Shown piece by piece: positions 1 through 64,000 of a DNA stretch of 64,000 nt. The position numbers and the translations under genes are program-made. Source of the DNA: Algoriphagus resistens (GTDB taxonomy: Bacteria > Bacteroidota > Bacteroidia > Cytophagales > Cyclobacteriaceae); assembly GCF_001442615.1 (NCBI RefSeq), contig NZ_LMXN01000009.1, positions 62,001 to 126,000 on the forward strand. Reading direction: 5' to 3'. Each line of letters opens with the position of its first letter. Positions within the stretch are counted from its first letter, which is position 1. The notes beneath the pieces were generated by a model. The model did no database searches. It worked only from the letters and a program-made list of their open reading frames with translations, and was not told the origin of the DNA.

Positions 1-21
1 ATTAAACCTTTATTTTGGACT

Positions 22-1068
22 ATGGAAATTGATTTTTTGCTCATTGGACAGGGACTTGCCGGTACAGCACTTGCCTATAGACTGAAGCAAGCTGGTAAAA
101 AAATCAGGATAATTGATGAACCTGGGGCAAATAATTCGAGTAGAGTGGCGGCAGGGCTTTTTAACCCTGTGACAGGAAGGAAGATGGTGAAAACCTGGAG
201 AGCTGATGCTCTTTTCCCTGTGATTCAGCCATTTTATAAGGAGCTGGAAGCGCTTACCCGAAGCGGTTTTTTGACAGAAAAAGCAATTTACAGACCTTTC
301 CTAACAATAGAAGAGCAAAATGAATGGATGGGGCACAGCGCTGATCCCGGCTTTGAATACTATTTGCGGAAGATCCACGCAGAAAGCCAGTCTGAATTTC
401 TTAAAGATCCTTACGGTGGGGTGATGCTTCGAAACTCTGGGTGGTTGGATATCAATAATCTATTAGATGCGATGACTGCGTATTTTAGAGAGGAATTGAT
501 TGTGGGGAATTTTGATGAGCGTTCACTTTCACATGAAAATGAAGTCTGGTCTTATAGAGATTTAAAGGCAAAAGCAGTAGTGTATTGTAACGGTGTGGAA
601 GCAATGAATTCCAGGTTCTTCAGTTTTCTTCCGTTTGCGCCGGTGAAAGGAGAAATTTTGGAAGTAAGACAGGAATTTACACCAGATTATATAGTGAACC
701 GGGGTGTTTTCAGAGTTCATTTGGGAAATAGAATCCATCGGGTAGGGTCGACCTACACGAAGCATGATATGGCAGTAGGAGCAACAGTTGCGGCAAAAAC
801 AGAAATACTGGAGAAATTGACAGATTTGGTGCGGCTGCCAGTTGAGGAAATTATCAGTCACAGAACAGGAATAAGACCTGCTACCAGAGATAGAAAACCT
901 TTTTTGGGGAAACATCCTTCCGAGGTAGGCGTTTACATATTCAATGGTTTTGGAGCCAAGGGAGTTTCATTAATTCCTTATTTTAGTGAACAAATGGCTA
1001 CACATTTATTAAAAGGTAAGGCAATTGACTCCGAAGTGGACATAGCTCGGTATTTTAATTATATTTAA
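22..1068 (+). CDS. FAD-dependent oxidoreductase, DAO family
   Basis: This 348-residue protein is a probable FAD-dependent oxidoreductase of the D-amino-acid-oxidase fold. A dinucleotide-binding GxGxxG motif (G9, G11, G14) lies in the first beta-alpha-beta unit, and an acidic end of strand two (IIDE, about residues 30-33) would bind the ribose. The C-terminal part has the family's late FAD-contact region with GIRPATRDRKPFLG followed by FNGFGAKG. The family oxidises amines or amino acids, and the substrate cannot be told from sequence. There is no signal peptide, so it is probably cytoplasmic. It ends 21 bases before the next plus-strand gene and may be cotranscribed with it. Only 21 bases upstream are visible, so the promoter is outside the window. 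Confidence 0.8.
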   Translation: MEIDFLLIGQGLAGTALAYRLKQAGKKIRIIDEPGANNSSRVAAGLFNPVTGRKMVKTWRADALFPVIQPFYKELEALTRSGFLTEKAIYRPFLTIEEQNEWMGHSADPGFEYYLRKIHAESQSEFLKDPYGGVMLRNSGWLDINNLLDAMTAYFREELIVGNFDERSLSHENEVWSYRDLKAKAVVYCNGVEAMNSRFFSFLPFAPVKGEILEVRQEFTPDYIVNRGVFRVHLGNRIHRVGSTYTKHDMAVGATVAAKTEILEKLTDLVRLPVEEIISHRTGIRPATRDRKPFLGKHPSEVGVYIFNGFGAKGVSLIPYFSEQMATHLLKGKAIDSEVDIARYFNYI

Positions 1069-1089
1069 AGACATCTTTCAGCAAATCGA

Positions 1090-4000
1090 ATGCGATATCA
1101 CCTTTTCCGAATTTTAGTTTTTGCTGGCTTATGGTTGAATTCATTTTTTGCCCTTGCTCAGTTTGATCAGGAGCGTTTTGGGAAAAACAGAATTCAGCAT
1201 CAGCAGTTCGAATGGTATTTTTACGCCTCAAACAATTTTGAGGTGTACTACTATGACCGTGGGGGAGCAAATGCCAAAATGGCTATTGATTACCTGGAAA
1301 GTGAGTTTAATCGACTCACACAGATGATAGGATATGTTGCCTATACCAAGCCGAAAATTTACATTTATAATTCTCCCGAGGAGCTGCTGCAGAGTAATGT
1401 CAACCTTAATAAGGAAGAGTATAATGAGCAAGGACAGACAAACTTCAATAGATTGTTGGCCGAAGTAGCTTATAAAGGAGAAGTTGACCAATTTAAGGAG
1501 GATCTGATCTATGGGACAGTAAAGGTAATTATTGAAGAAATGCTATATGGCTCTTCTGTATCTGATGCCTTTCAATCCAATCTGACCAATAAGTTTCCGG
1601 AATGGTATGTAGACGGCATTGCGCTGTACTTGGCAAAAGGCTGGAGCAGGGAGATGGATGATTTTGTGCGCCATTATTTTCAGGAAGACCAAAATCCAAA
1701 AATTCTCAAGCTCAAGGAAAAGGAGGCTGCATTGGTGGGGCAATCGGTTTGGAATTACATTGCTGAAAGATACGGCAGAAGGTATGTTTCTAGTATTTTG
1801 AACCTTTCCCGAATAAACAGAAACGAGGAAAATAGTATCGCAAATACAGTTGGGTTGAATTATAAAACATTCACCCAAGACTGGAAAAAGTTTTATCTGG
1901 ACATAAATAAGCAAGTTTCTTCGACCTTTAAAGATCCAAATAAAGATGCAGCGGTGGCACAGACTTCGCCAAAATTCATAGGTGCTATAAATGACATCAA
2001 GTTTAGCCCGGATGGATTGAACCTCGCCTATGTGATCAATAATGGCGGAAAGTATAAAGTCCAGGTAAGGGAGTTGGGTTCAGGCAGAGAGCAGACACTA
2101 TTTGCAGGAGGAACATCCCTGCAAGACCAAGAGGCAAATTTTGCCTCTCCGGTAATTGCCTGGAGAGATTCTGCAAATATTGCCATTGCTTCATTCAAAA
2201 GAGGGTTCACAACGCTGAGACTGAGGTCTATTGACGGCTCTAATCAAGATAAAATTTTCTTAAGAAATATAACCCAAATCCTTAGTCTTGACTTCAACAG
2301 TACAGGGAAGAACATGGTGCTTTCGGCTATTTCCAATGGGAAATCGGATATTTATACGCTCAATGCCCGAGGTGCCGGTAGAAGGCTGACAAATGATTCC
2401 TTTGATGAATTGACTCCTGTTTTTTTGAATGATTCCACCATTATCTATTCGTCTAACGCGACCAGTTTAGCGGATTCACTTACGGGAAAAAATTTAGAAT
2501 TGGTTTCTTTGCCCAATTACTATAATCTTTATATGGTAGAGGTGACCGACACTATTGTCACCAGGCAGCTGAGTAATTCTAACAGCAAAAATATAAGACC
2601 CAGAAAAGTAAACAGCAATACAATCGCTTACCTGAGTGATCTGAGCGGGATAAATAACCTCATGCGAATGAACATAGGAAACCAGGTTTCCAATCAGATT
2701 TCGGCCTTTAACAAGAGCATAGAAGCTTTTGATATCAATAGTAGAATGAATAGAATTGCTTATTCTGTGCGTGATGGTAGAGAGAGTTATTTGGTAGTAG
2801 AGGGTTTTTCCAATTCGGATCAGTTTACCCCAAGCACTCCAAGGATACAATTGGAGCAGGCCAAAAGTCTAAATGAAAGAATGGCTGCCAGAAGGCTACT
2901 TGAAGCGAAAGAGGCTGAGGAAAGCTTACCGCAAGTGACACGCGAGGAAAATCCTTCTACTCAGCCACAGGTACAGCCGGATACTACAGCAAAAAACGCT
3001 ACCTCGTCTATCGATCTGAAACGGCTTAGTTTTGAGTCTAAAAATGGGATAAATACCGATAATTATATATTCGATACACTGCCAAATAACCTTACATCCC
3101 CGGAGGCTACTACAGCGGAATCAAAAACAAATCTGTTGGAAACCTTTAGGAGGCAGAGTTTGAAAAAGAGGGTTACAGGCCCGAGGGAAATGGAACCGCA
3201 GTTTTTTATCAATAATATCAACACACGATTTGTGGTAGATCCATTACGGGGTTTCGGTATTGGTCTTACCGGCAAAATGACTGATTTACTTGATAACCAC
3301 TCATTCCAGGGAGGTGTAATGACTACACTTGATTTTAGATCAGGAGGAGATATTTTTTTCGAATATGAATATTTGAAAAGTAGAGTGGACTTCAAGGGAA
3401 GATTTGACCGCAAGACCATTCGTGTTTCCGAAGGCGATGTCACATTTCAGAAATATGTGCTGACCAAAGTTGAAGCAGGTTTTTCTTACCCTTTAAATGC
3501 AAATGCAAAATTTTCGCTTTCACCCTTTGTGGCAAAAACTCAATATTTCAACCTGAATCCTGATTCTTTAATCTACGGTCAAGATCCAGATCAAAACCGA
3601 TTCGATGTTAACTATTTAGGGGGTAAAGCAGAGTTTGTGTATGACCGTACCCAGCCGTTAGGTCTTTATTCACAGACGGGTTTCAAAGCTAAAGTAGGCT
3701 ATAGCCAATATCAGTCTTTCAAAAATAAGGATCGATCATTTGGAAATTTCTATGTGGATTTAAGAGAGTATTTTACTATTCATAAGAATATAGTACTGGC
3801 AGGAAGATTGTATGCGGGGTCTTTTATGGGAAATAATCCCCAGACCTATATGTTGGGTGGAATGGATAATTGGTTGTTCAATGAGTTTTACCGTCCTCCA
3901 TCAAACAGACCGGAATCTTCGCCGATCAGAAATCCTACAGGCGTAGAAAATTCCAACATTTTGTTTGCGGATTTTGTTGACCTGAGAGGATATGATTATG

Positions 4001-4380
4001 ACGAGATCAGGGGTAGGAACATGGTCACTTTTACAGCTGAATTGAGAATTCCTGTTTTCTCCTACCTGACCAGGGGGAACATCACATCTAATTTCATCAG
4101 GAATTTTCAGTTGATAGGCTTTTACGACGTTGGCTCTGCCTGGAACGATTCTGCTCCCTGGGAGCGCGTAAATGATCAAAACACGGAGGTGATCAATACG
4201 GAAGGATCCCCGTTTACTATTGTGCTTAATAATTTCAACAACCCTTGGTTACAAAGCTATGGAGCAGGATTGAGGACTGTATTGCTCAACTACTACGTCA
4301 AATTTGATGTGGCTAGACCTGTCCGAAATTATGAAGCAGAAGATTTAAAGTTCTATGTAACTTTAGGCTTCAATTTCTAA
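1090..4380 (+). CDS. Outer-membrane protein with degenerate peptidase-MA-like domain, TolB-like propeller and beta-barrel
   Basis: This 1096-residue protein starts with a signal peptide (cleavage near ALAQ, residue 24). Residues about 40-270 resemble a gluzincin/peptidase-MA domain. The WYVDGIALYLAKGW stretch (172-185) matches the family's conserved W-x-x-(E/D)G-x-A-x-Y helix. The place where HExxH should be reads VIIEEML (about 146-152), so the zinc-binding histidines are gone. About 290-600 has TolB/WD40-like repeats (for example IKFSPDGLNLAYV). A charged linker follows, and about 700-1096 looks like an Omp85-type surface-antigen barrel ending in aromatic NF. I infer an outer-membrane protein with a periplasmic propeller and a non-catalytic MA domain. 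Its role is unknown to me. It is followed 14 bases later by yicC. Confidence 0.7.
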   Translation: MRYHLFRILVFAGLWLNSFFALAQFDQERFGKNRIQHQQFEWYFYASNNFEVYYYDRGGANAKMAIDYLESEFNRLTQMIGYVAYTKPKIYIYNSPEELLQSNVNLNKEEYNEQGQTNFNRLLAEVAYKGEVDQFKEDLIYGTVKVIIEEMLYGSSVSDAFQSNLTNKFPEWYVDGIALYLAKGWSREMDDFVRHYFQEDQNPKILKLKEKEAALVGQSVWNYIAERYGRRYVSSILNLSRINRNEENSIANTVGLNYKTFTQDWKKFYLDINKQVSSTFKDPNKDAAVAQTSPKFIGAINDIKFSPDGLNLAYVINNGGKYKVQVRELGSGREQTLFAGGTSLQDQEANFASPVIAWRDSANIAIASFKRGFTTLRLRSIDGSNQDKIFLRNITQILSLDFNSTGKNMVLSAISNGKSDIYTLNARGAGRRLTNDSFDELTPVFLNDSTIIYSSNATSLADSLTGKNLELVSLPNYYNLYMVEVTDTIVTRQLSNSNSKNIRPRKVNSNTIAYLSDLSGINNLMRMNIGNQVSNQISAFNKSIEAFDINSRMNRIAYSVRDGRESYLVVEGFSNSDQFTPSTPRIQLEQAKSLNERMAARRLLEAKEAEESLPQVTREENPSTQPQVQPDTTAKNATSSIDLKRLSFESKNGINTDNYIFDTLPNNLTSPEATTAESKTNLLETFRRQSLKKRVTGPREMEPQFFINNINTRFVVDPLRGFGIGLTGKMTDLLDNHSFQGGVMTTLDFRSGGDIFFEYEYLKSRVDFKGRFDRKTIRVSEGDVTFQKYVLTKVEAGFSYPLNANAKFSLSPFVAKTQYFNLNPDSLIYGQDPDQNRFDVNYLGGKAEFVYDRTQPLGLYSQTGFKAKVGYSQYQSFKNKDRSFGNFYVDLREYFTIHKNIVLAGRLYAGSFMGNNPQTYMLGGMDNWLFNEFYRPPSNRPESSPIRNPTGVENSNILFADFVDLRGYDYDEIRGRNMVTFTAELRIPVFSYLTRGNITSNFIRNFQLIGFYDVGSAWNDSAPWERVNDQNTEVINTEGSPFTIVLNNFNNPWLQSYGAGLRTVLLNYYVKFDVARPVRNYEAEDLKFYVTLGFNF

Positions 4381-4394
4381 CTACAAATTTTATT

Positions 4395-5276
4395 ATGATC
4401 AAATCAATGACCGGCTTCGGAAATGCCGGGTTTGAAGATGAGCGCATGGTGATCCAAGTGGAGGTACGAACGCTCAATTCAAAGTTTTTGGATCTTTCCA
4501 TACGAAGCCCTAGACAATTCAATGATAAGGAATTGGAAATCAGAAATATGGTTCAGTCTATTTTAGATCGTGGTAAAGTGAGTATTTCTATTGATTTCCA
4601 ATCTAAAGGGGCTATTGAAATGCCTGTTAATATTAACAAGGATCTTTTTCATCTGTTTTATCAGAAGTACAAGGAACTTGCAGATGCCGTACAGGATAAT
4701 CCCCAGGATATTTTCAAACTGGCACTGCAGTCACCAAATGTAATCACCCAGTTGGCCGGTGAGCAAAGAGATGATCAGGCAGATTGGGAAGAGATCAAAA
4801 AAGTATTGTTCGTGGCTTTAAATAAATGTGATTCCTTCAGGCAGGACGAAGGAAGCTCTCTGGAGGGAAAGCTACAGGGTAATATAAAAACTATAGCCAG
4901 TGGCCTGGTTAAAATTAAGGAAGAGGAGGGTAATAGGAAAAATAGAATCAAGCAAAAAATCAGGAACCATTTCAGCGAATGGCTGGACGAGAATTCATTT
5001 GATTCCAATCGTTTTGAGCAGGAATTGATCTATTACTTCGAAAAATTGGATATCACTGAAGAAATCGTAAGACTGGATACACATTTGAAGTATTTCGAAA
5101 AGTGCCTGAACGAAGAAAGCAGCCAAGGTAAGAAACTAGGTTTTATCAGCCAGGAAATAGGTAGAGAAATCAATACCATTGGGTCGAAAGCAAATGATGC
5201 AGGTATGCAGAAACATGTGATTCTGATGAAAGATGAGCTGGAAAAGGTAAAGGAACAGTCCTTGAACGTATTGTGA
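4395..5276 (+). CDS. yicC: YicC family endoribonuclease-like protein
   Basis: The protein has 293 residues, close to the usual 287-295 for YicC. It begins with the family signature MIKSMTGFG followed by VEVRTLNSKFLDL, which is the YicC N-terminal domain (about 1-155). The C-terminal DUF1732-type domain contains ETNTI/GSKAND-like residues (EINTIGSKANDA near 265). YicC proteins have been linked to RNA turnover as endoribonucleases, so a cytoplasmic RNA-processing role is likely. In many Bacteroidota this gene is followed by guanylate kinase. Here it ends at a terminator shared with convergent TonB-family genes, so that partner is absent at this spot. The start is fixed by the conserved N-terminus. 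Confidence 0.9.
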   Translation: MIKSMTGFGNAGFEDERMVIQVEVRTLNSKFLDLSIRSPRQFNDKELEIRNMVQSILDRGKVSISIDFQSKGAIEMPVNINKDLFHLFYQKYKELADAVQDNPQDIFKLALQSPNVITQLAGEQRDDQADWEEIKKVLFVALNKCDSFRQDEGSSLEGKLQGNIKTIASGLVKIKEEEGNRKNRIKQKIRNHFSEWLDENSFDSNRFEQELIYYFEKLDITEEIVRLDTHLKYFEKCLNEESSQGKKLGFISQEIGREINTIGSKANDAGMQKHVILMKDELEKVKEQSLNVL

Positions 5277-5292
5277 ATCCACCCACGGCAGG

Positions 5293-5354
5293 GCCGATGG
5301 GGTGGGGCTCCACGCTAAAGTGCCGATGGGATTTAAGGCACACGCTGTAAAAGT
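5293..5354. repeat. Imperfect tandem direct repeat of about 30 bp
   Basis: Two adjacent imperfect copies begin with GCCGATGGG and end with CACGCT followed by AAAGT. They lie at 5293-5321 and 5322-5354. They sit between yicC and its terminator and overlap the terminator's left arm. They may be replication-slippage debris. No function is suggested. Confidence 0.4.
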
Positions 5355-5384
5355 AAGGGGCTAAGCAGCCCCTTACTTTTACAG
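5345..5384. terminator. Bidirectional rho-independent terminator, perfect 18-bp stem
   Basis: The arms 5345-5362 and 5367-5384 are perfectly complementary over 18 bp around an AAGC loop. The AAGTAAGGGGCT core gives a GC-rich centre, and the outer ends are A/T-rich, so U-rich tails form in either direction. It lies between convergent yicC and the first TonB-family gene and probably ends both transcripts. Confidence 0.85.
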
Positions 5385-5400
5385 AATACGTTTCTTCAGC

Positions 5401-6072
5401 CTAGTTCAGTCGAAACCGGATAGGCATAGTCATACGGGATCGTACTGTTCTCCCACCTATTTTTCCAGGAGTCCATTTTGGAGAGTTTTCAATTACTTTC
5501 CTGGCTACTTCATCACATCCTCCACCAATGGTTCTCACCATTTCTATATCCTGAATAGACCCATCAGTATTGACAACAAAGCGGACTATTGCCATTCCTT
5601 CTATCCCCATTATTTTCGCTTGTGAGGGGTACTTCAGGTTTTTAGTGAGATAGGTATTCCATGCATCCATCCCGCCCTTAAAAGTCGCCTGAACATCTAC
5701 AAAATTTACTATTTTATCTATGTCCTCGATCACCGGAGGAGCGGATATATCTACTTCTGTGATGATGGTTTTTTCAGTTGTGTTTATATCAAACATAATT
5801 TCATTAAGCCTATCAATCACAACATCATCAGGTTTGATGATTACTTCGATAGGAGCCTGCGGCGGAGGCGGTGGGGGAGTATGGATTGTAATTGGAATAT
5901 CGATTAGGTCCCAGTCATCTTCTATTCCGTCAAAGGTCTTGACAGTTGCTTTATCATAAGCCTTCCATTCAAAAGCGACCAAAGCTGATCCGAGACTGAC
6001 AGCCAATCCCAGATTAAACAATGCGGCTGACCATTTTTTAAGGTCAGACTTAGGGTTTTTTTTGAGTTCCAT
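5401..6072 (-). CDS. Energy transducer TonB-family protein (divergent copy A)
   Basis: This 223-residue protein has one N-terminal membrane helix (about 15-34), a proline run (six Pro near 66-71) and an acidic periplasmic spacer. The C-terminal TonB domain (about 140-223) carries LKYPSQAKIMGIEG, VVNTDGSIQD, GGGCDEVA and KWTPGKIGGRTV. It would couple the inner-membrane ExbB/ExbD proton-driven motor to TonB-dependent outer-membrane receptors, though no exbB/exbD is nearby. It is the first of three tandem paralogs and the most divergent in coding sequence. Its roughly 100-bp upstream region is nearly identical to that of the next copy. No terminator separates its start from that copy's own terminator, so each gene looks like its own transcription unit. 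Confidence 0.85.
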   Translation of the reverse strand: MELKKNPKSDLKKWSAALFNLGLAVSLGSALVAFEWKAYDKATVKTFDGIEDDWDLIDIPITIHTPPPPPPQAPIEVIIKPDDVVIDRLNEIMFDINTTEKTIITEVDISAPPVIEDIDKIVNFVDVQATFKGGMDAWNTYLTKNLKYPSQAKIMGIEGMAIVRFVVNTDGSIQDIEMVRTIGGGCDEVARKVIENSPKWTPGKIGGRTVRSRMTMPIRFRLN

Positions 6073-6180
6073 ATGTGTAAAATTAGAGGTTAGAAAAACT
6101 ACTCTAATAATTTACATTCCATAACCCACTGATACTAAAGTGATAACACTATTTAACTAGGCTAAAAGTTGTTAAAGACA
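6073..6180 (-). repeat. Duplicated promoter/leader region upstream of TonB copy A
   Basis: About 80-100 bases are repeated almost exactly at 6896-7005, upstream of copy B. The shared core includes GTGTAAAATTAGAGG, TACTCTAATAATTTACAT and CTGATACTAA. The region probably holds promoter and 5' leader sequence. On the minus strand TAGTTTTT is a 7/8 match to the Bacteroidota -7 element TAnnTTTG. The third paralog lacks this block. Confidence 0.6.
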
Positions 6181-6190
6181 GGATAGAAAA

Positions 6191-6210
6191 AGCCCCGAAT
6201 AATCGGGGCT
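6191..6210 (-). terminator. Rho-independent terminator of TonB copy B
   Basis: The stem AGCCCCGA/TCGGGGCT (6191-6198 and 6203-6210) has a 4-base loop. On the minus strand it is followed by a run of five T. It begins 8 bases past the stop codon of copy B. Confidence 0.85.
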
Positions 6211-6217
6211 GTATAGC

Positions 6218-6895
6218 TTAGCCAAGCTTGAATTTAATCTGTAGCCGCATACGGGATCGTACCGGGCGCCCACGCTGCTTGCCTGGCTCCCAGTTAGGAG
6301 CATTTTTCACTACTCTGACAGCTTCTTCATTGCAACCGCCATCGATTCCTCTTAAGACTTCAACATCTTGAATAGATCCATCTGTGTTTACTACGAACAC
6401 TAGGGTTACTGTGCCTTCAATGCCCATTCTTCTGGCTTGGGTCGGGTAGTTGAGATTATCCTTTAGGTATTTGTTCCAGCCTTCCATTCCTCCTGAAGGA
6501 TTAGGCTGAGTTTCTACCACATCAAAGATTTTGTCTATTTTTTCTTCTACTGGAGCTTCCGCGATTATTACTTCTTCGATGAGGGTAGCTTCCTTCACAT
6601 CGACATCAAAGTTAACTTCGATTTTCTCTTCGATTTCTACTTCATCAGGGATCTCCTCAATGATTGGCTGCTCTACTGGCGGTGGTGGCGGGGGTGGTGG
6701 TTGCTCTGTAATTGGAATATCCAACAATTCTTCGAAGTTGTCGGTTACTTGACCCAGGTCTTTCAATGAACCATCGTCAAATGATTTCCATTCGAAGGCA
6801 GCGAGGCTTGTACCTACAGCTATTGCCAGACCCAGATTCAGGAACATTCCTGACTTTCTGGTTAGATCAGCACTGGGAGTCTTTTTTGTTTCCAT
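6218..6895 (-). CDS. Energy transducer TonB-family protein (copy B)
   Basis: This 225-residue TonB-family protein has an N-terminal membrane helix (about 17-36), an eight-proline run near residue 67, an EVEIEEKIEVNFDVDV acidic spacer and a C-terminal TonB domain. The C-terminal domain shows LNYPTQARRMGIEGTV, VVNTDGSIQDVEVLRG, GGCNEEA and NWEPGKQRGRPV. It is nearly the same protein as copy C at 7041-7718, but its upstream region matches copy A, so it is a mosaic of its neighbours. It is expected to transmit proton-motive force to outer-membrane receptors. It has its own leader and its own terminator. Confidence 0.87.
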   Translation of the reverse strand: METKKTPSADLTRKSGMFLNLGLAIAVGTSLAAFEWKSFDDGSLKDLGQVTDNFEELLDIPITEQPPPPPPPPVEQPIIEEIPDEVEIEEKIEVNFDVDVKEATLIEEVIIAEAPVEEKIDKIFDVVETQPNPSGGMEGWNKYLKDNLNYPTQARRMGIEGTVTLVFVVNTDGSIQDVEVLRGIDGGCNEEAVRVVKNAPNWEPGKQRGRPVRSRMRLQIKFKLG

Positions 6896-7005
6896 AGGTG
6901 TAAAATTAGAGGTTAGAAAAACTACTCTAATAATTTACATTACATAACTCGCTGATACTAATCCTATAACACTTTTTAACTAAATAGAGAGTTGTTTAAA
7001 GTCAG
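6896..7005 (-). repeat. Duplicated promoter/leader region upstream of TonB copy B
   Basis: This is the partner of the repeat at 6073-6180, with near-identical sequence through GTGTAAAATTAGAGG and TAATAATTTACAT and weaker identity further out. It likely contains the promoter of copy B on the minus strand. Confidence 0.6.
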
Positions 7006-7014
7006 GCAAAAAAA

Positions 7015-7034
7015 AGACCCGAAACCTCGGGTCT
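7015..7034 (-). terminator. Rho-independent terminator of TonB copy C
   Basis: The stem AGACCCGA/TCGGGTCT (7015-7022 and 7027-7034) has loop AACC. It is followed on the minus strand by a T-rich tract. It begins 7 bases after the stop of copy C. Confidence 0.85.
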
Positions 7035-7040
7035 ATATGA

Positions 7041-7718
7041 TTAGCTAAGTTTGAATCTAATCGGAAGCCTCATACGGGTACGTACAGGACGTCCTCGCTG
7101 TTTTCCTGGTTCCCAGTTAGGAGCTGCTTTTACTACTTTGACTGCTTCTTCATCACATCCTCCGCCGATTCCTCTCAAAACTTCTACGTCTTGAATAGAA
7201 CCATCCGTATTTACTACGAACACAACGATTACAGTACCCTCTATCCCCATTCTTCTTGCCTGAGTAGGATATTTTAGGTTGTTTGAAAGGTATTTATTCC
7301 AACCTTCCATTCCTCCCTGAGGATTAGGTGGAGATTCCACCACATCAAAGATTTTATCTACTTTTTCCTCTACAGGAGCTTCCGCGATAACCACTTCTTT
7401 GATAACAGTAGTTTCCTTCACATCGACATCAAAGTTAACTTCGATTTTCTCTTCGATTTCTACCTCATCAGGGATTTCCTCAATGATAGGCTGCTCTACT
7501 GGCGGCGGTGGCGGTGGTGGTGGCTGCTCTGTGATCGGAATATCCAACAATTCTTCGAAGTTGTCAGTTACTTGACCCAGGTCTTTCAATGAACCATCGT
7601 CAAATGACTTCCATTCGAAGGCAGCAAGGGTAGCACCAACAGCTACTGCCAAACCAAGATTCAGGAACATTCCTGACTTTCTGGTTAGATCAGCGCTGGG
7701 AGTCTTTTTTGCTTCCAT
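7041..7718 (-). CDS. Energy transducer TonB-family protein (copy C)
   Basis: This 225-residue paralog is nearly identical to copy B. It has the same N-terminal helix, eight-proline run, acidic spacer and TonB C-terminal domain with LKYPTQARRMGIEGTV and GGGCDEEA. Differences cluster in the helix (AVAVGATLAAF) and the spacer (KETTVIKEVVIAEAP). Its upstream region (7719-7787) is unlike the leaders of copies A and B. It lies 69 bases downstream of the vanZ-like gene on the same strand, so it could be reached by readthrough or have its own promoter. The role is periplasm-spanning energy transduction to TonB-dependent receptors. Confidence 0.87.
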   Translation of the reverse strand: MEAKKTPSADLTRKSGMFLNLGLAVAVGATLAAFEWKSFDDGSLKDLGQVTDNFEELLDIPITEQPPPPPPPPVEQPIIEEIPDEVEIEEKIEVNFDVDVKETTVIKEVVIAEAPVEEKVDKIFDVVESPPNPQGGMEGWNKYLSNNLKYPTQARRMGIEGTVIVVFVVNTDGSIQDVEVLRGIGGGCDEEAVKVVKAAPNWEPGKQRGRPVRTRMRLPIRFKLS

Positions 7719-7787
7719 GATAAGTTTGGTTTATAAAGGTTAATTCTTCTTCTATTTCAGACTAACAATTGTAATAATTAATAGGCA

Positions 7788-8156
7788 TTAATCCAAGCCA
7801 ATCTTGGTGGTTGGAATCTTAAAATATGCTAATAAACCAGCAATACCCCCTATTTCGTTGACAATCATATCCATATAATCGAATGATCGGAAAGGGATAA
7901 ATACCTGAGCACATTCCAAAACTATTCCGGCAGCTACTCCGAAAATCAAATAGTTGCTTAGTACTCTTCCCTGAAGTCCATTTACAACTGCCCGCTTTAC
8001 CCCAACTCCACACCAAAGGAAACTCAACGTGCCAAAGCAAATGAGGTGTATCAATTTGTCCTGAAAGTTGAAGGAGGCATCAGGGAAATTATCACCTGGA
8101 GTCAACATGGCAAAAGCAATGAATAAGAGCCAAACTACTGCAATTCCTAATCTCAA
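7788..8156 (-). CDS. VanZ-like family membrane protein
   Basis: This 122-residue protein has four predicted membrane segments. It carries the VanZ-like pattern DKLIHLICFGTLS in helix two, then ECAQVFIPFRSFDYMDMIVNEIGGIAGLL, with the conserved E, Q, R, D and N positions. VanZ relatives are small inner-membrane proteins, and some confer teicoplanin resistance in other bacteria. A function here is not known. It starts 10 bases after gcvH stops on the same strand, so the two are probably cotranscribed. Confidence 0.8.
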   Translation of the reverse strand: MRLGIAVVWLLFIAFAMLTPGDNFPDASFNFQDKLIHLICFGTLSFLWCGVGVKRAVVNGLQGRVLSNYLIFGVAAGIVLECAQVFIPFRSFDYMDMIVNEIGGIAGLLAYFKIPTTKIGLD

Positions 8157-8166
8157 AATGTTTTGT

Positions 8167-8544
8167 TTATTCTCCTACCAAATCAGCATATTCGGCCGCA
8201 GAAAGCAGACCTTCGGGGAGGTCACCTGTGATTTTCACTTTGATCATCCAGCCTTTTCCGTAAGGAGATTCATTCACGAGCTCCGGAGAATCTTCCAAAT
8301 CAGGATTTACTTCCAATATCTCACCTGAAACAGGCATAAATAAATCCGAAACAGTCTTTACGGCTTCTACAGAGCCAAAAACCTCGTTAGTTTCCAATGT
8401 GTCTCCTGTAGTCTCTACTTCTACATAAACGATATCACCTAGTTCACCAGCGGCAAATTCGGTGATTCCAATAGTTGCAACATCACCGTCAATTTTAACC
8501 CATTCGTGGTCTTTGGTGTACTTAAGTTCTTGAGGAAAATCCAT
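8167..8544 (-). CDS. gcvH: Glycine cleavage system H protein
   Basis: This 125-residue protein has the usual GcvH length and the lipoyl-domain sequence from [13 protein letters not shown] to the attachment site ESVEA-like [12 protein letters not shown], where K63 carries the lipoyl group. GcvH shuttles the aminomethyl group of glycine between the P and T proteins of the glycine cleavage system in the cytoplasm. The gene lies between sprA and a VanZ-like gene, an order I recall from other Bacteroidota. The gap from sprA is 56 bases with no visible terminator. Confidence 0.96.
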
Positions 8545-8600
8545 GTTTGTAAATAGTTATATGGGAGCCAAAATTAATAGGAATCAAGTAAGGATAAAAT

Positions 8601-11600
8601 CTATTGCCCTAAATTAAATCGAAGTTGACCACCAAAGGCCGTGGAAGTTCGTTTATAGGCAGTTGTCACTCTAGGATCATTGATTGTTCTGTCAAAATAT
8701 AGGGTAAGGTTTAGATTTTGATTGATCAGATACGAAATTGTCGGGCGAATAGAAATATTTAAGTTACCACTGGTGATGGTGCTGCCTTCTTCAATCTTCC
8801 GCTGGATCTGTGTAGTACTGACTACTTTTGAATCCAATTTGAACTGAAGGTCGTTTTTTAGTACAGTTTGCTTACCCTGGAATTTGAAAGGGATTTTAAC
8901 CCCGGCTTTGGTATACCCTAGCGTCAATCCAAAATCATTGCTTTTCTGCTCAGTTACTTGAGAGTTTGAAAAGTTCAGGCCTAGATTCCGCTCCTTATTA
9001 TATATCAACGCAATATTTAGTCTGTCTTTGGTCAGCATATCAATCCCGATCAGCGGTCCAAATCGCTCGGTGAGGATAACATCGTTTAAGACATATATCG
9101 GGATGAATTGCCCTTCTTCATTGACTTGGTTAGGTCTAGGGATTTCCTGCAATGTATTGTAAAGCTCCAGGCCTTGTTGATATTGAAGGGAGTTGGAGAA
9201 ATTACTTGCATCATATGTCGAAGTATACATGTGTTGGATGTTGATACTACTGAATATATCACTCAGCCCTTTGATTCTAGAAAGCCCACGATAGTCCAGG
9301 CGCCAGTTTGGTAAGGGGGTTTTAGGAAAAGGATTCATATTGACCGTGGCAGCATCTTTTCCTCTGTATGCTGCGAGAAATGCCGGTATCAATACATCTT
9401 GGCCATTGATAGAATATTCCCCACCGGCATCCATTGCGTCCAACCTGCTTTTGATGATTGCTCTGTTGTTTTCAAATTCAGTGAAAAGAGTCGAGACGTT
9501 GTCAAAGCCATCTTTGGTAAAGCTGGTGCCAAGCATAATCGTAGTGATGCTATAAGCACCAAGTCTGTTGGGACTAATTGATTCATAAACACCTGGATTA
9601 TCAATGGAATTCCTGAAAATTTCCTGATAGTCTCCAATTTCCCGTTTGGTGGCATTCAGCGTGATATTGAAATCCCGGAAGGGTTCTATCAGACTACCAA
9701 ATCTCATATTGACCGCTTTACTTTGCCTGAAAGTCTGAGTCAGTTCACTGCTTGGTGCCATAAGGCCGGCTTGTGCAAATTCATTTCTGATATCAGCATT
9801 CTGACTACCTAGTAAAAACGCTAAACCAGGGTTTTCAAACGCTCGATCCATTCCAAGAAGTCCCGTATTTGGCATGTATCCGGGAAGGAAAGTACCTTCG
9901 ATTTTCCCATAATTGAAGGTGACCTCCTTTACCATCATGAGTGCTTTCAGTAATTTATTAGTAAAAGGTGTCCCAATGGTGTCTTCTGCCTGAACTTCCG
10001 ACCTTCCGGGTATCCCCGGCCGTTTGGGAGCATTCAATGCTGCCAGTTTTTTGTTTTTATTATATAGTCTGATTAGGTCAAACTTACCGATGAGCGATTG
10101 GTCACGGGTGTTTTGAATGGAGTTGCCAAGTGTATCCTTTTGCCCTATAGCTCCAGTCAGCCAAGTATAGGTAGCGATGTATTTGTAGTCAGCTTTGATC
10201 CAATCGGTAAGAGGTGATTTGTCCAGCGGCAAAGTATAATTAAGATTTATGCTATGGTTATAGTTGGTGCGCCTACCAAATCTCCAGGCGTTATACTTAA
10301 CCGAATCGGATTTTTGCTCTGTGTCCAAGTCCCCCTGGGGCTCATCTACTACAGCCATTACACTTCCAGTATAGTCCACCCGCAAATTCTTCGTCAAATC
10401 CCAGTTCAGCGAATAAAAGCGATTCATAAAGAAGCTTTTCTGAAACAGGGGATCTACTCCAGTTGTGCTGAGCTGGTCATTTCTATACTGAGACCGCAAA
10501 TGTTTGCGATCAATATCCAATCTGGCTAATATGAGTGTAGGAGAAAGGTTTAAGTTGAAATCTTTGATCAATCGCAAATGTGGAGAATCTAGGAAACCTG
10601 CGTTTTTGAATGGCTCTATTGCGAGAGGTTTGGGTGCATAACTGTAGGTGACATTCCCGCGATACGTTTTGTAGCTATAATCCTGAATTTGCGCATTTGT
10701 CTGATTCATGAATCCAAAAGCGTAAGAAAAGGAAAGATTGCTCAGGTCGTAGAAATGGTTTTTTGCTTCTGGGTTGGTCTTCAGCTTCCGCACGTTGTTG
10801 AAGCTGATGTTCTTGCGGTTTACTTGGTCCTGGGCGATTTTGCGATAAGCATCCTTCTCACCCTGTGTTTCGAATTTTTGCAAAGCAACCTCAAACGGCA
10901 CATCCGGATTTAAAGGGTCGTATTCAGGTTTTGTGGTGCTGTTTTCTACGGAAAAATACATGGGGATACTCACCCCTAGTCCTTCTGGCAAAAGTTTGTG
11001 AATGTCCACGTTGGTGGAAATGTCATACTGGGTGGTGGCAGATCTTGAGCGTTGGGAAAGCCTTGTTTCCAATCCTCCAAAGCCAATGGAATTATGTCTG
11101 ATAGAACCCGAAACTACTGCTACGTCGGCGATCTTCACATTCATGAGTGCATTTGCAACCCAGCCATTTGATTTAGTAGCACCCGTCACCCGTAACTCAT
11201 TTGCCCAAATGCAGATGCTTCTGCTTCCTCCGCCATTTGTGCCGGGATTTCTTACCCCGATCATGGAAGATTGTGATTGGTTTAATTCCGGGCGGCCAAC
11301 CACGGTGACTTTGTAAGGCCCGACCTGCTGAGAAAAAGGTATATTCAACGGCACATGTTGGTTGTCACGTGCTACTTTCACACCTACTATGTCCTGTATA
11401 GCAATATCAATTTCATTTTCAGCAGGCCAGATCTGTGCAGGGTCCCTGGTTCCTTTGGGAGTGATCATCAGTGGAACCTCAATCTCGTAATAGTTATCTG
11501 TATTGTCGGTCCCCAATCTGAGAAACGCTGTAATTTCCCCATCCACTGCATCCTCACTATCTGCGTGTAAAAACATTTTGATCCGCTCAAACTGCACCAA

Positions 11601-14600
11601 ATCCAGGGTTACATTTTTGAACACAGCCCTGGCATCTTTAGCTCCAAGGTCTTCTACGCATACGCGTAGTGACTGCTCATTTAATCTTCTTTCTACTGTA
11701 GAAGTATTATCACGGTCCCGGATGATACCTGGCGGTAAAACATACGGGCTTTCAGTGGCACTTCCCTGACTGTTTTCTTCTATACTTACCACATCCACTG
11801 TGACATTGGAATTGTCGGGTTCGGGAATTTCAATAAGACCTCTTTCGAACAATGATTCCTGAAACACCCTCCATTGACTTCCCACCATTCGGAAGTTAGC
11901 CATCCGCAATACTACAGGTTGTTCGAAATCGGTCAAATAAGTCCTGATCCAACGGATAGACTTGAAACCTGTGATGTCACCTTCTACGCGGTCCGGCTGA
12001 CGGACGGGAATACGGAATAGGTACCAATCTACACTTTCACCGCCTTCAGTATGTGTGGTTTTGTCTACGATATAATTTTGGCCTACCACCATATTTCCAG
12101 GCTTCAGATCCATCTCGTAGGAATAGTAATTCTCCAGTTCGTTGATTGTATTGTCAGTATTTAGATCTTCATTATCAGGATTGTTGGATCCTGACGGGGT
12201 ATAGGGAAGGTTTTCATTGGCAGTTACAGGGGTATTGCCTTCCATTCCGTTAAACTTTTTGTAACGTTCCAGGATTTTAACATTGTCCCGATCAAAATTC
12301 TCATCCAGGTAGTATTTGAATAAATCACCAGAAACGTCTGCTAGAATTTGATTCCGGGCTGTAGCATTTACATTGAGTCGATTTAAGAACCTGTTTCCGA
12401 AATAGGCAGCTTCATCTTCATTTTTCAATCCATCGAGTCCTACATCCTGATTTTGTCTTGAGGTTTCAGAATTGTCAAAAGCCGGAAGTAGGTATTGTTC
12501 ACGGGTAATTCTTCCCCATTCATTTTGACCGGTTTCTGCCGGATCTCCATCTGCTGGTAGACCATTTTCGAAAGCATGACGTCCATCTTTCAATATATCC
12601 TCGGATATATCCCCAAGGTTGATGAAAAGTTTACCGCCGGTTGTATTGTTTTCATTGAAGTTGCCGTCGAGCACCCGGCCATTTTCTCCTTCAATAAATG
12701 GATCCAAAAGCCAAAATTCTATGTATTCTATGTTTGTGCGGTCAAAATCCACTTCTGTCGTAATAGCTCTGGTTACCCCCCCGTAATTCATTTTGGGAGT
12801 TGGGAGAAACCCATCGCTAGTCAGGTTAGGGTTGTAATTATACATCCCTCGTTCACTCGGGAAGTATGCCAGTTCAAATAAAGGCTCCGGAGTGACGATT
12901 ACCTCCCGATCTTGCTGAGGAAAAATTTCCTGGGGAAGCACTCTTCGTACATAGTGATTTCTGCGATCCTCCCGAGTGATATTGGAAGGAACACCTGGGC
13001 CACTTTCCCTATAAAAAATATTATCGATATTGTACCATGCTACCCTGGCCCTGCGATAAGCCGAACCAAGATTGTCTTCCGTTTGATTACTTAGGTCAAA
13101 CCTGTCATCAAAAGTCTGTGGTGTAGCTGCCAATTTCCAGTTTTGGTTAGCCGCACCTCCCAAATTGTATGGAGTGATTGCTGCTTCAAAATCATCTATA
13201 TAGGAAGCAGGTTCACCGTTTACCTGATTAGAAGTTCCGGGTATAAGATGTGCAAATTCCCCACTGATCTGGACAAGTGAAGTTTCTTTAGTACTTGTAA
13301 AAGGAAGGGCATCAGCCATTTTGGTGAGCCATCTGGATTCATCACTGAAATTTCCGTCCAGCCCCCACAGGCTATTCCGGAGTGTTTCACTGCCTGTGGC
13401 AATTCTGGTGACATTGGGTCTTTCATTTAAATAAAGGAAAGTACCTCCCAGATTAAATTTATCACTAAACAGGTAATCCAATCGGGTTCCCAGCAAACTC
13501 CGTGTCTGGAAGGAAACCAAATCGGCTTTTTCAAAGCTGACATTGATTTGTTTACCCGATTGAAGGATCGCATCATTGATGATGACAAGCCTTCCAACAT
13601 TGTAATCGACAGTAAAATCAACACCTTCTGTCAAGGGTATATTACCAGCCTGCACGATCACAGAGCCCGGAGATATGTTTAGGCCAGGCAATTGGATTTC
13701 GCTTGCCGAGCCCGCAGTCAATCGGCCCTTAATAAAATACTTATTGAGTCTTGTGACTAGTTCGGCATCCGCTTGGGTGGTTTTGTAGAGTGTATCGTAT
13801 ACGTATTTCTCCTTGAGGACTACTTCCCCGGGCTGGAAATATTTTTCCAGGTTTGAGCCAAAAGGTTCTAGGACGGGGAATACTAAAAGCCCCCGGTCAG
13901 TGAGGATGGTGAGTCCTTCTACAAAGTCAAAATTACCATCTGGGGCCGGGTCATTCTGCGGGTTCAAATTGTCCAGTCCAGTAAGTCGGATAAGTGGCTT
14001 ATCTTTTACTTCTGCGCCTTCTAAAAGTGAAGGATTGTCAAGTCCAGTACGATCATCCCTATAGATTACCTGAAGCTGAAATCCATCCCGGGTAATCTGA
14101 TTGGCATTCAGACTATAGACATTTTTCATCATAAGATCCCAGGTGGGCACGCGGGTATTGATACGGGCAGGGCGAAGGAGCTTCATGAAGATCAGCTCAT
14201 CTTCCTGTCTGCTTTGATAGTCTTCAGTCAACTCTCCGACCTTATAAACCTGGCCATTGTAAGTATATTCGTAGGAAACGGCCAGAACCTCATCATTTTG
14301 AAGTCTTCTGAATAGTGACAAATAGCCGAGTTGAGGATTGAAAAAGTATTCCGTCTGATCCAATTTCCTGGCACCGTTGATCTGCTCAAAATCAATGCCT
14401 TTTCGGAGTCCTAAGCCTGACTCAATTGCCCTTGACCCGGTGTCAAACGGACGAAAAGCGGGATTGCTTGAAATGTTTGAATAAAGATTGTTCGCTGAAT
14501 TTCCCGCTGGAGCCGAGGGAGTTCCTTGACCAATGGCAGGATTTGTAGGATTATAGATCACCCTCCCCTCACCCAAATCCATAAATGCAGCAAAGTTCCT

Positions 14601-15731
14601 AAGTGTTTCAGTATTTGCAGCCCGGTTCATGATATAAACCTCAATTCTGGTCACATTCACACCAGAAAGCACCTGAGGAAGCCCTCTTAGCCAGCGTTCG
14701 TAATTGTCGCGAAAGAAATGGGCTATGAAAAAGTGCCTGTTATCATCATATTTAGAGGCAGGGATATCAAATGATCTGCCTTGGCCATTCGCATCTATTG
14801 TGAGATTATCCCGTCTTCCCCGCTGGGTAGAAGCGACAGCAGTGACCCCTAATTTACCGAATTGGAGTTGCGTTTTAACGCCAAAAAGATTTTGCGCTCC
14901 CTGAATCAAGCGATTCTGAACAGGCATGCTGACATTCCCGATTTCAATGGATTGGATGATATCTTCTTCGAACCCATTGAATTCTAGTTTCATCTGATTT
15001 TGAAAGTCAAACGAATTATTTGAGTCGAAATTGGCCCCGATTTTTACTTTTTCCCCCAGAGATCCATTGACCGCCATCTGGATTTGTTGGTCAAAGTTAA
15101 AGCCACCGTTTTGCTGTTGTCGAATGGGTAGGGTAGGGTTATCCACTCTTCGGAAGATTGCCCCGAAATCAAGGTTCACATAGCCTGAAGGTACTATATT
15201 TATTTCACTGCCTCCAAAAAGTCTGTCTAAGGAAGGGCTGACAGTAAGCGGAGGAATTAAACCCCTTCCTTCTACAGCGCTTTCTCCATCACCACCCCTG
15301 GCCCGACTTCGCCAGTAGTCCTGTCTGACTTTGTATTCTTGTATTTTGGAATATTGCTCGAAATCATACTCTTGCTCATTGCCCACCCGTGTAGTGTCAA
15401 TCTGATCAGTAATAGTATATCGGAGAGTAGAATCAACTTTTACCTGAATGCTTTGAGTGATGGGGTTTGCTTGAAAAAAAGGTGAGGGGGCCTGCAAAAA
15501 AGGATTTCGACTAGGGAATAGCGGATTCGTCCTCATATTTTGCCAAAGCAAATACGAGGGGGTTAGCCTCCTTAGATTCAAAGAATCAATCCGGGACTGA
15601 ACGCTGTCAGGATTGGTTTGTTGAGCCTCAGAAGTGGAATAGGCTAGTAGGAGACCAAAAAGGATGAATATTTCAGGCCAACTACCGAGAAACCTCCTCC
15701 CGCAAAAAGTCAGTACACTCCAAAAGTTCAA
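8601..15731 (-). CDS. sprA: SprA/Sov, type IX secretion outer-membrane translocon and gliding protein
   Basis: This 2376-residue protein matches the SprA family length (about 2300-2500). It has an N-terminal signal region (hydrophobic about 20-36, then EAQQ) and many barrel-like strands. Family hallmarks include GSLGEKVKIGANFDSNN, repeated twice-like SprA N-terminal blocks with FVEGLTILTDRGLLVFP, and a C-terminal amphipathic strand ending RFNLGQ. SprA forms the very large 36-strand barrel through which T9SS cargo leaves the periplasm. In gliding relatives it is also needed for motility. It sits between ruvA (12-base gap) and gcvH, a neighbourhood seen in other Bacteroidota genomes. No other T9SS component is in the window. 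The reading frame is intact over its whole length. Confidence 0.95.
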   Translation of the reverse strand: MNFWSVLTFCGRRFLGSWPEIFILFGLLLAYSTSEAQQTNPDSVQSRIDSLNLRRLTPSYLLWQNMRTNPLFPSRNPFLQAPSPFFQANPITQSIQVKVDSTLRYTITDQIDTTRVGNEQEYDFEQYSKIQEYKVRQDYWRSRARGGDGESAVEGRGLIPPLTVSPSLDRLFGGSEINIVPSGYVNLDFGAIFRRVDNPTLPIRQQQNGGFNFDQQIQMAVNGSLGEKVKIGANFDSNNSFDFQNQMKLEFNGFEEDIIQSIEIGNVSMPVQNRLIQGAQNLFGVKTQLQFGKLGVTAVASTQRGRRDNLTIDANGQGRSFDIPASKYDDNRHFFIAHFFRDNYERWLRGLPQVLSGVNVTRIEVYIMNRAANTETLRNFAAFMDLGEGRVIYNPTNPAIGQGTPSAPAGNSANNLYSNISSNPAFRPFDTGSRAIESGLGLRKGIDFEQINGARKLDQTEYFFNPQLGYLSLFRRLQNDEVLAVSYEYTYNGQVYKVGELTEDYQSRQEDELIFMKLLRPARINTRVPTWDLMMKNVYSLNANQITRDGFQLQVIYRDDRTGLDNPSLLEGAEVKDKPLIRLTGLDNLNPQNDPAPDGNFDFVEGLTILTDRGLLVFPVLEPFGSNLEKYFQPGEVVLKEKYVYDTLYKTTQADAELVTRLNKYFIKGRLTAGSASEIQLPGLNISPGSVIVQAGNIPLTEGVDFTVDYNVGRLVIINDAILQSGKQINVSFEKADLVSFQTRSLLGTRLDYLFSDKFNLGGTFLYLNERPNVTRIATGSETLRNSLWGLDGNFSDESRWLTKMADALPFTSTKETSLVQISGEFAHLIPGTSNQVNGEPASYIDDFEAAITPYNLGGAANQNWKLAATPQTFDDRFDLSNQTEDNLGSAYRRARVAWYNIDNIFYRESGPGVPSNITREDRRNHYVRRVLPQEIFPQQDREVIVTPEPLFELAYFPSERGMYNYNPNLTSDGFLPTPKMNYGGVTRAITTEVDFDRTNIEYIEFWLLDPFIEGENGRVLDGNFNENNTTGGKLFINLGDISEDILKDGRHAFENGLPADGDPAETGQNEWGRITREQYLLPAFDNSETSRQNQDVGLDGLKNEDEAAYFGNRFLNRLNVNATARNQILADVSGDLFKYYLDENFDRDNVKILERYKKFNGMEGNTPVTANENLPYTPSGSNNPDNEDLNTDNTINELENYYSYEMDLKPGNMVVGQNYIVDKTTHTEGGESVDWYLFRIPVRQPDRVEGDITGFKSIRWIRTYLTDFEQPVVLRMANFRMVGSQWRVFQESLFERGLIEIPEPDNSNVTVDVVSIEENSQGSATESPYVLPPGIIRDRDNTSTVERRLNEQSLRVCVEDLGAKDARAVFKNVTLDLVQFERIKMFLHADSEDAVDGEITAFLRLGTDNTDNYYEIEVPLMITPKGTRDPAQIWPAENEIDIAIQDIVGVKVARDNQHVPLNIPFSQQVGPYKVTVVGRPELNQSQSSMIGVRNPGTNGGGSRSICIWANELRVTGATKSNGWVANALMNVKIADVAVVSGSIRHNSIGFGGLETRLSQRSRSATTQYDISTNVDIHKLLPEGLGVSIPMYFSVENSTTKPEYDPLNPDVPFEVALQKFETQGEKDAYRKIAQDQVNRKNISFNNVRKLKTNPEAKNHFYDLSNLSFSYAFGFMNQTNAQIQDYSYKTYRGNVTYSYAPKPLAIEPFKNAGFLDSPHLRLIKDFNLNLSPTLILARLDIDRKHLRSQYRNDQLSTTGVDPLFQKSFFMNRFYSLNWDLTKNLRVDYTGSVMAVVDEPQGDLDTEQKSDSVKYNAWRFGRRTNYNHSINLNYTLPLDKSPLTDWIKADYKYIATYTWLTGAIGQKDTLGNSIQNTRDQSLIGKFDLIRLYNKNKKLAALNAPKRPGIPGRSEVQAEDTIGTPFTNKLLKALMMVKEVTFNYGKIEGTFLPGYMPNTGLLGMDRAFENPGLAFLLGSQNADIRNEFAQAGLMAPSSELTQTFRQSKAVNMRFGSLIEPFRDFNITLNATKREIGDYQEIFRNSIDNPGVYESISPNRLGAYSITTIMLGTSFTKDGFDNVSTLFTEFENNRAIIKSRLDAMDAGGEYSINGQDVLIPAFLAAYRGKDAATVNMNPFPKTPLPNWRLDYRGLSRIKGLSDIFSSINIQHMYTSTYDASNFSNSLQYQQGLELYNTLQEIPRPNQVNEEGQFIPIYVLNDVILTERFGPLIGIDMLTKDRLNIALIYNKERNLGLNFSNSQVTEQKSNDFGLTLGYTKAGVKIPFKFQGKQTVLKNDLQFKLDSKVVSTTQIQRKIEEGSTITSGNLNISIRPTISYLINQNLNLTLYFDRTINDPRVTTAYKRTSTAFGGQLRFNLGQ

Positions 15732-15743
15732 TTCAACTTAAAA

Positions 15744-16340
15744 TTATGATGTCTTTAAAGATGCTTTAATTAAATCTTCTAACGAAATTTCTCCAGTGGT
15801 TTTTTTAAGTACTGTTGCTATATTTTTCTCCGCGGTAGCTTTTGGGAAACCAAGCGTAATGAGTGCTTGTAACGCTTCTTCGCGGATTTTATTGCTGGAT
15901 CTTAAAAATCCAAGCGGGGCGGTGGAGACATCAGATCCACCTTTGCCCACTTTATCCTTTAGTTCTAAAATTATTCGTTGGGCAGTTTTTGCACCTATTC
16001 CTTTCACATGCTGAATAGTAGCCACATCACCGGCTAAAATGGCCTGTTCTATTTCGGCGGAGCTTAGTGAGGATAGGATCATTAACCCTGTACTGGGTCC
16101 TACACCGTTGATAGAGATCAATAACAAAAACAGGCGCTTTTCATCTACTTGTTTGAATCCAAACAGTGTGTGTGCGTCTTCTTTGATATGTAGAAAAGTG
16201 AGGAGCTTGATCTGCTCCTCATCCTTTATTTCAGTATAAGTTTGAAGTGATATTTTCACATGATAGCCTATCCCATTTACATCTATGATGACATAAGTAG
16301 GGTCCTTGTGTACCAATTTTCCGCTCAGGTAGTCAATCAT
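15744..16340 (-). CDS. ruvA: Holliday junction branch migration protein RuvA
   Basis: This 198-residue protein has the standard RuvA layout: an OB-fold N-terminus (MIDYLSGKLVHKDPTYVIIDVNGIGYHV), a helix-hairpin-helix middle (INGVGPSTGLMILSSL and VKGIGAKTAQRIILELKDK) and a C-terminal RuvB-contact domain (about 150-198, EEALQALITLGFPKATAEK). RuvA tetramers bind four-way junctions and recruit RuvB during recombinational repair. Its start overlaps the stop of maeB by four bases, and sprA starts 12 bases after it ends, so maeB-ruvA-sprA are likely one transcript. Confidence 0.96.
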   Translation of the reverse strand: MIDYLSGKLVHKDPTYVIIDVNGIGYHVKISLQTYTEIKDEEQIKLLTFLHIKEDAHTLFGFKQVDEKRLFLLLISINGVGPSTGLMILSSLSSAEIEQAILAGDVATIQHVKGIGAKTAQRIILELKDKVGKGGSDVSTAPLGFLRSSNKIREEALQALITLGFPKATAEKNIATVLKKTTGEISLEDLIKASLKTS

Positions 16341-18607
16341 AAGGTGTTTGTGGATTGTGCATCGACTACTGCCACAGCTACCATATTTACGATTTCCCGA
16401 ATGGAACTACCGAGCTGCAGAATGTGTACTGGCTTGTTCATACCGAGCAAAATCGGGCCTATTGCTTCAGAGTTTCCAAGTTCGGCAAGAAGCTTATAAG
16501 CAATATTGCCAGAACTTAAATCAGGAAATATTAAGGTGTTCGCCCTCTTGTTGATGAGTTTGGAGAATGGATACATTTCTCGCTGAATATCCTCATTAAT
16601 CGCAACATTTGCCTGCATCTCCCCTTCGATTACCAAATCCGGATATTTCTTCTGCGCAATTGCGGTTGCTTTGGCCATTTTGTCTGGAATGTCCCCTTTT
16701 GCAGATCCAAAGTTGGAATACGAAAGAACAGCAATTCTTGGCTCCATATTGAAAAATCTCACTGCATCTGCGGTCAAACCAATAATTTCGACCAGCTCTT
16801 CAGCGGTAGGATTTAGATTTACAGTGGCATCAGCAAAGAAATATGGCCCTTTCGGCGTATTCATAATGTACATACCGGCGACTCTGTTCACTCCTGGTTT
16901 CACACCTATTGTCTGAAGCGATGGTAAAATAGTCTTAGGGTAATCTCTGGTAAGACCAGAAATAAAAGCATCTGCTGCTCCAGACTCTACCATTAATGCA
17001 CCAAAATAATTTCTCTGGGTGACCAGTCTTGCGGCATCTCCCACTGTCATTCCTTTTCTTTGCCGCTTTTGGAAAAGCATGTTTGCGAATTTCTTCAGCA
17101 TCGCTTTTTCAATCATCGGATCGATGATAGTGACATTGGTCAGATCCAAAGAATTGTCCTCAATGAGCGATAAGATCTTCTCTCTGTTGCCCAAAAGTAT
17201 TGGCTCTCCGATCTTTTCATCCCGGATAATCTGAGCTGCTTTAAGAATTTTCCTGTTATCTGCTTCTGCAAATACCACACGCTTTGGATCTTTCTTAGCC
17301 CTGGCTATTACCACAGACATCAGTCTCTGATCAATACCTATTCGCTCTTGAAGCTCTAATTCGTAAGCCTCCCAGTCAGAAATGGGATATTTGGCCACCC
17401 CTGAATCCATTGCGGCTTTGGCTACCGCAGGCGCAATAGTTGTGATCAGACGTGGATCAAGAGGTTTTGGTATCAAATACAATCTGCCAAAGCCCAATTT
17501 ATCTTCTCCGTAAGCCTTGTTTACAATATCAGGTACAGGCTCCTTGGCAAGCTTGGCTATGGCATGAGCTGCAGCGAGCTTCATTTCTTCATTGATCGCA
17601 GTTGCCCGCACATCCAAAGCTCCTCTGAAAATGTATGGGAATCCAAGCACATTATTTACCTGATTTGGATGATCCGAGCGACCGGTAGCCATGATGATAT
17701 CTTCACGCGTTGCAACAGCAAGATCATACGAAATTTCCGGATCGGGATTTGCCAAAGCAAAAACTATCGGGTTTGGTGCCATCAATCTCAATTGATCTTG
17801 GCTTACTATATTTCCCGCAGAAAGGCCTAGGAACACATCTGCATCAAGTAATGCGTCAGAGAGTGTGTAAAGGTCACGCTCAGTACAGAATTCTCTTCTG
17901 ATGTCATCCAGATCGGATCTGTCTGAGCGTAGAATGCCTACAATATCACACAGGACAATATTCTCTTTTTTGATACCAAGAGAAATATAGAACCTGGTAC
18001 ATGAAATCGCCGCTGCTCCGGCACCGTTCACTACAAGTTTGATTTGGGAAATATCTTTTTCTACAATTTCCAGGGCATTTAACAATGCCGCGCCAGAAAT
18101 GATAGCCGTGCCATGCTGATCGTCATGCATGACAGGAATGTTCATTTCTTTCTTGAGGGCTGTCTCGATTTCAAAGCATTCGGGTGCTTTGATATCCTCA
18201 AGATTTATCCCACCAAAAGTAGGTTCAAGGGATTTTATTGTCTGGATTAGTTTTTTTGGGTCCTTTTCATTGATTTCAATATCGAATACGTCTATTCCTG
18301 CAAATTTCTTGAAAAGAACTCCTTTTCCTTCCATTACAGGTTTGGACGCTTCAGGTCCTATGTCTCCAAGACCAAGTACTGCCGTTCCGTTGGAAATAAC
18401 CCCCACCAAATTGCCTTTGGCAGTGTACTTATAGATATTCTCTACATCTTCCGCGATTTCTTTACAAGGCTCAGCTACTCCAGGGGAGTAAGCAAGTGCG
18501 AGATCCATTTGGCTGGATAGCGGCTTGGTGGGATTTACTTCAATTTTGCCGGGCGAACCTTGGGTGTGATAATTAAGTGCGTCTTCCTTGCGGATTTTGA
18601 TTGCCAT
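16337..18607 (-). CDS. maeB: NADP-type malic enzyme fused to phosphotransacetylase-like domain
   Basis: This 756-residue protein has the MaeB architecture. The malic-enzyme N domain (about 15-155) includes LAYSPGVAEP and GDIGPEASKPVMEGK. The NAD(P)-binding domain (about 165-400) has DDQHGTAI and VVNGAGAAA. The C-terminal phosphate acetyltransferase-like domain (about 430-745) includes RVVFAEADNRKILKAA and PDLSSGNIAYKL. The enzyme decarboxylates malate to pyruvate with NADP reduction. In MaeB proteins the C-terminal domain is mainly regulatory, responding to acetyl-CoA. The gene overlaps ruvA by 4 bp (ATGA) and follows the DUF4837 gene by 23 bases. Confidence 0.95.
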   Translation of the reverse strand: MAIKIRKEDALNYHTQGSPGKIEVNPTKPLSSQMDLALAYSPGVAEPCKEIAEDVENIYKYTAKGNLVGVISNGTAVLGLGDIGPEASKPVMEGKGVLFKKFAGIDVFDIEINEKDPKKLIQTIKSLEPTFGGINLEDIKAPECFEIETALKKEMNIPVMHDDQHGTAIISGAALLNALEIVEKDISQIKLVVNGAGAAAISCTRFYISLGIKKENIVLCDIVGILRSDRSDLDDIRREFCTERDLYTLSDALLDADVFLGLSAGNIVSQDQLRLMAPNPIVFALANPDPEISYDLAVATREDIIMATGRSDHPNQVNNVLGFPYIFRGALDVRATAINEEMKLAAAHAIAKLAKEPVPDIVNKAYGEDKLGFGRLYLIPKPLDPRLITTIAPAVAKAAMDSGVAKYPISDWEAYELELQERIGIDQRLMSVVIARAKKDPKRVVFAEADNRKILKAAQIIRDEKIGEPILLGNREKILSLIEDNSLDLTNVTIIDPMIEKAMLKKFANMLFQKRQRKGMTVGDAARLVTQRNYFGALMVESGAADAFISGLTRDYPKTILPSLQTIGVKPGVNRVAGMYIMNTPKGPYFFADATVNLNPTAEELVEIIGLTADAVRFFNMEPRIAVLSYSNFGSAKGDIPDKMAKATAIAQKKYPDLVIEGEMQANVAINEDIQREMYPFSKLINKRANTLIFPDLSSGNIAYKLLAELGNSEAIGPILLGMNKPVHILQLGSSIREIVNMVAVAVVDAQSTNTL

Positions 18608-18630
18608 AAATAGCTAATATAGTTTGGGTT

Positions 18631-19728
18631 TTAAGCCCCCTGGTCTTCTTTCCAACTCACATTAGTGTTGAGAAGAATAGCCTCTATTTCACGAAGGGCA
18701 TCTCTGTGTATTTCATTGGGATAATACACGAAGCCTTCAATGTAATAAAGTTTTCCTTTTTTCTGATCAACCATCAGGTAGCCTAGATAGGATCCACCCA
18801 TGCTGGTGTTGTTGGTTTTCCAGGAACCTCTTATTTCTGTGGTAAAATTATCATTAATCACCATGTTTCTGAAAACTGGAGGGATTTGTTTTTCAGATAC
18901 CACATAAGAGGTAGAGTCATCCGGGTCTCCAAAAATATATTGTTTTGTAATGGAATCTCTGAGTTTGAGGATGTTTGTAGGAAATGTTTGTTCCTCAGAA
19001 ATATAATCTGTCTCGTAGAAAAACAAGCTGATGTCAGCTCTATTTCCGCTCGGTGTAATTTGTCTTACCCAAAGAAAGTTATCTTCTGACTTGGCCACTT
19101 GATAGGAGGCAGGCACATTTATTTCAATTCCAAGATTTTCTCTTGCTTCGAAAGCAGCAGCAGAATTTTTTCTGGCAAGAATGATTTTTTCTAATCTGTT
19201 ACGTTCTCTTACTTCGAACAGATTCTGTATGCGGTTTCCGTTTTTCCTAAGATTTTCAACAAGTTGATCTTCCGTATTTCCAAATAAGTACAAAACTTCC
19301 TGACCGATCGCATATTCATCCTCCATTCTAAGAGAATAAATATTCGGATCATTCATCGCCTTTTCCTTTGATTCTTTGGAGAACTGTGCGTTGATCACTT
19401 GACTGGCGGAGCCTTTATCATCAAAAGTAGTGACGTAAATTAAGTTGGTAGACATTTTGAGCATACGGGTCATTGCTCTAGGATCTACTGTATTTACTTT
19501 GAATTTGGCCTCAGATCTGATCATCCCAGGAATGTCAGATTCGAAAATCTCTTTTAATTCCTTTCCTACAGGACCTGCCCATTTCACAGAGTCTATAACT
19601 AATATAATCTCTCCGATTGATCCTCTCGCTTTTGGCTTGGAGCTGTCTACTGTTGTACCATCACTTTCGCAGGAAACAAGGGCAATACCCATAACTAGGG
19701 CTATGAGAATGGATGCAAAGGTTTTCAT
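18631..19728 (-). CDS. DUF4837 family lipoprotein
   Basis: This 365-residue protein starts with a lipoprotein signal ending at the lipobox LVSC (C20). The mature part resembles DUF4837, a Bacteroidota family of unknown function, with GSIGEIILVIDSVKWAGPVGKELKEIF near the N-terminus and WVRQITPSGNRADISLFFYET in the middle. The mature sequence after the Cys is acidic (ESDGT), which can favour surface display in this phylum. That last point is inference. The gene lies 23 bases upstream of maeB on the same strand and 121 bases downstream of the lytic transglycosylase start. Confidence 0.75.
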   Translation of the reverse strand: MKTFASILIALVMGIALVSCESDGTTVDSSKPKARGSIGEIILVIDSVKWAGPVGKELKEIFESDIPGMIRSEAKFKVNTVDPRAMTRMLKMSTNLIYVTTFDDKGSASQVINAQFSKESKEKAMNDPNIYSLRMEDEYAIGQEVLYLFGNTEDQLVENLRKNGNRIQNLFEVRERNRLEKIILARKNSAAAFEARENLGIEINVPASYQVAKSEDNFLWVRQITPSGNRADISLFFYETDYISEEQTFPTNILKLRDSITKQYIFGDPDDSTSYVVSEKQIPPVFRNMVINDNFTTEIRGSWKTNNTSMGGSYLGYLMVDQKKGKLYYIEGFVYYPNEIHRDALREIEAILLNTNVSWKEDQGA

Positions 19729-19849
19729 TTTTGTTGTTGGTTCTTGGATAAGGTCAAATTAATGACATAACAACACATATCCTTATTTAGGATAGAATAT
19801 TGCCATTAGTTAAAAAAAATTAACAAAATAGGGATAGGTACGATCTAAA

Positions 19850-21238
19850 TTAGCCAATTATGAGTTTCTGGCCAGGTTTGATGTTGTTTGAATTGAGGTT
19901 GTTCAACCGCTTGATTTGATCTACTGTCAGTCCCTCATGTTTTCTGGAAATGATCCATAAAGAATCACCTGGCTGTACAGTGTAAGTAGTTTGTCCTGAG
20001 GAGTTTGTTTCGGTGGAAGCGATGTTTCCTGACATGCCTGAATTGATTTGTAGCGTTTGTCCAACACGGATCAGATTTGAGGAAAGATTGTTCCATTTTT
20101 TGATTTGAGTGACTGTGACACCATGGCGTCGTGCGATGGACCCCAGCACATCCCCAGATTTTACCTTATAAGACATCGAGTTTTGTCTGATTTCTTGAGC
20201 AAGCTCCTCAACAGATTGTAATTCCATGTTGGATGCTAGCAAAACAGTAGGGGCATTATTTAGGGAATCAGTTAACCAGGCAAGGTTTTCTTTGATGTAA
20301 GGTGCTTTGGACTTTGGAATACGAAGGGCCATGCTTCTGTTACTTTCCGGCAGATTCCTGTTTTTAATCGCAGGATTTAGCGTTTTTAGATCAGCCACAC
20401 AGAGATTGGTGAGTTCAGCCAGTTTGTCCAGGCTAAGTGCCCTGTCAAATCGGATTTTCTCATATTCCACCACGTATGTAGGATCCTCGGGATGGAAATT
20501 ATGCTCTTCGAGATGATTCAGTATATAAAGCATGGCTTGTACCTGAGGCACATAGCTTCGTGTTTCCCGTGGTAAATAATTATAAATTCCCCAGAAAGTT
20601 TTCTTTCCTCCCGATCTTCGTATGGCTTTTCTCACGTTACCTGGGCCGCAGTTGTAGGCTGCCATCGCTACTTCCCAATCCCCAAACATACGGTGAAGTG
20701 ACTTGAGGTATTTGGCAGCGGCCTCGGTAGAGAGCTCAGGATCCATCCTGTCATCTACTTCATTGTTGGTATTCATGCCATACATTCTGCCTGTCGCAGG
20801 CATAAATTGCCAAAGACCTATCGCACCTACCCGAGAACGGATTTGAGGATCTAATCCAGATTCTATTATAGATAAGTATTTTATCTCCAATGGCATGTCG
20901 TGCTTTGCCATGGTTTCATCAAACATAGGGAAAAACATCTCCTTACGGGCTAGAACCATTTTAGTATAGTCTCTATTTCTTACCGTAAAGTATTGTATGA
21001 AAGAAAAAACACGATCATTCAGCTCAAAGGACATTTCATGGTCCATTGCTTTTATGCGACGGTCTATTTCCCCGTAAGTAAAGTCCGGGATGTACTCGTA
21101 GTGATAATTAGGCAGTACTTCATCATCGAGAAGAGAAGCTACCGCTACCGATTCATCATCCTGAGAAAAGGCTTTGGACAGTGGGATCAGACATGTGATA
21201 AGCGCAAGCGTGATGGTTCTGAACAAAGGTTTTTTCAT
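19850..21238 (-). CDS. MltD-like membrane/periplasmic lytic transglycosylase with two LysM domains
   Basis: This 462-residue protein has a signal peptide (cleavage near AFSQ, residue 26). Its SLT domain (about 105-230) carries the catalytic glutamate E126 in YLSIIESGLDP and the GLWQFMPATGRMYG and AAYNCGPGNV motifs. Two LysM modules follow, at about 355-400 (YKVKSGDVLGSIARRHGV) and 416-462 (YTVQPGDSLWIISRKHEG). It would cleave peptidoglycan glycan strands to 1,6-anhydromuropeptides, with the LysM domains binding glycan. MltD of Escherichia coli has the same order. Its start is 14 bases from the gatA stop, so it is probably expressed with tatA-gatA. Confidence 0.93.
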   Translation of the reverse strand: MKKPLFRTITLALITCLIPLSKAFSQDDESVAVASLLDDEVLPNYHYEYIPDFTYGEIDRRIKAMDHEMSFELNDRVFSFIQYFTVRNRDYTKMVLARKEMFFPMFDETMAKHDMPLEIKYLSIIESGLDPQIRSRVGAIGLWQFMPATGRMYGMNTNNEVDDRMDPELSTEAAAKYLKSLHRMFGDWEVAMAAYNCGPGNVRKAIRRSGGKKTFWGIYNYLPRETRSYVPQVQAMLYILNHLEEHNFHPEDPTYVVEYEKIRFDRALSLDKLAELTNLCVADLKTLNPAIKNRNLPESNRSMALRIPKSKAPYIKENLAWLTDSLNNAPTVLLASNMELQSVEELAQEIRQNSMSYKVKSGDVLGSIARRHGVTVTQIKKWNNLSSNLIRVGQTLQINSGMSGNIASTETNSSGQTTYTVQPGDSLWIISRKHEGLTVDQIKRLNNLNSNNIKPGQKLIIG

Positions 21239-21252
21239 TTGGATAATGGGTC

Positions 21253-22680
21253 TTATGTTGTCAATTCAGTTAGGTAATTGCTAAAAGCATACAGCTCAGC
21301 TTCTTTGAAGGAATTACAAATGACTTGCAGTCCTATAGGCATTCCCTGCTTATCTTTTCCATTTGGAAGAGATATAGCAGGAACTCCTGAAACAGAGGCC
21401 TGTACAGTAAATAGGTCTTCTAGGTACATGGCTACCGGATCACCGCTATGCTCACCAAACTTAAACGCTGTAGATGGCGTAGTCGGCATAATAATATAGT
21501 CAAAATCATTCAAAAGATTCTCTGTGAAATCTTTTATTAATCTTCTGACCTTCTGTGCTTTGGTGAAATATGCGTCATAATAGCTGGCACTTAGTACGAA
21601 AGTACCGAGCATGATTCTTCGCTTTACTTCCTCGCCAAACCCCTCGCTTCTAGTAAGTTTGTACATGCTTTCGAGATTATGCGCGTTTGGAGTACGGTAC
21701 CCATACTTCACGCCGTCGAACCGGGACAAATTGGAACTTGCCTCCGCTGTAGTCAGGATATAATAGGTAGGTAGAATGAAATCCAATAATGGGAAACTTA
21801 TTTCTTCTACAGCATGTCCTTCTGTTTTCAGTTTTTCCAAAACTGCCAATGTATTGGCTTTGATCTCTGGCTGAAGTGCAGTAGATTCTATCGTTTCTTT
21901 GAGATATGCAACTTTAGCTTTTTTGTCGAAATGCAGCAATTGGCTATATGGAAGCACAGATTTTCTAGAGGAAGTGCTATCGTATTCATCGTGGCCTGCC
22001 ATGATTTCCATTACTAGGGCATTGTCTTTAACTGTATGGGAGAATATTCCAATACAATCAAAAGAAGATGCGTAAGCGATCAGACCCCAGCGAGATACAC
22101 GGGAGTAAGTAGGCTTCATCCCGATTACTCCAGTAAATGCCGCAGGCTGCCTTACCGAGCCACCTGTATCTGTTCCTAAAGAAGTTGTACAGAGATTTGC
22201 CTGAACTGCAACAGCTGACCCTCCGGAAGATCCTCCCGGAACGCGCGATTCATCAGCAGCATTCAGCACTTTGCCATGGGTAGAGTTTTCATTCGAACTT
22301 CCCATTCCAAACTCATCACAGTTCAGTCTGCCAATTATAATGGCATCCTCGTCCAGTAACCTTTGGATTGCCGTAGTGGTGAACTGGGATTTGAAGCCTT
22401 TGAGGATTTTGGAGGAAGCATTAGCTTCATGGCTGACATAGCAAAGTACGTCTTTGATGCCAATGACCATTCCTGCAAGTTTACCTGCATTTCCATTTGC
22501 TAATTTCTGATCTATAAGATCAGCCTGAGCTAATGCAGAATGCTCATAAACTTCGACGAAGGCGTTGAGGTGCGCCTTCGTCTGAATGTTATTAAGATAA
22601 TATTGGACTATCGCACGACAGTCTATTTCCTTCTTTTCGAGCGATTTTTTTATCTCGTCGAATGAAATGAATTTTTCCAA
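21253..22680 (-). CDS. gatA: Glutamyl-tRNA(Gln) amidotransferase subunit A
   Basis: This 475-residue amidase-signature protein has the catalytic Lys-cisSer-Ser set: K76 in GIKDV, S151 in PGGSSGGSA and S175 in GTDTGGSVRQPA. The spacing agrees with characterised GatA. Together with GatB and GatC it converts Glu-tRNA(Gln) to Gln-tRNA(Gln) in the cytoplasm, using ammonia released from glutamine. GatB and GatC are not in the window. The gene lies between tatA (18-base gap) and the lytic transglycosylase (14-base gap). A generic amidase is the alternative, but length and C-terminal sequence (GLQVICNSFKEAELYAF) favour GatA. Confidence 0.93.
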   Translation of the reverse strand: MEKFISFDEIKKSLEKKEIDCRAIVQYYLNNIQTKAHLNAFVEVYEHSALAQADLIDQKLANGNAGKLAGMVIGIKDVLCYVSHEANASSKILKGFKSQFTTTAIQRLLDEDAIIIGRLNCDEFGMGSSNENSTHGKVLNAADESRVPGGSSGGSAVAVQANLCTTSLGTDTGGSVRQPAAFTGVIGMKPTYSRVSRWGLIAYASSFDCIGIFSHTVKDNALVMEIMAGHDEYDSTSSRKSVLPYSQLLHFDKKAKVAYLKETIESTALQPEIKANTLAVLEKLKTEGHAVEEISFPLLDFILPTYYILTTAEASSNLSRFDGVKYGYRTPNAHNLESMYKLTRSEGFGEEVKRRIMLGTFVLSASYYDAYFTKAQKVRRLIKDFTENLLNDFDYIIMPTTPSTAFKFGEHSGDPVAMYLEDLFTVQASVSGVPAISLPNGKDKQGMPIGLQVICNSFKEAELYAFSNYLTELTT

Positions 22681-22698
22681 TTTTCTTGGCTTAAGAGA

Positions 22699-22899
22699 TT
22701 ACTTTTTCTTGCCGTCTTTCAGCCCCTCTTCTAGGTCGTTCTGAATGTCCTTCGTAGCATCTTTAAATTCTCTGATACCACGTCCAAGGCCACGAGCCAA
22801 TTCAGGTATTCTTTTAGCACCAAACAATAGAAGGACGACCAATACGATCAATACGATCGAGCCACCGCCCATGTTTTGAATGAAACCTAATGTAGTCAT
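22699..22899 (-). CDS. tatA: Sec-independent twin-arginine translocase subunit TatA
   Basis: This 66-residue protein has a short N-terminal membrane helix (about 13-27) followed by the FGAKRIPELARGLGRGIREFK amphipathic-helix signature and a charged tail. TatA oligomers form the pore-like element of the Tat pathway, which exports folded proteins with RR signal peptides. TatC is not in the window. The gene starts a likely tatA-gatA-transglycosylase operon. It is relevant here because at least three proteins in the window (42664, 45113, 62205) have twin-arginine signals. Confidence 0.93.
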   Translation of the reverse strand: MTTLGFIQNMGGGSIVLIVLVVLLLFGAKRIPELARGLGRGIREFKDATKDIQNDLEEGLKDGKKK

Positions 22900-23011
22900 G
22901 ATGGTGTGTGTTTAAGGGTAAATGTGATTACAAAGATATAACTGTGATCCGCTTACACAAAGTTCAACGGGAAAGCAGTCCATCTTTTTTATGAATATAC
23001 GTATTAAAATG

Positions 23012-24268
23012 CTATTTAGATGTAAGCCAGGTAGAAGGATTCATTACGGTCAGTCCTTTCCATGTCTGAAAATGTACTTCAGCCTCACCACCGGCACCCG
23101 TAGCGACCTGACCAATTACGTCTTTTGCACTTACAGTTTGTCCAGATTTTACAGTAATGGTTTTCAGCTTGCTATACATGGTATAATACTCCCCATGTTT
23201 GATAATCACTGTTCCGCCAAATCCAGGCATCGTTGTGATTTTAGTTACGGTTCCGTCAAAAACTGCTCTGACATTTGAATTAGGCTGAGTACGAATGTCC
23301 AATCCGTCACTTTCCATAGTAATTCCTTTTAAAGTAGGGTGAGGATAGGTTCCATAGCCTTGCGAAACGAACCCAGTCTCTACTGGCCAAGGTAATCTGC
23401 CTTTATTCCCTGCAAAAGAATTGGACAAGGCGGCTACTTCCGGAGTCATTGGCATACTGCTACCAGATGATTTGGTTGCGGTGCTGTTGTCTTTTTTTGC
23501 TGCAGCTTCCGCACGCCTTATCTCATCTTCGATCACCTGTTTAATCATCTTATTGAGTTGATCCTGTTGTTTTTTAGTTGCAGTGATCTGTTTTTTGATG
23601 TCTTTTTCTTTGCTTGTGAGCGTATTTACCAGACCTTGCTGCTCACGTTTCATTTTATCAAGCTGTGCACGTTCTTTTTGCTCCTCAGCAAGTACCTTTT
23701 CTTTTTCTATTTTTTTCTCATCCAGTAGTATACGCTGATCTTTAAGCTCTGTACTCAGCTTTTCAATTAGGGCTGCCTGCTGTTTACGGCTATCTGTGTA
23801 TTGTTTGAGATACATCAATCTAGAATAAAGTTGATTGAAATTGGCCGAACTGAAAACAAAAGAGACAATGGAAAGTCCGCGATTCAGCTTGGAAGCATTG
23901 TAAATCATGCGACCATATTCTGCTTTCAGTTCCTTTAGTTGGCTTTCCAGACTTGTTATTTTTGCCTCTGTTTCTGTGATCTCCTGATTGATGAGTTTTA
24001 CTTCTCTGTCTAATGTGTTAACGAGCCTGGTTTGGGTTTGAAACTGTCTTGTGACAGCATTTAATTCGCCTATGGAATTTTGTTTGGTGATTGTGGTTTG
24101 CTTTAGGATTTTGTCAAATTCCCTTAACCTGGCCTGAACTTCGGCTTTTTGCCTTTCCAGTTCTTCTCTAGTTTGTTTGGTCTGTGCAGAAATCGATCCT
24201 GTCGAACAAACAAATAATCCAATCAGTAGGCTAAATGGAATAAGGTATTTGCGGAGCATGCAATTCAA
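23012..24268 (-). CDS. EnvC-like murein hydrolase activator with degenerate LytM domain
   Basis: This 418-residue protein has a signal peptide (about 1-28), long coiled coils (about 30-110 and 150-265) and a C-terminal M23/LytM fold (about 290-418). Zinc-ligand positions of active M23 peptidases are lost: the HxxxD His is Ser near 320, the YxHL His is Lys near 367 (YSKL), and HxH near 397-399 reads EVH. That fits EnvC or NlpD-type activators, which switch on amidases rather than cutting peptidoglycan. It would act in the periplasm during septum splitting. It overlaps the DUF4292 gene upstream by four bases and is probably cotranscribed with it and the TPR gene. Confidence 0.87.
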   Translation of the reverse strand: MNCMLRKYLIPFSLLIGLFVCSTGSISAQTKQTREELERQKAEVQARLREFDKILKQTTITKQNSIGELNAVTRQFQTQTRLVNTLDREVKLINQEITETEAKITSLESQLKELKAEYGRMIYNASKLNRGLSIVSFVFSSANFNQLYSRLMYLKQYTDSRKQQAALIEKLSTELKDQRILLDEKKIEKEKVLAEEQKERAQLDKMKREQQGLVNTLTSKEKDIKKQITATKKQQDQLNKMIKQVIEDEIRRAEAAAKKDNSTATKSSGSSMPMTPEVAALSNSFAGNKGRLPWPVETGFVSQGYGTYPHPTLKGITMESDGLDIRTQPNSNVRAVFDGTVTKITTMPGFGGTVIIKHGEYYTMYSKLKTITVKSGQTVSAKDVIGQVATGAGGEAEVHFQTWKGLTVMNPSTWLTSK

Positions 24269-25005
24269 AATTTGAAGGGGAAGCTTAGTGGCTCGGAATG
24301 GGGATCAACGGATGTCCACTCCACATGGATGATGGTGTTCTGCCCTCCTTCCGGGAGCTGATAGGCTAGCTTATAGAGGACTTCAAATGGAAATGGCTTC
24401 GAATCTACTTCCTGGAATGTCGCATAGCTGGCAAGCAAAGAACCCCGATCATCCAGAGAATTGCTCACCAGCTCGGATACTTTTCTATCGTTGACATCGA
24501 CTTTGGAGAAGTAACGTACTTTGTCACGTACCTGGGTAAGTTCAAAGAACTTTCCTACGCGAACCAATCTGTCTTTGTAGTCAACCGTGTGCGGAGGATT
24601 CGCAAAAAGCAGGTTTTGGAATACATCCAGCGATAGTTTTAGTCCATATACGGATTCAAATTCTGTGAATGTAAGGTTTATATCTTCACTGCCTATCCGG
24701 TCTTTGATTTGAATTTTATCTTGGGTGATTAAACCTCGGACCGCTTCCATTCCCATGCCTGGAGAAATAATGAACCAAAGCACGGAATCTTTCTTTGAAC
24801 GTAAATTCAAACTTCCACGGGTGATTTTGCCAGATTCTTCTTCAATGACGACTTTTGCCTTGGCGTTCATGTACTCATAGTCGGTATAGATAGGTGAAAA
24901 ATCATCCATTTTTCCATCTGCCTGGTAGACGACTGTCTTTTTAGAGCAGGAGAAAAGAAGGCTCATGCCTAGGACAAACACAGTTCCTGCAAAAAGTTTA
25001 TTCAT
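24265..25005 (-). CDS. DUF4292 family lipoprotein
   Basis: This 246-residue protein has a lipoprotein signal ending in LLFSC (C20). The mature sequence fits DUF4292 of Bacteroidota, with KAKVVIEEESGKITRGSLNLRSKKDSVLWFIISPGMGMEAVR. This half-barrel-like pattern of strands recalls LolA/LolB-type lipid-binding folds, but I cannot confirm that from sequence. Its start overlaps the stop of the TPR gene by eight bases and its stop overlaps the EnvC-like start by four. The three are therefore tightly coupled, which hints at a shared envelope role. Confidence 0.75.
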   Translation of the reverse strand: MNKLFAGTVFVLGMSLLFSCSKKTVVYQADGKMDDFSPIYTDYEYMNAKAKVVIEEESGKITRGSLNLRSKKDSVLWFIISPGMGMEAVRGLITQDKIQIKDRIGSEDINLTFTEFESVYGLKLSLDVFQNLLFANPPHTVDYKDRLVRVGKFFELTQVRDKVRYFSKVDVNDRKVSELVSNSLDDRGSLLASYATFQEVDSKPFPFEVLYKLAYQLPEGGQNTIIHVEWTSVDPHSEPLSFPFKF

Positions 25006-26725
25006 GGTATTTTCTTTCTTTTATTTTCTGCAAAAGTTTATCTGATGCTTCAGGAGTTCCTTCTGCCTTTTTCCAGTAACTCAGCGCTTCGTTTTTCTTG
25101 CCAAGATGATATAAAATATCGCCATAATGCTCCAACATCACACCGCTTGGCTCAGCTTCGTGTTTCATGGCTAAATCCATAAATTTTTTTGCGCCCTCGT
25201 AATCTTCCATTTGAAAAAGAACCCAGGCATGTGTATCAAGGAAAGTGCCATTGTCAGGAAATCGCTTGACAACTTTGTCGGACATTGTTTTGGCTTTATC
25301 CAAATCCTTTTTTTCCAGCGAAAGAAAGTAAGAATAATTGTTCAGGACCTGCTCATCATTTGGGTTGAGTTTTAAAGCTTTATCGAAGTTCCGGAATGCT
25401 TCTTCTTTTTCGCCTAGATTATAAAGAGAATTTCCAAGGGACCCAAAAGCAACTTGATCCAATTGGGGGTTTCTGTTAGCATTTAGTTCTATGGCTTTTT
25501 TAAGAGCTGCTACCGCTTCCGCATCTTTCTTTTGGGCGGACTTGACTACCCCGTCATAGAACCAGAATTCCGGGTTTTGCGGGAATTCGTCTACACCGAG
25601 AATGGTGAATTTCTCCAGCTCAGCGAAATTTGCATCTTCTCCAAAAGATCCCAGAATGACTTGCTCTAGCATTTTAGCATTCTTGGGATTGATCAAAAGA
25701 GACTTTTTAAAGTATTCTATGCCTTCTTTTATTCGTTGATCCTGCATCCTTCGCTGCCCTAGAGCGGCATAAATATCTGGATTTTCGGGATTTGAAGAAG
25801 TCATTAAAGTCTCTAGACTGTCTAGCAACAGCTCTCTTTCCTGTGTTTTAATCTCGCTTAATTGGCTTATAAACGCCTTTGATTTAACTTCAGAATCGAG
25901 ATCAGGACTTGCGAAAGCGAGGAATAGATGATGATTTGATTCTTCGATATTTCCCTTGTCTTTTAGTAGCGTATGGGCCGCCATCTGCAATTCGGGTTGA
26001 TTTGGATACTTTTTGATTTCACCAAAAACCAACTCCAAAGCTTGGTCTACCCGATTATTGTTATACAGAATCTCGACCAGATTCATTACATAGGCAGGGG
26101 TGCCTGGCCTGGCTTCTATCAGTTTTTCACCTTCCGCTATAGCTTGGCTGAGCTTATTGTCGTTCAGATAGATTCGCTGCTTTTGAAGTGTTATCGGTTC
26201 CATTACACCATAGTACTCTTCTGCTCTATCGAGTGCTATCAAAGCGTTGTCCATCTCTCCAGCATTCAAATAAATTGATGCGAGATCTAGGTTGTACTGC
26301 TGGTTGTTTTCGCCATCGGCAGTCAGTTTTTCGAGAATATCAGCAGCTTTTAACGGTTGCTTGAGATTAGTGTAAATCTCCGCCAACATCAGGGCATAGT
26401 ACTTATTGTCAGCATCCAATTCCACGGCTTTAGTCGCAAAAGGCATTGCTTTTTCCGCTTGGTTTGCTTTGACAAGAACCTCAGCAATCTTATAATGGAC
26501 AGCGGGTTCTTTCGGAGAAAATTCCAATGCTTTTTGGAAATAGAAAAAGGCTTTTTCTAAATCATCAAGCACAAGGTTCTTCTCACCTTCGATGAAATAT
26601 CGGGTGCCTTGCGATTCATTTAACTGGGCCTTGTGCTCTTTCTTTGAAAGTCTGCCTTGGCTAAAACTTTCGGTAGAGCCTAGAGCCACTACTAGGAATA
26701 TGAGAAGTATTCTTTTATAATTCAC
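24998..26725 (-). CDS. Secreted tetratricopeptide-repeat protein
   Basis: I place the start at a GTG codon (26725), giving 575 residues with a compact signal peptide of about 23 residues ending ESFSQ. A longer TTG-initiated reading to 26776 adds 17 polar residues before the hydrophobic segment and looks wrong. The rest is made of TPR units, for example AVHYKIAEVLVKANQAEKAM and EQVLNNYSYFLSLEKKDLDK, plus an asparagine-rich LNPNDEQ type loop. TPR arrays are protein-interaction scaffolds, and this one is probably periplasmic. It heads the TPR-DUF4292-EnvC cluster, whose genes overlap, so its partner may be among those products. Confidence 0.8.
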   Translation of the reverse strand: MNYKRILLIFLVVALGSTESFSQGRLSKKEHKAQLNESQGTRYFIEGEKNLVLDDLEKAFFYFQKALEFSPKEPAVHYKIAEVLVKANQAEKAMPFATKAVELDADNKYYALMLAEIYTNLKQPLKAADILEKLTADGENNQQYNLDLASIYLNAGEMDNALIALDRAEEYYGVMEPITLQKQRIYLNDNKLSQAIAEGEKLIEARPGTPAYVMNLVEILYNNNRVDQALELVFGEIKKYPNQPELQMAAHTLLKDKGNIEESNHHLFLAFASPDLDSEVKSKAFISQLSEIKTQERELLLDSLETLMTSSNPENPDIYAALGQRRMQDQRIKEGIEYFKKSLLINPKNAKMLEQVILGSFGEDANFAELEKFTILGVDEFPQNPEFWFYDGVVKSAQKKDAEAVAALKKAIELNANRNPQLDQVAFGSLGNSLYNLGEKEEAFRNFDKALKLNPNDEQVLNNYSYFLSLEKKDLDKAKTMSDKVVKRFPDNGTFLDTHAWVLFQMEDYEGAKKFMDLAMKHEAEPSGVMLEHYGDILYHLGKKNEALSYWKKAEGTPEASDKLLQKIKERKYHE

Positions 26726-26887
26726 GGGAAATCTGGACTGCTGCTTGAATTCACAAACATAATGCCTTTTGTGCAATTAGACTTTGCTTGTGGAAATGAT
26801 TGAACCACTAATTAGGCGTTTTTAGCGTTTGTTGACATGATAACGATACTGAGACTAAAAATGATCCCAGGTTTATAAATATTAAGT

Positions 26888-28393
26888 TTAGTGCTTTTTG
26901 CTTTTAGATAAATATGCCGTTATCTGATCTTTTTCCATCAGGTATATAAGCCCTAAATAAACTAAAATCAGGCTGTTTTTTAGGAAAAAATTTACTATTT
27001 CATCTCCAAAATCCAAATAAAATCCCAGGTAACTAACTGAAAATGAAAATATAAGGTAGAGTGCCCCTTTCCCCGTTTGATAGGGTATAGGGTAATATTT
27101 TTGCCCATAAAGAAAACAAAGCAGGCACATCACAAAATAACAGGTAATGGTGCTGAGCGCTGCCCCAAAATATCCCCAGATGGGTACAAATACATAAATA
27201 ATAGCTATGGTAAGAACTGCCCCTACCAATGTGATCCAAAAACTGTATTTGGTTTGATCAGTGATCTTGAACCAAATCGAAAGATTGAAATATACACCGA
27301 GAAGCAAGTATCCCATCAAAAGTACAGGTACTATAAATAGTCCTTCTTCATATCCTGTTTGTCCAAAAAATAAGGGGCCAAGCCAATTTAGATTCACTGA
27401 GATGGCAAGCATCAGGATAGTACAAAACAAGATAAAGGCATGCATCACCTTGGCATAGAATAAAGGTGAATTCTTATCTGCGGATTGCTTGAAAAAAAAT
27501 GGTTCAGCGGCATATTTGAAGGCTTGTATCACCAAATTCATCAAAATAGCAAGCTTAAAATTGGCTCCAAATACTCCACCCGCTTCCCGCGCACTAAGTC
27601 CGGCATAGAAATTTGGAGGAAGCACGTATTCAAATAGGAACCGTGAAAACAGCTCGTTGGTGACCCCCGCCAATCCCATAAATAGCAGTGGAATGGAATA
27701 GGACCACATGGGTTTGATAATATCAGCTTCCAGTCTGAACTGGAAGAACCCGGCTTTCCACCAAACAAATGGAATGATTAATCCATTGGCAAAAAGGTTT
27801 GAAAGTAAAATGTATTCTACCCCCCAGTCTGCTCTATATCCCAGAAAGTCTTCTGGAATTATTCCGGTGGAGATCATATAAGGAAATCCAATAATCAGGA
27901 GTAGATTGAAAAAAATATTCAGGAAAATATTGAAGAGTTTAGATCCGGCGAAAATCAAAGCTTTGTTCTCCAGCCGAAGCCTGGCAAATGGAATTGCCAA
28001 AATCGCATCAAATGAGAGTATCAGTGCCGTCCATCTGAATAAATAAGCTTGTCCGGGATAATCCAGCCATTCGGCAAGTAAAGGAGCAAGCAAGTACAAT
28101 CCGGAGCCAAGTAGTAGCGTGCTCGTGATGAGCAAGGATTGCGTAGTGTTGTATACTTTGTTAGCGTCTAGGTTTTTGCCGGTGGAGAATCTGAAAAATG
28201 TAGTCTCCATCCCGTAAGTAAAGACGATATTCATAAATCCTATCAACGCATAGATACTTGTGAACGAACCCATAGCCTCTTTGCTGAGGTATGCGGTGTA
28301 CACAATAATCATTAAAAAATTAATCGATCGGCCGAGGATACTACTCAACCCATAAACTGCAGTTTGTCCGGCAAGTTTCTTGAAATTACTCAT
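26888..28393 (-). CDS. Polysaccharide/lipid-linked oligosaccharide flippase (Wzx/MATE-like)
   Basis: This 501-residue protein has about 14 hydrophobic helices and the N-terminal pattern LAGQTAVYGLSSILGRSINFLMI typical of the polysaccharide-biosynthesis branch of the MOP exporter superfamily. Such proteins flip undecaprenyl-linked sugars across the inner membrane. No sugar-polymer cluster is adjacent, although a glycosyltransferase and sugar aminotransferase lie a few kilobases away on the other strand. MurJ-like lipid II flipping is a less likely alternative. It starts 14 bases after the enoyl-CoA hydratase stop. Confidence 0.85.
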   Translation of the reverse strand: MSNFKKLAGQTAVYGLSSILGRSINFLMIIVYTAYLSKEAMGSFTSIYALIGFMNIVFTYGMETTFFRFSTGKNLDANKVYNTTQSLLITSTLLLGSGLYLLAPLLAEWLDYPGQAYLFRWTALILSFDAILAIPFARLRLENKALIFAGSKLFNIFLNIFFNLLLIIGFPYMISTGIIPEDFLGYRADWGVEYILLSNLFANGLIIPFVWWKAGFFQFRLEADIIKPMWSYSIPLLFMGLAGVTNELFSRFLFEYVLPPNFYAGLSAREAGGVFGANFKLAILMNLVIQAFKYAAEPFFFKQSADKNSPLFYAKVMHAFILFCTILMLAISVNLNWLGPLFFGQTGYEEGLFIVPVLLMGYLLLGVYFNLSIWFKITDQTKYSFWITLVGAVLTIAIIYVFVPIWGYFGAALSTITCYFVMCLLCFLYGQKYYPIPYQTGKGALYLIFSFSVSYLGFYLDFGDEIVNFFLKNSLILVYLGLIYLMEKDQITAYLSKSKKH

Positions 28394-28407
28394 TCAGTAA
28401 AAGGAGG

Positions 28408-29193
28408 TTATTCTCCTTTGAATTGCGGCTGTCTTTTTTCCAGAAAAGCAGAAGTTCCCTCTTTGTAATCACCTGATTTCACACATCTGGCAAAGCTGTT
28501 TGCCTCCGTTTGAAATCCATTTTCATCTGGCACATATGCGGAGTTCACGCAGTCGATGATCATCCCAATTGCCAATGGTGCTTTGCTAAGTATTTTACTG
28601 ATGATTTCTTCTGCTTTTTCCAAGGCTTCCTCTTTGGTAGGTAGCACGTAATTCACAAGTCCCAGGGTTTTGGCTTCTTCGGCACCGATCATATCACCGG
28701 TCATCATGAGTTCATTGGCTTTTCCTCTACCGATCAGGATTGTCAGCCGCTGAGTCCCGCCATAGCCTGGGATGATTCCCAGATTGACTTCAGGCTGACC
28801 AAATTTCGCATTGGCAGTGGCGATTCTCATATGGCATGCCATAGCCAGTTCACAGCCTCCTCCAAGCGTATAGCCATTGGTCACAGCAATCACCGGTTTA
28901 TGACAATTCTCTATCATGCTGAAAATCTCCTGGCCATTCTCAGAGAATTTTCTCGCATTCACTTCATTGAGGGAAGCAATCTCACTGATATCTGCTCCCG
29001 CAACAAATGCCTTTTCGCCAGATCCTGTGATGATTACCGCTTTAATCTCCTTTTTATCAGATACTTCCTCAAAAATAGACCTTAACTCCTCCAAAGTCTC
29101 AAAATTCAGTGCATTCATTTTGTCCTCCCGGTTGATGGTCAGATGGAGTACTCCTCTCTTCACATCAGTTAGAATATTTTTGAAATCAGCCAT
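28408..29193 (-). CDS. Enoyl-CoA hydratase/isomerase family protein
   Basis: This 261-residue crotonase-fold protein has the CoA oxyanion-hole segments AFVAGADISE and NGYTLGGGCELAMA. The two glutamates E115 (GGCE) and E135 (QPEVNLG) have the 20-residue spacing of the catalytic pair in enoyl-CoA hydratase. It should hydrate trans-2-enoyl-CoA in fatty-acid or amino-acid degradation in the cytoplasm. Substrate chain length is unknown, and 3-hydroxybutyryl-CoA dehydratase is an alternative. It is divergent from icd across about 210 bases and may be cotranscribed with the downstream flippase gene. Confidence 0.9.
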   Translation of the reverse strand: MADFKNILTDVKRGVLHLTINREDKMNALNFETLEELRSIFEEVSDKKEIKAVIITGSGEKAFVAGADISEIASLNEVNARKFSENGQEIFSMIENCHKPVIAVTNGYTLGGGCELAMACHMRIATANAKFGQPEVNLGIIPGYGGTQRLTILIGRGKANELMMTGDMIGAEEAKTLGLVNYVLPTKEEALEKAEEIISKILSKAPLAIGMIIDCVNSAYVPDENGFQTEANSFARCVKSGDYKEGTSAFLEKRQPQFKGE

Positions 29194-29341
29194 AGTTCAT
29201 CGTTCAGTATTAAACAAATATACAAGCAGGGTATTCAATCCCAAACTGCCTTCTGATAAAATGCTGGGCATAGGATAAATGAAAAGTACCTCTTATGGAA
29301 TTTCATCCTAGATAAATGGGATTTTGCCTTAGGTCAAAAAG

Positions 29342-29368
29342 TTGCTTCCACATTTTTCTTTACTTTTG
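29342..29368 (+). promoter_or_regulatory. Candidate Bacteroidota promoter for icd
   Basis: A perfect -7 element TACTTTTG (29361-29368, consensus TAnnTTTG) is preceded by TTG at 29342-29344 with a 16-base spacer. The published range is about 17-23, so the spacer is slightly short. It ends 37 bases before the icd start. Confidence 0.5.
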
Positions 29369-29405
29369 TTCCAAATCGAATTTTAACTAAATCCGCTATA
29401 TAAAT

Positions 29406-30857
29406 ATGTCTTCCAAAAGAAAAATTACGGTGGCTTATGGTGACGGGATCGGCCCCGAAATCATGAAAGCTACGTTGTCGATTCTCGAAGCAGCAGGAGC
29501 TCAACTCGAATACGATGTAATCGAAATAGGCGAGCAAGTGTATCTCAAAGGAATCAGTTCTGGCATGGAACCGAATGCATTCGAATCACTAAGAGAAACA
29601 AAAATTTTTCTGAAGGCACCTATTACTACACCTCAGGGAGGCGGTTTTAAATCCTTAAATGTGACTACGAGGACGTCTTTTGGTTTATATGCAAACGTAA
29701 GACCTTGCAAAGCTTTTGCACCGTTTATCCAGACGCATTTCCCCAAGACTGACTTGGTGATCATCCGTGAAAACGAAGAGGATTTGTATGCGGGAATCGA
29801 GCACAGACAGACGCAGGAAGTTTTTCAATCTTTGAAGTTGATCTCCAAACCAGGTTCTGAGAAAATTATCCGATATGCTTTTGAATATGCCAAGAAATAC
29901 GGCCGCAAGAAAGTGACCTGTATGACTAAGGATAACATCATGAAATTGGCTGATGGCTTGTTTCACAAGACATTTGATGAGATCGCCAAGGAATATCCAA
30001 ATATCCAGAACGACCACAAAATCATTGATATAGGGACGGCTTTGATCGCAGACAGGCCTGAGACTTTTGATGTGATTGTGACATTGAATCTCTACGGGGA
30101 TATTATTTCCGATGTAGCCGCTCAGGTTACAGGTTCAGTAGGACTTGGCGGCTCTGCCAATGTGGGTGAGGAAGTAGCGATGTTCGAAGCGATTCACGGC
30201 TCTGCTCCAGATATCACCGGAATGGGAATCGCGAATCCATCAGGCTTGCTGAACGGTGCCATTATGATGTTGGTTCATATCGGCCAGCCGGAGATTGCCG
30301 AGAAGATTTCTAATGCGTGGATGAAAACGCTTGAAGATGGGATTCACACAGGAGATATTTATCAGGAAGGGCTTTCTTCCAAAAAAGTAGGTACTGAAGA
30401 ATTTGCCAATGCAGTGATCGAAAGGTTAGGTCAGCTTCCTGCCAAAATGATTCCGGCTGAATTTGATAAGGATACCACACCTATGAATGTATTTGTGTCC
30501 CCGGTGACCAAGGCTAAAAAAGAGCTTATCGGCGTGGATGTGTTTGTAGATTGGGATGAGTCAGGTAGGGATCCTCAGGTATTGGGAGAGAAGCTTCGTC
30601 AGGCAAATGCTGATGGCTTGCAATTGACATTGATTACCAATAGAGGCATTAAAGTATTCCCAGATGGGATGCGCGAATCATTCTGTACCGATCACTGGAG
30701 ATGTAGATTCCAGACTCCGGAGCAATCGACGATTTCACACGCACAGATACGTGGGTTATTGAAGCAGGTAGAGGAGTTGGGGTTTGATTTTATCAAAACA
30801 GAAAACCTATATTCTTTCGACGGTGTGAGAGGTTATTCTTTGGCACAAGGAGAATAA
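29406..30857 (+). CDS. icd: NADP-dependent isocitrate dehydrogenase, Thermus-like form
   Basis: This 483-residue protein belongs to the isocitrate/isopropylmalate dehydrogenase family. Visible motifs are YGDGIGPEI near residue 12, TTRTSFGLYANVRPCKAF (substrate contacts), IIRENEEDLYAGIEHR, NLYGDIISDVAAQ with metal-binding aspartates, and EAIHGSAPDITGMGIANPSG (cofactor loop). A C-terminal extension of about 150 residues beyond the core matches the longer Thermus-type enzymes. It oxidises isocitrate to 2-oxoglutarate in the TCA cycle. NADP use is inferred from type, not proven. A matching promoter lies upstream and a terminator is 27 bases after the stop, so it is probably monocistronic. Confidence 0.9.
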   Translation: MSSKRKITVAYGDGIGPEIMKATLSILEAAGAQLEYDVIEIGEQVYLKGISSGMEPNAFESLRETKIFLKAPITTPQGGGFKSLNVTTRTSFGLYANVRPCKAFAPFIQTHFPKTDLVIIRENEEDLYAGIEHRQTQEVFQSLKLISKPGSEKIIRYAFEYAKKYGRKKVTCMTKDNIMKLADGLFHKTFDEIAKEYPNIQNDHKIIDIGTALIADRPETFDVIVTLNLYGDIISDVAAQVTGSVGLGGSANVGEEVAMFEAIHGSAPDITGMGIANPSGLLNGAIMMLVHIGQPEIAEKISNAWMKTLEDGIHTGDIYQEGLSSKKVGTEEFANAVIERLGQLPAKMIPAEFDKDTTPMNVFVSPVTKAKKELIGVDVFVDWDESGRDPQVLGEKLRQANADGLQLTLITNRGIKVFPDGMRESFCTDHWRCRFQTPEQSTISHAQIRGLLKQVEELGFDFIKTENLYSFDGVRGYSLAQGE

Positions 30858-30883
30858 GAAAATCAGAAATCAGAAAAGGGAGT

Positions 30884-30906
30884 GGGGAGGCCTGCTCCCT
30901 TTTTTC
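30884..30906 (+). terminator. Rho-independent terminator after icd
   Basis: The stem GGGAG/CTCCC (30885-30889 and 30895-30899) has loop GCCTG and a following run of six T. It ends the icd transcript. The 233 bases from here to the glycosyltransferase start show no gene. Confidence 0.75.
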
Positions 30907-31139
30907 TTTTTAAATCGCAGTGGACGCTGGACATTTTCGCGGGAAAAGGCTATTACATAGGGTCTGCTGACTTTGATCAGGTCAATCCACGCTTCAGACT
31001 TCCACATTTTTCTGATACTGTTAAAGTAAACCGGACGCTCTCACTACTTAGAATTCCAACTGCGACTAAATGTTTTTCCTCATATTTGATTTTATGGCCA
31101 GCTACTTGGTACTTTGTGCTTAGTACAGTGTGCCAAACT

Positions 31140-32429
31140 ATGTCCAAACGAGTTCTGATCATCACCTATTATTGGCCTCCAAGTGGGGGGTCAGGAGTAC
31201 AGCGTTGGCTGAAATTCGCCAAATATCTACCTGAAACAGGTTGGGAGCCGGTAGTTTTCACCCCAGAGAATCCTGATTTTGATTTGAAGGATAAAAGTCT
31301 GGAAGCGGAAGTTTCACCTCAGTTGGAAGTAATGAAATTCCCGATCTGGGAGCCTTACCAATTGCTGGATAGACTTCGGGGAAAAAAGGAATCACATGCT
31401 GGCAGAGTGCTGGAGCAAAAGGAGCAAAGTTTTATTGAAAAAGCGGCGATCTGGTTCAGGGCAAATTTGATGGTTCCCGACCCGCGTGTTTTTTGGGTTA
31501 GGCCTTCGGTGAAATTCCTGACTGAGTTGGTGAAAAAAGGACAATTTGATGCTGTAATCACTACTGGGCCACCCCATTCCATGCATTTGATCGGAAGGCA
31601 ATTGAAGCGGAAAACGGGAGTTTATTGGTTGGCAGACTTTAGAGATCCTTGGTCTCAGTGGGAGTTTCTGGATAAGTTGCCCATGCAATCTTATGTGAGA
31701 AGCAGGCATAAAGAAATGGAACATACAGTGTTAAAAGAAGCTGACGTAGTCACCACTATTTCTCCCACTTTTCAGCATGACCTGGGAAAGCTTGCTGACC
31801 GAAATATAGAGTTATTGACCAATGGGTTTGATCCGGCAGACATTCCTAAGGATTTTTCGGTAGGAGAAAAAAAAGCTGGCGGTTTACATCTTATGTATAC
31901 AGGGATTATTGATTCTATCAGGAATCCCATGCCTTTGTTGAAAGCGATGCGCGAGGAATTTTCTAAGGAAAAAGATGAAGTGAAATTTACCTTTGTAGGA
32001 CGTGTTAGTGATCAGGTCCGGGAACAAATCGCTGCTGATTCTTGGCTTTCTGCCCACGTGGCTTTTGTGGGGTATGTATCACATCAGGAGGTTTTTGAAT
32101 ATTATGCCAAGGCAGATGCTTTGGCTTTGATTCTGACCAACACTAAAAACGCCAAGGGAAATATTCCAGGAAAACTTTTCGAATATACAGCGACTACTTT
32201 GCCGATTCTGGCTTTGGGAGATCCAGATGGTGATTCTGCAAAAATCCTGAAAGAGTCCGGCGCAGGGGAAGTGTTGGATCACACAGATCATGTGGGTATT
32301 CAGGTGAGTTTGCGGAAACTTTTTGAGCGAAGTGGCATGGCCGACTCAGCTACTGGAATTGAGCGCTATTCCAGAAGAAATCTCAGTTTTCAATTGGCTA
32401 AATTACTGGATGAACATCCCGTTTCTTGA
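31140..32429 (+). CDS. Glycosyltransferase family 4-like protein
   Basis: I start this at ATG 31140, giving 429 residues, because MSKRVLIITYYWPPSGGSGVQR is the expected first strand and glycine loop of a GT-B enzyme. An upstream in-frame reading would begin inside the icd terminator. The C-terminal half contains GGLHLMYTGIIDSIRNPMPLL and the donor-binding region GNIPGKLFEYTATTLPILALGDPDGDSA with its acidic residues. It would transfer a sugar from an activated donor, probably to a glycolipid or polysaccharide. The sugar and acceptor are unknown. Its stop overlaps the aminotransferase gene by 20 bases. Confidence 0.85.
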   Translation: MSKRVLIITYYWPPSGGSGVQRWLKFAKYLPETGWEPVVFTPENPDFDLKDKSLEAEVSPQLEVMKFPIWEPYQLLDRLRGKKESHAGRVLEQKEQSFIEKAAIWFRANLMVPDPRVFWVRPSVKFLTELVKKGQFDAVITTGPPHSMHLIGRQLKRKTGVYWLADFRDPWSQWEFLDKLPMQSYVRSRHKEMEHTVLKEADVVTTISPTFQHDLGKLADRNIELLTNGFDPADIPKDFSVGEKKAGGLHLMYTGIIDSIRNPMPLLKAMREEFSKEKDEVKFTFVGRVSDQVREQIAADSWLSAHVAFVGYVSHQEVFEYYAKADALALILTNTKNAKGNIPGKLFEYTATTLPILALGDPDGDSAKILKESGAGEVLDHTDHVGIQVSLRKLFERSGMADSATGIERYSRRNLSFQLAKLLDEHPVS

Positions 32430-33495
32430 TTTACAAAGAATGGATATAGAGCTGAAAGATGCTTTGAAATCCAAATTTGCTGAAATGCTTAATGCAGGTA
32501 TTTTTTCCGGCGGAAGAGAAGTAAGCCTGTTGGAATCCCACGTGTCAACCTATCTTCATTCTCCATTTTCCATTGCCTGTGCAAACGGTACAGATGCGAT
32601 CGAGATTGCTCTACGTGCTCTTCAGATCGGGCCCGGAGATGAGGTAATTGTGCCGGCAATGACATGGGTTTCTACTGCCGAAGTAGTGGTGATGGTAGGA
32701 GCAAAGCCAGTCTTCTGGGATACAGATGCGAATGGATTATTGGCTGCCGACTGGGAAAAGGCAGTCACTTCCAAAACCAAAGCGGTGATTCCTGTGCATC
32801 TCTATGGTAAGATGGTAGAGATGGAGCGTTTGATTGCCCAGGCCAAAAAACACAAACTCTTGGTGATTGAGGACGGAGCACAGTCCTTTGGTTCTTTTCA
32901 GGGCGGAAAAGCTGCAGGGACATATGGCCATGTAGGATGTTTGAGCTTTTATCCTACAAAAAATCTTGGGGCACTGGGAGAAGCCGGTATGTGTTTGACT
33001 AATTCTTTAGAACTCAATAAACGTATCAGGATGATCCTAAATCATGGACAGTTGGTTCGCGATCAGCATGAATTTGTGGGAAGAAACAGTCGGATTGATT
33101 CTCTTCAAGCAGGATTTTTGAATGTTTTTCTGACAAGGTTTGAATCATCCCAAGTTCTTCGGAAGAAGTATGCGAGCATGTACTTCAAGCAGCTGACTTG
33201 GTTAGACGAATTGCAACTTCCGACTGGTATTTTGGAAGATGATTATAACGCCCACCTTTTCGTGATACAAACCGTACGAAGAGATGAGCTGAAGCATTTT
33301 CTGTTGAAAAAAGGAATTGGTACGGCAATCCATTATCCATATATTTTACCCGATATGAAGCCTTTTCATCATGGGGGAGATTTTCAAAACGCTCGAAATC
33401 TGAGCCAAAAGGGGCTTTCTCTGCCACTTAATCCCTGGATGAAGGAATCTGAAATAGAATATGTAGCGGAAGCTATTCAGGACTTTTTCACTTAA
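32410..33495 (+). CDS. DegT/DnrJ/EryC1/StrS family sugar aminotransferase
   Basis: Starting at ATG 32410 gives 361 residues beginning NIPFLDLQRMD, the usual start of this family. A longer in-frame reading runs back into the glycosyltransferase and is rejected. The PLP site is visible: K184 in YPTKNLGALGE, D155 and Q158 in EDGAQSFG, and NGTDAIEIALRAL for phosphate binding. The family transfers amino groups to nucleotide-linked keto sugars. The 20-base overlap with the glycosyltransferase suggests translational coupling and a shared role in making an amino-sugar glycan. The specific sugar cannot be told. Confidence 0.9.
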   Translation: MNIPFLDLQRMDIELKDALKSKFAEMLNAGIFSGGREVSLLESHVSTYLHSPFSIACANGTDAIEIALRALQIGPGDEVIVPAMTWVSTAEVVVMVGAKPVFWDTDANGLLAADWEKAVTSKTKAVIPVHLYGKMVEMERLIAQAKKHKLLVIEDGAQSFGSFQGGKAAGTYGHVGCLSFYPTKNLGALGEAGMCLTNSLELNKRIRMILNHGQLVRDQHEFVGRNSRIDSLQAGFLNVFLTRFESSQVLRKKYASMYFKQLTWLDELQLPTGILEDDYNAHLFVIQTVRRDELKHFLLKKGIGTAIHYPYILPDMKPFHHGGDFQNARNLSQKGLSLPLNPWMKESEIEYVAEAIQDFFT

Positions 33496-33503
33496 TTTTC
33501 CCC

Positions 33504-34643
33504 ATGACTTGGACTCAAGACCCGATTTATGTCAGCGGTATGCTTTGCATGTTTGTGTTGTTTTCTGTTTGGCTGACCAAATTCAAAAGTTTTCGAAGCA
33601 TAGGTACCCCTATTCTAGTAATTCTGGTAACTGCCATTGCTGCCAACTTTGGCTTCATTCCTGCGGCTTCCAACGGTAACCCCGTTTATACAGGCGTATT
33701 TGTGTATTTAGCTCCAATGGGGATTTTTATAGCCTTACTGGAAGTTGATCTCAAAAGTATCAAAAAAGCAGGGGGGCAGATTTTGCTTATGTTTGGAATA
33801 GGCGCTTTGGGGACTTTTGCAGGAGTATTAGTTGCGTGGTTTCTAGTAAAACCGGCAGCTTTGATAGGCCCACTGGCAAATGCGGTCGCGGGAATGTACG
33901 CTGGAACCTACATCGGCGGAAGCATCAATTTCAACGCAATTGCATTAAGCTACCAGGTAAATGAACATGCTGATTTATTTGCAGCTACCACAGTCGTTGA
34001 TAATTTGATCGGAACGCCTTGGATTATAGCTACATTGATTATACCAAAATATTTGCATAAGCTTTTTCCGAGAAAGAAGCTTTTTCCAATTTCTTCGGAG
34101 AATCAGAAAATTACAACCAAGGAAACAATCAGCATTGCCGACATGGCAGCTATTCTGGGGTTGGCATTTCTCGCTATGGCAATTTCTAAGTTTGTATTCC
34201 AGTTCTTTCCACAAATTCCCGAGATTCTTACGCTTACTACCCTGGCTTTAATTTTGGCTCAAGTGAAATTTATCCAGCAATTATCCGGTGCGCACACGAT
34301 TGGATTTTTTCTGATTCTTATTTTCTTAGCCGTCATCGGAACATTATGTGATTTAAGCATGCTCTCGGGCCTCGGTGATCTTGCTGGGATGCTCATCATG
34401 TTTGTTGGTATAATTGTTCTGGTTCACGGACTGGTGATTTTTGGAGTAGGAGCACTATTCAGAATAGATTGGGATGTCATTGCCGTCGCTTCACAGGCAA
34501 ATATAGGAGGCAATACCACGGCACTTGCGGCGGCCGAGAGTATGAACCGTCCAGATCTTCTCATTCCCGGAGTATTGGTGGGAAGTCTGGGCAATGCGCT
34601 GGGGACCTATGTGGGATTTTTTCTTGCAGGCATGCTTGGGTAA
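33504..34643 (+). CDS. DUF819 family membrane protein
   Basis: This 379-residue protein has about ten hydrophobic helices and the DUF819 pattern, including GMYAGTYIGGSINFNAIALSYQV and ASQANIGGNTTALAAAESM near the C-terminus. The paired glycine-rich loops in the two halves look like an inverted-repeat transporter. DUF819 function is not established to my knowledge. It follows the aminotransferase stop by eight bases, so it is probably cotranscribed although the link to glycan synthesis is unclear. Confidence 0.8.
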   Translation: MTWTQDPIYVSGMLCMFVLFSVWLTKFKSFRSIGTPILVILVTAIAANFGFIPAASNGNPVYTGVFVYLAPMGIFIALLEVDLKSIKKAGGQILLMFGIGALGTFAGVLVAWFLVKPAALIGPLANAVAGMYAGTYIGGSINFNAIALSYQVNEHADLFAATTVVDNLIGTPWIIATLIIPKYLHKLFPRKKLFPISSENQKITTKETISIADMAAILGLAFLAMAISKFVFQFFPQIPEILTLTTLALILAQVKFIQQLSGAHTIGFFLILIFLAVIGTLCDLSMLSGLGDLAGMLIMFVGIIVLVHGLVIFGVGALFRIDWDVIAVASQANIGGNTTALAAAESMNRPDLLIPGVLVGSLGNALGTYVGFFLAGMLG

Positions 34644-34689
34644 TACTTCTTATAGAATAGTTTGAAATGTTCCTTTTAGTAGTATTAAA

Positions 34690-34722
34690 AGTAAATTTTT
34701 GACAAAGAATAAAAAATTTACT
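34690..34722. promoter_or_regulatory. AT-rich dyad upstream of the ECF sigma gene
   Basis: Perfect 11-base arms AGTAAATTTTT and AAAAATTTACT (34690-34700 and 34712-34722) flank an 11-base spacer. It ends 38 bases before the sigma-factor start. It may be an operator, or an AT-rich terminator for the DUF819 gene. Confidence 0.4.
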
Positions 34723-34760
34723 ACCTTAAAATCGAATTTTGCTTTAATAAAATTTTGTAG

Positions 34761-35390
34761 ATGGGTAGTACAGTTGATCTATTTATTTTAAAAAGCCTCA
34801 AATCCACTTCCAGAAGACATTCTGACGACAGAGCTTTGTGGCAAAGTATGGCGAAGGGAAATGATCTTGCCTTTTCTAACTTATATCAGCGCTTTTCCAA
34901 TTTACTTTTTAATTATGGAATGCATTTTTGCTTCAACAGAGAACTCGTCAAAGACTGTATCCAGGAATTGTTTACCAATATATGGAATAGGAGAGAGTCG
35001 CTTTCCGAAGTTGATTCAGTGAAGTATTATCTTTTTAAGTCATTCCGAAACCTGCTTATTAAGCATATTAACAGGGATCGAAAGCTCTTTACTGATAGGA
35101 ATGAAGGGCAGGAACTGCAGGATTCGGAAACTTCGGTCGAAGATTACCTGGTTTCTCTTGAGTATGTGAAGGAAAATGAGCGGAAAATTACTGCTGCACT
35201 GAGTAAAATTTCCAATAGACAGCGGGAAATCCTCGTACTCAAGTATTTCAATGAGCTAAGCTATTCTGAAATAGCGAGTCTGATGTCCATCACCCCTGCT
35301 TCTGCCCATAACCTTCTTTCAAAGGCGTTACAATGCATGAGAGTTGTAATGAAAGCTTTATTGTTAGCATCCTTCCTCAATCATTTTTGA
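34761..35390 (+). CDS. ECF RNA polymerase sigma factor, Bacteroidota SusC/FecR-associated type
   Basis: This 209-residue protein has sigma region 2 (about 30-100, with CIQELFTNIWNRRESL and VKYYLFKSFRNLLIKHINRDRK) and region 4 (about 145-200, with ISNRQREILVLKYFNELSYSEIASLMSI). It directs RNA polymerase to a small set of promoters. The adjacent fecR and a SusC with an STN signalling domain indicate control by trans-envelope signalling: the receptor senses ligand, FecR relays, and the sigma factor is freed. Targets are probably the SusC/SusD genes next to it. The 139 bases to fecR hold no gene. Confidence 0.92.
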   Translation: MGSTVDLFILKSLKSTSRRHSDDRALWQSMAKGNDLAFSNLYQRFSNLLFNYGMHFCFNRELVKDCIQELFTNIWNRRESLSEVDSVKYYLFKSFRNLLIKHINRDRKLFTDRNEGQELQDSETSVEDYLVSLEYVKENERKITAALSKISNRQREILVLKYFNELSYSEIASLMSITPASAHNLLSKALQCMRVVMKALLLASFLNHF

Positions 35391-35529
35391 GCTTAAATTT
35401 TAAATTCCTGATAATCAGTAGTTTGATATTGTGTTTTATTGTTTTGATTTATTTTCTTAAAAAATATTGAGAAAAATGATGAGGTTTTGAAGCTATCATA
35501 CTCTATAGGTATAAACCAAAAGAGTTACA

Positions 35530-36540
35530 GTGGACAATCAACCTGCCGATTACGATAATTTTTCTTTAGATGACTTTGTCATAGATCCGTTTTTTAGGGA
35601 ATGGGTACTTTTTTCTGAGATTATTCATGAGGAATTCTGGTCAGACTGGAAAAAGGCAAATCCTTCGAAGATCAACTTGGTGGAAGAGGCGAGGGATATG
35701 GTTTTGAACCTTGAGAAATCAAAAATGGAAATGAGTCCAGAAGAGTTGCTTTCTGTTTGGGACACTATTCAAACTGATATCAAAAAGCCAGTAAAGACTC
35801 TTGAATCATCCACCCGTAAAAGCAAATTCTGGTCTTATTTCGCGGCAGTTGCATCCGTTGTTTTAGTGTGTATAGGTTGGTATTGGTATGAATTGCCCAA
35901 GGAGATCAAGTATCAGACTGCCTTTGGTGAAACTAAGGAAATCATGCTGCCAGACAGCTCCACAGTGATTCTGAATTCCAACTCTAAATTGACTTTTGTA
36001 AATAATTGGGAAGACCAAAGAGCTAGGGAAATATGGATTGAAGGAGAGGCATTTTTTAGTGTGGTTCACAAGATAGACCATCAGCCTTTCAAGGTGTTAA
36101 GTTCCCAAAATGTAGCTATTGAAGTGCTGGGGACTGAATTTAATGTATATAACCGCTCGGGGGAGACAGAAGTAATCCTCAACTCTGGCTTAGTCACACT
36201 TAGTTTTCCTGTAAAGGAAAAAGAAGGGAAAATTGTAATGGAGCCTGGAGATCTGGTCAAATTCAAAGATAATAAATTTCAGAGAGAAAAGGTGAACACT
36301 TCACTTTATACATCCTGGAAGGACAATATTTTAAACCTGGAGCACACCAGCCTGGCAGATATGGTAAAAATGGCAAAAGACAACTATGGTGTGACTATAG
36401 AGGTGCAAAATAAGGAAGCCTTGAGTCTTACGGCATCCGGATCTATGCCCTTGACGAATGCTGACGCATTTCTACATCAGATCGCCTTGATATTCAATGT
36501 GGAATTGAAAAAAGAGAATAACAAGTACTTGATTAAATAA
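35530..36540 (+). CDS. FecR-type anti-sigma/sigma-regulator
   Basis: This 336-residue protein has a cytoplasmic N-terminal part (1-100), one membrane helix (about 101-120) and a periplasmic FecR domain (about 130-240, with FGETKEIMLPDSSTVILNSNSKL and GEAFFSVVHKIDHQPFKVLS). A C-terminal STN-like segment (about 265-336, LEHTSLADMVKMAKDNYGVTIEV) should contact the SusC signalling domain. It begins with GTG. It lies 139 bases after the sigma gene and 43 before susC. It is expected to hold the sigma factor inactive until SusC binds substrate. Confidence 0.92.
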   Translation: MDNQPADYDNFSLDDFVIDPFFREWVLFSEIIHEEFWSDWKKANPSKINLVEEARDMVLNLEKSKMEMSPEELLSVWDTIQTDIKKPVKTLESSTRKSKFWSYFAAVASVVLVCIGWYWYELPKEIKYQTAFGETKEIMLPDSSTVILNSNSKLTFVNNWEDQRAREIWIEGEAFFSVVHKIDHQPFKVLSSQNVAIEVLGTEFNVYNRSGETEVILNSGLVTLSFPVKEKEGKIVMEPGDLVKFKDNKFQREKVNTSLYTSWKDNILNLEHTSLADMVKMAKDNYGVTIEVQNKEALSLTASGSMPLTNADAFLHQIALIFNVELKKENNKYLIK

Positions 36541-36583
36541 CCCAAAATGAAATTTTCCCCAAATAACCTCAAACCCTTTAAAC

Positions 36584-39500
36584 ATGAAAAAGCTATTACT
36601 ATTCATGTGTATAGGCTGCTCGATTTCATGGCATGCGCTGGCGCAAGTCACGGAATTAATTGCATCCGGGCGGACTATTAACACTGCTGGAGAAGCCGGC
36701 AAAAATTATGATGATTTACAACAAAGCCTGAGTAGACTGGAACAGGATTTCCAGGTATCCATAGCCTATCAGGATGAATTAGTCCGGGCAAAGAAAACCC
36801 GGGCCAAAATGGATTCTTTCGAATCTGTGGAGCAGGGACTGAACTCCCTTCTGCAAGGTACCGGCCTGAAATATGAAAAAGCAGGAGAGCGGTTTTACAT
36901 TATTTCCCCCAAGAAAGCCAGTGGAAACTTTAGTTCTGCAGCCATTTTGGTGAGTAGTAGGTCTACGGAACCGGCTATTTTCAGAAATTCCAGGATAGTG
37001 GCCGAAAGCACCCAAGCCCAGATGAAAAGAATTGAAGTCGGCGGGAAAGTAACGGATGAAAACGGCATAGGATTCCCAGGCGTGAATGTTTTATTGAAAG
37101 GAACTTCTGTAGGTACCGTGACAGATGCCCAAGGTGACTTTTTAATCAATGTAGAAAATGAAAACTCCGTGTTGGTTTTTTCTTTTGTCGGGTATGTTGA
37201 TCAGGAAGTAACAGTAGGCAATAGGACTGTTATCACGGTCAATATGCAAGTAGATGAAAGTAACCTGGAAGAAGTGGTAGTAACTGCACTAGGTATAGAA
37301 AAATCAGCGAAAAGTCTAGGTTACGCCACTTCTACTGTAAAATCTGACGAGCTCACCGTCAACAGGACTCCCAACGTGATGAATGCCCTGCAGGGAAAAG
37401 TGGCAGGTGTTAATATTTCTACGCTAGGCTCTGGTCCTGGAGGGACTTCTAAAATCAGGATACGTGGTCAGTCCTCTATTTCCGGCCAAAACAATCCCTT
37501 GATTGTAGTAAATGGTGTTCCTATCGACAACACTAATTTTGGTTCTAAGCCCGGTAATAATGCTTCCGATAGTAGTATTGGGATAAGAGGTGGGGGCAAT
37601 ACATCTGATGGGGGAGATGGACTATCCAGTATCAACCCTGATGATGTGGAATCCATGACGATCTTGAAAGGCGCTGCCGCCGCAGCGTTATACGGTTCCC
37701 GTGCCAAGGATGGTGTGATCATGATCACAACAAAAAGTAAAAATGATACCAGAGGAATAGGCGTGACTTATAATCTCAATTATACCAATGAATCACCACT
37801 GGATTTTACGGATTATCAATATGAATACGGTCAAGGTGAGCAGGGCGTAAGACCCACTACTCCTAATCCAACATCGGGTCAATGGTCATTTGGGGAGAAG
37901 TTCCAACCTGGTATGACCCAAATGCTTTTTGATGGAGTTACAGTTCCTTATGAGCCTGTGAAAGGGATTGTCAATGATTTTTTCCGCAATGGACAAAACG
38001 TGACCAATTCAGTGACATTGGCTACTTCTACAGAAAAAGGAGGTCTTAGTTTGTCTTTTTCAGACCTTAATAGTAAAGGGATTGTTCCAAATAATTCCTA
38101 CAACAGAAAGACAATTAATTTGGGATTTGGCTATGAACTTTCTCCTAAATTCAGCTTCAGAGGGAATTTTAATTATTCTTTCGAAAAGAATACCAATCCG
38201 CCTAACATCGGGGAACAGGACAATACTATTCCGGTGGCACTATATAATATGGCCAATTCCATGCCCCTGGATGTATTGCGGGATAACCGCTACGATGCCA
38301 ATGGAAATGAGGCGGTTTATTCCAGATTCAGAAATCGCACAAATCCATATTTCACACTCTCTGATCAGTTTCAGAATATAAAAAGAGATCGCATCTTCGG
38401 TAATGTGGCACTGAAGTATAAAATCAACGACTGGTTGTTTGTACAAGGTAGAGTTGGAGAGGATTTTTGGTCCAGGGATCAGGATTACAACAACTTCCCA
38501 ACAGGACAAGCTTCCAGAGCGGAGGCCCCCGAAGGTTTCGTGAATGGTATGTACACCCAGGAACAGCGAAGATTCAGGGAGATTAATACTGATTTCCTCA
38601 TAAATGCCAACAGAGAATTCGGCGATTTGAGGGTCAACGCCAATTTTGGAGGCAACCATATGCAGCGTAGATCCGAGCTGAATAGTGTTCAAGTGACTGA
38701 TTTTGTGGTAAGGGATTTATATACTGTACAAAATGGCAGAGCTAAAGATCCCCTTTACGATCTCAATGAACGGGCAGTAAATTCACTGTATGGATCCGCT
38801 GAGTTTTCCTATAAAGATAAGTTTTTCCTTACCGGAACAATTAGAAATGACTGGTTCTCTACCCTTTCCAAGGCGAATAGAAGTATTTTATATCCTTCGG
38901 TATCCGCCAGCTGGGTGTTTGCCGAAAATTATTCCACATCTGGTTGGTTGAATTTTGGTAAAGTGAGAGCTGCTTATGCAGAAGTAGGTAGCGATGCAGA
39001 TGTGGGAGCATATTCCAATGTGCTTTTCTATGGGATTAATAACAACTTGTTTGGTGGTCAGCCAGTAGGTGGTCCCTCAGGTACCAACCTCCCTAATCCT
39101 AATTTGAGACCAATGCGAATAGGAGAAGCTGAGGTTGGTTTCGAACTAGGAATGTTTGAAAGTAGAGTCAGTCTGGACATGGCTTTCTACCGCAAGCTTA
39201 CTACAGATCAGATCGTGAGCGCGCAGATTTCAGATGCAAGTGGATTTGTAAATACCTCTATCAATAGTGGGCAAAGCGTAAATAAAGGGATAGAGATGCT
39301 TTTGACTTTGGTTCCTATGGAGAATAGCAATTTTACATGGGAAACCACCTTTAACGCAGCATACAATGAGACGGAGGTGCTGAGCTTACTCACAGACACT
39401 CCTGGAGAGAGAATTACAGTCGGTACCCATGTGTTCAACGGTGAATTACGCCAGATAGTGGGAATGGAAATGGGACAGGTAGCCGGCTTTGGTTATAGGA

Positions 39501-40105
39501 GAGATGAACAGGGACGGAAGATTTTTGGAGCCAATGGATTGCCTCTCAGGACTGCTGATATGGTGAATTTCGGTAGCGCATTGCCTAATTGGGTAGGCGG
39601 TATCAATAATTCCTTTAACTATAAAGGAGTGATGTTGTCATTTTTGATTGATTTCAAACTTGGAAACATCATGCTTTCCGGTACCAATTTCAATGCGGTC
39701 CGTCATGGCCTTCATAAAATGACATTAGAAGGAAGAGAAGGCGGAGTGATAGGAGATGGAGTAAATGAAGCGGGCGAAACGAATACTGTTGTCGCACCTG
39801 TACAATCCTATTGGGAAATCGTGAGATCCCAGGCATTGGTAGAGCCGGTGATTTACGATGGGGGGTATTGGAAACTGAGGCAGATTACATTGGGATATGA
39901 TTTCACCAAACATTTGCCTGAAAATCAGCCATTCAAATCTGTGAAGCTAAACTTTGTCGCCAACAATGTATTCATGATCAAAAAATGGGTGGACAATATT
40001 GATCCTGAATCATTCGGCTACTCCTCAGATAACCTGGTGGGAATGGAGTCAACAGGCCTCCCTTCCACACGAGGATTAGGCTTCAATCTGAATGTCAAAT
40101 TTTAA
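36584..40105 (+). CDS. SusC/RagA family TonB-linked outer-membrane receptor with STN domain
   Basis: This 1173-residue protein has a signal peptide (cleavage near ALAQ, residue 21). A secretin/TonB N-terminal (STN) signalling domain (about 40-110) includes FQVSIAYQDELV and LNSLLQGTGLKYEKAGERFYII. A carboxypeptidase-like domain (about 150-225) includes VTDENGIGFPGVNVLLKGT. The SusC motif LEEVVVTALG near 230, a plug domain and a barrel ending NLNVKF follow. With SusD it would import a ligand through the outer membrane using TonB energy. The STN domain marks it as a transducing receptor for the FecR/sigma pair upstream. The substrate is unknown, but the downstream dehydratase-like genes suggest an acid sugar or its oligomer. 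Confidence 0.94.
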   Translation: MKKLLLFMCIGCSISWHALAQVTELIASGRTINTAGEAGKNYDDLQQSLSRLEQDFQVSIAYQDELVRAKKTRAKMDSFESVEQGLNSLLQGTGLKYEKAGERFYIISPKKASGNFSSAAILVSSRSTEPAIFRNSRIVAESTQAQMKRIEVGGKVTDENGIGFPGVNVLLKGTSVGTVTDAQGDFLINVENENSVLVFSFVGYVDQEVTVGNRTVITVNMQVDESNLEEVVVTALGIEKSAKSLGYATSTVKSDELTVNRTPNVMNALQGKVAGVNISTLGSGPGGTSKIRIRGQSSISGQNNPLIVVNGVPIDNTNFGSKPGNNASDSSIGIRGGGNTSDGGDGLSSINPDDVESMTILKGAAAAALYGSRAKDGVIMITTKSKNDTRGIGVTYNLNYTNESPLDFTDYQYEYGQGEQGVRPTTPNPTSGQWSFGEKFQPGMTQMLFDGVTVPYEPVKGIVNDFFRNGQNVTNSVTLATSTEKGGLSLSFSDLNSKGIVPNNSYNRKTINLGFGYELSPKFSFRGNFNYSFEKNTNPPNIGEQDNTIPVALYNMANSMPLDVLRDNRYDANGNEAVYSRFRNRTNPYFTLSDQFQNIKRDRIFGNVALKYKINDWLFVQGRVGEDFWSRDQDYNNFPTGQASRAEAPEGFVNGMYTQEQRRFREINTDFLINANREFGDLRVNANFGGNHMQRRSELNSVQVTDFVVRDLYTVQNGRAKDPLYDLNERAVNSLYGSAEFSYKDKFFLTGTIRNDWFSTLSKANRSILYPSVSASWVFAENYSTSGWLNFGKVRAAYAEVGSDADVGAYSNVLFYGINNNLFGGQPVGGPSGTNLPNPNLRPMRIGEAEVGFELGMFESRVSLDMAFYRKLTTDQIVSAQISDASGFVNTSINSGQSVNKGIEMLLTLVPMENSNFTWETTFNAAYNETEVLSLLTDTPGERITVGTHVFNGELRQIVGMEMGQVAGFGYRRDEQGRKIFGANGLPLRTADMVNFGSALPNWVGGINNSFNYKGVMLSFLIDFKLGNIMLSGTNFNAVRHGLHKMTLEGREGGVIGDGVNEAGETNTVVAPVQSYWEIVRSQALVEPVIYDGGYWKLRQITLGYDFTKHLPENQPFKSVKLNFVANNVFMIKKWVDNIDPESFGYSSDNLVGMESTGLPSTRGLGFNLNVKF

Positions 40106-40116
40106 TCCAACTAGCC

Positions 40117-41634
40117 ATGAAAAAGATATCTAAATACCTACTAATCATACTTGTGGTACTGTATTCATCGGCTTGCGACAGCAACTTTGATGAGTTGAAT
40201 ACCAATAAAGTGAGTGCAACATCTATTGATCCGGCTTTTCAGCTAAATGCTGCCATTGTAGGCTGTGCCTATCCAAATGGGTCTCTGGTCTATGACATGG
40301 GAGTGGTCCAGCAGATAGTCACTCCGAATTCCGGACTGGTCTCAGGAGCCAATTACAACCAAGATAACAGAACCTTGACTCAGGAGCTGTGGCAGGGATA
40401 CTATAGAAATGTTATCAAAAACACCCGGGATGTTATCACTAGATTGGAAGAAGATCAAAGTCGATCCAACTTAATACAGATGACCAGGATCATTCAGGCA
40501 TTTGCCTTTATGGTGCTGACAGACGATTATGGCAGCATTCCTTATTTCGAGGGAGGAAAGGGGTATTCGGATCAGATATACCTGCCGGTATATGATTCCC
40601 AAGAAGCTATATATGCAGATTTAATTAAGGAATTGACGGAAGCTACTGCCGCTTTGAATGTATCTGGAACCCTGGAATCTGCGGAGATTCTTTACCAGGG
40701 GGATGTGGAAAAATGGAGAAGTTTTGGGTACTCATTATTGCTGAGAGCTGGAATGAGATTGAGTGAGGTGGATCCAAGCAGGGCAGCACAGGTGGTCCAA
40801 TCTGCGGTACAAGGTGGGGTGATCCTGACAAATTCCGATAATGCAATTATCCGCCACGACCCGAACTACACTAACCCAATCGGCAATTTCCTGAATGCTA
40901 CCGAGGCTTCCAATTTCTACCTTACTGAGCCATTTGTAAACTATCTAAAAAATACAAACGATCCCAGATTGTCCGCTATTGCTGTGACCTATGTAGGGGC
41001 AAAGTCCGGGCCTGAGCAAATTCCGGGGAATGAGACATATGAGGCTGAGGTTCATAAGGGGATTCCTATGGGTAATGATAATGCCGGAGCTGTAAAGGCT
41101 GCGGCTGATTTAGGACTTGCTAGTTTCTATGAATTCGCTCAGGCAGATAGGAGGCGAGTGACCAAAAATACTGCACCGAATTTCCTGGTCACAGCATCAC
41201 AGAATTACCTGCTAATGGCAGAGGCAAGAGAAAGAGGCTGGATCAGCAGCGGGACGGTAGAAGAATACTACAATGCCGGCGTTCGGGCACACATGAATCA
41301 ATTAGGGACAGTGGATGAAGGTTCAGCCATTTCACCTTCGGACATAAATCAATACCTCCAAGGGAATCCATTCGAACCATCCATGGCTTTGGAGCAGATC
41401 AACACGCAATATTGGGTATCCAGCTTTCTGAATGGTCCCGAGGCTTTTGCTAACTTCAGGAGGTCTGGCTATCCAGAATTGGCTCCAAATCCATACCCTG
41501 GTAAAGAAGTTGAATTTATCAATCGATTGACTTATCCGAATTCTGAGATTTCCGTGAATTCAGAAAATGTCCAAGCTGCTATTTCAGCTCAAGGAGCTGA
41601 TAATCTGGCAACCAAAGTTTGGTGGGACAAATAA
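40117..41634 (+). CDS. SusD/RagB-like nutrient-binding lipoprotein (SusD-like_2)
   Basis: This 505-residue lipoprotein has a signal ending in YSSAC (C20). Its start ACDSNFDELNTNKVSA is typical of the SusD-like_2 branch. Conserved parts include LWQGYYRNVIKNTRDVITRLEED and the C-terminal FRRSGYPEL. It caps SusC at the cell surface and helps bind the ligand. It starts 11 bases after susC stops. No glycoside hydrolase or polysaccharide lyase follows, unlike a usual polysaccharide utilisation locus, so the ligand may be small. A terminator lies 6 bases after its stop. Confidence 0.92.
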   Translation: MKKISKYLLIILVVLYSSACDSNFDELNTNKVSATSIDPAFQLNAAIVGCAYPNGSLVYDMGVVQQIVTPNSGLVSGANYNQDNRTLTQELWQGYYRNVIKNTRDVITRLEEDQSRSNLIQMTRIIQAFAFMVLTDDYGSIPYFEGGKGYSDQIYLPVYDSQEAIYADLIKELTEATAALNVSGTLESAEILYQGDVEKWRSFGYSLLLRAGMRLSEVDPSRAAQVVQSAVQGGVILTNSDNAIIRHDPNYTNPIGNFLNATEASNFYLTEPFVNYLKNTNDPRLSAIAVTYVGAKSGPEQIPGNETYEAEVHKGIPMGNDNAGAVKAAADLGLASFYEFAQADRRRVTKNTAPNFLVTASQNYLLMAEARERGWISSGTVEEYYNAGVRAHMNQLGTVDEGSAISPSDINQYLQGNPFEPSMALEQINTQYWVSSFLNGPEAFANFRRSGYPELAPNPYPGKEVEFINRLTYPNSEISVNSENVQAAISAQGADNLATKVWWDK

Positions 41635-41640
41635 AAATAG

Positions 41641-41674
41641 AACCGAGTCTGGAAAATCTGGACTTGGTTTTTTT
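41641..41674 (+). terminator. Rho-independent terminator between susD and rraA-like gene
   Basis: The stem AACCGAGTC/GACTTGGTT (41641-41649 and 41661-41669, one G-U pair) has an 11-base loop and a run of seven or more T. The next gene starts 21 bases after the T-run, leaving almost no room for a promoter, so partial readthrough is possible. Confidence 0.8.
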
Positions 41675-41695
41675 CAATATTAGTTATATTCCAAT

Positions 41696-42628
41696 ATGAA
41701 CAAAACCTATATAACCCTATTGTTTCTATTGTTTTTTGTAATAGAATCTTTCGCCCAACAGATATCCAAAGAAGAAATGCTTTTCCTTACTCAAGAGTGG
41801 AGTGGAGAGCGATTTGAAGATGGACGACCCAAAGTCTCTGATGATCTATTGAGGCGGATGAAAATTGTAACCCATGATGAAGCGTGGGCAGTGATGAAAA
41901 ATGCAGGCTACAACTACCAATATGCTGATGGCTGGCAGATGATCAATCCCGACAGTATTCTGGTAGGTCGAGCATTGACTGCGACTTTCATGCCCGGCAG
42001 GCCTGATATTCACGGAGCTATAGATGCCAGGGGTAAATCAGAAGGCAAAAAAGGCCAGAATTCCTGGCCGGTGGATCTTTTGGTACAGGGAGATGTCTAT
42101 GTGGTTGATCAGTTTGGGATTCATGATGGAGGTCCTACGATTGGCGATAATGTAGGGAATGCCATTTATGCCAATTCAGGAAATGGGATAGTGTACAATG
42201 GAGCGGTCCGAGACATTCCCGGACTGAAAGAAATTGGTGGATTTACCTCCTACTACCGGACCTATCACCCTTCTCATCATAACCAGCCGAGGGATCTCAA
42301 TACGATGCTTATAGGAATCAATCGTCCGACAAGAATAGGTCAGGCCACGGTCATGGCAGGCGATGTAGTCCTGGGGAGAGACGGAGCAGTATCATTTATT
42401 CCTGCTCATTTAGCAGAAAAAGTAGTGGTAACCTCAGAAGTAGTTCGCCTAAGAGATATGTTTGGTCACCAGAGAATCAGGGAAGGCAAATATAGTGCTG
42501 GAGATATAGATACCCGTTGGTCGGATGAGATAGAAAAGGATTTTTCCCAATGGCTGGAAGCACACATCGATGAACTTCCGATAGCAAAAGAGCAGATCCA
42601 GGAAATTCTGAAAAACAGAACTTGGTAA
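41696..42628 (+). CDS. Exported RraA-family protein (aldolase-like), first copy
   Basis: This 310-residue protein has a Sec signal peptide (cleavage near SFAQ, residue 21). The RraA fold carries GDVYVVD (132-138), GDNVGNAIYA (150-159), the substrate/metal pair R172-D173 in GAVRDIPG, and GDVVLGRDGAVSFIP. RraA-like members include 4-hydroxy-4-methyl-2-oxoglutarate and related pyruvate-releasing aldolases, and the cytoplasmic RNase E inhibitor RraA. The export signal argues against the inhibitor role. It is 35 bases from a Tat-exported enolase-superfamily gene and similar to the second copy at 44000. I infer a periplasmic C-C lyase acting after the dehydratase. The name dimethylmenaquinone methyltransferase often attached to this family is probably wrong. 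Confidence 0.8.
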   Translation: MNKTYITLLFLLFFVIESFAQQISKEEMLFLTQEWSGERFEDGRPKVSDDLLRRMKIVTHDEAWAVMKNAGYNYQYADGWQMINPDSILVGRALTATFMPGRPDIHGAIDARGKSEGKKGQNSWPVDLLVQGDVYVVDQFGIHDGGPTIGDNVGNAIYANSGNGIVYNGAVRDIPGLKEIGGFTSYYRTYHPSHHNQPRDLNTMLIGINRPTRIGQATVMAGDVVLGRDGAVSFIPAHLAEKVVVTSEVVRLRDMFGHQRIREGKYSAGDIDTRWSDEIEKDFSQWLEAHIDELPIAKEQIQEILKNRTW

Positions 42629-42663
42629 TCCCTCACACTAAATAGCAAAACCAAAAATAACCT

Positions 42664-43938
42664 ATGAAACCTAAAAATTCTAGAAGATCATTTCTTCAAA
42701 AAAGCACATTTGCCGGCTTTGCAGGAGCCGGGCTGATGGGCACATTTGCCGGATTAAATAAAGCAGTCGCAAAACAGAACCCCTACTCCAATCCATCGGA
42801 TCTCAAAATTACAGATGTAAAATGTGGTTATGTGCGAGGAGCAGTATATGTGAAAATCTATACTGATCAGGATGTTTGGGGATGTGGGGAAGCTGTGGAT
42901 GCTATACAAGGTACTTACTATATGGTACAGCGGATGGGAAGGATGCTGAAAGGACAAAACCCGCTAAATCCAAATAGACTAGCAGAGCAAATCCGCAAGG
43001 GAGCATTTTTTGGTGGGGCACAATCTGGAGTTTTTGTCGCGGTATTGACAGCTATCGAAACAGCCCTTTGGGACATAACAGGAAAGGTATTTGGAGTGCC
43101 GGTCTATCAACTTCTTGGAGGGAAATTCAGGGATAAAATACGTGTGTATTGTGATACTGCACTGTATACCTCTACCAATCCTACGCCGGATGATTATGCG
43201 GCAGCTGCGCGAGGAGCAGTGGCTAAGGGATATAATGCAGTCAAATTTGATGTAGATGACGGCAGGGATCCAAATAAATATGACCGTTTCAATTGGACGG
43301 CGAATCCGGCAGAAATCGATCGTATGTATAATGCAATAGCTGCAGTGCGTGAAGAGGTAGGACCGAATATAGATATCTGCGTGGATATGCATGGAAGATA
43401 TGATGCGGTCACAGGGATGAAAATGGCTAAAATGTATGAGCCGTTGAACCTGATGTTTCTCGAAGAACCCATACCTGCAGATAATCCTGAAGTATATAAG
43501 CACATTACCCAAGAGACCAGCACACCGATCTGTGCAGGCGAAAACATCTACCTCGCCTACGGGTTTACCAAACTATTGTCTGATGGAGCCTTGAATATCA
43601 TTATGCCAGATTTACAGAAAGCCGGCGGATTAGGTGAAGGTCAACGCATCGCCAATCTCGCAAACCTCTACTATGTACCTTTTTCTCCGCACATGGTAGC
43701 CTCTTTTCTCGGTGCCATGGCTAGTTGCCATGTCTGCGCTTCTGTGCCGAATTTCCAGATAATGGAATGGCAGATTTATATGGATACGGATGATTTATGG
43801 AAGGACATTGTGACTTATGACGGTCCCCGGACAGAGAACAGTTTCATTACTCTTTCTGAAAAACCTGGAATCGGAGTGGAAATAAATGAGGAAGGAATGA
43901 AAAAACACGCAGTTCCCGGAATTCCATTCTTTGAATAA
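42664..43938 (+). CDS. Tat-exported enolase-superfamily acid-sugar dehydratase-like protein, first copy
   Basis: This 424-residue protein has a twin-arginine signal (R7-R8 in NSRRSFLQK, then a hydrophobic stretch). The mandelate racemase/muconate lactonising barrel shows K194 (AVKFD), metal ligands D241 (VDMHG), E267 (LEEP) and E293 (AGEN), and histidines H243 and H343 (SPHMV). The offsets +2, +26, +52 and +102 from the first ligand match those I recall for galactonate and mannonate dehydratases. It would dehydrate an aldonate or similar acid sugar to a 2-keto-3-deoxy acid. Such enzymes are usually cytoplasmic, so export is unusual. It is paired with the RraA-like gene 35 bases upstream. Confidence 0.85.
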   Translation: MKPKNSRRSFLQKSTFAGFAGAGLMGTFAGLNKAVAKQNPYSNPSDLKITDVKCGYVRGAVYVKIYTDQDVWGCGEAVDAIQGTYYMVQRMGRMLKGQNPLNPNRLAEQIRKGAFFGGAQSGVFVAVLTAIETALWDITGKVFGVPVYQLLGGKFRDKIRVYCDTALYTSTNPTPDDYAAAARGAVAKGYNAVKFDVDDGRDPNKYDRFNWTANPAEIDRMYNAIAAVREEVGPNIDICVDMHGRYDAVTGMKMAKMYEPLNLMFLEEPIPADNPEVYKHITQETSTPICAGENIYLAYGFTKLLSDGALNIIMPDLQKAGGLGEGQRIANLANLYYVPFSPHMVASFLGAMASCHVCASVPNFQIMEWQIYMDTDDLWKDIVTYDGPRTENSFITLSEKPGIGVEINEEGMKKHAVPGIPFFE

Positions 43939-43999
43939 GGAAAGACTGGAATGATCCCGTGCATTGCTAATAATTTAAAATCTTAAATCCTAAATTTCA

Positions 44000-44974
44000 A
44001 TGAATCTTATTATCTCAGCCCAGAGAGGAATAAAAGCTATGCTTTGGCTAGTTATTTTTTCCTGCTTGCTGGCACTTTCTAAATCCGGGGCAAAAGCGCA
44101 GAACGTCGGTGCTTCGCCCGAATATATCCAAGCATTAACTTCAGAATGGACCGGCGAGCGCTTTTCTGACGGAAGACCCAAAGTATCGGACTCCATCCTT
44201 GAGCGGCTAAAGCTCATTTCCATAGAAGAAGCTTGGGGTGTGTTGCGGAATAAAGGCTACCAAAACCAATATGAGGGGGAATGGGAGATTATGCTTCCCG
44301 ATGAAGCGATGACTGGAAGGGTGGTGACTGCCCAGTATATGCCACTGAGACCGGATTTGGAAAAGCAGGTCAAAGAACAGGGGGTAGAAAAGGAAGGAAG
44401 AGCTCCCAAGGGAGGAACCAATTCCTGGCCGATCGATATCCTTACCAATGGTGATGTGTATGTGGCGGATGGCTATGGGAAAATCGTTGATGGTACCTTG
44501 ATCGGGGATAATTTGGGCAATGCAATTTATGCCAAATCGCAACGTGGAGTTATTTTCAACGGTTCTGTCCGTGACCAGGAAGGGCTTTCCGAAATAGAAG
44601 GATTTAATGCTTGGATGAAAGGCCAGGATCCTTCCTACATCCAGCAAATGATGCTTACCTCTATCAATACACCGATTCGGATTGGCCGGGCTACTGTCTT
44701 GCCGGGTGATGTGGTGCTGGCAAAGAAATATGGTGTGATTTTCATTCCGGCACATTTGGTCGAAGAGCTTGTACTGACTTCTGAAATAACAGGGCTACGG
44801 GATGAATTTGGTCATCAGCGACTGCGGGAAGGTAAATACCTGGCTGGCCAGATAGATAGCCAGTGGACAGAGGAAATCAAAAAGGATTTCTTGGACTGGT
44901 TGAACAATTATCCTGGAAAACTTCCAATGAGCAAAGAAGAGCTCGATAATTACCTCAAGGAGCGTAACTACTGA
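44000..44974 (+). CDS. Exported RraA-family protein (aldolase-like), second copy
   Basis: This 324-residue paralog of the protein at 41696 has a longer N-terminal signal region (hydrophobic about 14-27, then KAQ). A shorter start at 44039 would also keep a signal peptide. The RraA fold has GDVYVAD (141-147), GDNLGNAIYA, R181-D182 in GSVRDQEG and PGDVVLAKKYGVIFIP. N-terminal WTGERFSDGRPKVSD is shared with the first copy. Its function is inferred as a periplasmic aldolase or lyase. It lies 61 bases after the first enolase-superfamily gene and 138 bases before the second, giving an alternating RraA/enolase arrangement. Confidence 0.8.
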   Translation: MNLIISAQRGIKAMLWLVIFSCLLALSKSGAKAQNVGASPEYIQALTSEWTGERFSDGRPKVSDSILERLKLISIEEAWGVLRNKGYQNQYEGEWEIMLPDEAMTGRVVTAQYMPLRPDLEKQVKEQGVEKEGRAPKGGTNSWPIDILTNGDVYVADGYGKIVDGTLIGDNLGNAIYAKSQRGVIFNGSVRDQEGLSEIEGFNAWMKGQDPSYIQQMMLTSINTPIRIGRATVLPGDVVLAKKYGVIFIPAHLVEELVLTSEITGLRDEFGHQRLREGKYLAGQIDSQWTEEIKKDFLDWLNNYPGKLPMSKEELDNYLKERNY

Positions 44975-45112
44975 AAATTCCATGAAACAAATAATCATAT
45001 ACTGCCCGATTCCTTAAAAGCAATTGGACAGCTTGGGATTATATGCTTAAAAATTTTTTGATTCAGCTGAAATTCAAATAAAAAACAAGGTCAATTAAAA
45101 ACCCAATTTATC

Positions 45113-46597
45113 ATGAAAAATACACTTAAAGACTTAATTCAAAAGAACCAGCTACGGGAGCAGAAGTACGCGGCACAACGGCAGGCTGAAATTGAAAATC
45201 CATTGACACTCGATAACAGAAGGGATTTTTTAAAAAAAACTGCACTTGGAGGCTTGAGTTTGACTGCACTTATGGGGTTGGGTATTGAAGATACTATAGC
45301 CGAGACAACCAAGAATGTACGTAGAGCCTCCGCGCCTTCAGATTTGAAAATTACCGATTTACGGTATGCACACACTAACGTGATGGGGGGTACTGCGATC
45401 CTTAGGATCGACACCAATCAAGGGATTTACGGTTTAGGAGAAGTACGTGATGGGGCAGATCCCAAATATGCGCTGATGCTGAAAAGCAGGATATTGGGTG
45501 AAAATCCATGTAATGTGGAGAAAATTTTCAAAATCATCAAGCAGTTTGGAGGCCAATCCCGACAAGCAGGAGGAGTTTGTGGTGTAGAAATGGCTCTTTG
45601 GGATCTTTGTGGAAAAGCTTATAATGTGCCTGCCTGGCAGCTTCTTGGAGGGCGATACAGAGACTCTGTAAGACTCTATGCAGATACCCCGGAAGCAAAT
45701 TCTCCTGAAGAGCAACTCAAGCTCATAAAGTACAGAACCGAAGAGCAAGGCTATACCTGGCTCAAAATGGACGTTTCCATCGGAGAAATCATGGATATTC
45801 CTGGGTGTATTGTGAATCAGGAGATTTTTAAATTAGGAAAAAGCCAGTGGCAGGGAGGTTATATGTCTTATGCAAACACTGCCCACCCATTCACGGGGGT
45901 TCAAATAACCGAGAAGGGCCTCGATGAGCTAGCAAAAATTGTGGATCATGTACGTGGGATGGTTGGTTACGACATTCCGATATCTACAGACCACTACGGA
46001 CACTTTGACCTGAACAACTGCATCCGTCTCGGTCAGGCATTAGATAAATACCGTCTGGCCTGGTTGGAGGATATGGTGCCTTGGCAGATGTGGCAGCAGC
46101 ACAAGACGATCACAGATTCCCTGAATACACCTACGACCACAGGTGAGGATATTTATTTACTTGAATATTTCAAAGATCTCATCGATAACCATGCTGTGGA
46201 TATTGTCCATCCGGATCTGGCATCTTCCGGAGGTCTTTTGGAGACAAAAAGAATTGCTGATTATGCAGAGGAAAAGGGAATTTCCATGGCGATGCACCAG
46301 GCAGGAACCCCTGTTTCATTTATGGCAAATGTACATTGCGCAGCAGCTTCTCAGAATTTCCTGGCTCTGGAGCATCACTCAGTCGATATTCCTTGGTGGG
46401 AAGATCTAGTGACTATGACTGGTGGGGGGAAAATGATCGATAAAGGATATGCGCCAGTTCCTTTGGACGCACCCGGACTAGGGATTGAGCTGAATGAGGA
46501 AGTTGTAAAAGCACATCTTCATCCTTCGGACAACTCCTATTTTGCTCCTACGGATATGTGGAACGATAAGCGTTCTCACGATAGAACATATAGTTAA
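45113..46597 (+). CDS. Tat-exported enolase-superfamily protein, second copy
   Basis: This 494-residue protein has a long polar n-region before its twin-arginine motif (R36-R37 in NRRDFLKK), followed by a hydrophobic stretch ending near IAE. A TTG start at 45203 would give a more usual signal length. The barrel shows K218 (WLKMD), ligands D293 (TDHYG), E319 (WLEDM) and E345 (TGEDI), and H395 (AMHQAG). Ligand spacing equals that of the first copy, but the +2 residue is Y295, not His. The chemistry may therefore differ, for example another epimer or an epimerisation. It is followed by a terminator. Periplasmic location is inferred. Confidence 0.82.
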   Translation: MKNTLKDLIQKNQLREQKYAAQRQAEIENPLTLDNRRDFLKKTALGGLSLTALMGLGIEDTIAETTKNVRRASAPSDLKITDLRYAHTNVMGGTAILRIDTNQGIYGLGEVRDGADPKYALMLKSRILGENPCNVEKIFKIIKQFGGQSRQAGGVCGVEMALWDLCGKAYNVPAWQLLGGRYRDSVRLYADTPEANSPEEQLKLIKYRTEEQGYTWLKMDVSIGEIMDIPGCIVNQEIFKLGKSQWQGGYMSYANTAHPFTGVQITEKGLDELAKIVDHVRGMVGYDIPISTDHYGHFDLNNCIRLGQALDKYRLAWLEDMVPWQMWQQHKTITDSLNTPTTTGEDIYLLEYFKDLIDNHAVDIVHPDLASSGGLLETKRIADYAEEKGISMAMHQAGTPVSFMANVHCAAASQNFLALEHHSVDIPWWEDLVTMTGGGKMIDKGYAPVPLDAPGLGIELNEEVVKAHLHPSDNSYFAPTDMWNDKRSHDRTYS

Positions 46598-46623
46598 GAA
46601 ATACCTGTTTTACCTAGAGATAG

Positions 46624-46665
46624 ACCCGAGAATCAGCTATCCAACTGGTTTTCGGGTTGTTTTTA
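46624..46665 (+). terminator. Rho-independent terminator after second enolase-superfamily gene
   Basis: The stem ACCCGAGAA/TTTTCGGGT (46624-46632 and 46649-46657, one G-U pair) is followed by TTGTTTTT. It separates the RraA/enolase block from the symporter gene, which starts 29 bases on. Confidence 0.7.
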
Positions 46666-46693
46666 AAAACTTTCACCCAAAAAAATCCTCATT

Positions 46694-47776
46694 TTGAATC
46701 CAAAAATCACTAAAGCACTTTCAATTGTCAGCGGTTTATTGCTCGTAGCAGCACTTGGCATTAGTCTTTTTTCTGGAATTGCACATGCCGGACCATTCTG
46801 GATCGGTTTTTTCTTTATCTGTGCAATTGCTTTTTTGGGGAATGCCAAACTAAAAGGGTATGCCTACTCCATGATGATCTTTGGGTCAGTCGCAATAGCC
46901 TTATACTTTCCTCAGTATTTTCTCGAGTATAAGGGCTTTAAGTTCAGTGCCTTGATTGTTCCTTTGATTCAGGTAATCATGTTTGGAATGGGAACTTCGA
47001 TGAGTATAAAGGATTTTCTTGGGGTAATCAAAATGCCCAAAGGGGTTTTGATTGGCGTGCTGTGTCAATTCTCCATCATGCCGTTTATAGGTTTCGTACT
47101 TGCGAAAGCAAGTGGTTTTCCGCCGGAAATTGCGGCTGGGATGATTTTGATCGGTTGCTCTCCGAGTGGTATGGCATCGAATGTCATGGCTTTTCTTGCC
47201 AGAGCTAATCTCGCACTTTCCATTACTGTAACTTCCGTTACAACGTTATTGGCGCCTCTTGTGACCCCGTTTTTGATGGGCTGGCTAGCTGGAGAGTTTG
47301 TGGCAATTGATGTGATGGATATGATGTTCAGTATCGTGAAAATGGTCATTATTCCGATAGGAGCGGGTCTGATTTTTAATTATTTCTTACAGGGCAAAGC
47401 TAAATGGCTGGATGATTTGATGCCTATTATTTCGATGGCAGCCATAGCGCTTATTTTGGTAGTAATCGTTGCTGCGGGTAGAGATAGTTTATTGGATATT
47501 GGGCCGCTGTTGATTATTCTGGTGGTAGTTCATAATCTTGCCGGATACATGCTGGGATATTGGGCGAGTAGATTGCTCAGGTTAAGTGAAAAAGATTGCA
47601 GGACTATTGCGATAGAAGTAGGTATGCAGAATGGAGGTTTAGCTTCAGGCATTGCCAAGGAAATGGGCAAAATTGCAACAGTGGGATTGGCTCCTGCTGT
47701 TTTTGGACCGTTGATGAATGTGACCGGATCTATTCTCGCCTCCTATTGGCATAAGAAACCCATTGATGCGGAATAA
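46694..47776 (+). CDS. Bile acid:sodium symporter (BASS) family transporter
   Basis: This 360-residue inner-membrane protein starts at TTG and has about ten helices. It carries the BASS signature GCSPSGMASNVMAFLARANLAL followed by TSVTTLLAPLVTPF, which holds the crossing helices and sodium-site residues. BASS members import organic anions with sodium, including bile salts, pantoate and, in plant plastids, pyruvate. Given the upstream dehydratase and aldolase-like genes, uptake of a keto acid or the intact acid sugar is a reasonable inference. It is the last plus-strand gene of this block. Bases 47777-47913 downstream hold nothing I recognise. Confidence 0.85.
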   Translation: MNPKITKALSIVSGLLLVAALGISLFSGIAHAGPFWIGFFFICAIAFLGNAKLKGYAYSMMIFGSVAIALYFPQYFLEYKGFKFSALIVPLIQVIMFGMGTSMSIKDFLGVIKMPKGVLIGVLCQFSIMPFIGFVLAKASGFPPEIAAGMILIGCSPSGMASNVMAFLARANLALSITVTSVTTLLAPLVTPFLMGWLAGEFVAIDVMDMMFSIVKMVIIPIGAGLIFNYFLQGKAKWLDDLMPIISMAAIALILVVIVAAGRDSLLDIGPLLIILVVVHNLAGYMLGYWASRLLRLSEKDCRTIAIEVGMQNGGLASGIAKEMGKIATVGLAPAVFGPLMNVTGSILASYWHKKPIDAE

Positions 47777-47913
47777 GAGGAATGGGGAACATGCTTTTAC
47801 ATTTATGTCCGCTGAATGATAAACTGCCGTACCTATATTGGCAGCCTGTGTATTAATGTGATTATGGTGAAGGTTTGCCAATAATTCTTTTCTATCCTTT
47901 TACATGCTTAACA

Positions 47914-48687
47914 TCAATTGTTACTAAGTTGTGGAGTTTGGCCTTTGAGTACTTTCCGGTAAAAAGGTTGCTTTTTATGAAGTAAGCTATTCATTTTTAT
48001 TCTATAGAAATCATGTCCAATGACCAGTAGAAGAAAAAAGCATACAATATAAAATACATTGTAATTGATGGTAAGGTAGATAAGACCTGCACATACACCT
48101 CCCAGAAGATAGGAGCTCATGATGGCTAGAAGTAAATTCCATTTTCGGCGAAGTTCAGGGTTTTGCCTGTTTTTCTTTTTGGTAAACAGAGATGCCAAGA
48201 TTCCCAGATCCGTGGTAAGGCCGGTAAGGTGGGTAGTTTTAACGGCAGAATTGGAGATTGTTGCGGTAAGACCATTTTGGATACCCATGGCAAAAAGCAT
48301 CATGCTTACCAGCAGCTCGGTTTCTATCAATGTCTCTTTATAGTAAAATTGGATGTAGGTTCCTACAGCCAATAAACAAAGAATTTCCAGTACAATGGGT
48401 ATTGAATGCGCTAGATAAGCATTGGTTTTTCGGAAGTTGATTACAATGATGTTGGAAGTAAAATTCCCTAGAAAGAAAAGGGAGATCCATCCAAAAACAA
48501 CGAGAGCTTGGTACCAGTTGCCGTTAGAAATTTCCTGGGCTAGAATAGCGTAATGCCCCGTTACATTGGAAGTAAACGCAAAGAAGATAATTACAGATAT
48601 CACGTTTACCATCCCTGCCGAGAAGGCTGTAAGCGATCCCAGTTGTATGTTTTCCCGGTGTGTTCTACCTATGTGGTTACTGATCAT
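47914..48687 (-). CDS. DUF1275 (YoaK) family membrane protein
   Basis: This 257-residue protein has six or more helices and the DUF1275 pattern GSLTAFSAGMVNVISVIIFFAFTSNVTGHYA near the N-terminus, with NGLTATISNSAVKTTHLTGLTTDLG in the middle. It ends with a basic tail. The function of YoaK relatives is not established, though they are often tied to stress responses. It starts 6 bases after the small lipocalin-like gene stops on the same strand, so it is the last gene of a three-gene unit headed by the universal stress protein. Confidence 0.85.
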   Translation of the reverse strand: MISNHIGRTHRENIQLGSLTAFSAGMVNVISVIIFFAFTSNVTGHYAILAQEISNGNWYQALVVFGWISLFFLGNFTSNIIVINFRKTNAYLAHSIPIVLEILCLLAVGTYIQFYYKETLIETELLVSMMLFAMGIQNGLTATISNSAVKTTHLTGLTTDLGILASLFTKKKNRQNPELRRKWNLLLAIMSSYLLGGVCAGLIYLTINYNVFYIVCFFLLLVIGHDFYRIKMNSLLHKKQPFYRKVLKGQTPQLSNN

Positions 48688-48693
48688 TGTGAT

Positions 48694-49158
48694 TTATGCA
48701 TTGATTCTTTCAAAAGTCATTTTTACAATACCTCTTACCTGCATATCTATATTGAAATGTAGGATCATGCGTTCAGAATTGAGTTCTTGAATCAAATAGT
48801 GCTCTATATTTTTATGTGTGCCATTTAGTTGAAGGATGTTTCCCCTACCTTTTAGCTTCCAATGCAGAGATTTCGAAAGACCATTTCCTTTCATTTCAAG
48901 CATTTCATTTTTTCCAAATCTCCAGACTTCAGCTTCATGGATGATTAAGTTTCTACTTATTTGCTGTTTGATGTGGTCAGTTACCATGTAATCAAAGCTG
49001 TCATCAGATGCCAAAGAGTCTATTTTCTCATATTCCCAAGACACTTCTTTCCATTCTCCTATAATATTCTCCTCAGGACTTTGCAAGAAAGAAAGAAGTG
49101 TAAAATAATTCCCTGCAACTAGGATGAAGCCGATCAGATACCTGAATTTGATGTTCAT
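48694..49158 (-). CDS. Small lipocalin-like hypothetical protein
   Basis: Starting at ATG 49158 gives 154 residues with an N-terminal hydrophobic segment (about 5-24) that is a signal peptide or anchor. A longer reading runs into the stress-protein gene and is rejected. The mature part (NIIGEWKEVSWEYEKID and LHWKLKGRGNILQLNG) resembles small lipocalin-like barrels that begin with a GxW motif. I do not recognise a specific family or ligand. It starts 14 bases after the universal stress gene ends, and DUF1275 follows by 6 bases. Confidence 0.65.
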   Translation of the reverse strand: MNIKFRYLIGFILVAGNYFTLLSFLQSPEENIIGEWKEVSWEYEKIDSLASDDSFDYMVTDHIKQQISRNLIIHEAEVWRFGKNEMLEMKGNGLSKSLHWKLKGRGNILQLNGTHKNIEHYLIQELNSERMILHFNIDMQVRGIVKMTFERINA

Positions 49159-49172
49159 GGGATAAATGTGGT

Positions 49173-49682
49173 TTAATGGGCGATTTGGCCATGTGTGAAA
49201 AACAAGGCTGATAGTTCGTCTTGTGTGTCCTCGTGGTTTGCGGATAACTCCCAATTCACCTCTACCTGTTTAACTTTACTTTTAGCAATAAATGGATTTA
49301 GGTCAAAACTGCTGCTGTTCTTGAGTTTGTATTTATAACTGGGAGAAATGTACACTTCGTCGATGTTATGGGCCTCCAAGTAATTTTCGAATGAACTTTG
49401 GTTCCTCCCACTGAAGAGGTCAATAGTCATTTGATCAATTTTATCCTCATATTTTCCAAGGAGCAATTTGCAGCTAGCTCTAAAATCTGCTGTTTCCAAT
49501 TTATCCAGCAGGCTTTTTTTGGAATAGAATAACAAATCAGAAATGGAGGTGGACATCCAGAAACCATGAACCAAAATTAATCTTACCTTGCCCTGGGATG
49601 ATAGGTTTTTTTGCAGTGCTATTTTGGCTAGATTAAGTGATTTTACTGTGAAATCAGTTGGTATTAATATCGTCTTGGTCAT
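49173..49682 (-). CDS. Universal stress protein-like protein
   Basis: Starting at ATG 49682 gives 169 residues beginning TKTILIPTDFTVKSLNLAKIAL, the typical UspA-fold first strand and helix. A TTG start at 49706 would lie inside a hairpin and is rejected. The sequence is divergent in the second half, and the ATP-binding GxxG...S/T motif of UspA is not clear, so it may not bind nucleotide. An AAGGG ribosome binding site lies just upstream within a perfect hairpin. Four GATTAG repeats lie 67-114 bases upstream. It heads the likely three-gene unit with the lipocalin-like and DUF1275 genes. Confidence 0.7.
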   Translation of the reverse strand: MTKTILIPTDFTVKSLNLAKIALQKNLSSQGKVRLILVHGFWMSTSISDLLFYSKKSLLDKLETADFRASCKLLLGKYEDKIDQMTIDLFSGRNQSSFENYLEAHNIDEVYISPSYKYKLKNSSSFDLNPFIAKSKVKQVEVNWELSANHEDTQDELSALFFTHGQIAH

Positions 49683-49686
49683 AATT

Positions 49687-49710
49687 ACCCTTGTTTGTTT
49701 TAACAAGGGT
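49687..49710 (-). promoter_or_regulatory. Perfect 9-bp hairpin overlapping the stress-gene ribosome binding site
   Basis: The arms ACCCTTGTT and AACAAGGGT (49687-49695 and 49702-49710) flank a 6-base spacer. On the minus strand the 3' arm contains AAGGG, the likely ribosome binding site, 5-6 bases before the ATG at 49682. It could block translation as an RNA hairpin or act as a DNA operator. Confidence 0.6.
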
Positions 49711-49748
49711 GAAATTATACCTGACTTATTAGAGTGAAATAAGGATGA

Positions 49749-49796
49749 GATTAGGATTGGATTAGAATCTCTTATTTAAGATTAGAATTTGATTAG
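49749..49796. promoter_or_regulatory. Four helically phased GATTAG repeats, candidate OmpR-family binding site
   Basis: Copies of GATTAG begin at 49749, 49760, 49780 and 49791, giving spacings of 11, 20 and 11 bases. A GATTGG variant lies at 49755. Tandem direct repeats with 11-base period are typical of PhoB/OmpR-type regulators. The repeats are upstream of the stress-protein gene (start 49682, minus strand), and the last overlaps the histidine-kinase stop. Confidence 0.55.
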
Positions 49797-51169
49797 AGAA
49801 CAAAATTCCCCTTTGGAAGGCGTATTTCCACAGTAGTCCCCTTATTTAGTACAGAGTTGACCCGCAATTCTCCGGCATGGATCCGGATTATGTTCCTCGC
49901 AAGGGGAAGCCCTATACCATAGCCTTCATGGTTTTTAGTGTTTGAAGCACGGAAATAGGGGTCATAAATGTATTCCATTTCATCTTCTGGAATTCCAATA
50001 CCGCTGTCTTTCACGATCACAATAATTTCTCCGTCCATCACAGCCAAAGCGATATTTACCGGCTGCCCATTGGAATATTTGCAAGCATTCAAGACTATGT
50101 TGGATACTGCCAGATGAAGGAGCTGCTCATTGCCCAATACCTTCAGCAAAAGCGGATTTTCAGGCAACAAGCTGAAATCAAGACATAGTTTGCAATTTGT
50201 TTGAATTTTTTCTACTGTTTCTTTTACGTCTAGAATCAACTGATCCATCCTTACTTTTCCGAATTTTTGCCTTTTTCCATCAAAGCCTGTCTGCGCCAAT
50301 AGCAACAATGCCTGGGTCTTTTTTTGAAGCTTTTCTGCCTCCTCCAATATTGCATTGAGGGATTCTACGTATTCAACTGGCTTCCTTACTTTGGAAAGTG
50401 TGACATCTGCTTCACCAATGATAGAGGTGAGTGGTGTGTTCAGTTCATGGGAGGCATTGCTGATAAAGTTTTTCTGAGTCTCAAAGGAAGTTTCAAGCCT
50501 GTTCAGCATATCATTGAATGTTTTGGCAAGTTCACGAACAGAATCATTGCTTTCCGGTACCTCCAGCCGCATATGGAGGTTCTCAGAACCTATTTTTCTT
50601 GTTTTCTTAATTATGTTTTGGATTGGCTCAATTATTTTCCGGGAAAACATGATCGTGAAAAGTACAATCAAAAGAAAAGCAATAGCTAAGGAAGTGAAAA
50701 TAAGGTTTCTTAAATAGGCGATGTGATGGGTGATAAAATAGTTTTCAGCGGAAAGGATGATCAAATGTTCCTTTTGATCTGGTGTCGAATACAAGGTGCC
50801 ATAATAGAACGTTTCTTTGTAGCTGTAGTTTGCTATTCCTCGCGCTATTATTTGTTGAAGAAATGACGGGTTGTACTTGCCAAGTCTCACATCTTCTACC
50901 ACATTGTCAGGATCTATATCCTCTAATATTAGATGTTTTTCATTGGTAAGAGGCTCAAGATAATCCTGCCGTAGCTGCTGGACAACATTGTTGTCCTTTT
51001 GGTCTTCGAGTTCTATTTTGGCAGTGGCAATTGCTCTTATTTCCAGTCTTTTGTAAAAATCAGTAAAGGCAAATCTTGATATGGAATAGTAGATAAATCC
51101 GCTGAACAATAAGGTGTAACCTAAAAATGCTGTGAGAAGAATATAGATGATCTTATTCTGGAGTTTCAT
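49793..51169 (-). CDS. Two-component sensor histidine kinase
   Basis: This 458-residue kinase has two membrane helices (about 7-29 and 155-177) enclosing a 125-residue periplasmic sensor. HAMP (about 178-230), the H-box with H241 in NASHELNTPLTS, the N-box NIVLNACKYSN, G1 DSGIGIPEDE and G2 GYGIGLPLAR follow. It should autophosphorylate and donate to the adjacent response regulator. The sensor domain is not one I recognise, so the signal is unknown. Its start codon follows directly on the regulator's stop codon, indicating coupled expression. Confidence 0.95.
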   Translation of the reverse strand: MKLQNKIIYILLTAFLGYTLLFSGFIYYSISRFAFTDFYKRLEIRAIATAKIELEDQKDNNVVQQLRQDYLEPLTNEKHLILEDIDPDNVVEDVRLGKYNPSFLQQIIARGIANYSYKETFYYGTLYSTPDQKEHLIILSAENYFITHHIAYLRNLIFTSLAIAFLLIVLFTIMFSRKIIEPIQNIIKKTRKIGSENLHMRLEVPESNDSVRELAKTFNDMLNRLETSFETQKNFISNASHELNTPLTSIIGEADVTLSKVRKPVEYVESLNAILEEAEKLQKKTQALLLLAQTGFDGKRQKFGKVRMDQLILDVKETVEKIQTNCKLCLDFSLLPENPLLLKVLGNEQLLHLAVSNIVLNACKYSNGQPVNIALAVMDGEIIVIVKDSGIGIPEDEMEYIYDPYFRASNTKNHEGYGIGLPLARNIIRIHAGELRVNSVLNKGTTVEIRLPKGNFVL

Positions 51170-51862
51170 TTAGTTCTCTTTTAAAACATATCCCATTCCT
51201 ATTACCGTTTGAATAAGCTTTTGATCACCGTATTTATCCAGTTTTTTGCGTAAATAGTTCACATAGACATCGACGACATTGGTTCCCATATCAAAGTTGA
51301 CTCCCCAAACTTCATGGAGTATGTCCACACGGGTTAGCACTTTGCGTGGATTTTTCATAAACATCAATAACAGACGAAATTCCGTGGAGGTAAGGGATAG
51401 CTCGTTTTCGTTGCGAAAGACAGATTTTTCGGTATCATCCAACACCAAATCTGCAAATTGGTAAATATCATGGTCTGACCTACTTGTTTCTCCGATTTTA
51501 CCGCCCCGCCTCATGAGAGTTTTGATTCGTGCAAGGAGTTCAATGAATTTGAAAGGTTTGACTAGATAATCGTCTGCTCCAGAGTCCAACCCTATTACGA
51601 CATTTTCAGTGCTGCCCATAGCCGTGAGGAATAAGATGGGGATCTCCGTATTGTGAAGCCTTACTTGCCTACAAAGCTCCAGACCGTTTATGGTGGGGAG
51701 CATGATGTCCAAAATAAGCAGGTCAAACTGGCTGTTCAGGGCTAGCTGCAGACCGATACCGCCATCCATCGCAAGGGTGACTTCAAAATTATTTTCAGAT
51801 AGCCCTTTATTGATAAAGCTACAGACCCGGGTGTCGTCTTCTACCAGAAGTATTTTTTTCAA
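51170..51862 (-). CDS. OmpR/PhoB-family response regulator
   Basis: This 230-residue protein has a receiver domain (1-118) with acidic pair E8-D9, phospho-acceptor D52 and K102. The winged-helix DNA-binding domain (about 130-228) includes LTSTEFRLLLMFMKNPRKVLTR and VVDVYVNYLRKKLD. It is phosphorylated by the adjacent kinase and binds tandem direct repeats as a dimer. The phased GATTAG repeats at 49749-49796 are a candidate target. It follows the DUF4440-like gene by 26 bases and probably shares its promoter. Confidence 0.95.
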   Translation of the reverse strand: MKKILLVEDDTRVCSFINKGLSENNFEVTLAMDGGIGLQLALNSQFDLLILDIMLPTINGLELCRQVRLHNTEIPILFLTAMGSTENVVIGLDSGADDYLVKPFKFIELLARIKTLMRRGGKIGETSRSDHDIYQFADLVLDDTEKSVFRNENELSLTSTEFRLLLMFMKNPRKVLTRVDILHEVWGVNFDMGTNVVDVYVNYLRKKLDKYGDQKLIQTVIGMGYVLKEN

Positions 51863-51888
51863 GCGTGTATTAGTTGGTTAAAAAGTCT

Positions 51889-52308
51889 TTATGGTAGTTT
51901 ATACGCCTGTCGTGCAATAAGTTTCCAGTTCTCTTTTTCTTTTTGCCAAACTAGTATAACTCCGATTTTTATTGAATTCGATTTCCCACCATCGAGCACA
52001 TCTGCTGCTAAGTTATGTCGCACTATAGCAAGGTCTTTTTTTATTTGGATCGTCTGATCTTGAAAATCAACTGAAGCAAAATCAGAGGCTCCACTGACCA
52101 GTGCTTCGATAAATTGGGCTTGGTTTTCCAGCTTTCCGCTAGAGTGACCATAACTCAGATGTATGGAGCTCAGTTCGCTAAGATTGGCTACAGTGGGATC
52201 AATTAATGCCAGACGGAGTTTTTCTACCTGGGATTCGACTTCCTTTTCCGCTTGCGCAAAAGCAAAGGTGATACTGAAAAAAAGAGAAAGGGTTAAAATG
52301 GTTTTCAT
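51889..52308 (-). CDS. Exported NTF2-like (SnoaL/DUF4440) protein
   Basis: This 139-residue protein has a signal peptide (cleavage near FAQA, residue 19). The mature part has the NTF2-like pattern of the DUF4440 group: EVEKLRLALIDPTVANLSELSS-type helix, YGHSSGKLENQAQFIEAL, and a last strand VWQKEKENWKLIARQAYKL. Such cone-shaped domains bind small ligands or act as enzymes; function here is unknown. It lies 26 bases upstream of the response regulator and is a good candidate for a periplasmic accessory to the sensor. A single GATTAG lies upstream at 52391. Confidence 0.75.
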   Translation of the reverse strand: MKTILTLSLFFSITFAFAQAEKEVESQVEKLRLALIDPTVANLSELSSIHLSYGHSSGKLENQAQFIEALVSGASDFASVDFQDQTIQIKKDLAIVRHNLAADVLDGGKSNSIKIGVILVWQKEKENWKLIARQAYKLP

Positions 52309-52491
52309 GGGTTTGTTAAGCTATTGGCTAGAAGTAATAAATAATCTCTGCAACCTAGCAGATGTGGTTTATTAAGATACTAAAATTGGTGATTAGAAGC
52401 GTGTTTATTGAAAAATTAAGGCCAAATTATCCATCGGAGAAGACCCTGCATTAGTATAGAGGTTATTGGTTTAAGAGTACAGTCTGCAGAG

Positions 52492-52788
52492 CTATTTTTC
52501 CTGTATAATAGTGAAAATATTCCTGGTTTTCAGGCCTTTCACTTCATGTTCTACCCTTACTGGTATCTCGTAAGTGTCAAATTCTTTTAAAATAATTGTT
52601 CCACCATTGATGAGAAATTCTATTTCGCCTTGGAGCACTGTTAGAAGTGAAGGATCTTTAACGGTGTGCTTTTTTAGAAATTGATCATGAATCAATCCAA
52701 TAGCAAAATAGTTGATTTTGTCTGTTCGCTTGATTGCGCAGACGGAAGGGCGATCATTATGGAAGGCCATATTTTTAAGGATATTCAT
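52492..52788 (-). CDS. Small cupin-like protein
   Basis: This 98-residue protein resembles a single-domain cupin: KHTVKDPSLLTVLQGEIEFLINGGTIILKEFDTYEIPVRVEHEV has the glycine turn and strand order of cupin motif one and two. The metal-binding histidines are incomplete, so it may not bind metal. No signal peptide is present. It stands alone between the DUF4440-like gene and the ClC gene. Its role is unknown. Confidence 0.6.
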   Translation of the reverse strand: MNILKNMAFHNDRPSVCAIKRTDKINYFAIGLIHDQFLKKHTVKDPSLLTVLQGEIEFLINGGTIILKEFDTYEIPVRVEHEVKGLKTRNIFTIIQEK

Positions 52789-52885
52789 GGTAAAGTCCGG
52801 TTAAAGTACTAAAATAGATTCCACTTTAAGTTAGCCAAAGTTTTAAAGAATTGCTCTTTAGAATTAGAGAAAGTCATCATAAAAA

Positions 52886-54166
52886 CTATTCTTGTAACGA
52901 TTGGATTTCCTTCTGAGAACTTATAAAAGGGATCTTGGGAGCTAGAAAATATCCTGTCAGACTGGCAAAAAGTATGGGGATAAAATAACCGAAACCAGTA
53001 AGCGTAGTCAATAAAATCGTTGTACTCATAGGTGTTCTGGTGACACATGCATTGATACCGGCCATGCAGCTTACGATGGTCAGGGTAAGGTTAGTTCCGG
53101 GAAAAACCTGATGGATAATCAATCCCAGTGTAGCACCTACGAAGAACAGTGGGATAATAAATCCTCCCCGCCATCCTGAGGTCACAGTGATCGAGATGGC
53201 AAGTGTTTTAAAAATCAAAATTGCGATCAACTCCTTAAGAGCGTGATCTTCGGACAGCAATTCGTTGATCTCCTCATGCCCAAAATATCTTGTGATCGGA
53301 AAATAGTAGGCAATTATTCCAAGAAGAATCCCTCCGATAAGTGTTTTGATATAGATAGGGAGTGGTTTTTTGTCAAATATGCTTTTGAGGAATTTGGTGG
53401 AATAAATAAAGATCCAGCCCATGGAAGTTGCAGCCATTGCGAATAATACGGCGTATCCAAAGTCAAACACTCCTGCGTATTCATATTTTGCCACCTCCCA
53501 TGTCGCCCCTAATCCAAGGTGAATAATAATAGCAAAGATCAGATAACTAAAGCAACTGGCAACCAAGGCTGGGATAATAGCTTTGTAATATTCTACAGCA
53601 TGCTTGTGATGTAATATTTCCAACGAAAAAAGACTTCCTCCCAATGGTGCACCAAATAGCGCTGTGAACCCAGAAGCCATGCCTGCTATACTCATGGAAC
53701 GCAGCTCTTCGCCTTTCAGTCTAAACACTTTTCCGAACCAGGTCCCAGTCGATCCAGTGACTTGTACCAATGGAGCTTCGGGTCCTAAACTTCCTCCAGA
53801 AGCTACACAAAGCAGGGAGGAGATAATCATTGAAGGATTATTCTTTGGGTCAAGCTTCCCTTTATTAAAACGTATATTGTTGACTATCAGGTGTATTTCA
53901 CCGGGGTCGCCGATAAAGTGAATAACCAGTCCGGCGAGAAGTCCGCAGATAGCCATCACAGGAATGACTTCCCAGCCTTCAAAAATCGAGATCCTGTGGG
54001 TTAGATATTCCAATACAATCCAGTAAATGCCAGCTATGGTTCCACCAATCAGACCAAGCAATGCCCACAATAAAAAAGTGCGGCTAAAAAGAAATGGGTT
54101 GAACCGGATAGGTTGGTCAAGAATATCCAACGCTTTGACCAGATTTCTTCTTCTTTTTAATTTCAA
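52886..54166 (-). CDS. ClC family chloride channel/antiporter-like protein
   Basis: This 426-residue membrane protein has the ClC selectivity segments GSLGPEAPLVQVTG (residues 125-138, helix F region) and GWRGGFIIPLFFVGA (helix N, GxFxP). In ClcA the gating glutamate lies in GREGP. Here the equivalent position reads Leu127, and a glutamate (E130) follows GP instead. That glutamate position is seen in a bacterial ClC subgroup as I recall. It probably moves chloride or another halide, and whether it is an antiporter or channel is uncertain. It lacks the C-terminal CBS domains. The gap to the CDF gene is 193 bases with no gene seen. Confidence 0.88.
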   Translation of the reverse strand: MKLKRRRNLVKALDILDQPIRFNPFLFSRTFLLWALLGLIGGTIAGIYWIVLEYLTHRISIFEGWEVIPVMAICGLLAGLVIHFIGDPGEIHLIVNNIRFNKGKLDPKNNPSMIISSLLCVASGGSLGPEAPLVQVTGSTGTWFGKVFRLKGEELRSMSIAGMASGFTALFGAPLGGSLFSLEILHHKHAVEYYKAIIPALVASCFSYLIFAIIIHLGLGATWEVAKYEYAGVFDFGYAVLFAMAATSMGWIFIYSTKFLKSIFDKKPLPIYIKTLIGGILLGIIAYYFPITRYFGHEEINELLSEDHALKELIAILIFKTLAISITVTSGWRGGFIIPLFFVGATLGLIIHQVFPGTNLTLTIVSCMAGINACVTRTPMSTTILLTTLTGFGYFIPILFASLTGYFLAPKIPFISSQKEIQSLQE

Positions 54167-54359
54167 CTGATTTGAGTTAGATTAAAGGGTGTAAGATTTT
54201 GCAAATCCGAAGTAACTCTGCATAGTTCAAATTTACAAGCTAACATATTTGATTCAGAGGGGAGATTTCCAAGTAGCGTTTGAGACATCTTTTACTTGCT
54301 CTTTAGAAAAACAAGATAGCGCTAGAGACAAGTTTTTGGGATGTTGGTTTGTGGACATG

Positions 54360-55304
54360 TCAGACAGGTTCGATGTGTATCAAAACATTTCCCAGTTCCG
54401 GAATTACTTTGCAGAGTGTATCCTTGAGTTGATGTGAGATGTCATGCCCTTCGGTGACGGTGAGTTTTCCATCTACCAGTGCGTGTAAATCTACATGATA
54501 TTCCATTCCCGCTTTTCTGATGTAGCACTTTTCGGTACCTTTTATTCCGGGGACGGTCAGGGAAATCTCACGGATGCGGGCTGTCAGTTCCTCGTAATTG
54601 TTTTCATCCATCACTTCCCCAAGGGCTGGACGGAAGATCTTATAGCAATTGAAAAGAATAAAGACTACTGCAAAAAGCGCTGCAATATCATCTGCTTTTT
54701 CAAATCCTTCCCCTCCAAATATCGCAATAGAAATCCCTATAAATGCTGCTACAGATGTAATGGCATCGCTGCGATGATGCCAGGCTTCTGCTTTTAGTGG
54801 ACTGCTTTTTAGTTTTTTACTCCGTGACATTACTACCTGAAAAGAAATCTCCTTCCAGATGATGATTACAGCCAGCACAATCAGGGTAAAAGGCTTGGGT
54901 AACTCATGCGGCGTGATGATATGTTGGTAAGCTTGCCACGCGATAGTGCCTGCCGAAATGACTAAAAATACCACCACCAAAAAAGTAATCAATGGCTCAG
55001 CCTTTCCATGTCCGTAGGGATGGTTTTCGTCCGCAGGTCTGGAGGAATACTTTAACCCAAAAAGGACGAGGACAGAAGCAAACACGTCAACTACTGACTC
55101 GATGCCATCTGCAATCAGTGCATAGGAATTGCCAAAGATACCTGTCAAGAATTTAACTGCCGCCAAAGCAACATTTCCCAGCATGCTGAAAATGACTGTT
55201 CTTACGGCTAAACTTGAATTGCCCATGGACGGAATGGATGAGAGAATGACAAAAGTAGGGATTATTCTTTTTTTGGACGGAAATGACTGAAACATCTGAT
55301 TCAT
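54360..55304 (-). CDS. Cation diffusion facilitator family transporter
   Basis: I start at ATG 55304 (314 residues), which has AGGAAA upstream; a TTG start at 55331 would add nine residues and is less likely. Six helices carry the CDF metal sites: DGIESVVD in helix two (Asp pattern) and HHRSD in helix five (His pattern). The C-terminal cytoplasmic ferredoxin-like domain (about 215-314) includes VPGIKGTEKCYIRKAGMEYHVDLHALV. It exports zinc, iron or manganese; metal specificity is not clear. Its N-terminus of about 26 residues before the first helix is longer than usual. Confidence 0.9.
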   Translation of the reverse strand: MNQMFQSFPSKKRIIPTFVILSSIPSMGNSSLAVRTVIFSMLGNVALAAVKFLTGIFGNSYALIADGIESVVDVFASVLVLFGLKYSSRPADENHPYGHGKAEPLITFLVVVFLVISAGTIAWQAYQHIITPHELPKPFTLIVLAVIIIWKEISFQVVMSRSKKLKSSPLKAEAWHHRSDAITSVAAFIGISIAIFGGEGFEKADDIAALFAVVFILFNCYKIFRPALGEVMDENNYEELTARIREISLTVPGIKGTEKCYIRKAGMEYHVDLHALVDGKLTVTEGHDISHQLKDTLCKVIPELGNVLIHIEPV

Positions 55305-55410
55305 TTTGTGTTTTCCTAGCTCAGGTAGCAAATGAATCCCCCTTGCCTAACATTTATCCCACTTTTTGGAATAGGGGATTTTTTCTTTTAGAACTACAAA
55401 ATCAAATCCA

Positions 55411-56137
55411 ATGAATAGCCTGGTTAGATTTCTGGCATCCGCGGCTTTTATTTCCCTGGTATTTTTCTCCTTTGGAAAAAATGTGGATTCAGGTTGCGTT
55501 GAATTTCTGTGATTATGAGGATCATCTTCTTTTTGCCGGTACGAATGAAGTAATGGTAGATTGTGATTAAAGCGCCCAAAAACCTGAATACACTGAAGTC
55601 CAAAATTCCTTCGATCAGACGTTTGTGGATGCTGTACTATCTACTGGGAGAAGAAATACTTATCGTAATCTGGTAGTGCAGACCTTCAATACTAATATAG
55701 ATTATGGTGTGAATTTCTTTTTGATGCCAACCGATGTTACAGGAAGAAGATTAATGGTGGAGGCTCACTATTATGATCCATATGAATTTGCGCTGCATGC
55801 AAATGAGAACATAACACAATGGGGAAAAACGCAACCGATCCTTCTAAAGCAGCTACCTGGAAAGGTGAATTACATGCAGATGGGCAATTCCAAGAGATGA
55901 AAGCCAAATTCTTTGATAATGGCATTCCTGTTTTAATAGGGGAATAAGGAGCAGTCATGAAAAAGGCGGCAGAAAATCAGATCAACCTATCCCTGCTATC
56001 TAAACTACGTGACCAAAAGCATGGAAAAACATGGATTGGTGCCATTCTATTGGGATAATGGATATGAAGGTGCCTATTGTTTCGCGTTATTCGACAGGGG
56101 CACTGGAGGACAGATTTACCCAGATTTAATCAAGTAG
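55411..56137 (+). pseudogene. Decayed GH5 endoglucanase (cellulase) gene
   Basis: This degraded gene still shows a signal peptide (from ATG 55411), then a shift of frame near 55500 to LNFCDYEDHLLFAGTNEV, which holds the acid/base Glu of GH5 NE motifs. A stop (TAA 55568-55570) interrupts it. The next block reads NSFDQTFVDAVLSTG through VEAHYYDPYEF (to about 55825). After a frameshift near 55830 it continues DPSKAATWKGELHADGQF, then IGE-stop-GAV (TAA 55945-55947), where GEYGA would carry the nucleophile Glu. A second frameshift near 55980 gives YLNYVTKSMEKHGLVPFYWDNGY to a stop at 56137. Most of the first half of the catalytic domain is missing by internal deletion. It is inactive; no intact copy is visible here. 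Confidence 0.88.
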
Positions 56138-56154
56138 ATTATCGATTAAGAAAA

Positions 56155-56181
56155 AGCCGGAATCAATCAGGGATTCCGGCT
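56155..56181. terminator. Rho-independent terminator, mainly for the MFS gene
   Basis: The perfect 10-bp stem AGCCGGAATC/GATTCCGGCT (56155-56164 and 56172-56181) has a 7-base loop. On the minus strand it is followed by a T-run. It lies 16 bases beyond the MFS stop and may also end the former pseudogene transcript. Confidence 0.85.
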
Positions 56182-56197
56182 CTGGTTTAAATAGGTT

Positions 56198-57433
56198 TTA
56201 AGAAGCATAAGCTTCTCTGTTTCGTTGGCGGCTGATCGTTCCGGGGATTGATTGATCCATTTTTAATACAACAAACCCGCCTAACGCGCACACGGCCATT
56301 CCCAATACCATAGGGAAAGCAGAACTCGCATGGAATAAGCTCACAATCGCAGTCACTATTCCCCCAATGGCCATTCTCATGCTCCCTAGCATAGCTGATG
56401 CCGATCCGGCATTTTTTGAAAACGGAGCCATAGAAAGTGCAGTAGTATTTGGGCCGTTCAAACCATGGGCTGTCAAGAATAAGAACATCAGCGCGATCAG
56501 GGAATAAACATTGTATACATTGAAATAAACCCCAACTACAAGCAATAATCCTGTGAAACTTTGATAATGCAAGGAGAAATTGATGATCTGCTGTGAAGTG
56601 AATTTTTTCAATAAAATATGATTCAACTGTGTGGAGCCGATCATCGCAAAAGCAAGTATTGCGAAGATCCATCCAAATTGATGTTCACTGACGCCATATA
56701 GATTCATGAATACATCCGCCGAGCTGGCGATGTAAGCAAAAGGAGCAGCTCCTGCGATACCTCCCACAAGCATGTACACCAAAAACTGGCGATTCTCAAG
56801 GACTTTAAGGTAGCTTTTCCAAACCTGCTTTGGCTTTAGGGACACTTCTCTGTCCGGTAATGCTCCAGAAGGAAGTACTACCACTGTGGCGATCCAAATA
56901 ATAGCAGTAAGTGCTGCCAAAATTATAAATACCCAGTGCCAATTATAAGAAGCAGTAACGAATCCACCTAGCGTTGGGGCTATCATCGGAGAAACAGCAA
57001 TTACCAGAACAAGAAGAGACATAGCCTGAGCAGTTTTTTTCACAGGGAAAATATCCCGCACTATTGCCTGCGCAGATACCATTCCAGCACAACCTCCAAT
57101 TGCCTGTAGAAAACGCATGAAAATCAGGTTTTCGACGGATTGGGACAAAGCGCAGCCTATGGAAGCTAAGATGTAAATAGCCAGACCTCCATATAGCGGC
57201 TTTTTCCGGCCATATTTATCCAAAAGCGGTCCATAGAACAATTGGCCAATCGCAATCCCAACCAGATAGGCAGTAAGTGAAAGTTGGATATTTGAAATAG
57301 GTGTTCCTAGATCTTTTGCCATCTCAGGAAAGCCTGGAAGGTACATATCGATAGAAAAAGGACTGATTGTACACAAAGCACCAAGTACCAGGACAATCTT
57401 AAAGTATTCAGTTTTAGTATATTTCTTTTCCAT
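56198..57433 (-). CDS. Bcr/CflA family multidrug efflux MFS transporter
   Basis: This 411-residue protein has 12 predicted helices and the Bcr/CflA pattern: ISPFSIDMYLPGFPEMAKDLG at the first loop, GQLFYGPLLDKYGRKKPLYGG (MFS motif A) between helices two and three, and RFLQAIGGCAGMVSAQAIVRDIFP. It is a proton-coupled inner-membrane exporter, with substrates such as bicyclomycin or chloramphenicol in relatives; the substrate here is unknown. It is flanked by a terminator downstream and by a 400-base stretch upstream with a short dyad. Confidence 0.93.
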   Translation of the reverse strand: MEKKYTKTEYFKIVLVLGALCTISPFSIDMYLPGFPEMAKDLGTPISNIQLSLTAYLVGIAIGQLFYGPLLDKYGRKKPLYGGLAIYILASIGCALSQSVENLIFMRFLQAIGGCAGMVSAQAIVRDIFPVKKTAQAMSLLVLVIAVSPMIAPTLGGFVTASYNWHWVFIILAALTAIIWIATVVVLPSGALPDREVSLKPKQVWKSYLKVLENRQFLVYMLVGGIAGAAPFAYIASSADVFMNLYGVSEHQFGWIFAILAFAMIGSTQLNHILLKKFTSQQIINFSLHYQSFTGLLLVVGVYFNVYNVYSLIALMFLFLTAHGLNGPNTTALSMAPFSKNAGSASAMLGSMRMAIGGIVTAIVSLFHASSAFPMVLGMAVCALGGFVVLKMDQSIPGTISRQRNREAYAS

Positions 57434-57833
57434 CCTAAAAATAGTTTACCTAAAATATAGTATCCAGAAGAAACAGATTGACTTGTTAATGAGTTCGTAA
57501 ATATTCGCTAAATTTTTTGCGAATTAATTAGGCATAATTAGAATGTGTTGTAAAATAATCAATCTCTTACTGTTCTTTTTAAATAATAATCCCATCAACC
57601 CGTATGATTTTGGATAATCCCGAAACTGCCAAAGAATAGATTTTGAAAAAGGGGGATTTATAGCCGCTTTTTTACAAGCAAGAAAGCGAAACGCAGCATG
57701 GGATCTGGTGAGCAAGAGTATTAGGATACACTTCGGTCATCGGTTACTTGTACTGAGCGAAGTATCGGTCTTCCGACCAGACAGGTGAGGGAAGTAGAAA
57801 AACTGGCATCATTTCGGTTTTTTTTTAGAGGAT
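57434..57833. other. 400-base stretch without a credible gene
   Basis: This holds the promoter region of the MFS gene (right to left), with a dyad ATTCGC-N10-GCGAAT at 57503-57524 about 70-90 bases upstream of its start. It also holds an AT-rich spacer and a segment near 57640-57790 that looks like an interspersed-repeat remnant (GAGCGAAGTATCGGTC). A minus-strand frame of 63 codons crosses it but has no family resemblance and is not called. No RNA gene was recognised. Confidence 0.5.
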
Positions 57834-58967
57834 TTAAAACTCAATATCATCTATACCTCTCAGCTGCACATGCTTTTTCATCTTCTTTTGGATGATTTTG
57901 AAGTGATGAAGATCCTCCTCGGCGATTAGGGAAATAGCTTCACCGGTAGCACCTGCACGGCCGGTTCTACCTATCCTATGAACATAATCCTTTGGAGATC
58001 TAGGCAATTCATAATTGATCACTAGCGGTAAGAATTTGATGTCAATTCCCCTTGCTGCCAGATCGGTGGCCACCAATACCCTGGTTTTGCCGGTTTTGAA
58101 CCGATGCAGGGCTTCTGTCCTTGCGCCTTGGCTTTTGTCCCCATGAAAAGCCAGTGCATCCACACCGTTTTTGTTGAGCTTTGTGACAATATTGTTTGCA
58201 GCCCGGATAGAGGAAGCGAAGACCAGGATTTGAGACCAATCGCCAGAGTTAATCAAATAACGAAGGAAAGGACCTTTTTGCTCCATGGGAACGCGATAGG
58301 CATATTGCTCGATTAAATCTGGAGAGACAATGTCAGGTTCAGCAGCGATACGGACTGGATCGTGCAGCAGCTCATTGATTAATCCTTCTACAGATTCTTC
58401 ATTGGTAGCTGAGAAGAGTATGTTTTGTCGCTTACGGGGAAGTTTCTCCAGAATCTGATCCACCTCTTCTTTGAACCCCATGTTCAGCACCTTATCCGCT
58501 TCGTCCAGCACCAGAACTTCGACTTGATTAAGATTTAGAGAATTCTTCGAAAGTAAATCCAATAACCGGCCAGGAGTAGCAACCAAAATATCCGTTCCGT
58601 AGATTTTCATCATCTGAGGATTAATGGAAACACCACCGAAAACTGCCAAGGCCTTCACCGGCCTATTTAGAAACCTGGCAAAATTCTCCGTTACTTCAGC
58701 TACTTGGCTAGCTAATTCCCGCGTGGGGACTAGCACCAACACAGGGATCATTCTTCCTTTATTTGGAGCTTTTTCCTGAAGCCTCTGGAGTATAGGGAGT
58801 ATATAGGATGCAGTTTTTCCAGAGCCTGTGGGTGCTATTCCCAGCACATCTTTCTTTTGCAGAATAGCCGGGATAGCTTCAATCTGTATCGGGTAGGGGC
58901 TGTCATATTTTGCTTTTGCGATAGCATCAAGGATCTGCTTTGAAAGTCCTAATTCTGAAAAGTTCAT
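57834..58967 (-). CDS. DEAD-box ATP-dependent RNA helicase
   Basis: This 377-residue protein contains the helicase core only. It has the Q-motif region (FSELGLSKQILDAI and YDSPYPIQ), Walker A APTGSGKT (about 45-52), PTRELA, motif II VLDEADK, motif III SAT, and motif VI HRIGRTGRAG near 337. It unwinds short RNA duplexes, in ribosome assembly or cold adaptation in relatives such as RhlE. The C-terminal extension common in RhlE-like members is almost absent (only about 35 residues after motif VI). Promoter and partners are not clear. Confidence 0.92.
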   Translation of the reverse strand: MNFSELGLSKQILDAIAKAKYDSPYPIQIEAIPAILQKKDVLGIAPTGSGKTASYILPILQRLQEKAPNKGRMIPVLVLVPTRELASQVAEVTENFARFLNRPVKALAVFGGVSINPQMMKIYGTDILVATPGRLLDLLSKNSLNLNQVEVLVLDEADKVLNMGFKEEVDQILEKLPRKRQNILFSATNEESVEGLINELLHDPVRIAAEPDIVSPDLIEQYAYRVPMEQKGPFLRYLINSGDWSQILVFASSIRAANNIVTKLNKNGVDALAFHGDKSQGARTEALHRFKTGKTRVLVATDLAARGIDIKFLPLVINYELPRSPKDYVHRIGRTGRAGATGEAISLIAEEDLHHFKIIQKKMKKHVQLRGIDDIEF

Positions 58968-59005
58968 GTGCTGGAATTTTCGTCAAAGTTAAGGCTTGGA
59001 ATTTA

Positions 59006-59434
59006 CTATTGTACTTTTTCGGTAATCTTCATTCCTGGTGTTCCTGCATAGAAGACTATGATCTCAGCATCCTCATCGCCCATATTCTTCCCCAAATGCT
59101 TTTTATTCACCACTTCCACTATCGGGTCCCCGGCTTTGAGTGTGAGTTCATTGCCATCTTCATCTATCACAAAAAGCTCCCCTTTCAGCAGTACGCCTGC
59201 GTTGATTACGGGATGATAATGTAAGGGGAGTTCAGAATGTGCAGGGATGGTGATTTTCAGAATGGATATCAGAGGTTTTGAACTTGGGTAATGTGGCAGT
59301 GAATCTCCATTCCAGGAAAATTCGGACTGGATCAAAGTGACAGAACTTGGTGCAGCCGTTTCCATGACTTCTTTTTTGAAGATGTAAAATGAAAACAGTA
59401 TCAGGATGGCGATAAGCAAACTATTTTTTAACAT
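59006..59434 (-). CDS. Membrane-anchored cupin-domain protein
   Basis: This 142-residue protein has an N-terminal hydrophobic helix (about 5-20) and a cupin fold. Motif one, ELPLHYHPVINAGVLLKGELFV, has two metal-binding histidines (HxH) and a glutamate, and motif two is in GNELTLKAGDPIVEVVNKKHLGKN. It may bind a metal and act on or sense a small molecule outside the cytoplasm. The substrate is unknown. It lies 38 bases upstream of the helicase gene on the same strand and is divergent from the heme-binding lipoprotein. Confidence 0.75.
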   Translation of the reverse strand: MLKNSLLIAILILFSFYIFKKEVMETAAPSSVTLIQSEFSWNGDSLPHYPSSKPLISILKITIPAHSELPLHYHPVINAGVLLKGELFVIDEDGNELTLKAGDPIVEVVNKKHLGKNMGDEDAEIIVFYAGTPGMKITEKVQ

Positions 59435-59648
59435 GAGGTGGAGTAGTATTGAATCCGATGAATATAGGCATAAAGAGAGAGCCTCTTATGATGATAAGGT
59501 ATGAAGTAATGTTTCCACTAAAAAAATCAAGCTTGTGTATCAGCCGAATATGTTTCAAATTGTACAGACCTTTTTTAAGTTAGTCAAAATTTGTAGCGAT
59601 TAGTTTAATTGGGGGAATTTGCTCAAACCCAAAATTCCGTATTGTAGT

Positions 59649-62201
59649 ATGTCGATTACCCGTAGTATTCCTTATTTTTTCATAGTAATGATGTTGGCTT
59701 CTTGTGCCAAAACTGTCACCGAAGACCCTTCAAATCCCTCTCCGGCCAGAACTGCGGAGGAAGAATTAGAAACTTTCCAACTGGAACCAGGATTCCAAAT
59801 CCAGCTAGTTGCCTCAGAGCCCATGGTGGAGGAGCCCGTTTTTATCACATTTGATGAGGATGGGAGGCTTTGGGTGATAGAAATGCGGGGATTCATGACA
59901 GATACACTGGGGTCTGAAGAAGACAAACCAATTGGAAGAATCTCTATGTTGGAGGATGAAAATGGTGATGGCCAGATGGATAAGAGTACTGTCTACATGG
60001 ATAGTTTGATCATGCCCCGTGCGCTAGGTTTTTTCGCTGATGGAGTACTAGTATCTGAAAATAGTGCCCTATGGGTTACCCAAGATCTGAATGGTGACCT
60101 TAAGGCTGATACCAAGGTACTTCTGGATTCTACGTATGCATCATCAGGCAATCCGGAGCACTCAGATAATGGTTTACTGAGAAATGTGGACAACTGGTAC
60201 TACAATGCTAAATCACGATTGAGATATAAATATGCCAATGGCGAATGGATAAGAGACACTACAGAATTCCGTGGACAATGGGGAATTAGCCAGGATGACA
60301 AAGGAAGATTGTTTTACAATTATAATTGGTCCCAACTTCACGCGGATCTAGTACCACCTAACTATCTCTCCAGAAATCCCAATCATGACCCATCCACAGG
60401 GATTGACTTTGGAGTTGCACAGGATCGTAGAGTCTATCCGATCCGGCCGACTCCTGCGGTGAACAGAGGTTATATTCCAGGTGTTTTGGATGATAATCAG
60501 AGACTGATGGAGTTCACAGCAGCATGTTCTCCTTTGATTTTTAGAAGTACACTTTTCCCTACCGAATATTATGGAAATGCCTTTGTGGCAGAACCTGCAG
60601 GCAATTTGGTGAAGAGGAATGTCCTATCTGAAGATGGAAATGCAATTGTGGGCATAGACCCAAATCCGGGAAAAGAATTTTTAGCTTCTACAGATGAACG
60701 GTTTCGTCCTTCTGCTTTTGCGACTGGACCAGATGGCGCTTTATACCTGGCCGATATGTATCGTGGATTGATCCAGCATGGGGAATACCTTACCCCTTAC
60801 CTGAGTGAACAGACGGTTGGCAGAGGTTTACTTACGCCTATCCATTTGGGGAGAATTTGGAGGATTGTACCAGAGGGTAAAAATGCAAGAGCGATGCCCA
60901 AGCTTTCGCAAGCAGGCAATGGGAAATTGATAACATTGCTCTCAGACAAAGACGGTTGGTATAGGGATATGGCACAGCGTCTCTTGGTGGAGAGAAATGA
61001 TAAAAGCGTGAAAGACGGTTTGATAAAAGTAATATCAGATTCAAATACAAGTGAAATGGGACGCTTTCATGCGCTTTGGACTTTGGAAGGACTTGGTTTG
61101 CTTTCAGAAGATCTGCTTTTTTCAGCCCTCGATAACTCTTTTGGTCTGATACAAAATACCGTCTTAAGATTATTAGAACCATTTGCCCAAATTTCTTCCA
61201 CTACCCGTTCAAAACTTGCTCAAGCTATGGAAGATGCTGTCGCTTCTTCTACATCCCAAGAGGCCCTACAGCTTGCATTGAGTGCACATGTACTACCTGC
61301 AGATGAAGGTGAAAATGTCCTTTCCGCCATTTTCAAAACGCATGGTGGCGATCCTCTCATACGGGATGCGATGATGAGCAGCCTGGCAGGAAGAGAATAC
61401 GATTTCCTACAAAAGCTTTGGGCTTCTGCAGATTGGAATGATCAAGATCAGACAAAGGAGATTTTTTTGGAAACCCTTGCAACCGCAGTTGTTAAAAATG
61501 GAAAGTCTAAGGAAGTTAGCGGGCTTTTGGCTATGGCTAATTCCAGGGAACTGGGCTGGAAAGAGAACATTCTTATTTCCGGAATGTCTATTCAGGCGGC
61601 AAACTTAAAGGACAAAGAGCCAATAGTCCTGAAAGCAGAACCTTCACTGTTTAGAAGAACCGATCTTCCAATTGATGAAAATCGTTTGAATATGCTGAAA
61701 GGGATGTTTTCCTGGCCTGGATTTGTGCCTTCCAAAACGGCTATTTCCGAAACTCAGCTTGATGAGAAAGGAATGAGGCAATTTGCGCAGGGCAGACAGA
61801 AATTTTTAGTGACCTGTGCAGGATGTCACGGCTCAGATGGAGCAGGTGCCAGCAGAATGGGGCCTCCGCTGGTTGGCTCAGAATGGGTACTTGGTGATGA
61901 ACGAAGACTGGCGATGATCTTGCTACACGGGTTGGAAGGGCCGGTGGATGTAGCAGGCAAAACTTATGATGCCCCTGATATTCTTCCCGTAATGCCCGCC
62001 CATTCTACCATGGACGATGGGAGCATTGCAGCGATTCTGACTTATATTAGAAATGAGTGGGGCAATCAAGCACCGTTGATATCAGGGCGTACAGTCAGCA
62101 AAACCCGCCTAACAACTCAGGGTAGAGTCTATCCATGGAAAGCCGAGGAGCTAAATGAGTACATAGAATCTTTACCTGATGCAGAAACCCAAAAACCATA
62201 G
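59649..62201 (+). CDS. PVC-type heme-binding lipoprotein with dehydrogenase-like domain and C-terminal cytochrome c
   Basis: The likely start is ATG 59649 (850 residues), giving a lipoprotein signal with lipobox LASC; a TTG start ten codons earlier is less likely. The N-terminal domain (about 40-400) has the membrane-bound-dehydrogenase-like propeller pattern, for example LEPGFQIQLVASEPMVEEPVFITFDEDGRLWVIEMRGF. A HEAT-like helical region (about 420-640) follows. The cytochrome c domain has heme motif C723-A-G-C-H727 and a probable axial Met in PVMPAHS. It may oxidise a sugar or alcohol and pass electrons to a periplasmic acceptor. It runs directly into the isomerase gene (3-base gap). Confidence 0.88.
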   Translation: MSITRSIPYFFIVMMLASCAKTVTEDPSNPSPARTAEEELETFQLEPGFQIQLVASEPMVEEPVFITFDEDGRLWVIEMRGFMTDTLGSEEDKPIGRISMLEDENGDGQMDKSTVYMDSLIMPRALGFFADGVLVSENSALWVTQDLNGDLKADTKVLLDSTYASSGNPEHSDNGLLRNVDNWYYNAKSRLRYKYANGEWIRDTTEFRGQWGISQDDKGRLFYNYNWSQLHADLVPPNYLSRNPNHDPSTGIDFGVAQDRRVYPIRPTPAVNRGYIPGVLDDNQRLMEFTAACSPLIFRSTLFPTEYYGNAFVAEPAGNLVKRNVLSEDGNAIVGIDPNPGKEFLASTDERFRPSAFATGPDGALYLADMYRGLIQHGEYLTPYLSEQTVGRGLLTPIHLGRIWRIVPEGKNARAMPKLSQAGNGKLITLLSDKDGWYRDMAQRLLVERNDKSVKDGLIKVISDSNTSEMGRFHALWTLEGLGLLSEDLLFSALDNSFGLIQNTVLRLLEPFAQISSTTRSKLAQAMEDAVASSTSQEALQLALSAHVLPADEGENVLSAIFKTHGGDPLIRDAMMSSLAGREYDFLQKLWASADWNDQDQTKEIFLETLATAVVKNGKSKEVSGLLAMANSRELGWKENILISGMSIQAANLKDKEPIVLKAEPSLFRRTDLPIDENRLNMLKGMFSWPGFVPSKTAISETQLDEKGMRQFAQGRQKFLVTCAGCHGSDGAGASRMGPPLVGSEWVLGDERRLAMILLHGLEGPVDVAGKTYDAPDILPVMPAHSTMDDGSIAAILTYIRNEWGNQAPLISGRTVSKTRLTTQGRVYPWKAEELNEYIESLPDAETQKP

Positions 62202-62204
62202 CCT

Positions 62205-63305
62205 ATGAAAACTTCAAGATCAGATTTAACCAAACCTGAGGCTGATAGAAGACATTTTATTAGAACAGCAAGCCTTGGAGCAATGGCGATGAGCTTTCCA
62301 TTTCCTTCCATTCCCGGCTACTTGAATAGTACCCCAATGGGTGTGGTTGTCCATTCCTATGGAGCCAGATGGCATTCTCAAGAAGCTAGTGAGAAGTATC
62401 CTGGTTTTACTGATGCAATTGATTTGATGGAGCATTGTAAGCAAATCGGTGCTGGCGGAGTACAGGTGTTGGTGAGCGGTTGGGCGGAGGATTTTGCCAA
62501 AAAAGTGCGGGATCGAAGGGAAAAGCTGGATTTATACCTGGAGGGTAGTATAGCGCTTCCAAAGTCCATGGATGAGGTGGCGAGATTTGAGGGAGAGGTA
62601 CTAGCTGCAAAAGAAGCTGGTGCCAAGGTTTTGCGTACTGCTTGCTTGGGAGGTAGAAGGTATGTGAATTTCAAAACCGCTGAGGAGTATAGCGCATTTA
62701 AAGAAAATGCTTTGAAATCTATAGGATTGGCGGAACCGATTGTGCGAAAGCATAAAATAAAGCTAGCAGTAGAAAATCATAAAGACTGGACTGCCAAAGA
62801 ACTGGAAGCTATCATTATTAATCTGGGCAGTGAATGGATAGGAGTGACATTGGATTTTGGAAATAATGTGTCATTTCTGGAAGATCCTATGGAAGTCATT
62901 AAAGTTTTGGCTCCTTACGCTTTTTCTACGCATGTGAAAGATATGGGAGTGAAGGATTATAAGGATGGGTTTCTTTTATCTGAAGTTCCTCTGGGTCAAG
63001 GTATAGTTGATTTGAAGATGGCAGTGGAGCTGTGTAGGGAATATAATCCAGGGATTAATTTTAGCCTGGAGATGATTACCCGTGACCCATTAGAGATTCC
63101 GTATCTGACTGATGGGTATTGGGCTACGTTCGAAAATGCATCTGCTCAGGAGACTGCCAAAGTCCTGCGGATGATAAAGGAAAATGATTTTCCTGGAGCG
63201 CTTCCCCATGTTACCGGGTTCAGTCCTGAAGAGCAGTTGGCTTTTGAGGAGAAGAATGTGGTGGAGTGTCTAAATTACAGTAGAAGTTCACTGGGGTTGA
63301 AATAA
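62205..63305 (+). CDS. Tat-exported sugar phosphate isomerase/epimerase-like TIM-barrel protein
   Basis: This 366-residue protein has a twin-arginine-like signal (DRRHFIRTASLGAMAMSF, with R18-R19) and an xylose-isomerase-like TIM barrel. Visible features are GAGGVQVLVSGW, AVENHKDW (metal-binding Glu), VTLDFGNN (Asp), FSTHVKDMGVKDY (His) and FSLEMITRDPLEI (Glu). These four positions match the divalent-metal set of the family. It would isomerise or epimerise a sugar or keto-sugar in the periplasm. It starts 3 bases after the heme lipoprotein and precedes an SDR gene by 62 bases, so a joint role in sugar oxidation is likely. The substrate is unknown. Confidence 0.85.
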   Translation: MKTSRSDLTKPEADRRHFIRTASLGAMAMSFPFPSIPGYLNSTPMGVVVHSYGARWHSQEASEKYPGFTDAIDLMEHCKQIGAGGVQVLVSGWAEDFAKKVRDRREKLDLYLEGSIALPKSMDEVARFEGEVLAAKEAGAKVLRTACLGGRRYVNFKTAEEYSAFKENALKSIGLAEPIVRKHKIKLAVENHKDWTAKELEAIIINLGSEWIGVTLDFGNNVSFLEDPMEVIKVLAPYAFSTHVKDMGVKDYKDGFLLSEVPLGQGIVDLKMAVELCREYNPGINFSLEMITRDPLEIPYLTDGYWATFENASAQETAKVLRMIKENDFPGALPHVTGFSPEEQLAFEEKNVVECLNYSRSSLGLK

Positions 63306-63367
63306 GTGTTTTTAAAAAGTAATAAGGAAATCAATATATAGTTCAAACCATTAACAGATTCGTGATC

Positions 63368-64000
63368 ATGTCTAATAAATTACCTGGAATCAAACTTTTT
63401 GACTTAAGTGGAAAAGCAGCCATCATCACAGGTGGTTCCAAAGGTCTGGGATTGGCAATGGCTGAAGGGCTTGCTTCCGCTGGCGCAAATGTGATGCTTG
63501 TCAGCAGAAATGTGAAAGAAGGAGAGGAATCAGCAAAGAGAATCTCCGAACTTTATGGCGTAAAATCCTTTGGATTTGAAGCAGATGTCGTGAAAAAAGA
63601 GCAGACAGAAGCCATGGCTAAAGCGGCTTTTGATGCTTTCGGAAGAATCGATGTGTTGATCAACAGTGCAGGAATTAACATCCGCGGAGCGATCGACGAA
63701 TTGCAACAGGAGGAATTCAGCAAAGTAATGGATATCAACGTAACGGGAACCTGGCTTTGCTGCAAAGCGGTGACCCCGTATATGAAAGAAGCTGGTCAAG
63801 GAAGTATCATCAATCTGGCGAGTACGCTAGGGTTGGTTGGACTAGCGAACAGGACGCCTTACGCTTCCAGCAAAGGCGCAGTGGTACAAATGACACGGGC
63901 GTTGGGATTGGAGTTCGCACCATTTAATATTATGGTAAATGCAATCTGTCCGGGGCCATTTTTGACAGAAATGAACTTGCCTATTGCAGATACCGAAGAA
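63368..64000 (+). CDS. Short-chain dehydrogenase/reductase, truncated by window end
   Basis: The visible 211 codons run to the window edge with no stop. Features are the NAD(P)-binding TGGSKGLG motif (glycines near residue 22), D-x-x in the ADV loop, NSAGI (NAG-type motif), the catalytic S in NLAST and the YxxxK pair YASSKG, then CPGPFLTEM. It is closest by eye to gluconate 5-dehydrogenase-like or 2-deoxygluconate 3-dehydrogenase-like SDRs, which fits the sugar-oxidation group it follows. No signal peptide is present, so it is cytoplasmic. The start ATG is at 63368. Confidence 0.9.
   Translation, partial: MSNKLPGIKLFDLSGKAAIITGGSKGLGLAMAEGLASAGANVMLVSRNVKEGEESAKRISELYGVKSFGFEADVVKKEQTEAMAKAAFDAFGRIDVLINSAGINIRGAIDELQQEEFSKVMDINVTGTWLCCKAVTPYMKEAGQGSIINLASTLGLVGLANRTPYASSKGAVVQMTRALGLEFAPFNIMVNAICPGPFLTEMNLPIADTEE

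Follow-up and report, generated by a model that had tools for sequence, protein, structure and literature searches.

The locus examined here raises the question of what a bacterium would do with two exported RraA-fold proteins (RraA1, RraA2), two exported enolase-superfamily proteins (ENO1, ENO2) and a BASS-family carrier encoded behind a sigma factor, a FecR sensor and a SusC/SusD pair. It lies in a stretch of 64,000 nucleotides from Algoriphagus resistens, hereafter the window. The original prediction read it as uptake of acid sugars, their dehydration and cleavage to pyruvate outside the cytoplasm, and keto-acid import. On the evidence below, we lean towards a periplasmic sugar-acid pathway followed by product import through the BASS carrier. 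Literature searches, with most subscription papers beyond reach, found no published account of the cassette, and this set of exported enzymes is apparently unstudied so far.

Organization and conservation of the cassette

The predicted ORFs were all found in place, and every Pfam family of the locus scored above its curated cut-off. The five genes RraA1-ENO1-RraA2-ENO2-BASS occupied one strand (+) at 41696-47776, with sigma, FecR, SusC and SusD on their 5' side:

34761..35390, + strand: ECF sigma factor (Pfam Sigma70_r2/r4_2 and NCBIfam sigma70-ECF, above cut-off)
35530..36540, + strand: FecR anti-sigma/sensor (PF04773, PF16344, above cut-off)
36584..40105, + strand: SusC/RagA TonB-dependent transporter (TIGR04056, 638.9 bits; cut-off 368.25)
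40117..41634, + strand: SusD-like lipoprotein, SusD-like_2 (PF12771, 268.2 bits)
41696..42628, + strand: RraA1, exported RraA-fold protein (PF03737; D-X20-R-D metal motif at D151, R172, D173)
42664..43938, + strand: ENO1, Tat-type mandelate-racemase-superfamily protein (PF13378/PF02746)
44000..44974, + strand: RraA2, exported RraA-fold protein (PF03737; alignment to RraA1; motif)
45113..46597, + strand: ENO2, Tat-type enolase-superfamily protein (PF13378/PF02746; D-H-x-G-H replacing D-x-H)
46623..46658, + strand: terminator-like hairpin (14 pairs) and T-run in the ENO2-BASS gap
46694..47776, + strand: BASS-family carrier (PF01758, 134.7 bits)
51889..52308, - strand: exported-looking DUF4440 protein, a possible detached accessory (homologues near cassettes of relatives)

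The SusCD/sigma/FecR setting was likewise borne out by Pfam and NCBIfam, with an N-terminal STN signalling domain (PF07660) at residues 58-110 of SusC. The SusC/SusD pair is one mark of a polysaccharide utilisation locus; another, a glycan-degrading enzyme, was found by Pfam in none of the ten ORFs scanned at 33504-47776. The predicted lack of glycoside hydrolases thus held for these ORFs but not for all relatives, since GH67-, GH2- or GH3-type genes occurred in the 10-kb flanks of some Spirosoma, Mucilaginibacter and other loci (Pfam on cluster representatives).

Given the hairpin and T-run between ENO2 and BASS, the cassette should not be assumed to form a single transcription unit. The region held 8 terminator-like sites against 6.5 expected, and a sigma-70 promoter scan was uninformative, with 15 sites against 15.2 expected. 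A hairpin with a T-rich tail was present in 9/30 ENO2-BASS gaps and 4/22 SusD-RraA1 gaps (these counts include the window and take some genomes twice). This search used fixed lengths and overlooked a stem that inspection by eye reveals in the SusD-RraA1 gap of the window itself; we therefore do not claim hairpin conservation.

Related loci were taken as the best 80 of at least 534 relatives, so that the counts apply to proteins close to RraA1 and not to exported RraA proteins in general. An enolase-superfamily gene stood within 500 bp of RraA1 on the same strand in 75 of 79 cases, two of the four exceptions falling at contig edges, and this pairing is beyond chance. The full five-gene order was found in 11/80 of these loci. 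Searching other Bacteroidota for the gene order, the check proposed with the original prediction, thus showed it to be conserved. Within the genus, RraA and ENO2 were concordant in 36/36 genomes searched for both (16 with both, 20 without). The cassette is widely conserved among Bacteroidota relatives. DUF4440 homologues (assigned by a Pfam run on the L103 homologue) were present at 12 of the best 80 of at least 534 loci, 11 of them directly adjoining cassette genes on the same strand.

Predicted export of the enzymes

Export was called by simple motif and hydropathy rules, not by a signal-peptide program. ENO1 begins with the Tat-type N-terminus MKPKNSRRSFLQK, ENO2 carries NRRDFLKK after a 34-residue lead, and RraA1 and RraA2 each have a hydrophobic N-terminus. 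Among the best 80 of at least 534 loci, the twin-arginine motif was found in 80/81 ENO1 and 29/34 ENO2 proteins, and the hydrophobic N-terminal stretch in 75/79 RraA1 and 34/37 RraA2 proteins. TatC is encoded in the window's genome, which together with the twin-arginine motifs provides the marks of Tat export and agrees with the export signals originally described.

Partner genes in relatives

Neighbour families in the relatives' loci were assigned by Pfam on one representative per cluster. Locus L074 contained a same-strand run of SusC-SusD-UxuA-UxuA-RraA-ENO2-BASS-ENO2, continuing with a PQQ dehydrogenase, a gluconolactonase-family protein, a PfkB KDG-kinase-like protein (under its specific cut-offs) and a KDPG aldolase; both UxuA proteins carried a Tat motif. 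In L075 the order was RraA-ENO2-BASS-ENO2-2-epimerase-like-PQQ-lactonase, and in L141 RraA1-ENO1-BASS was directly followed by KDG-kinase-like and KDPG aldolase genes. Such telling partners were sparse among the best 80 of at least 534 loci, which weighs against the pathway: KDG-kinase-like plus KDPG aldolase at 1/80, PQQ dehydrogenase near RraA1/ENO1 at 4/80, the lactonase family at 6/80 and UxuA-like at 10/80. The motif rule gave a Tat motif in 0/10 of these UxuA-like proteins and several had no signal, so some cassette partners look cytosolic. Aldehyde-dehydrogenase and FAH-family clusters occurred at 10/80 and 8/80 of the same loci.

In the genus, a second PQQ dehydrogenase was present in 9/24 ENO2-positive versus 0/35 ENO2-negative genomes (Fisher P = 1e-4, kinship and genome size ignored), and 6/6 loci read of the 9 had a lactonase-family gene no more than about 3 kb away. 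The first PQQ dehydrogenase copy, present in 57/59 genomes, was rejected as a cassette marker, only the second copy differing. KDPG aldolase (57/59) and KDG kinase (56/59) were rejected likewise, as nearly all genomes of the genus have them whether or not the cassette is present; in the window's genome, a KDG-kinase-like gene and a KDPG/KHG aldolase gene occur together but not next to the cassette.

In some relatives the cassette is accompanied by exported PQQ-dehydrogenase, gluconolactonase-family and UxuA-type partners and by cytosolic KDG-kinase-like/KDPG-aldolase partners, which lends good support to a periplasmic sugar-acid route. The original prediction was strengthened in this respect, whereas its last two steps, aldol cleavage and keto-acid import, were not supported as stated.

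The BASS carrier

In the PDB, the carrier matched the ASBT_NM-type transporter 8oyf (E 5.8e-66). The SBF domain was present, and the sodium-site residues were retained in distinct proteins (Ser 55/56, Asn 56/56). Scores fell below the cut-offs of TIGR00841 (237.1 versus 326.3 bits) and PanS (235.6 versus 400). Asn313, equivalent to Asn265 of ASBT_NM, was kept in 55/55 proteins having a letter there, and the Thr112 position held Leu/Met/Val in 50/56 and Thr in 6/56. Since Asn265 is associated with pantoate, not ketopantoate (PMC10645422), the site appears to be of the hydroxy-acid type; this residue speaks against the pathway and leaves keto-acid import, as first proposed, unsupported.

The RraA-fold proteins

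RraA1 and RraA2 aligned at 50% identity, and the AF2 model of RraA1 (pLDDT 86.4) matched RraAS2 and the HMG/CHA aldolase (3noj, E 3.7e-13) in Foldseek. Counts here and below are of distinct proteins, identical or contained ones being dropped (148/155 RraA, 89/92 ENO1, 55/58 ENO2 and 56/59 BASS kept). D-X20-R-D, reportedly described by Mazurkewich in 2014 as a motif of RraA-fold class II pyruvate aldolases of the HMG/CHA type, was found in both window proteins and in 89/89 RraA1, window included. The 59 RraA2 comprised 46 with the strict motif, 1 with R-N, 8 with an alternative acid and 4 with neither, so that 144/148 RraA retained the metal acid at one of two positions. In PMC5065237, most homologues are described as having one of two motifs. 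The metal acid is gone from the RraA2 of L141, L124 and L134, an observation that runs counter to the pathway.

We consider possible, though only tentatively, that the enolases yield keto-deoxy acids, that both RraA proteins split these in the periplasm into pyruvate and an aldehyde, and that BASS imports pyruvate or keto acid. The 3noj match and the invariant RraA1 motif argue for this route, as do RraA proteins 50% identical beside enolases only about 31% alike, as if the former acted on a common product type; the hydroxy-acid-like BASS site and the KDG-kinase-like and KDPG aldolase genes that L074 and L141 carry in one run with the cassette argue against it. If KDG is phosphorylated inside the cell in the case of those two loci, this step would face competition from an RraA aldolase in the periplasm.

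The nearest curated family of RraA1 and RraA2 was PRK08245 (80.2 and 94.9 bits), far under its cut-off of 208. Its members above cut-off in six genomes of the phylum looked FlDet-like by length and, by eye, at the N-terminus. According to PMC8563752, FlDet of Flavobacterium UMI-01 is an RraA-family KDGR dehydratase/decarboxylase without action on KDG. This enzyme, together with the KDG kinase and KDPG aldolase of L074 and L141, makes the originally stated RraA aldol cleavage just one option. We regard it as unlikely that cassette RraA proteins work in this manner, turning 2-keto-3-deoxy acids into products of the alpha-ketoglutaric semialdehyde type, which BASS would import to feed a dehydrogenase in the cytosol. 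The aldehyde-dehydrogenase and FAH-family clusters fit such a route, and a P-x-R-x-D loop is common to exported RraA and six FlDet-like proteins (L183-L188); however, five of these six carry S..RD-X2-E versus D-X20-R-D in RraA1. In a quick tree, with a long-branch warning, a branch with SH-aLRT 100 set 30 rows of exported RraA apart from the FlDet-like proteins, as a clade of their own at the end of a long branch. The inactivity of FlDet on KDG also stands against this reading.

RraA1 and RraA2 scored 24.2 and 52.1 bits against LigK/PcmE, below its cut-off of 304.5. Against the RNase E regulator RraA, RraA2 scored 36.1 bits, under the equivalog cut-off of 136, and RraA1 was not listed. In the curated model search, none of the RraA, ENO and BASS proteins reached the cut-off of a specific enzyme.

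The enolase-superfamily proteins

The best curated model of ENO1 was galactonate dehydratase (248.7 bits, under the cut-off of 311). Active-site residues were nearly invariant among 89 ENO1 (D 89, His 88, E 89, E 88, D 88, H 89), with D-x-H intact in 88/89, window included, and the metal acids and D/H dyad kept; these we take to be acid-sugar-dehydratase residues. ENO1 is therefore a probable acid-sugar dehydratase, judging from its sequence. ENO2 had D-H-x-G-H instead of D-x-H in 55/55 proteins, window included; its assignment to the enolase superfamily draws on a structure model and VIA-align as well. As their active sites differ, ENO1 and ENO2 are not duplicates of one enzyme on sequence grounds, and the two pairs are not equivalent; the dehydratase assignment originally given to both was supported for ENO1 but not for ENO2.

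The loss of D-x-H in ENO2 and the galactarolactone and anhydrogalactonate cycloisomerases (4hpn, 5olc) among its fold neighbours weigh against the pathway; the VIA-align list was a second look, in which absent folds carry no inference. These features would fit enolases acting as racemases, cycloisomerases or lactone enzymes in a cassette for the salvage of a modified acid sugar, such as an anhydro or lactone form. The dehydratase residues and top score of ENO1 and the KDG-type partners in L074 and L141 make that improbable. Many of the best 80 of at least 534 loci have the RraA-enolase pair without telling partners, but chance co-location of exported proteins that help to take up or store some other small acid is very improbable given the 75/79 pairing and the KDG/PQQ/lactonase partners, which recur in loci from a different class (L074, L075) as well as from Muricauda-type genera (L124, L141).

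Proposed pathway

The families, export motifs, pairing, active-site residues and genomic partners were read from sequence, and from them we infer the substrates, the reactions and the direction and cargo of the BASS carrier. In the favoured periplasmic sugar-acid pathway, SusCD would admit aldonic or other acid sugars, and the STN domain of SusC would signal this to the FecR sensor and the ECF sigma factor. In the periplasm, Tat-exported ENO1 would form a 2-keto-3-deoxy acid by dehydrating the acid sugar, and ENO2, through its modified active site, may accept another substrate or catalyse a related step. For the Sec-exported RraA partner, we propose chemistry on the 2-keto acid by way of a metal-stabilised enolate; a class II aldolase is the likeliest role, with a dehydratase/decarboxylase as the alternative. 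BASS would import the product, a keto-deoxy acid or fragment, and KDG kinase plus KDPG aldolase, or pyruvate metabolism, would complete breakdown in the cytoplasm. In some relatives the acid is probably made from sugar in the same periplasm by PQQ-dehydrogenase and lactonase.

The dehydration and cleavage of sugar acids is normally cytoplasmic chemistry. If the proposal is right, common environmental Bacteroidota dehydrate, and perhaps cleave, sugar acids outside the cytoplasm, and may keep sugars private through quick periplasmic conversion to acids. It would also give exported 'RraA' and 'mandelate racemase' proteins a role, as new enzymes with testable substrates, and suggest a new class of BASS cargo. 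A more far-reaching version, which we hold to be doubtful, is an extracytoplasmic Entner-Doudoroff-like pathway with oxidation, lactone hydrolysis, dehydration and RraA C-C cleavage or decarboxylation all periplasmic, PQQ electrons passing to the membrane and only a small acid entering via BASS. If true, central sugar-acid catabolism would gain a new compartment and an exported RraA fold, to judge from literature searches, its first function.

Comparison with known systems

The cassette RraA proteins share the fold, the Arg-Asp and the upstream Asp of the metal site with HMG/CHA aldolase (3NOJ) and RraA-like class II aldolases, but are exported, are about 310 residues long with N- and C-terminal extensions, have 18% identity to HMG/CHA aldolase, form their own clade and score below the curated cut-off. 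FlDet (PMC8563752) is likewise of the RraA family with a 2-keto-3-deoxy acid substrate, but has 237 aa and lacks the export extension. Its likeness in the P-x-R-x-D loop was compared through L183-L188, not FlDet's own sequence, and these FlDet-like proteins differ in metal motif (5/6) and clade.

The Rubrobacter enolase-superfamily protein 2QQ6, whose entry title states no function, was the best solved relative of both ENO1 (E 1.9e-93) and ENO2 (Z 48.1, rmsd 1.8, 369 aligned). ENO1 shares its domain pair and catalytic residues with D-galactonate, D-gluconate and D-mannonate dehydratases of the enolase superfamily, whereas the cassette enolases are predicted to be Tat-exported and fall below specific cut-offs, and ENO2 lacks D-x-H. 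With ASBT_NM and PanS, the cassette carriers share the sodium-site Ser/Asn and the Asn265 equivalent, but Thr112 is mostly replaced.

Classical periplasmic glucose oxidation ends at gluconate or ketogluconate. Enzymes related to its PQQ glucose dehydrogenase and gluconolactonase accompany the cassette in some relatives, and the proposed cassette route would differ from it in adding dehydration.

Gene content, control and conservation of the cassette

As a kind of system, the five-gene cassette is well supported as a periplasmic sugar-acid pathway. The predicted positions of the five genes and of the sigma/FecR/SusC/SusD block were borne out by open reading frames in the window, all on the + strand, and each family assignment was backed by Pfam. 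The features were as follows:

34761-35390 (+), sigma factor
35530-36540 (+), FecR
36584-40105 (+), SusC
40117-41634 (+), SusD
about 41640-41675, hairpin with T-run in the SusD-RraA1 gap, spotted by eye
41696-42628 (+), RraA1, exported RraA-fold protein
42664-43938 (+), ENO1, Tat-type enolase-superfamily protein
44000-44974 (+), RraA2, exported RraA-fold protein
45113-46597 (+), ENO2, Tat-type enolase-superfamily protein
46623-46658, terminator-like hairpin with T-run in the ENO2-BASS gap
46694-47776 (+), BASS carrier

The genome encoded two RraA-family proteins (PF03737), both in the cassette, and five enolase-superfamily C-domains (PF13378), two of them in the cassette. A literature search, mostly without subscription journals, returned no published account of the cassette.

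The window SusC carried an N-terminal STN domain. Because STN domains of the SusC type signal to FecR, the sigma/FecR/SusC set would fit feedback control driven by transport. The two hairpins with T-runs could possibly serve attenuation inside the operon; unlike hairpins occupied the same sites in some relatives (9/30 ENO2-BASS and 4/22 SusD-RraA1 gaps, by a crude script). A DUF819 permease (33504-34643) lay directly upstream of sigma. Several other Algoriphagus loci kept this permease close to the cassette, and none was seen beside the cassette outside Algoriphagus in the maps read. The window also held a 2376-aa ORF at 8601-15731 (-).

To assess conservation, we searched 58 genomes for RraA1 and found a homologue in 19, the window's own genome counted. 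All 16 positive genus genomes held two RraA copies, which lay 2.2-2.6 kb apart on one contig in 14 and on separate contigs in G307 and G327. ENO2 was found in 24/59 genus and 12/296 phylum genomes (own genome counted in both), and across the 36 genus genomes common to both searches the presence of RraA and ENO2 was fully concordant (16 both, 20 neither). Scanning named genomes yielded at least 534 relatives of RraA1, and the best 80 of these, all from Bacteroidota by record titles, were examined as named loci. An enolase-superfamily gene adjoined RraA1 in 75/79 of them, and hits with at least 25% identity to the window's proteins placed BASS in 42/80, SusC in 45/80 and SusD in 34/80. The gene order that the original prediction proposed to seek in other Bacteroidota recurred in full (RraA1-ENO1-RraA2-ENO2-BASS) in 11 of these best 80 loci. 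Ten genus loci (L054-L063) were inspected at length, and three (L059, L061, L062) had the cassette without SusCD; therefore the five genes are a more stable unit than the cassette plus SusCD.

A possible detached accessory is an exported-looking DUF4440 protein (51889-52308, -): 12/80 loci had a homologue, and in 11 of these it adjoined cassette genes and shared their strand.

Export signals

The window ENO1 and ENO2 carried twin-arginine motifs, and RraA1 and RraA2 had hydrophobic N-termini. By simple in-house rules applied to the 80 named loci, the motif was present in 80/81 ENO1 and 29/34 ENO2, and a hydrophobic N-terminus in 75/79 RraA1 and 34/37 RraA2. TatC was encoded in the window's genome. 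These signals make the predicted extracytoplasmic location of the cassette enzymes well supported. A separate RraA-family clade with signal-like N-termini was seen in other genomes of the phylum (L202, L203, L206, L207, L208).

Neighbours indicating the pathway

L074, from another class of the phylum (G108), had a run on one strand in the order SusC, SusD, two UxuA-type proteins, RraA, ENO2, BASS, ENO2, PQQ dehydrogenase, gluconolactonase family, PfkB kinase and KDPG aldolase. Both UxuA-type proteins had Tat motifs; one of them and the aldolase passed curated cut-offs, and the kinase matched KDG-kinase models best, yet below their cut-offs. L075 (G286) comprised RraA, ENO2, BASS, ENO2, a 2-epimerase-like protein, PQQ dehydrogenase and gluconolactonase family. 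In Muricauda (L141), homologues of the L074 kinase (73%) and aldolase (64%) directly followed RraA1-ENO1-BASS.

Telling partners were sparse in the 80 loci: kinase 1, aldolase 1, lactonase family 6, UxuA-like 10 and 2-epimerase-like 4. PQQ dehydrogenase occurred in four (L124, L128, L132, L142), each with an adjoining cupin-domain protein and a lactonase-family protein in the locus. Other neighbours fitted sugar acids (aldehyde dehydrogenase 10, FAH-family 8, IlvD/Edd dehydratase 8, GH67 6, GntP permease 5, HpaI-type aldolase 4) or told little (AraC regulator 8, FGGY kinase 7, MFS carrier 7, GDSL esterase 7, SDR 6, glutaminase-like 6, GH2 5, BipA 5, GH3 4); clusters were named by Pfam on one representative each. 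Neighbours of the RraA1-ENO1 pair in Spirosoma (L135, L140, L145, L147) included a GH67-type gene and genes for a UxuA-like protein and an MFS carrier, a hint that the substrate there may be glucuronate or methyl-glucuronate; no export signal was seen on the Spirosoma UxuA-like proteins with starts inspected.

Within Algoriphagus, a PQQ dehydrogenase/cupin/lactonase-family group lay elsewhere in the genome, unlinked to the cassette, and was kept in six cassette-bearing genomes (L220-L225). Six loci of this second PQQ dehydrogenase were read, one from the window's genome and five from genus mates; each had a lactonase-family gene at most about 3 kb away, and a gene between the two was 64-67% identical to the L124 cupin protein. 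The second dehydrogenase occurred in 9/24 ENO2-positive versus 0/35 ENO2-negative genus genomes (Fisher p 1e-4, ignoring kinship and genome size). A KDG-kinase-like gene accompanied by a KDPG/KHG aldolase was also present in the window's genome (G000:C42, L100). The same genome had another gene of the KDPG-aldolase family (L099), close to one named by eye as gluconokinase-like. KDG kinase and KDPG aldolase were rejected as cassette markers.

Enolase active sites and BASS cargo

Residues were counted over distinct proteins, the window's included. ENO1 kept D-x-H in 88/89 and the metal acids and Asp/His dyad in 88 or 89 of 89, and so, judged by sequence, retains the acid-sugar dehydratase residue set; its best curated match was galactonate dehydratase, below cut-off. 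In ENO2 the D-x-H histidine was gone and D-H-x-G-H was present in 55/55. Its model (mean pLDDT 82.9) matched 2QQ6, galactonate-dehydratase-type proteins and cycloisomerases, and ENO2 could be an isomerase or a dehydratase built along other lines.

The window BASS matched ASBT_NM, a BASS carrier of solved structure. Among distinct proteins, the sodium site had Ser in 55/56 and Asn in 56/56, Asn occupied the position equivalent to ASBT_NM Asn265 in each of the 55 with a residue aligned at that site, and the Thr112 position held Leu in 24, Met in 16, Val in 10 and Thr in 6 of 56. One study reports that pantoate binds to ASBT_NM whereas ketopantoate does not, and that plant keto-acid carriers differ at these sites (PMC10645422). 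On this basis, the keto-acid cargo of the original prediction is not the obvious reading of the site residues, and a hydroxy acid would be as likely.

RraA function

The RraA1 model (pLDDT 86.4) matched PSPTO_3204, RraAS2 and HMG/CHA aldolase. D-X20-R-D was present in 89/89 distinct RraA1 proteins. RraA2 kept the Asp in 47/59; of the other 12, eight instead had a Glu three residues past Arg-Asp, at the other known metal position, and four had neither. Taking both metal places together, 144/148 RraA kept an acid at one or the other, which speaks for a functional metal-enolate site; because of kinship, fewer of the swaps are independent. Aldolase, dehydratase/decarboxylase and other enolate reactions are candidates. 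RraA1 and RraA2 were 50% identical and their partner enolases only about 31% alike; that similar RraA serve two much less alike enolases hints that RraA may act after dehydration.

The nearest curated family was PRK08245, whose members above cut-off came from six phylum genomes of one family. These six resembled FlDet, the RraA-family KDGR dehydratase/decarboxylase of Flavobacterium, in length and, by eye, N-terminus. FlDet dehydrates and decarboxylates 2-keto-3-deoxy-glucarate but does not act on KDG (PMC8563752). The exported RraA shared the P-x-R-x-D loop with the six FlDet-like proteins; however, they formed their own clade (in a tree with long branches), and the metal motif of RraA1 differed from that of five of the six.
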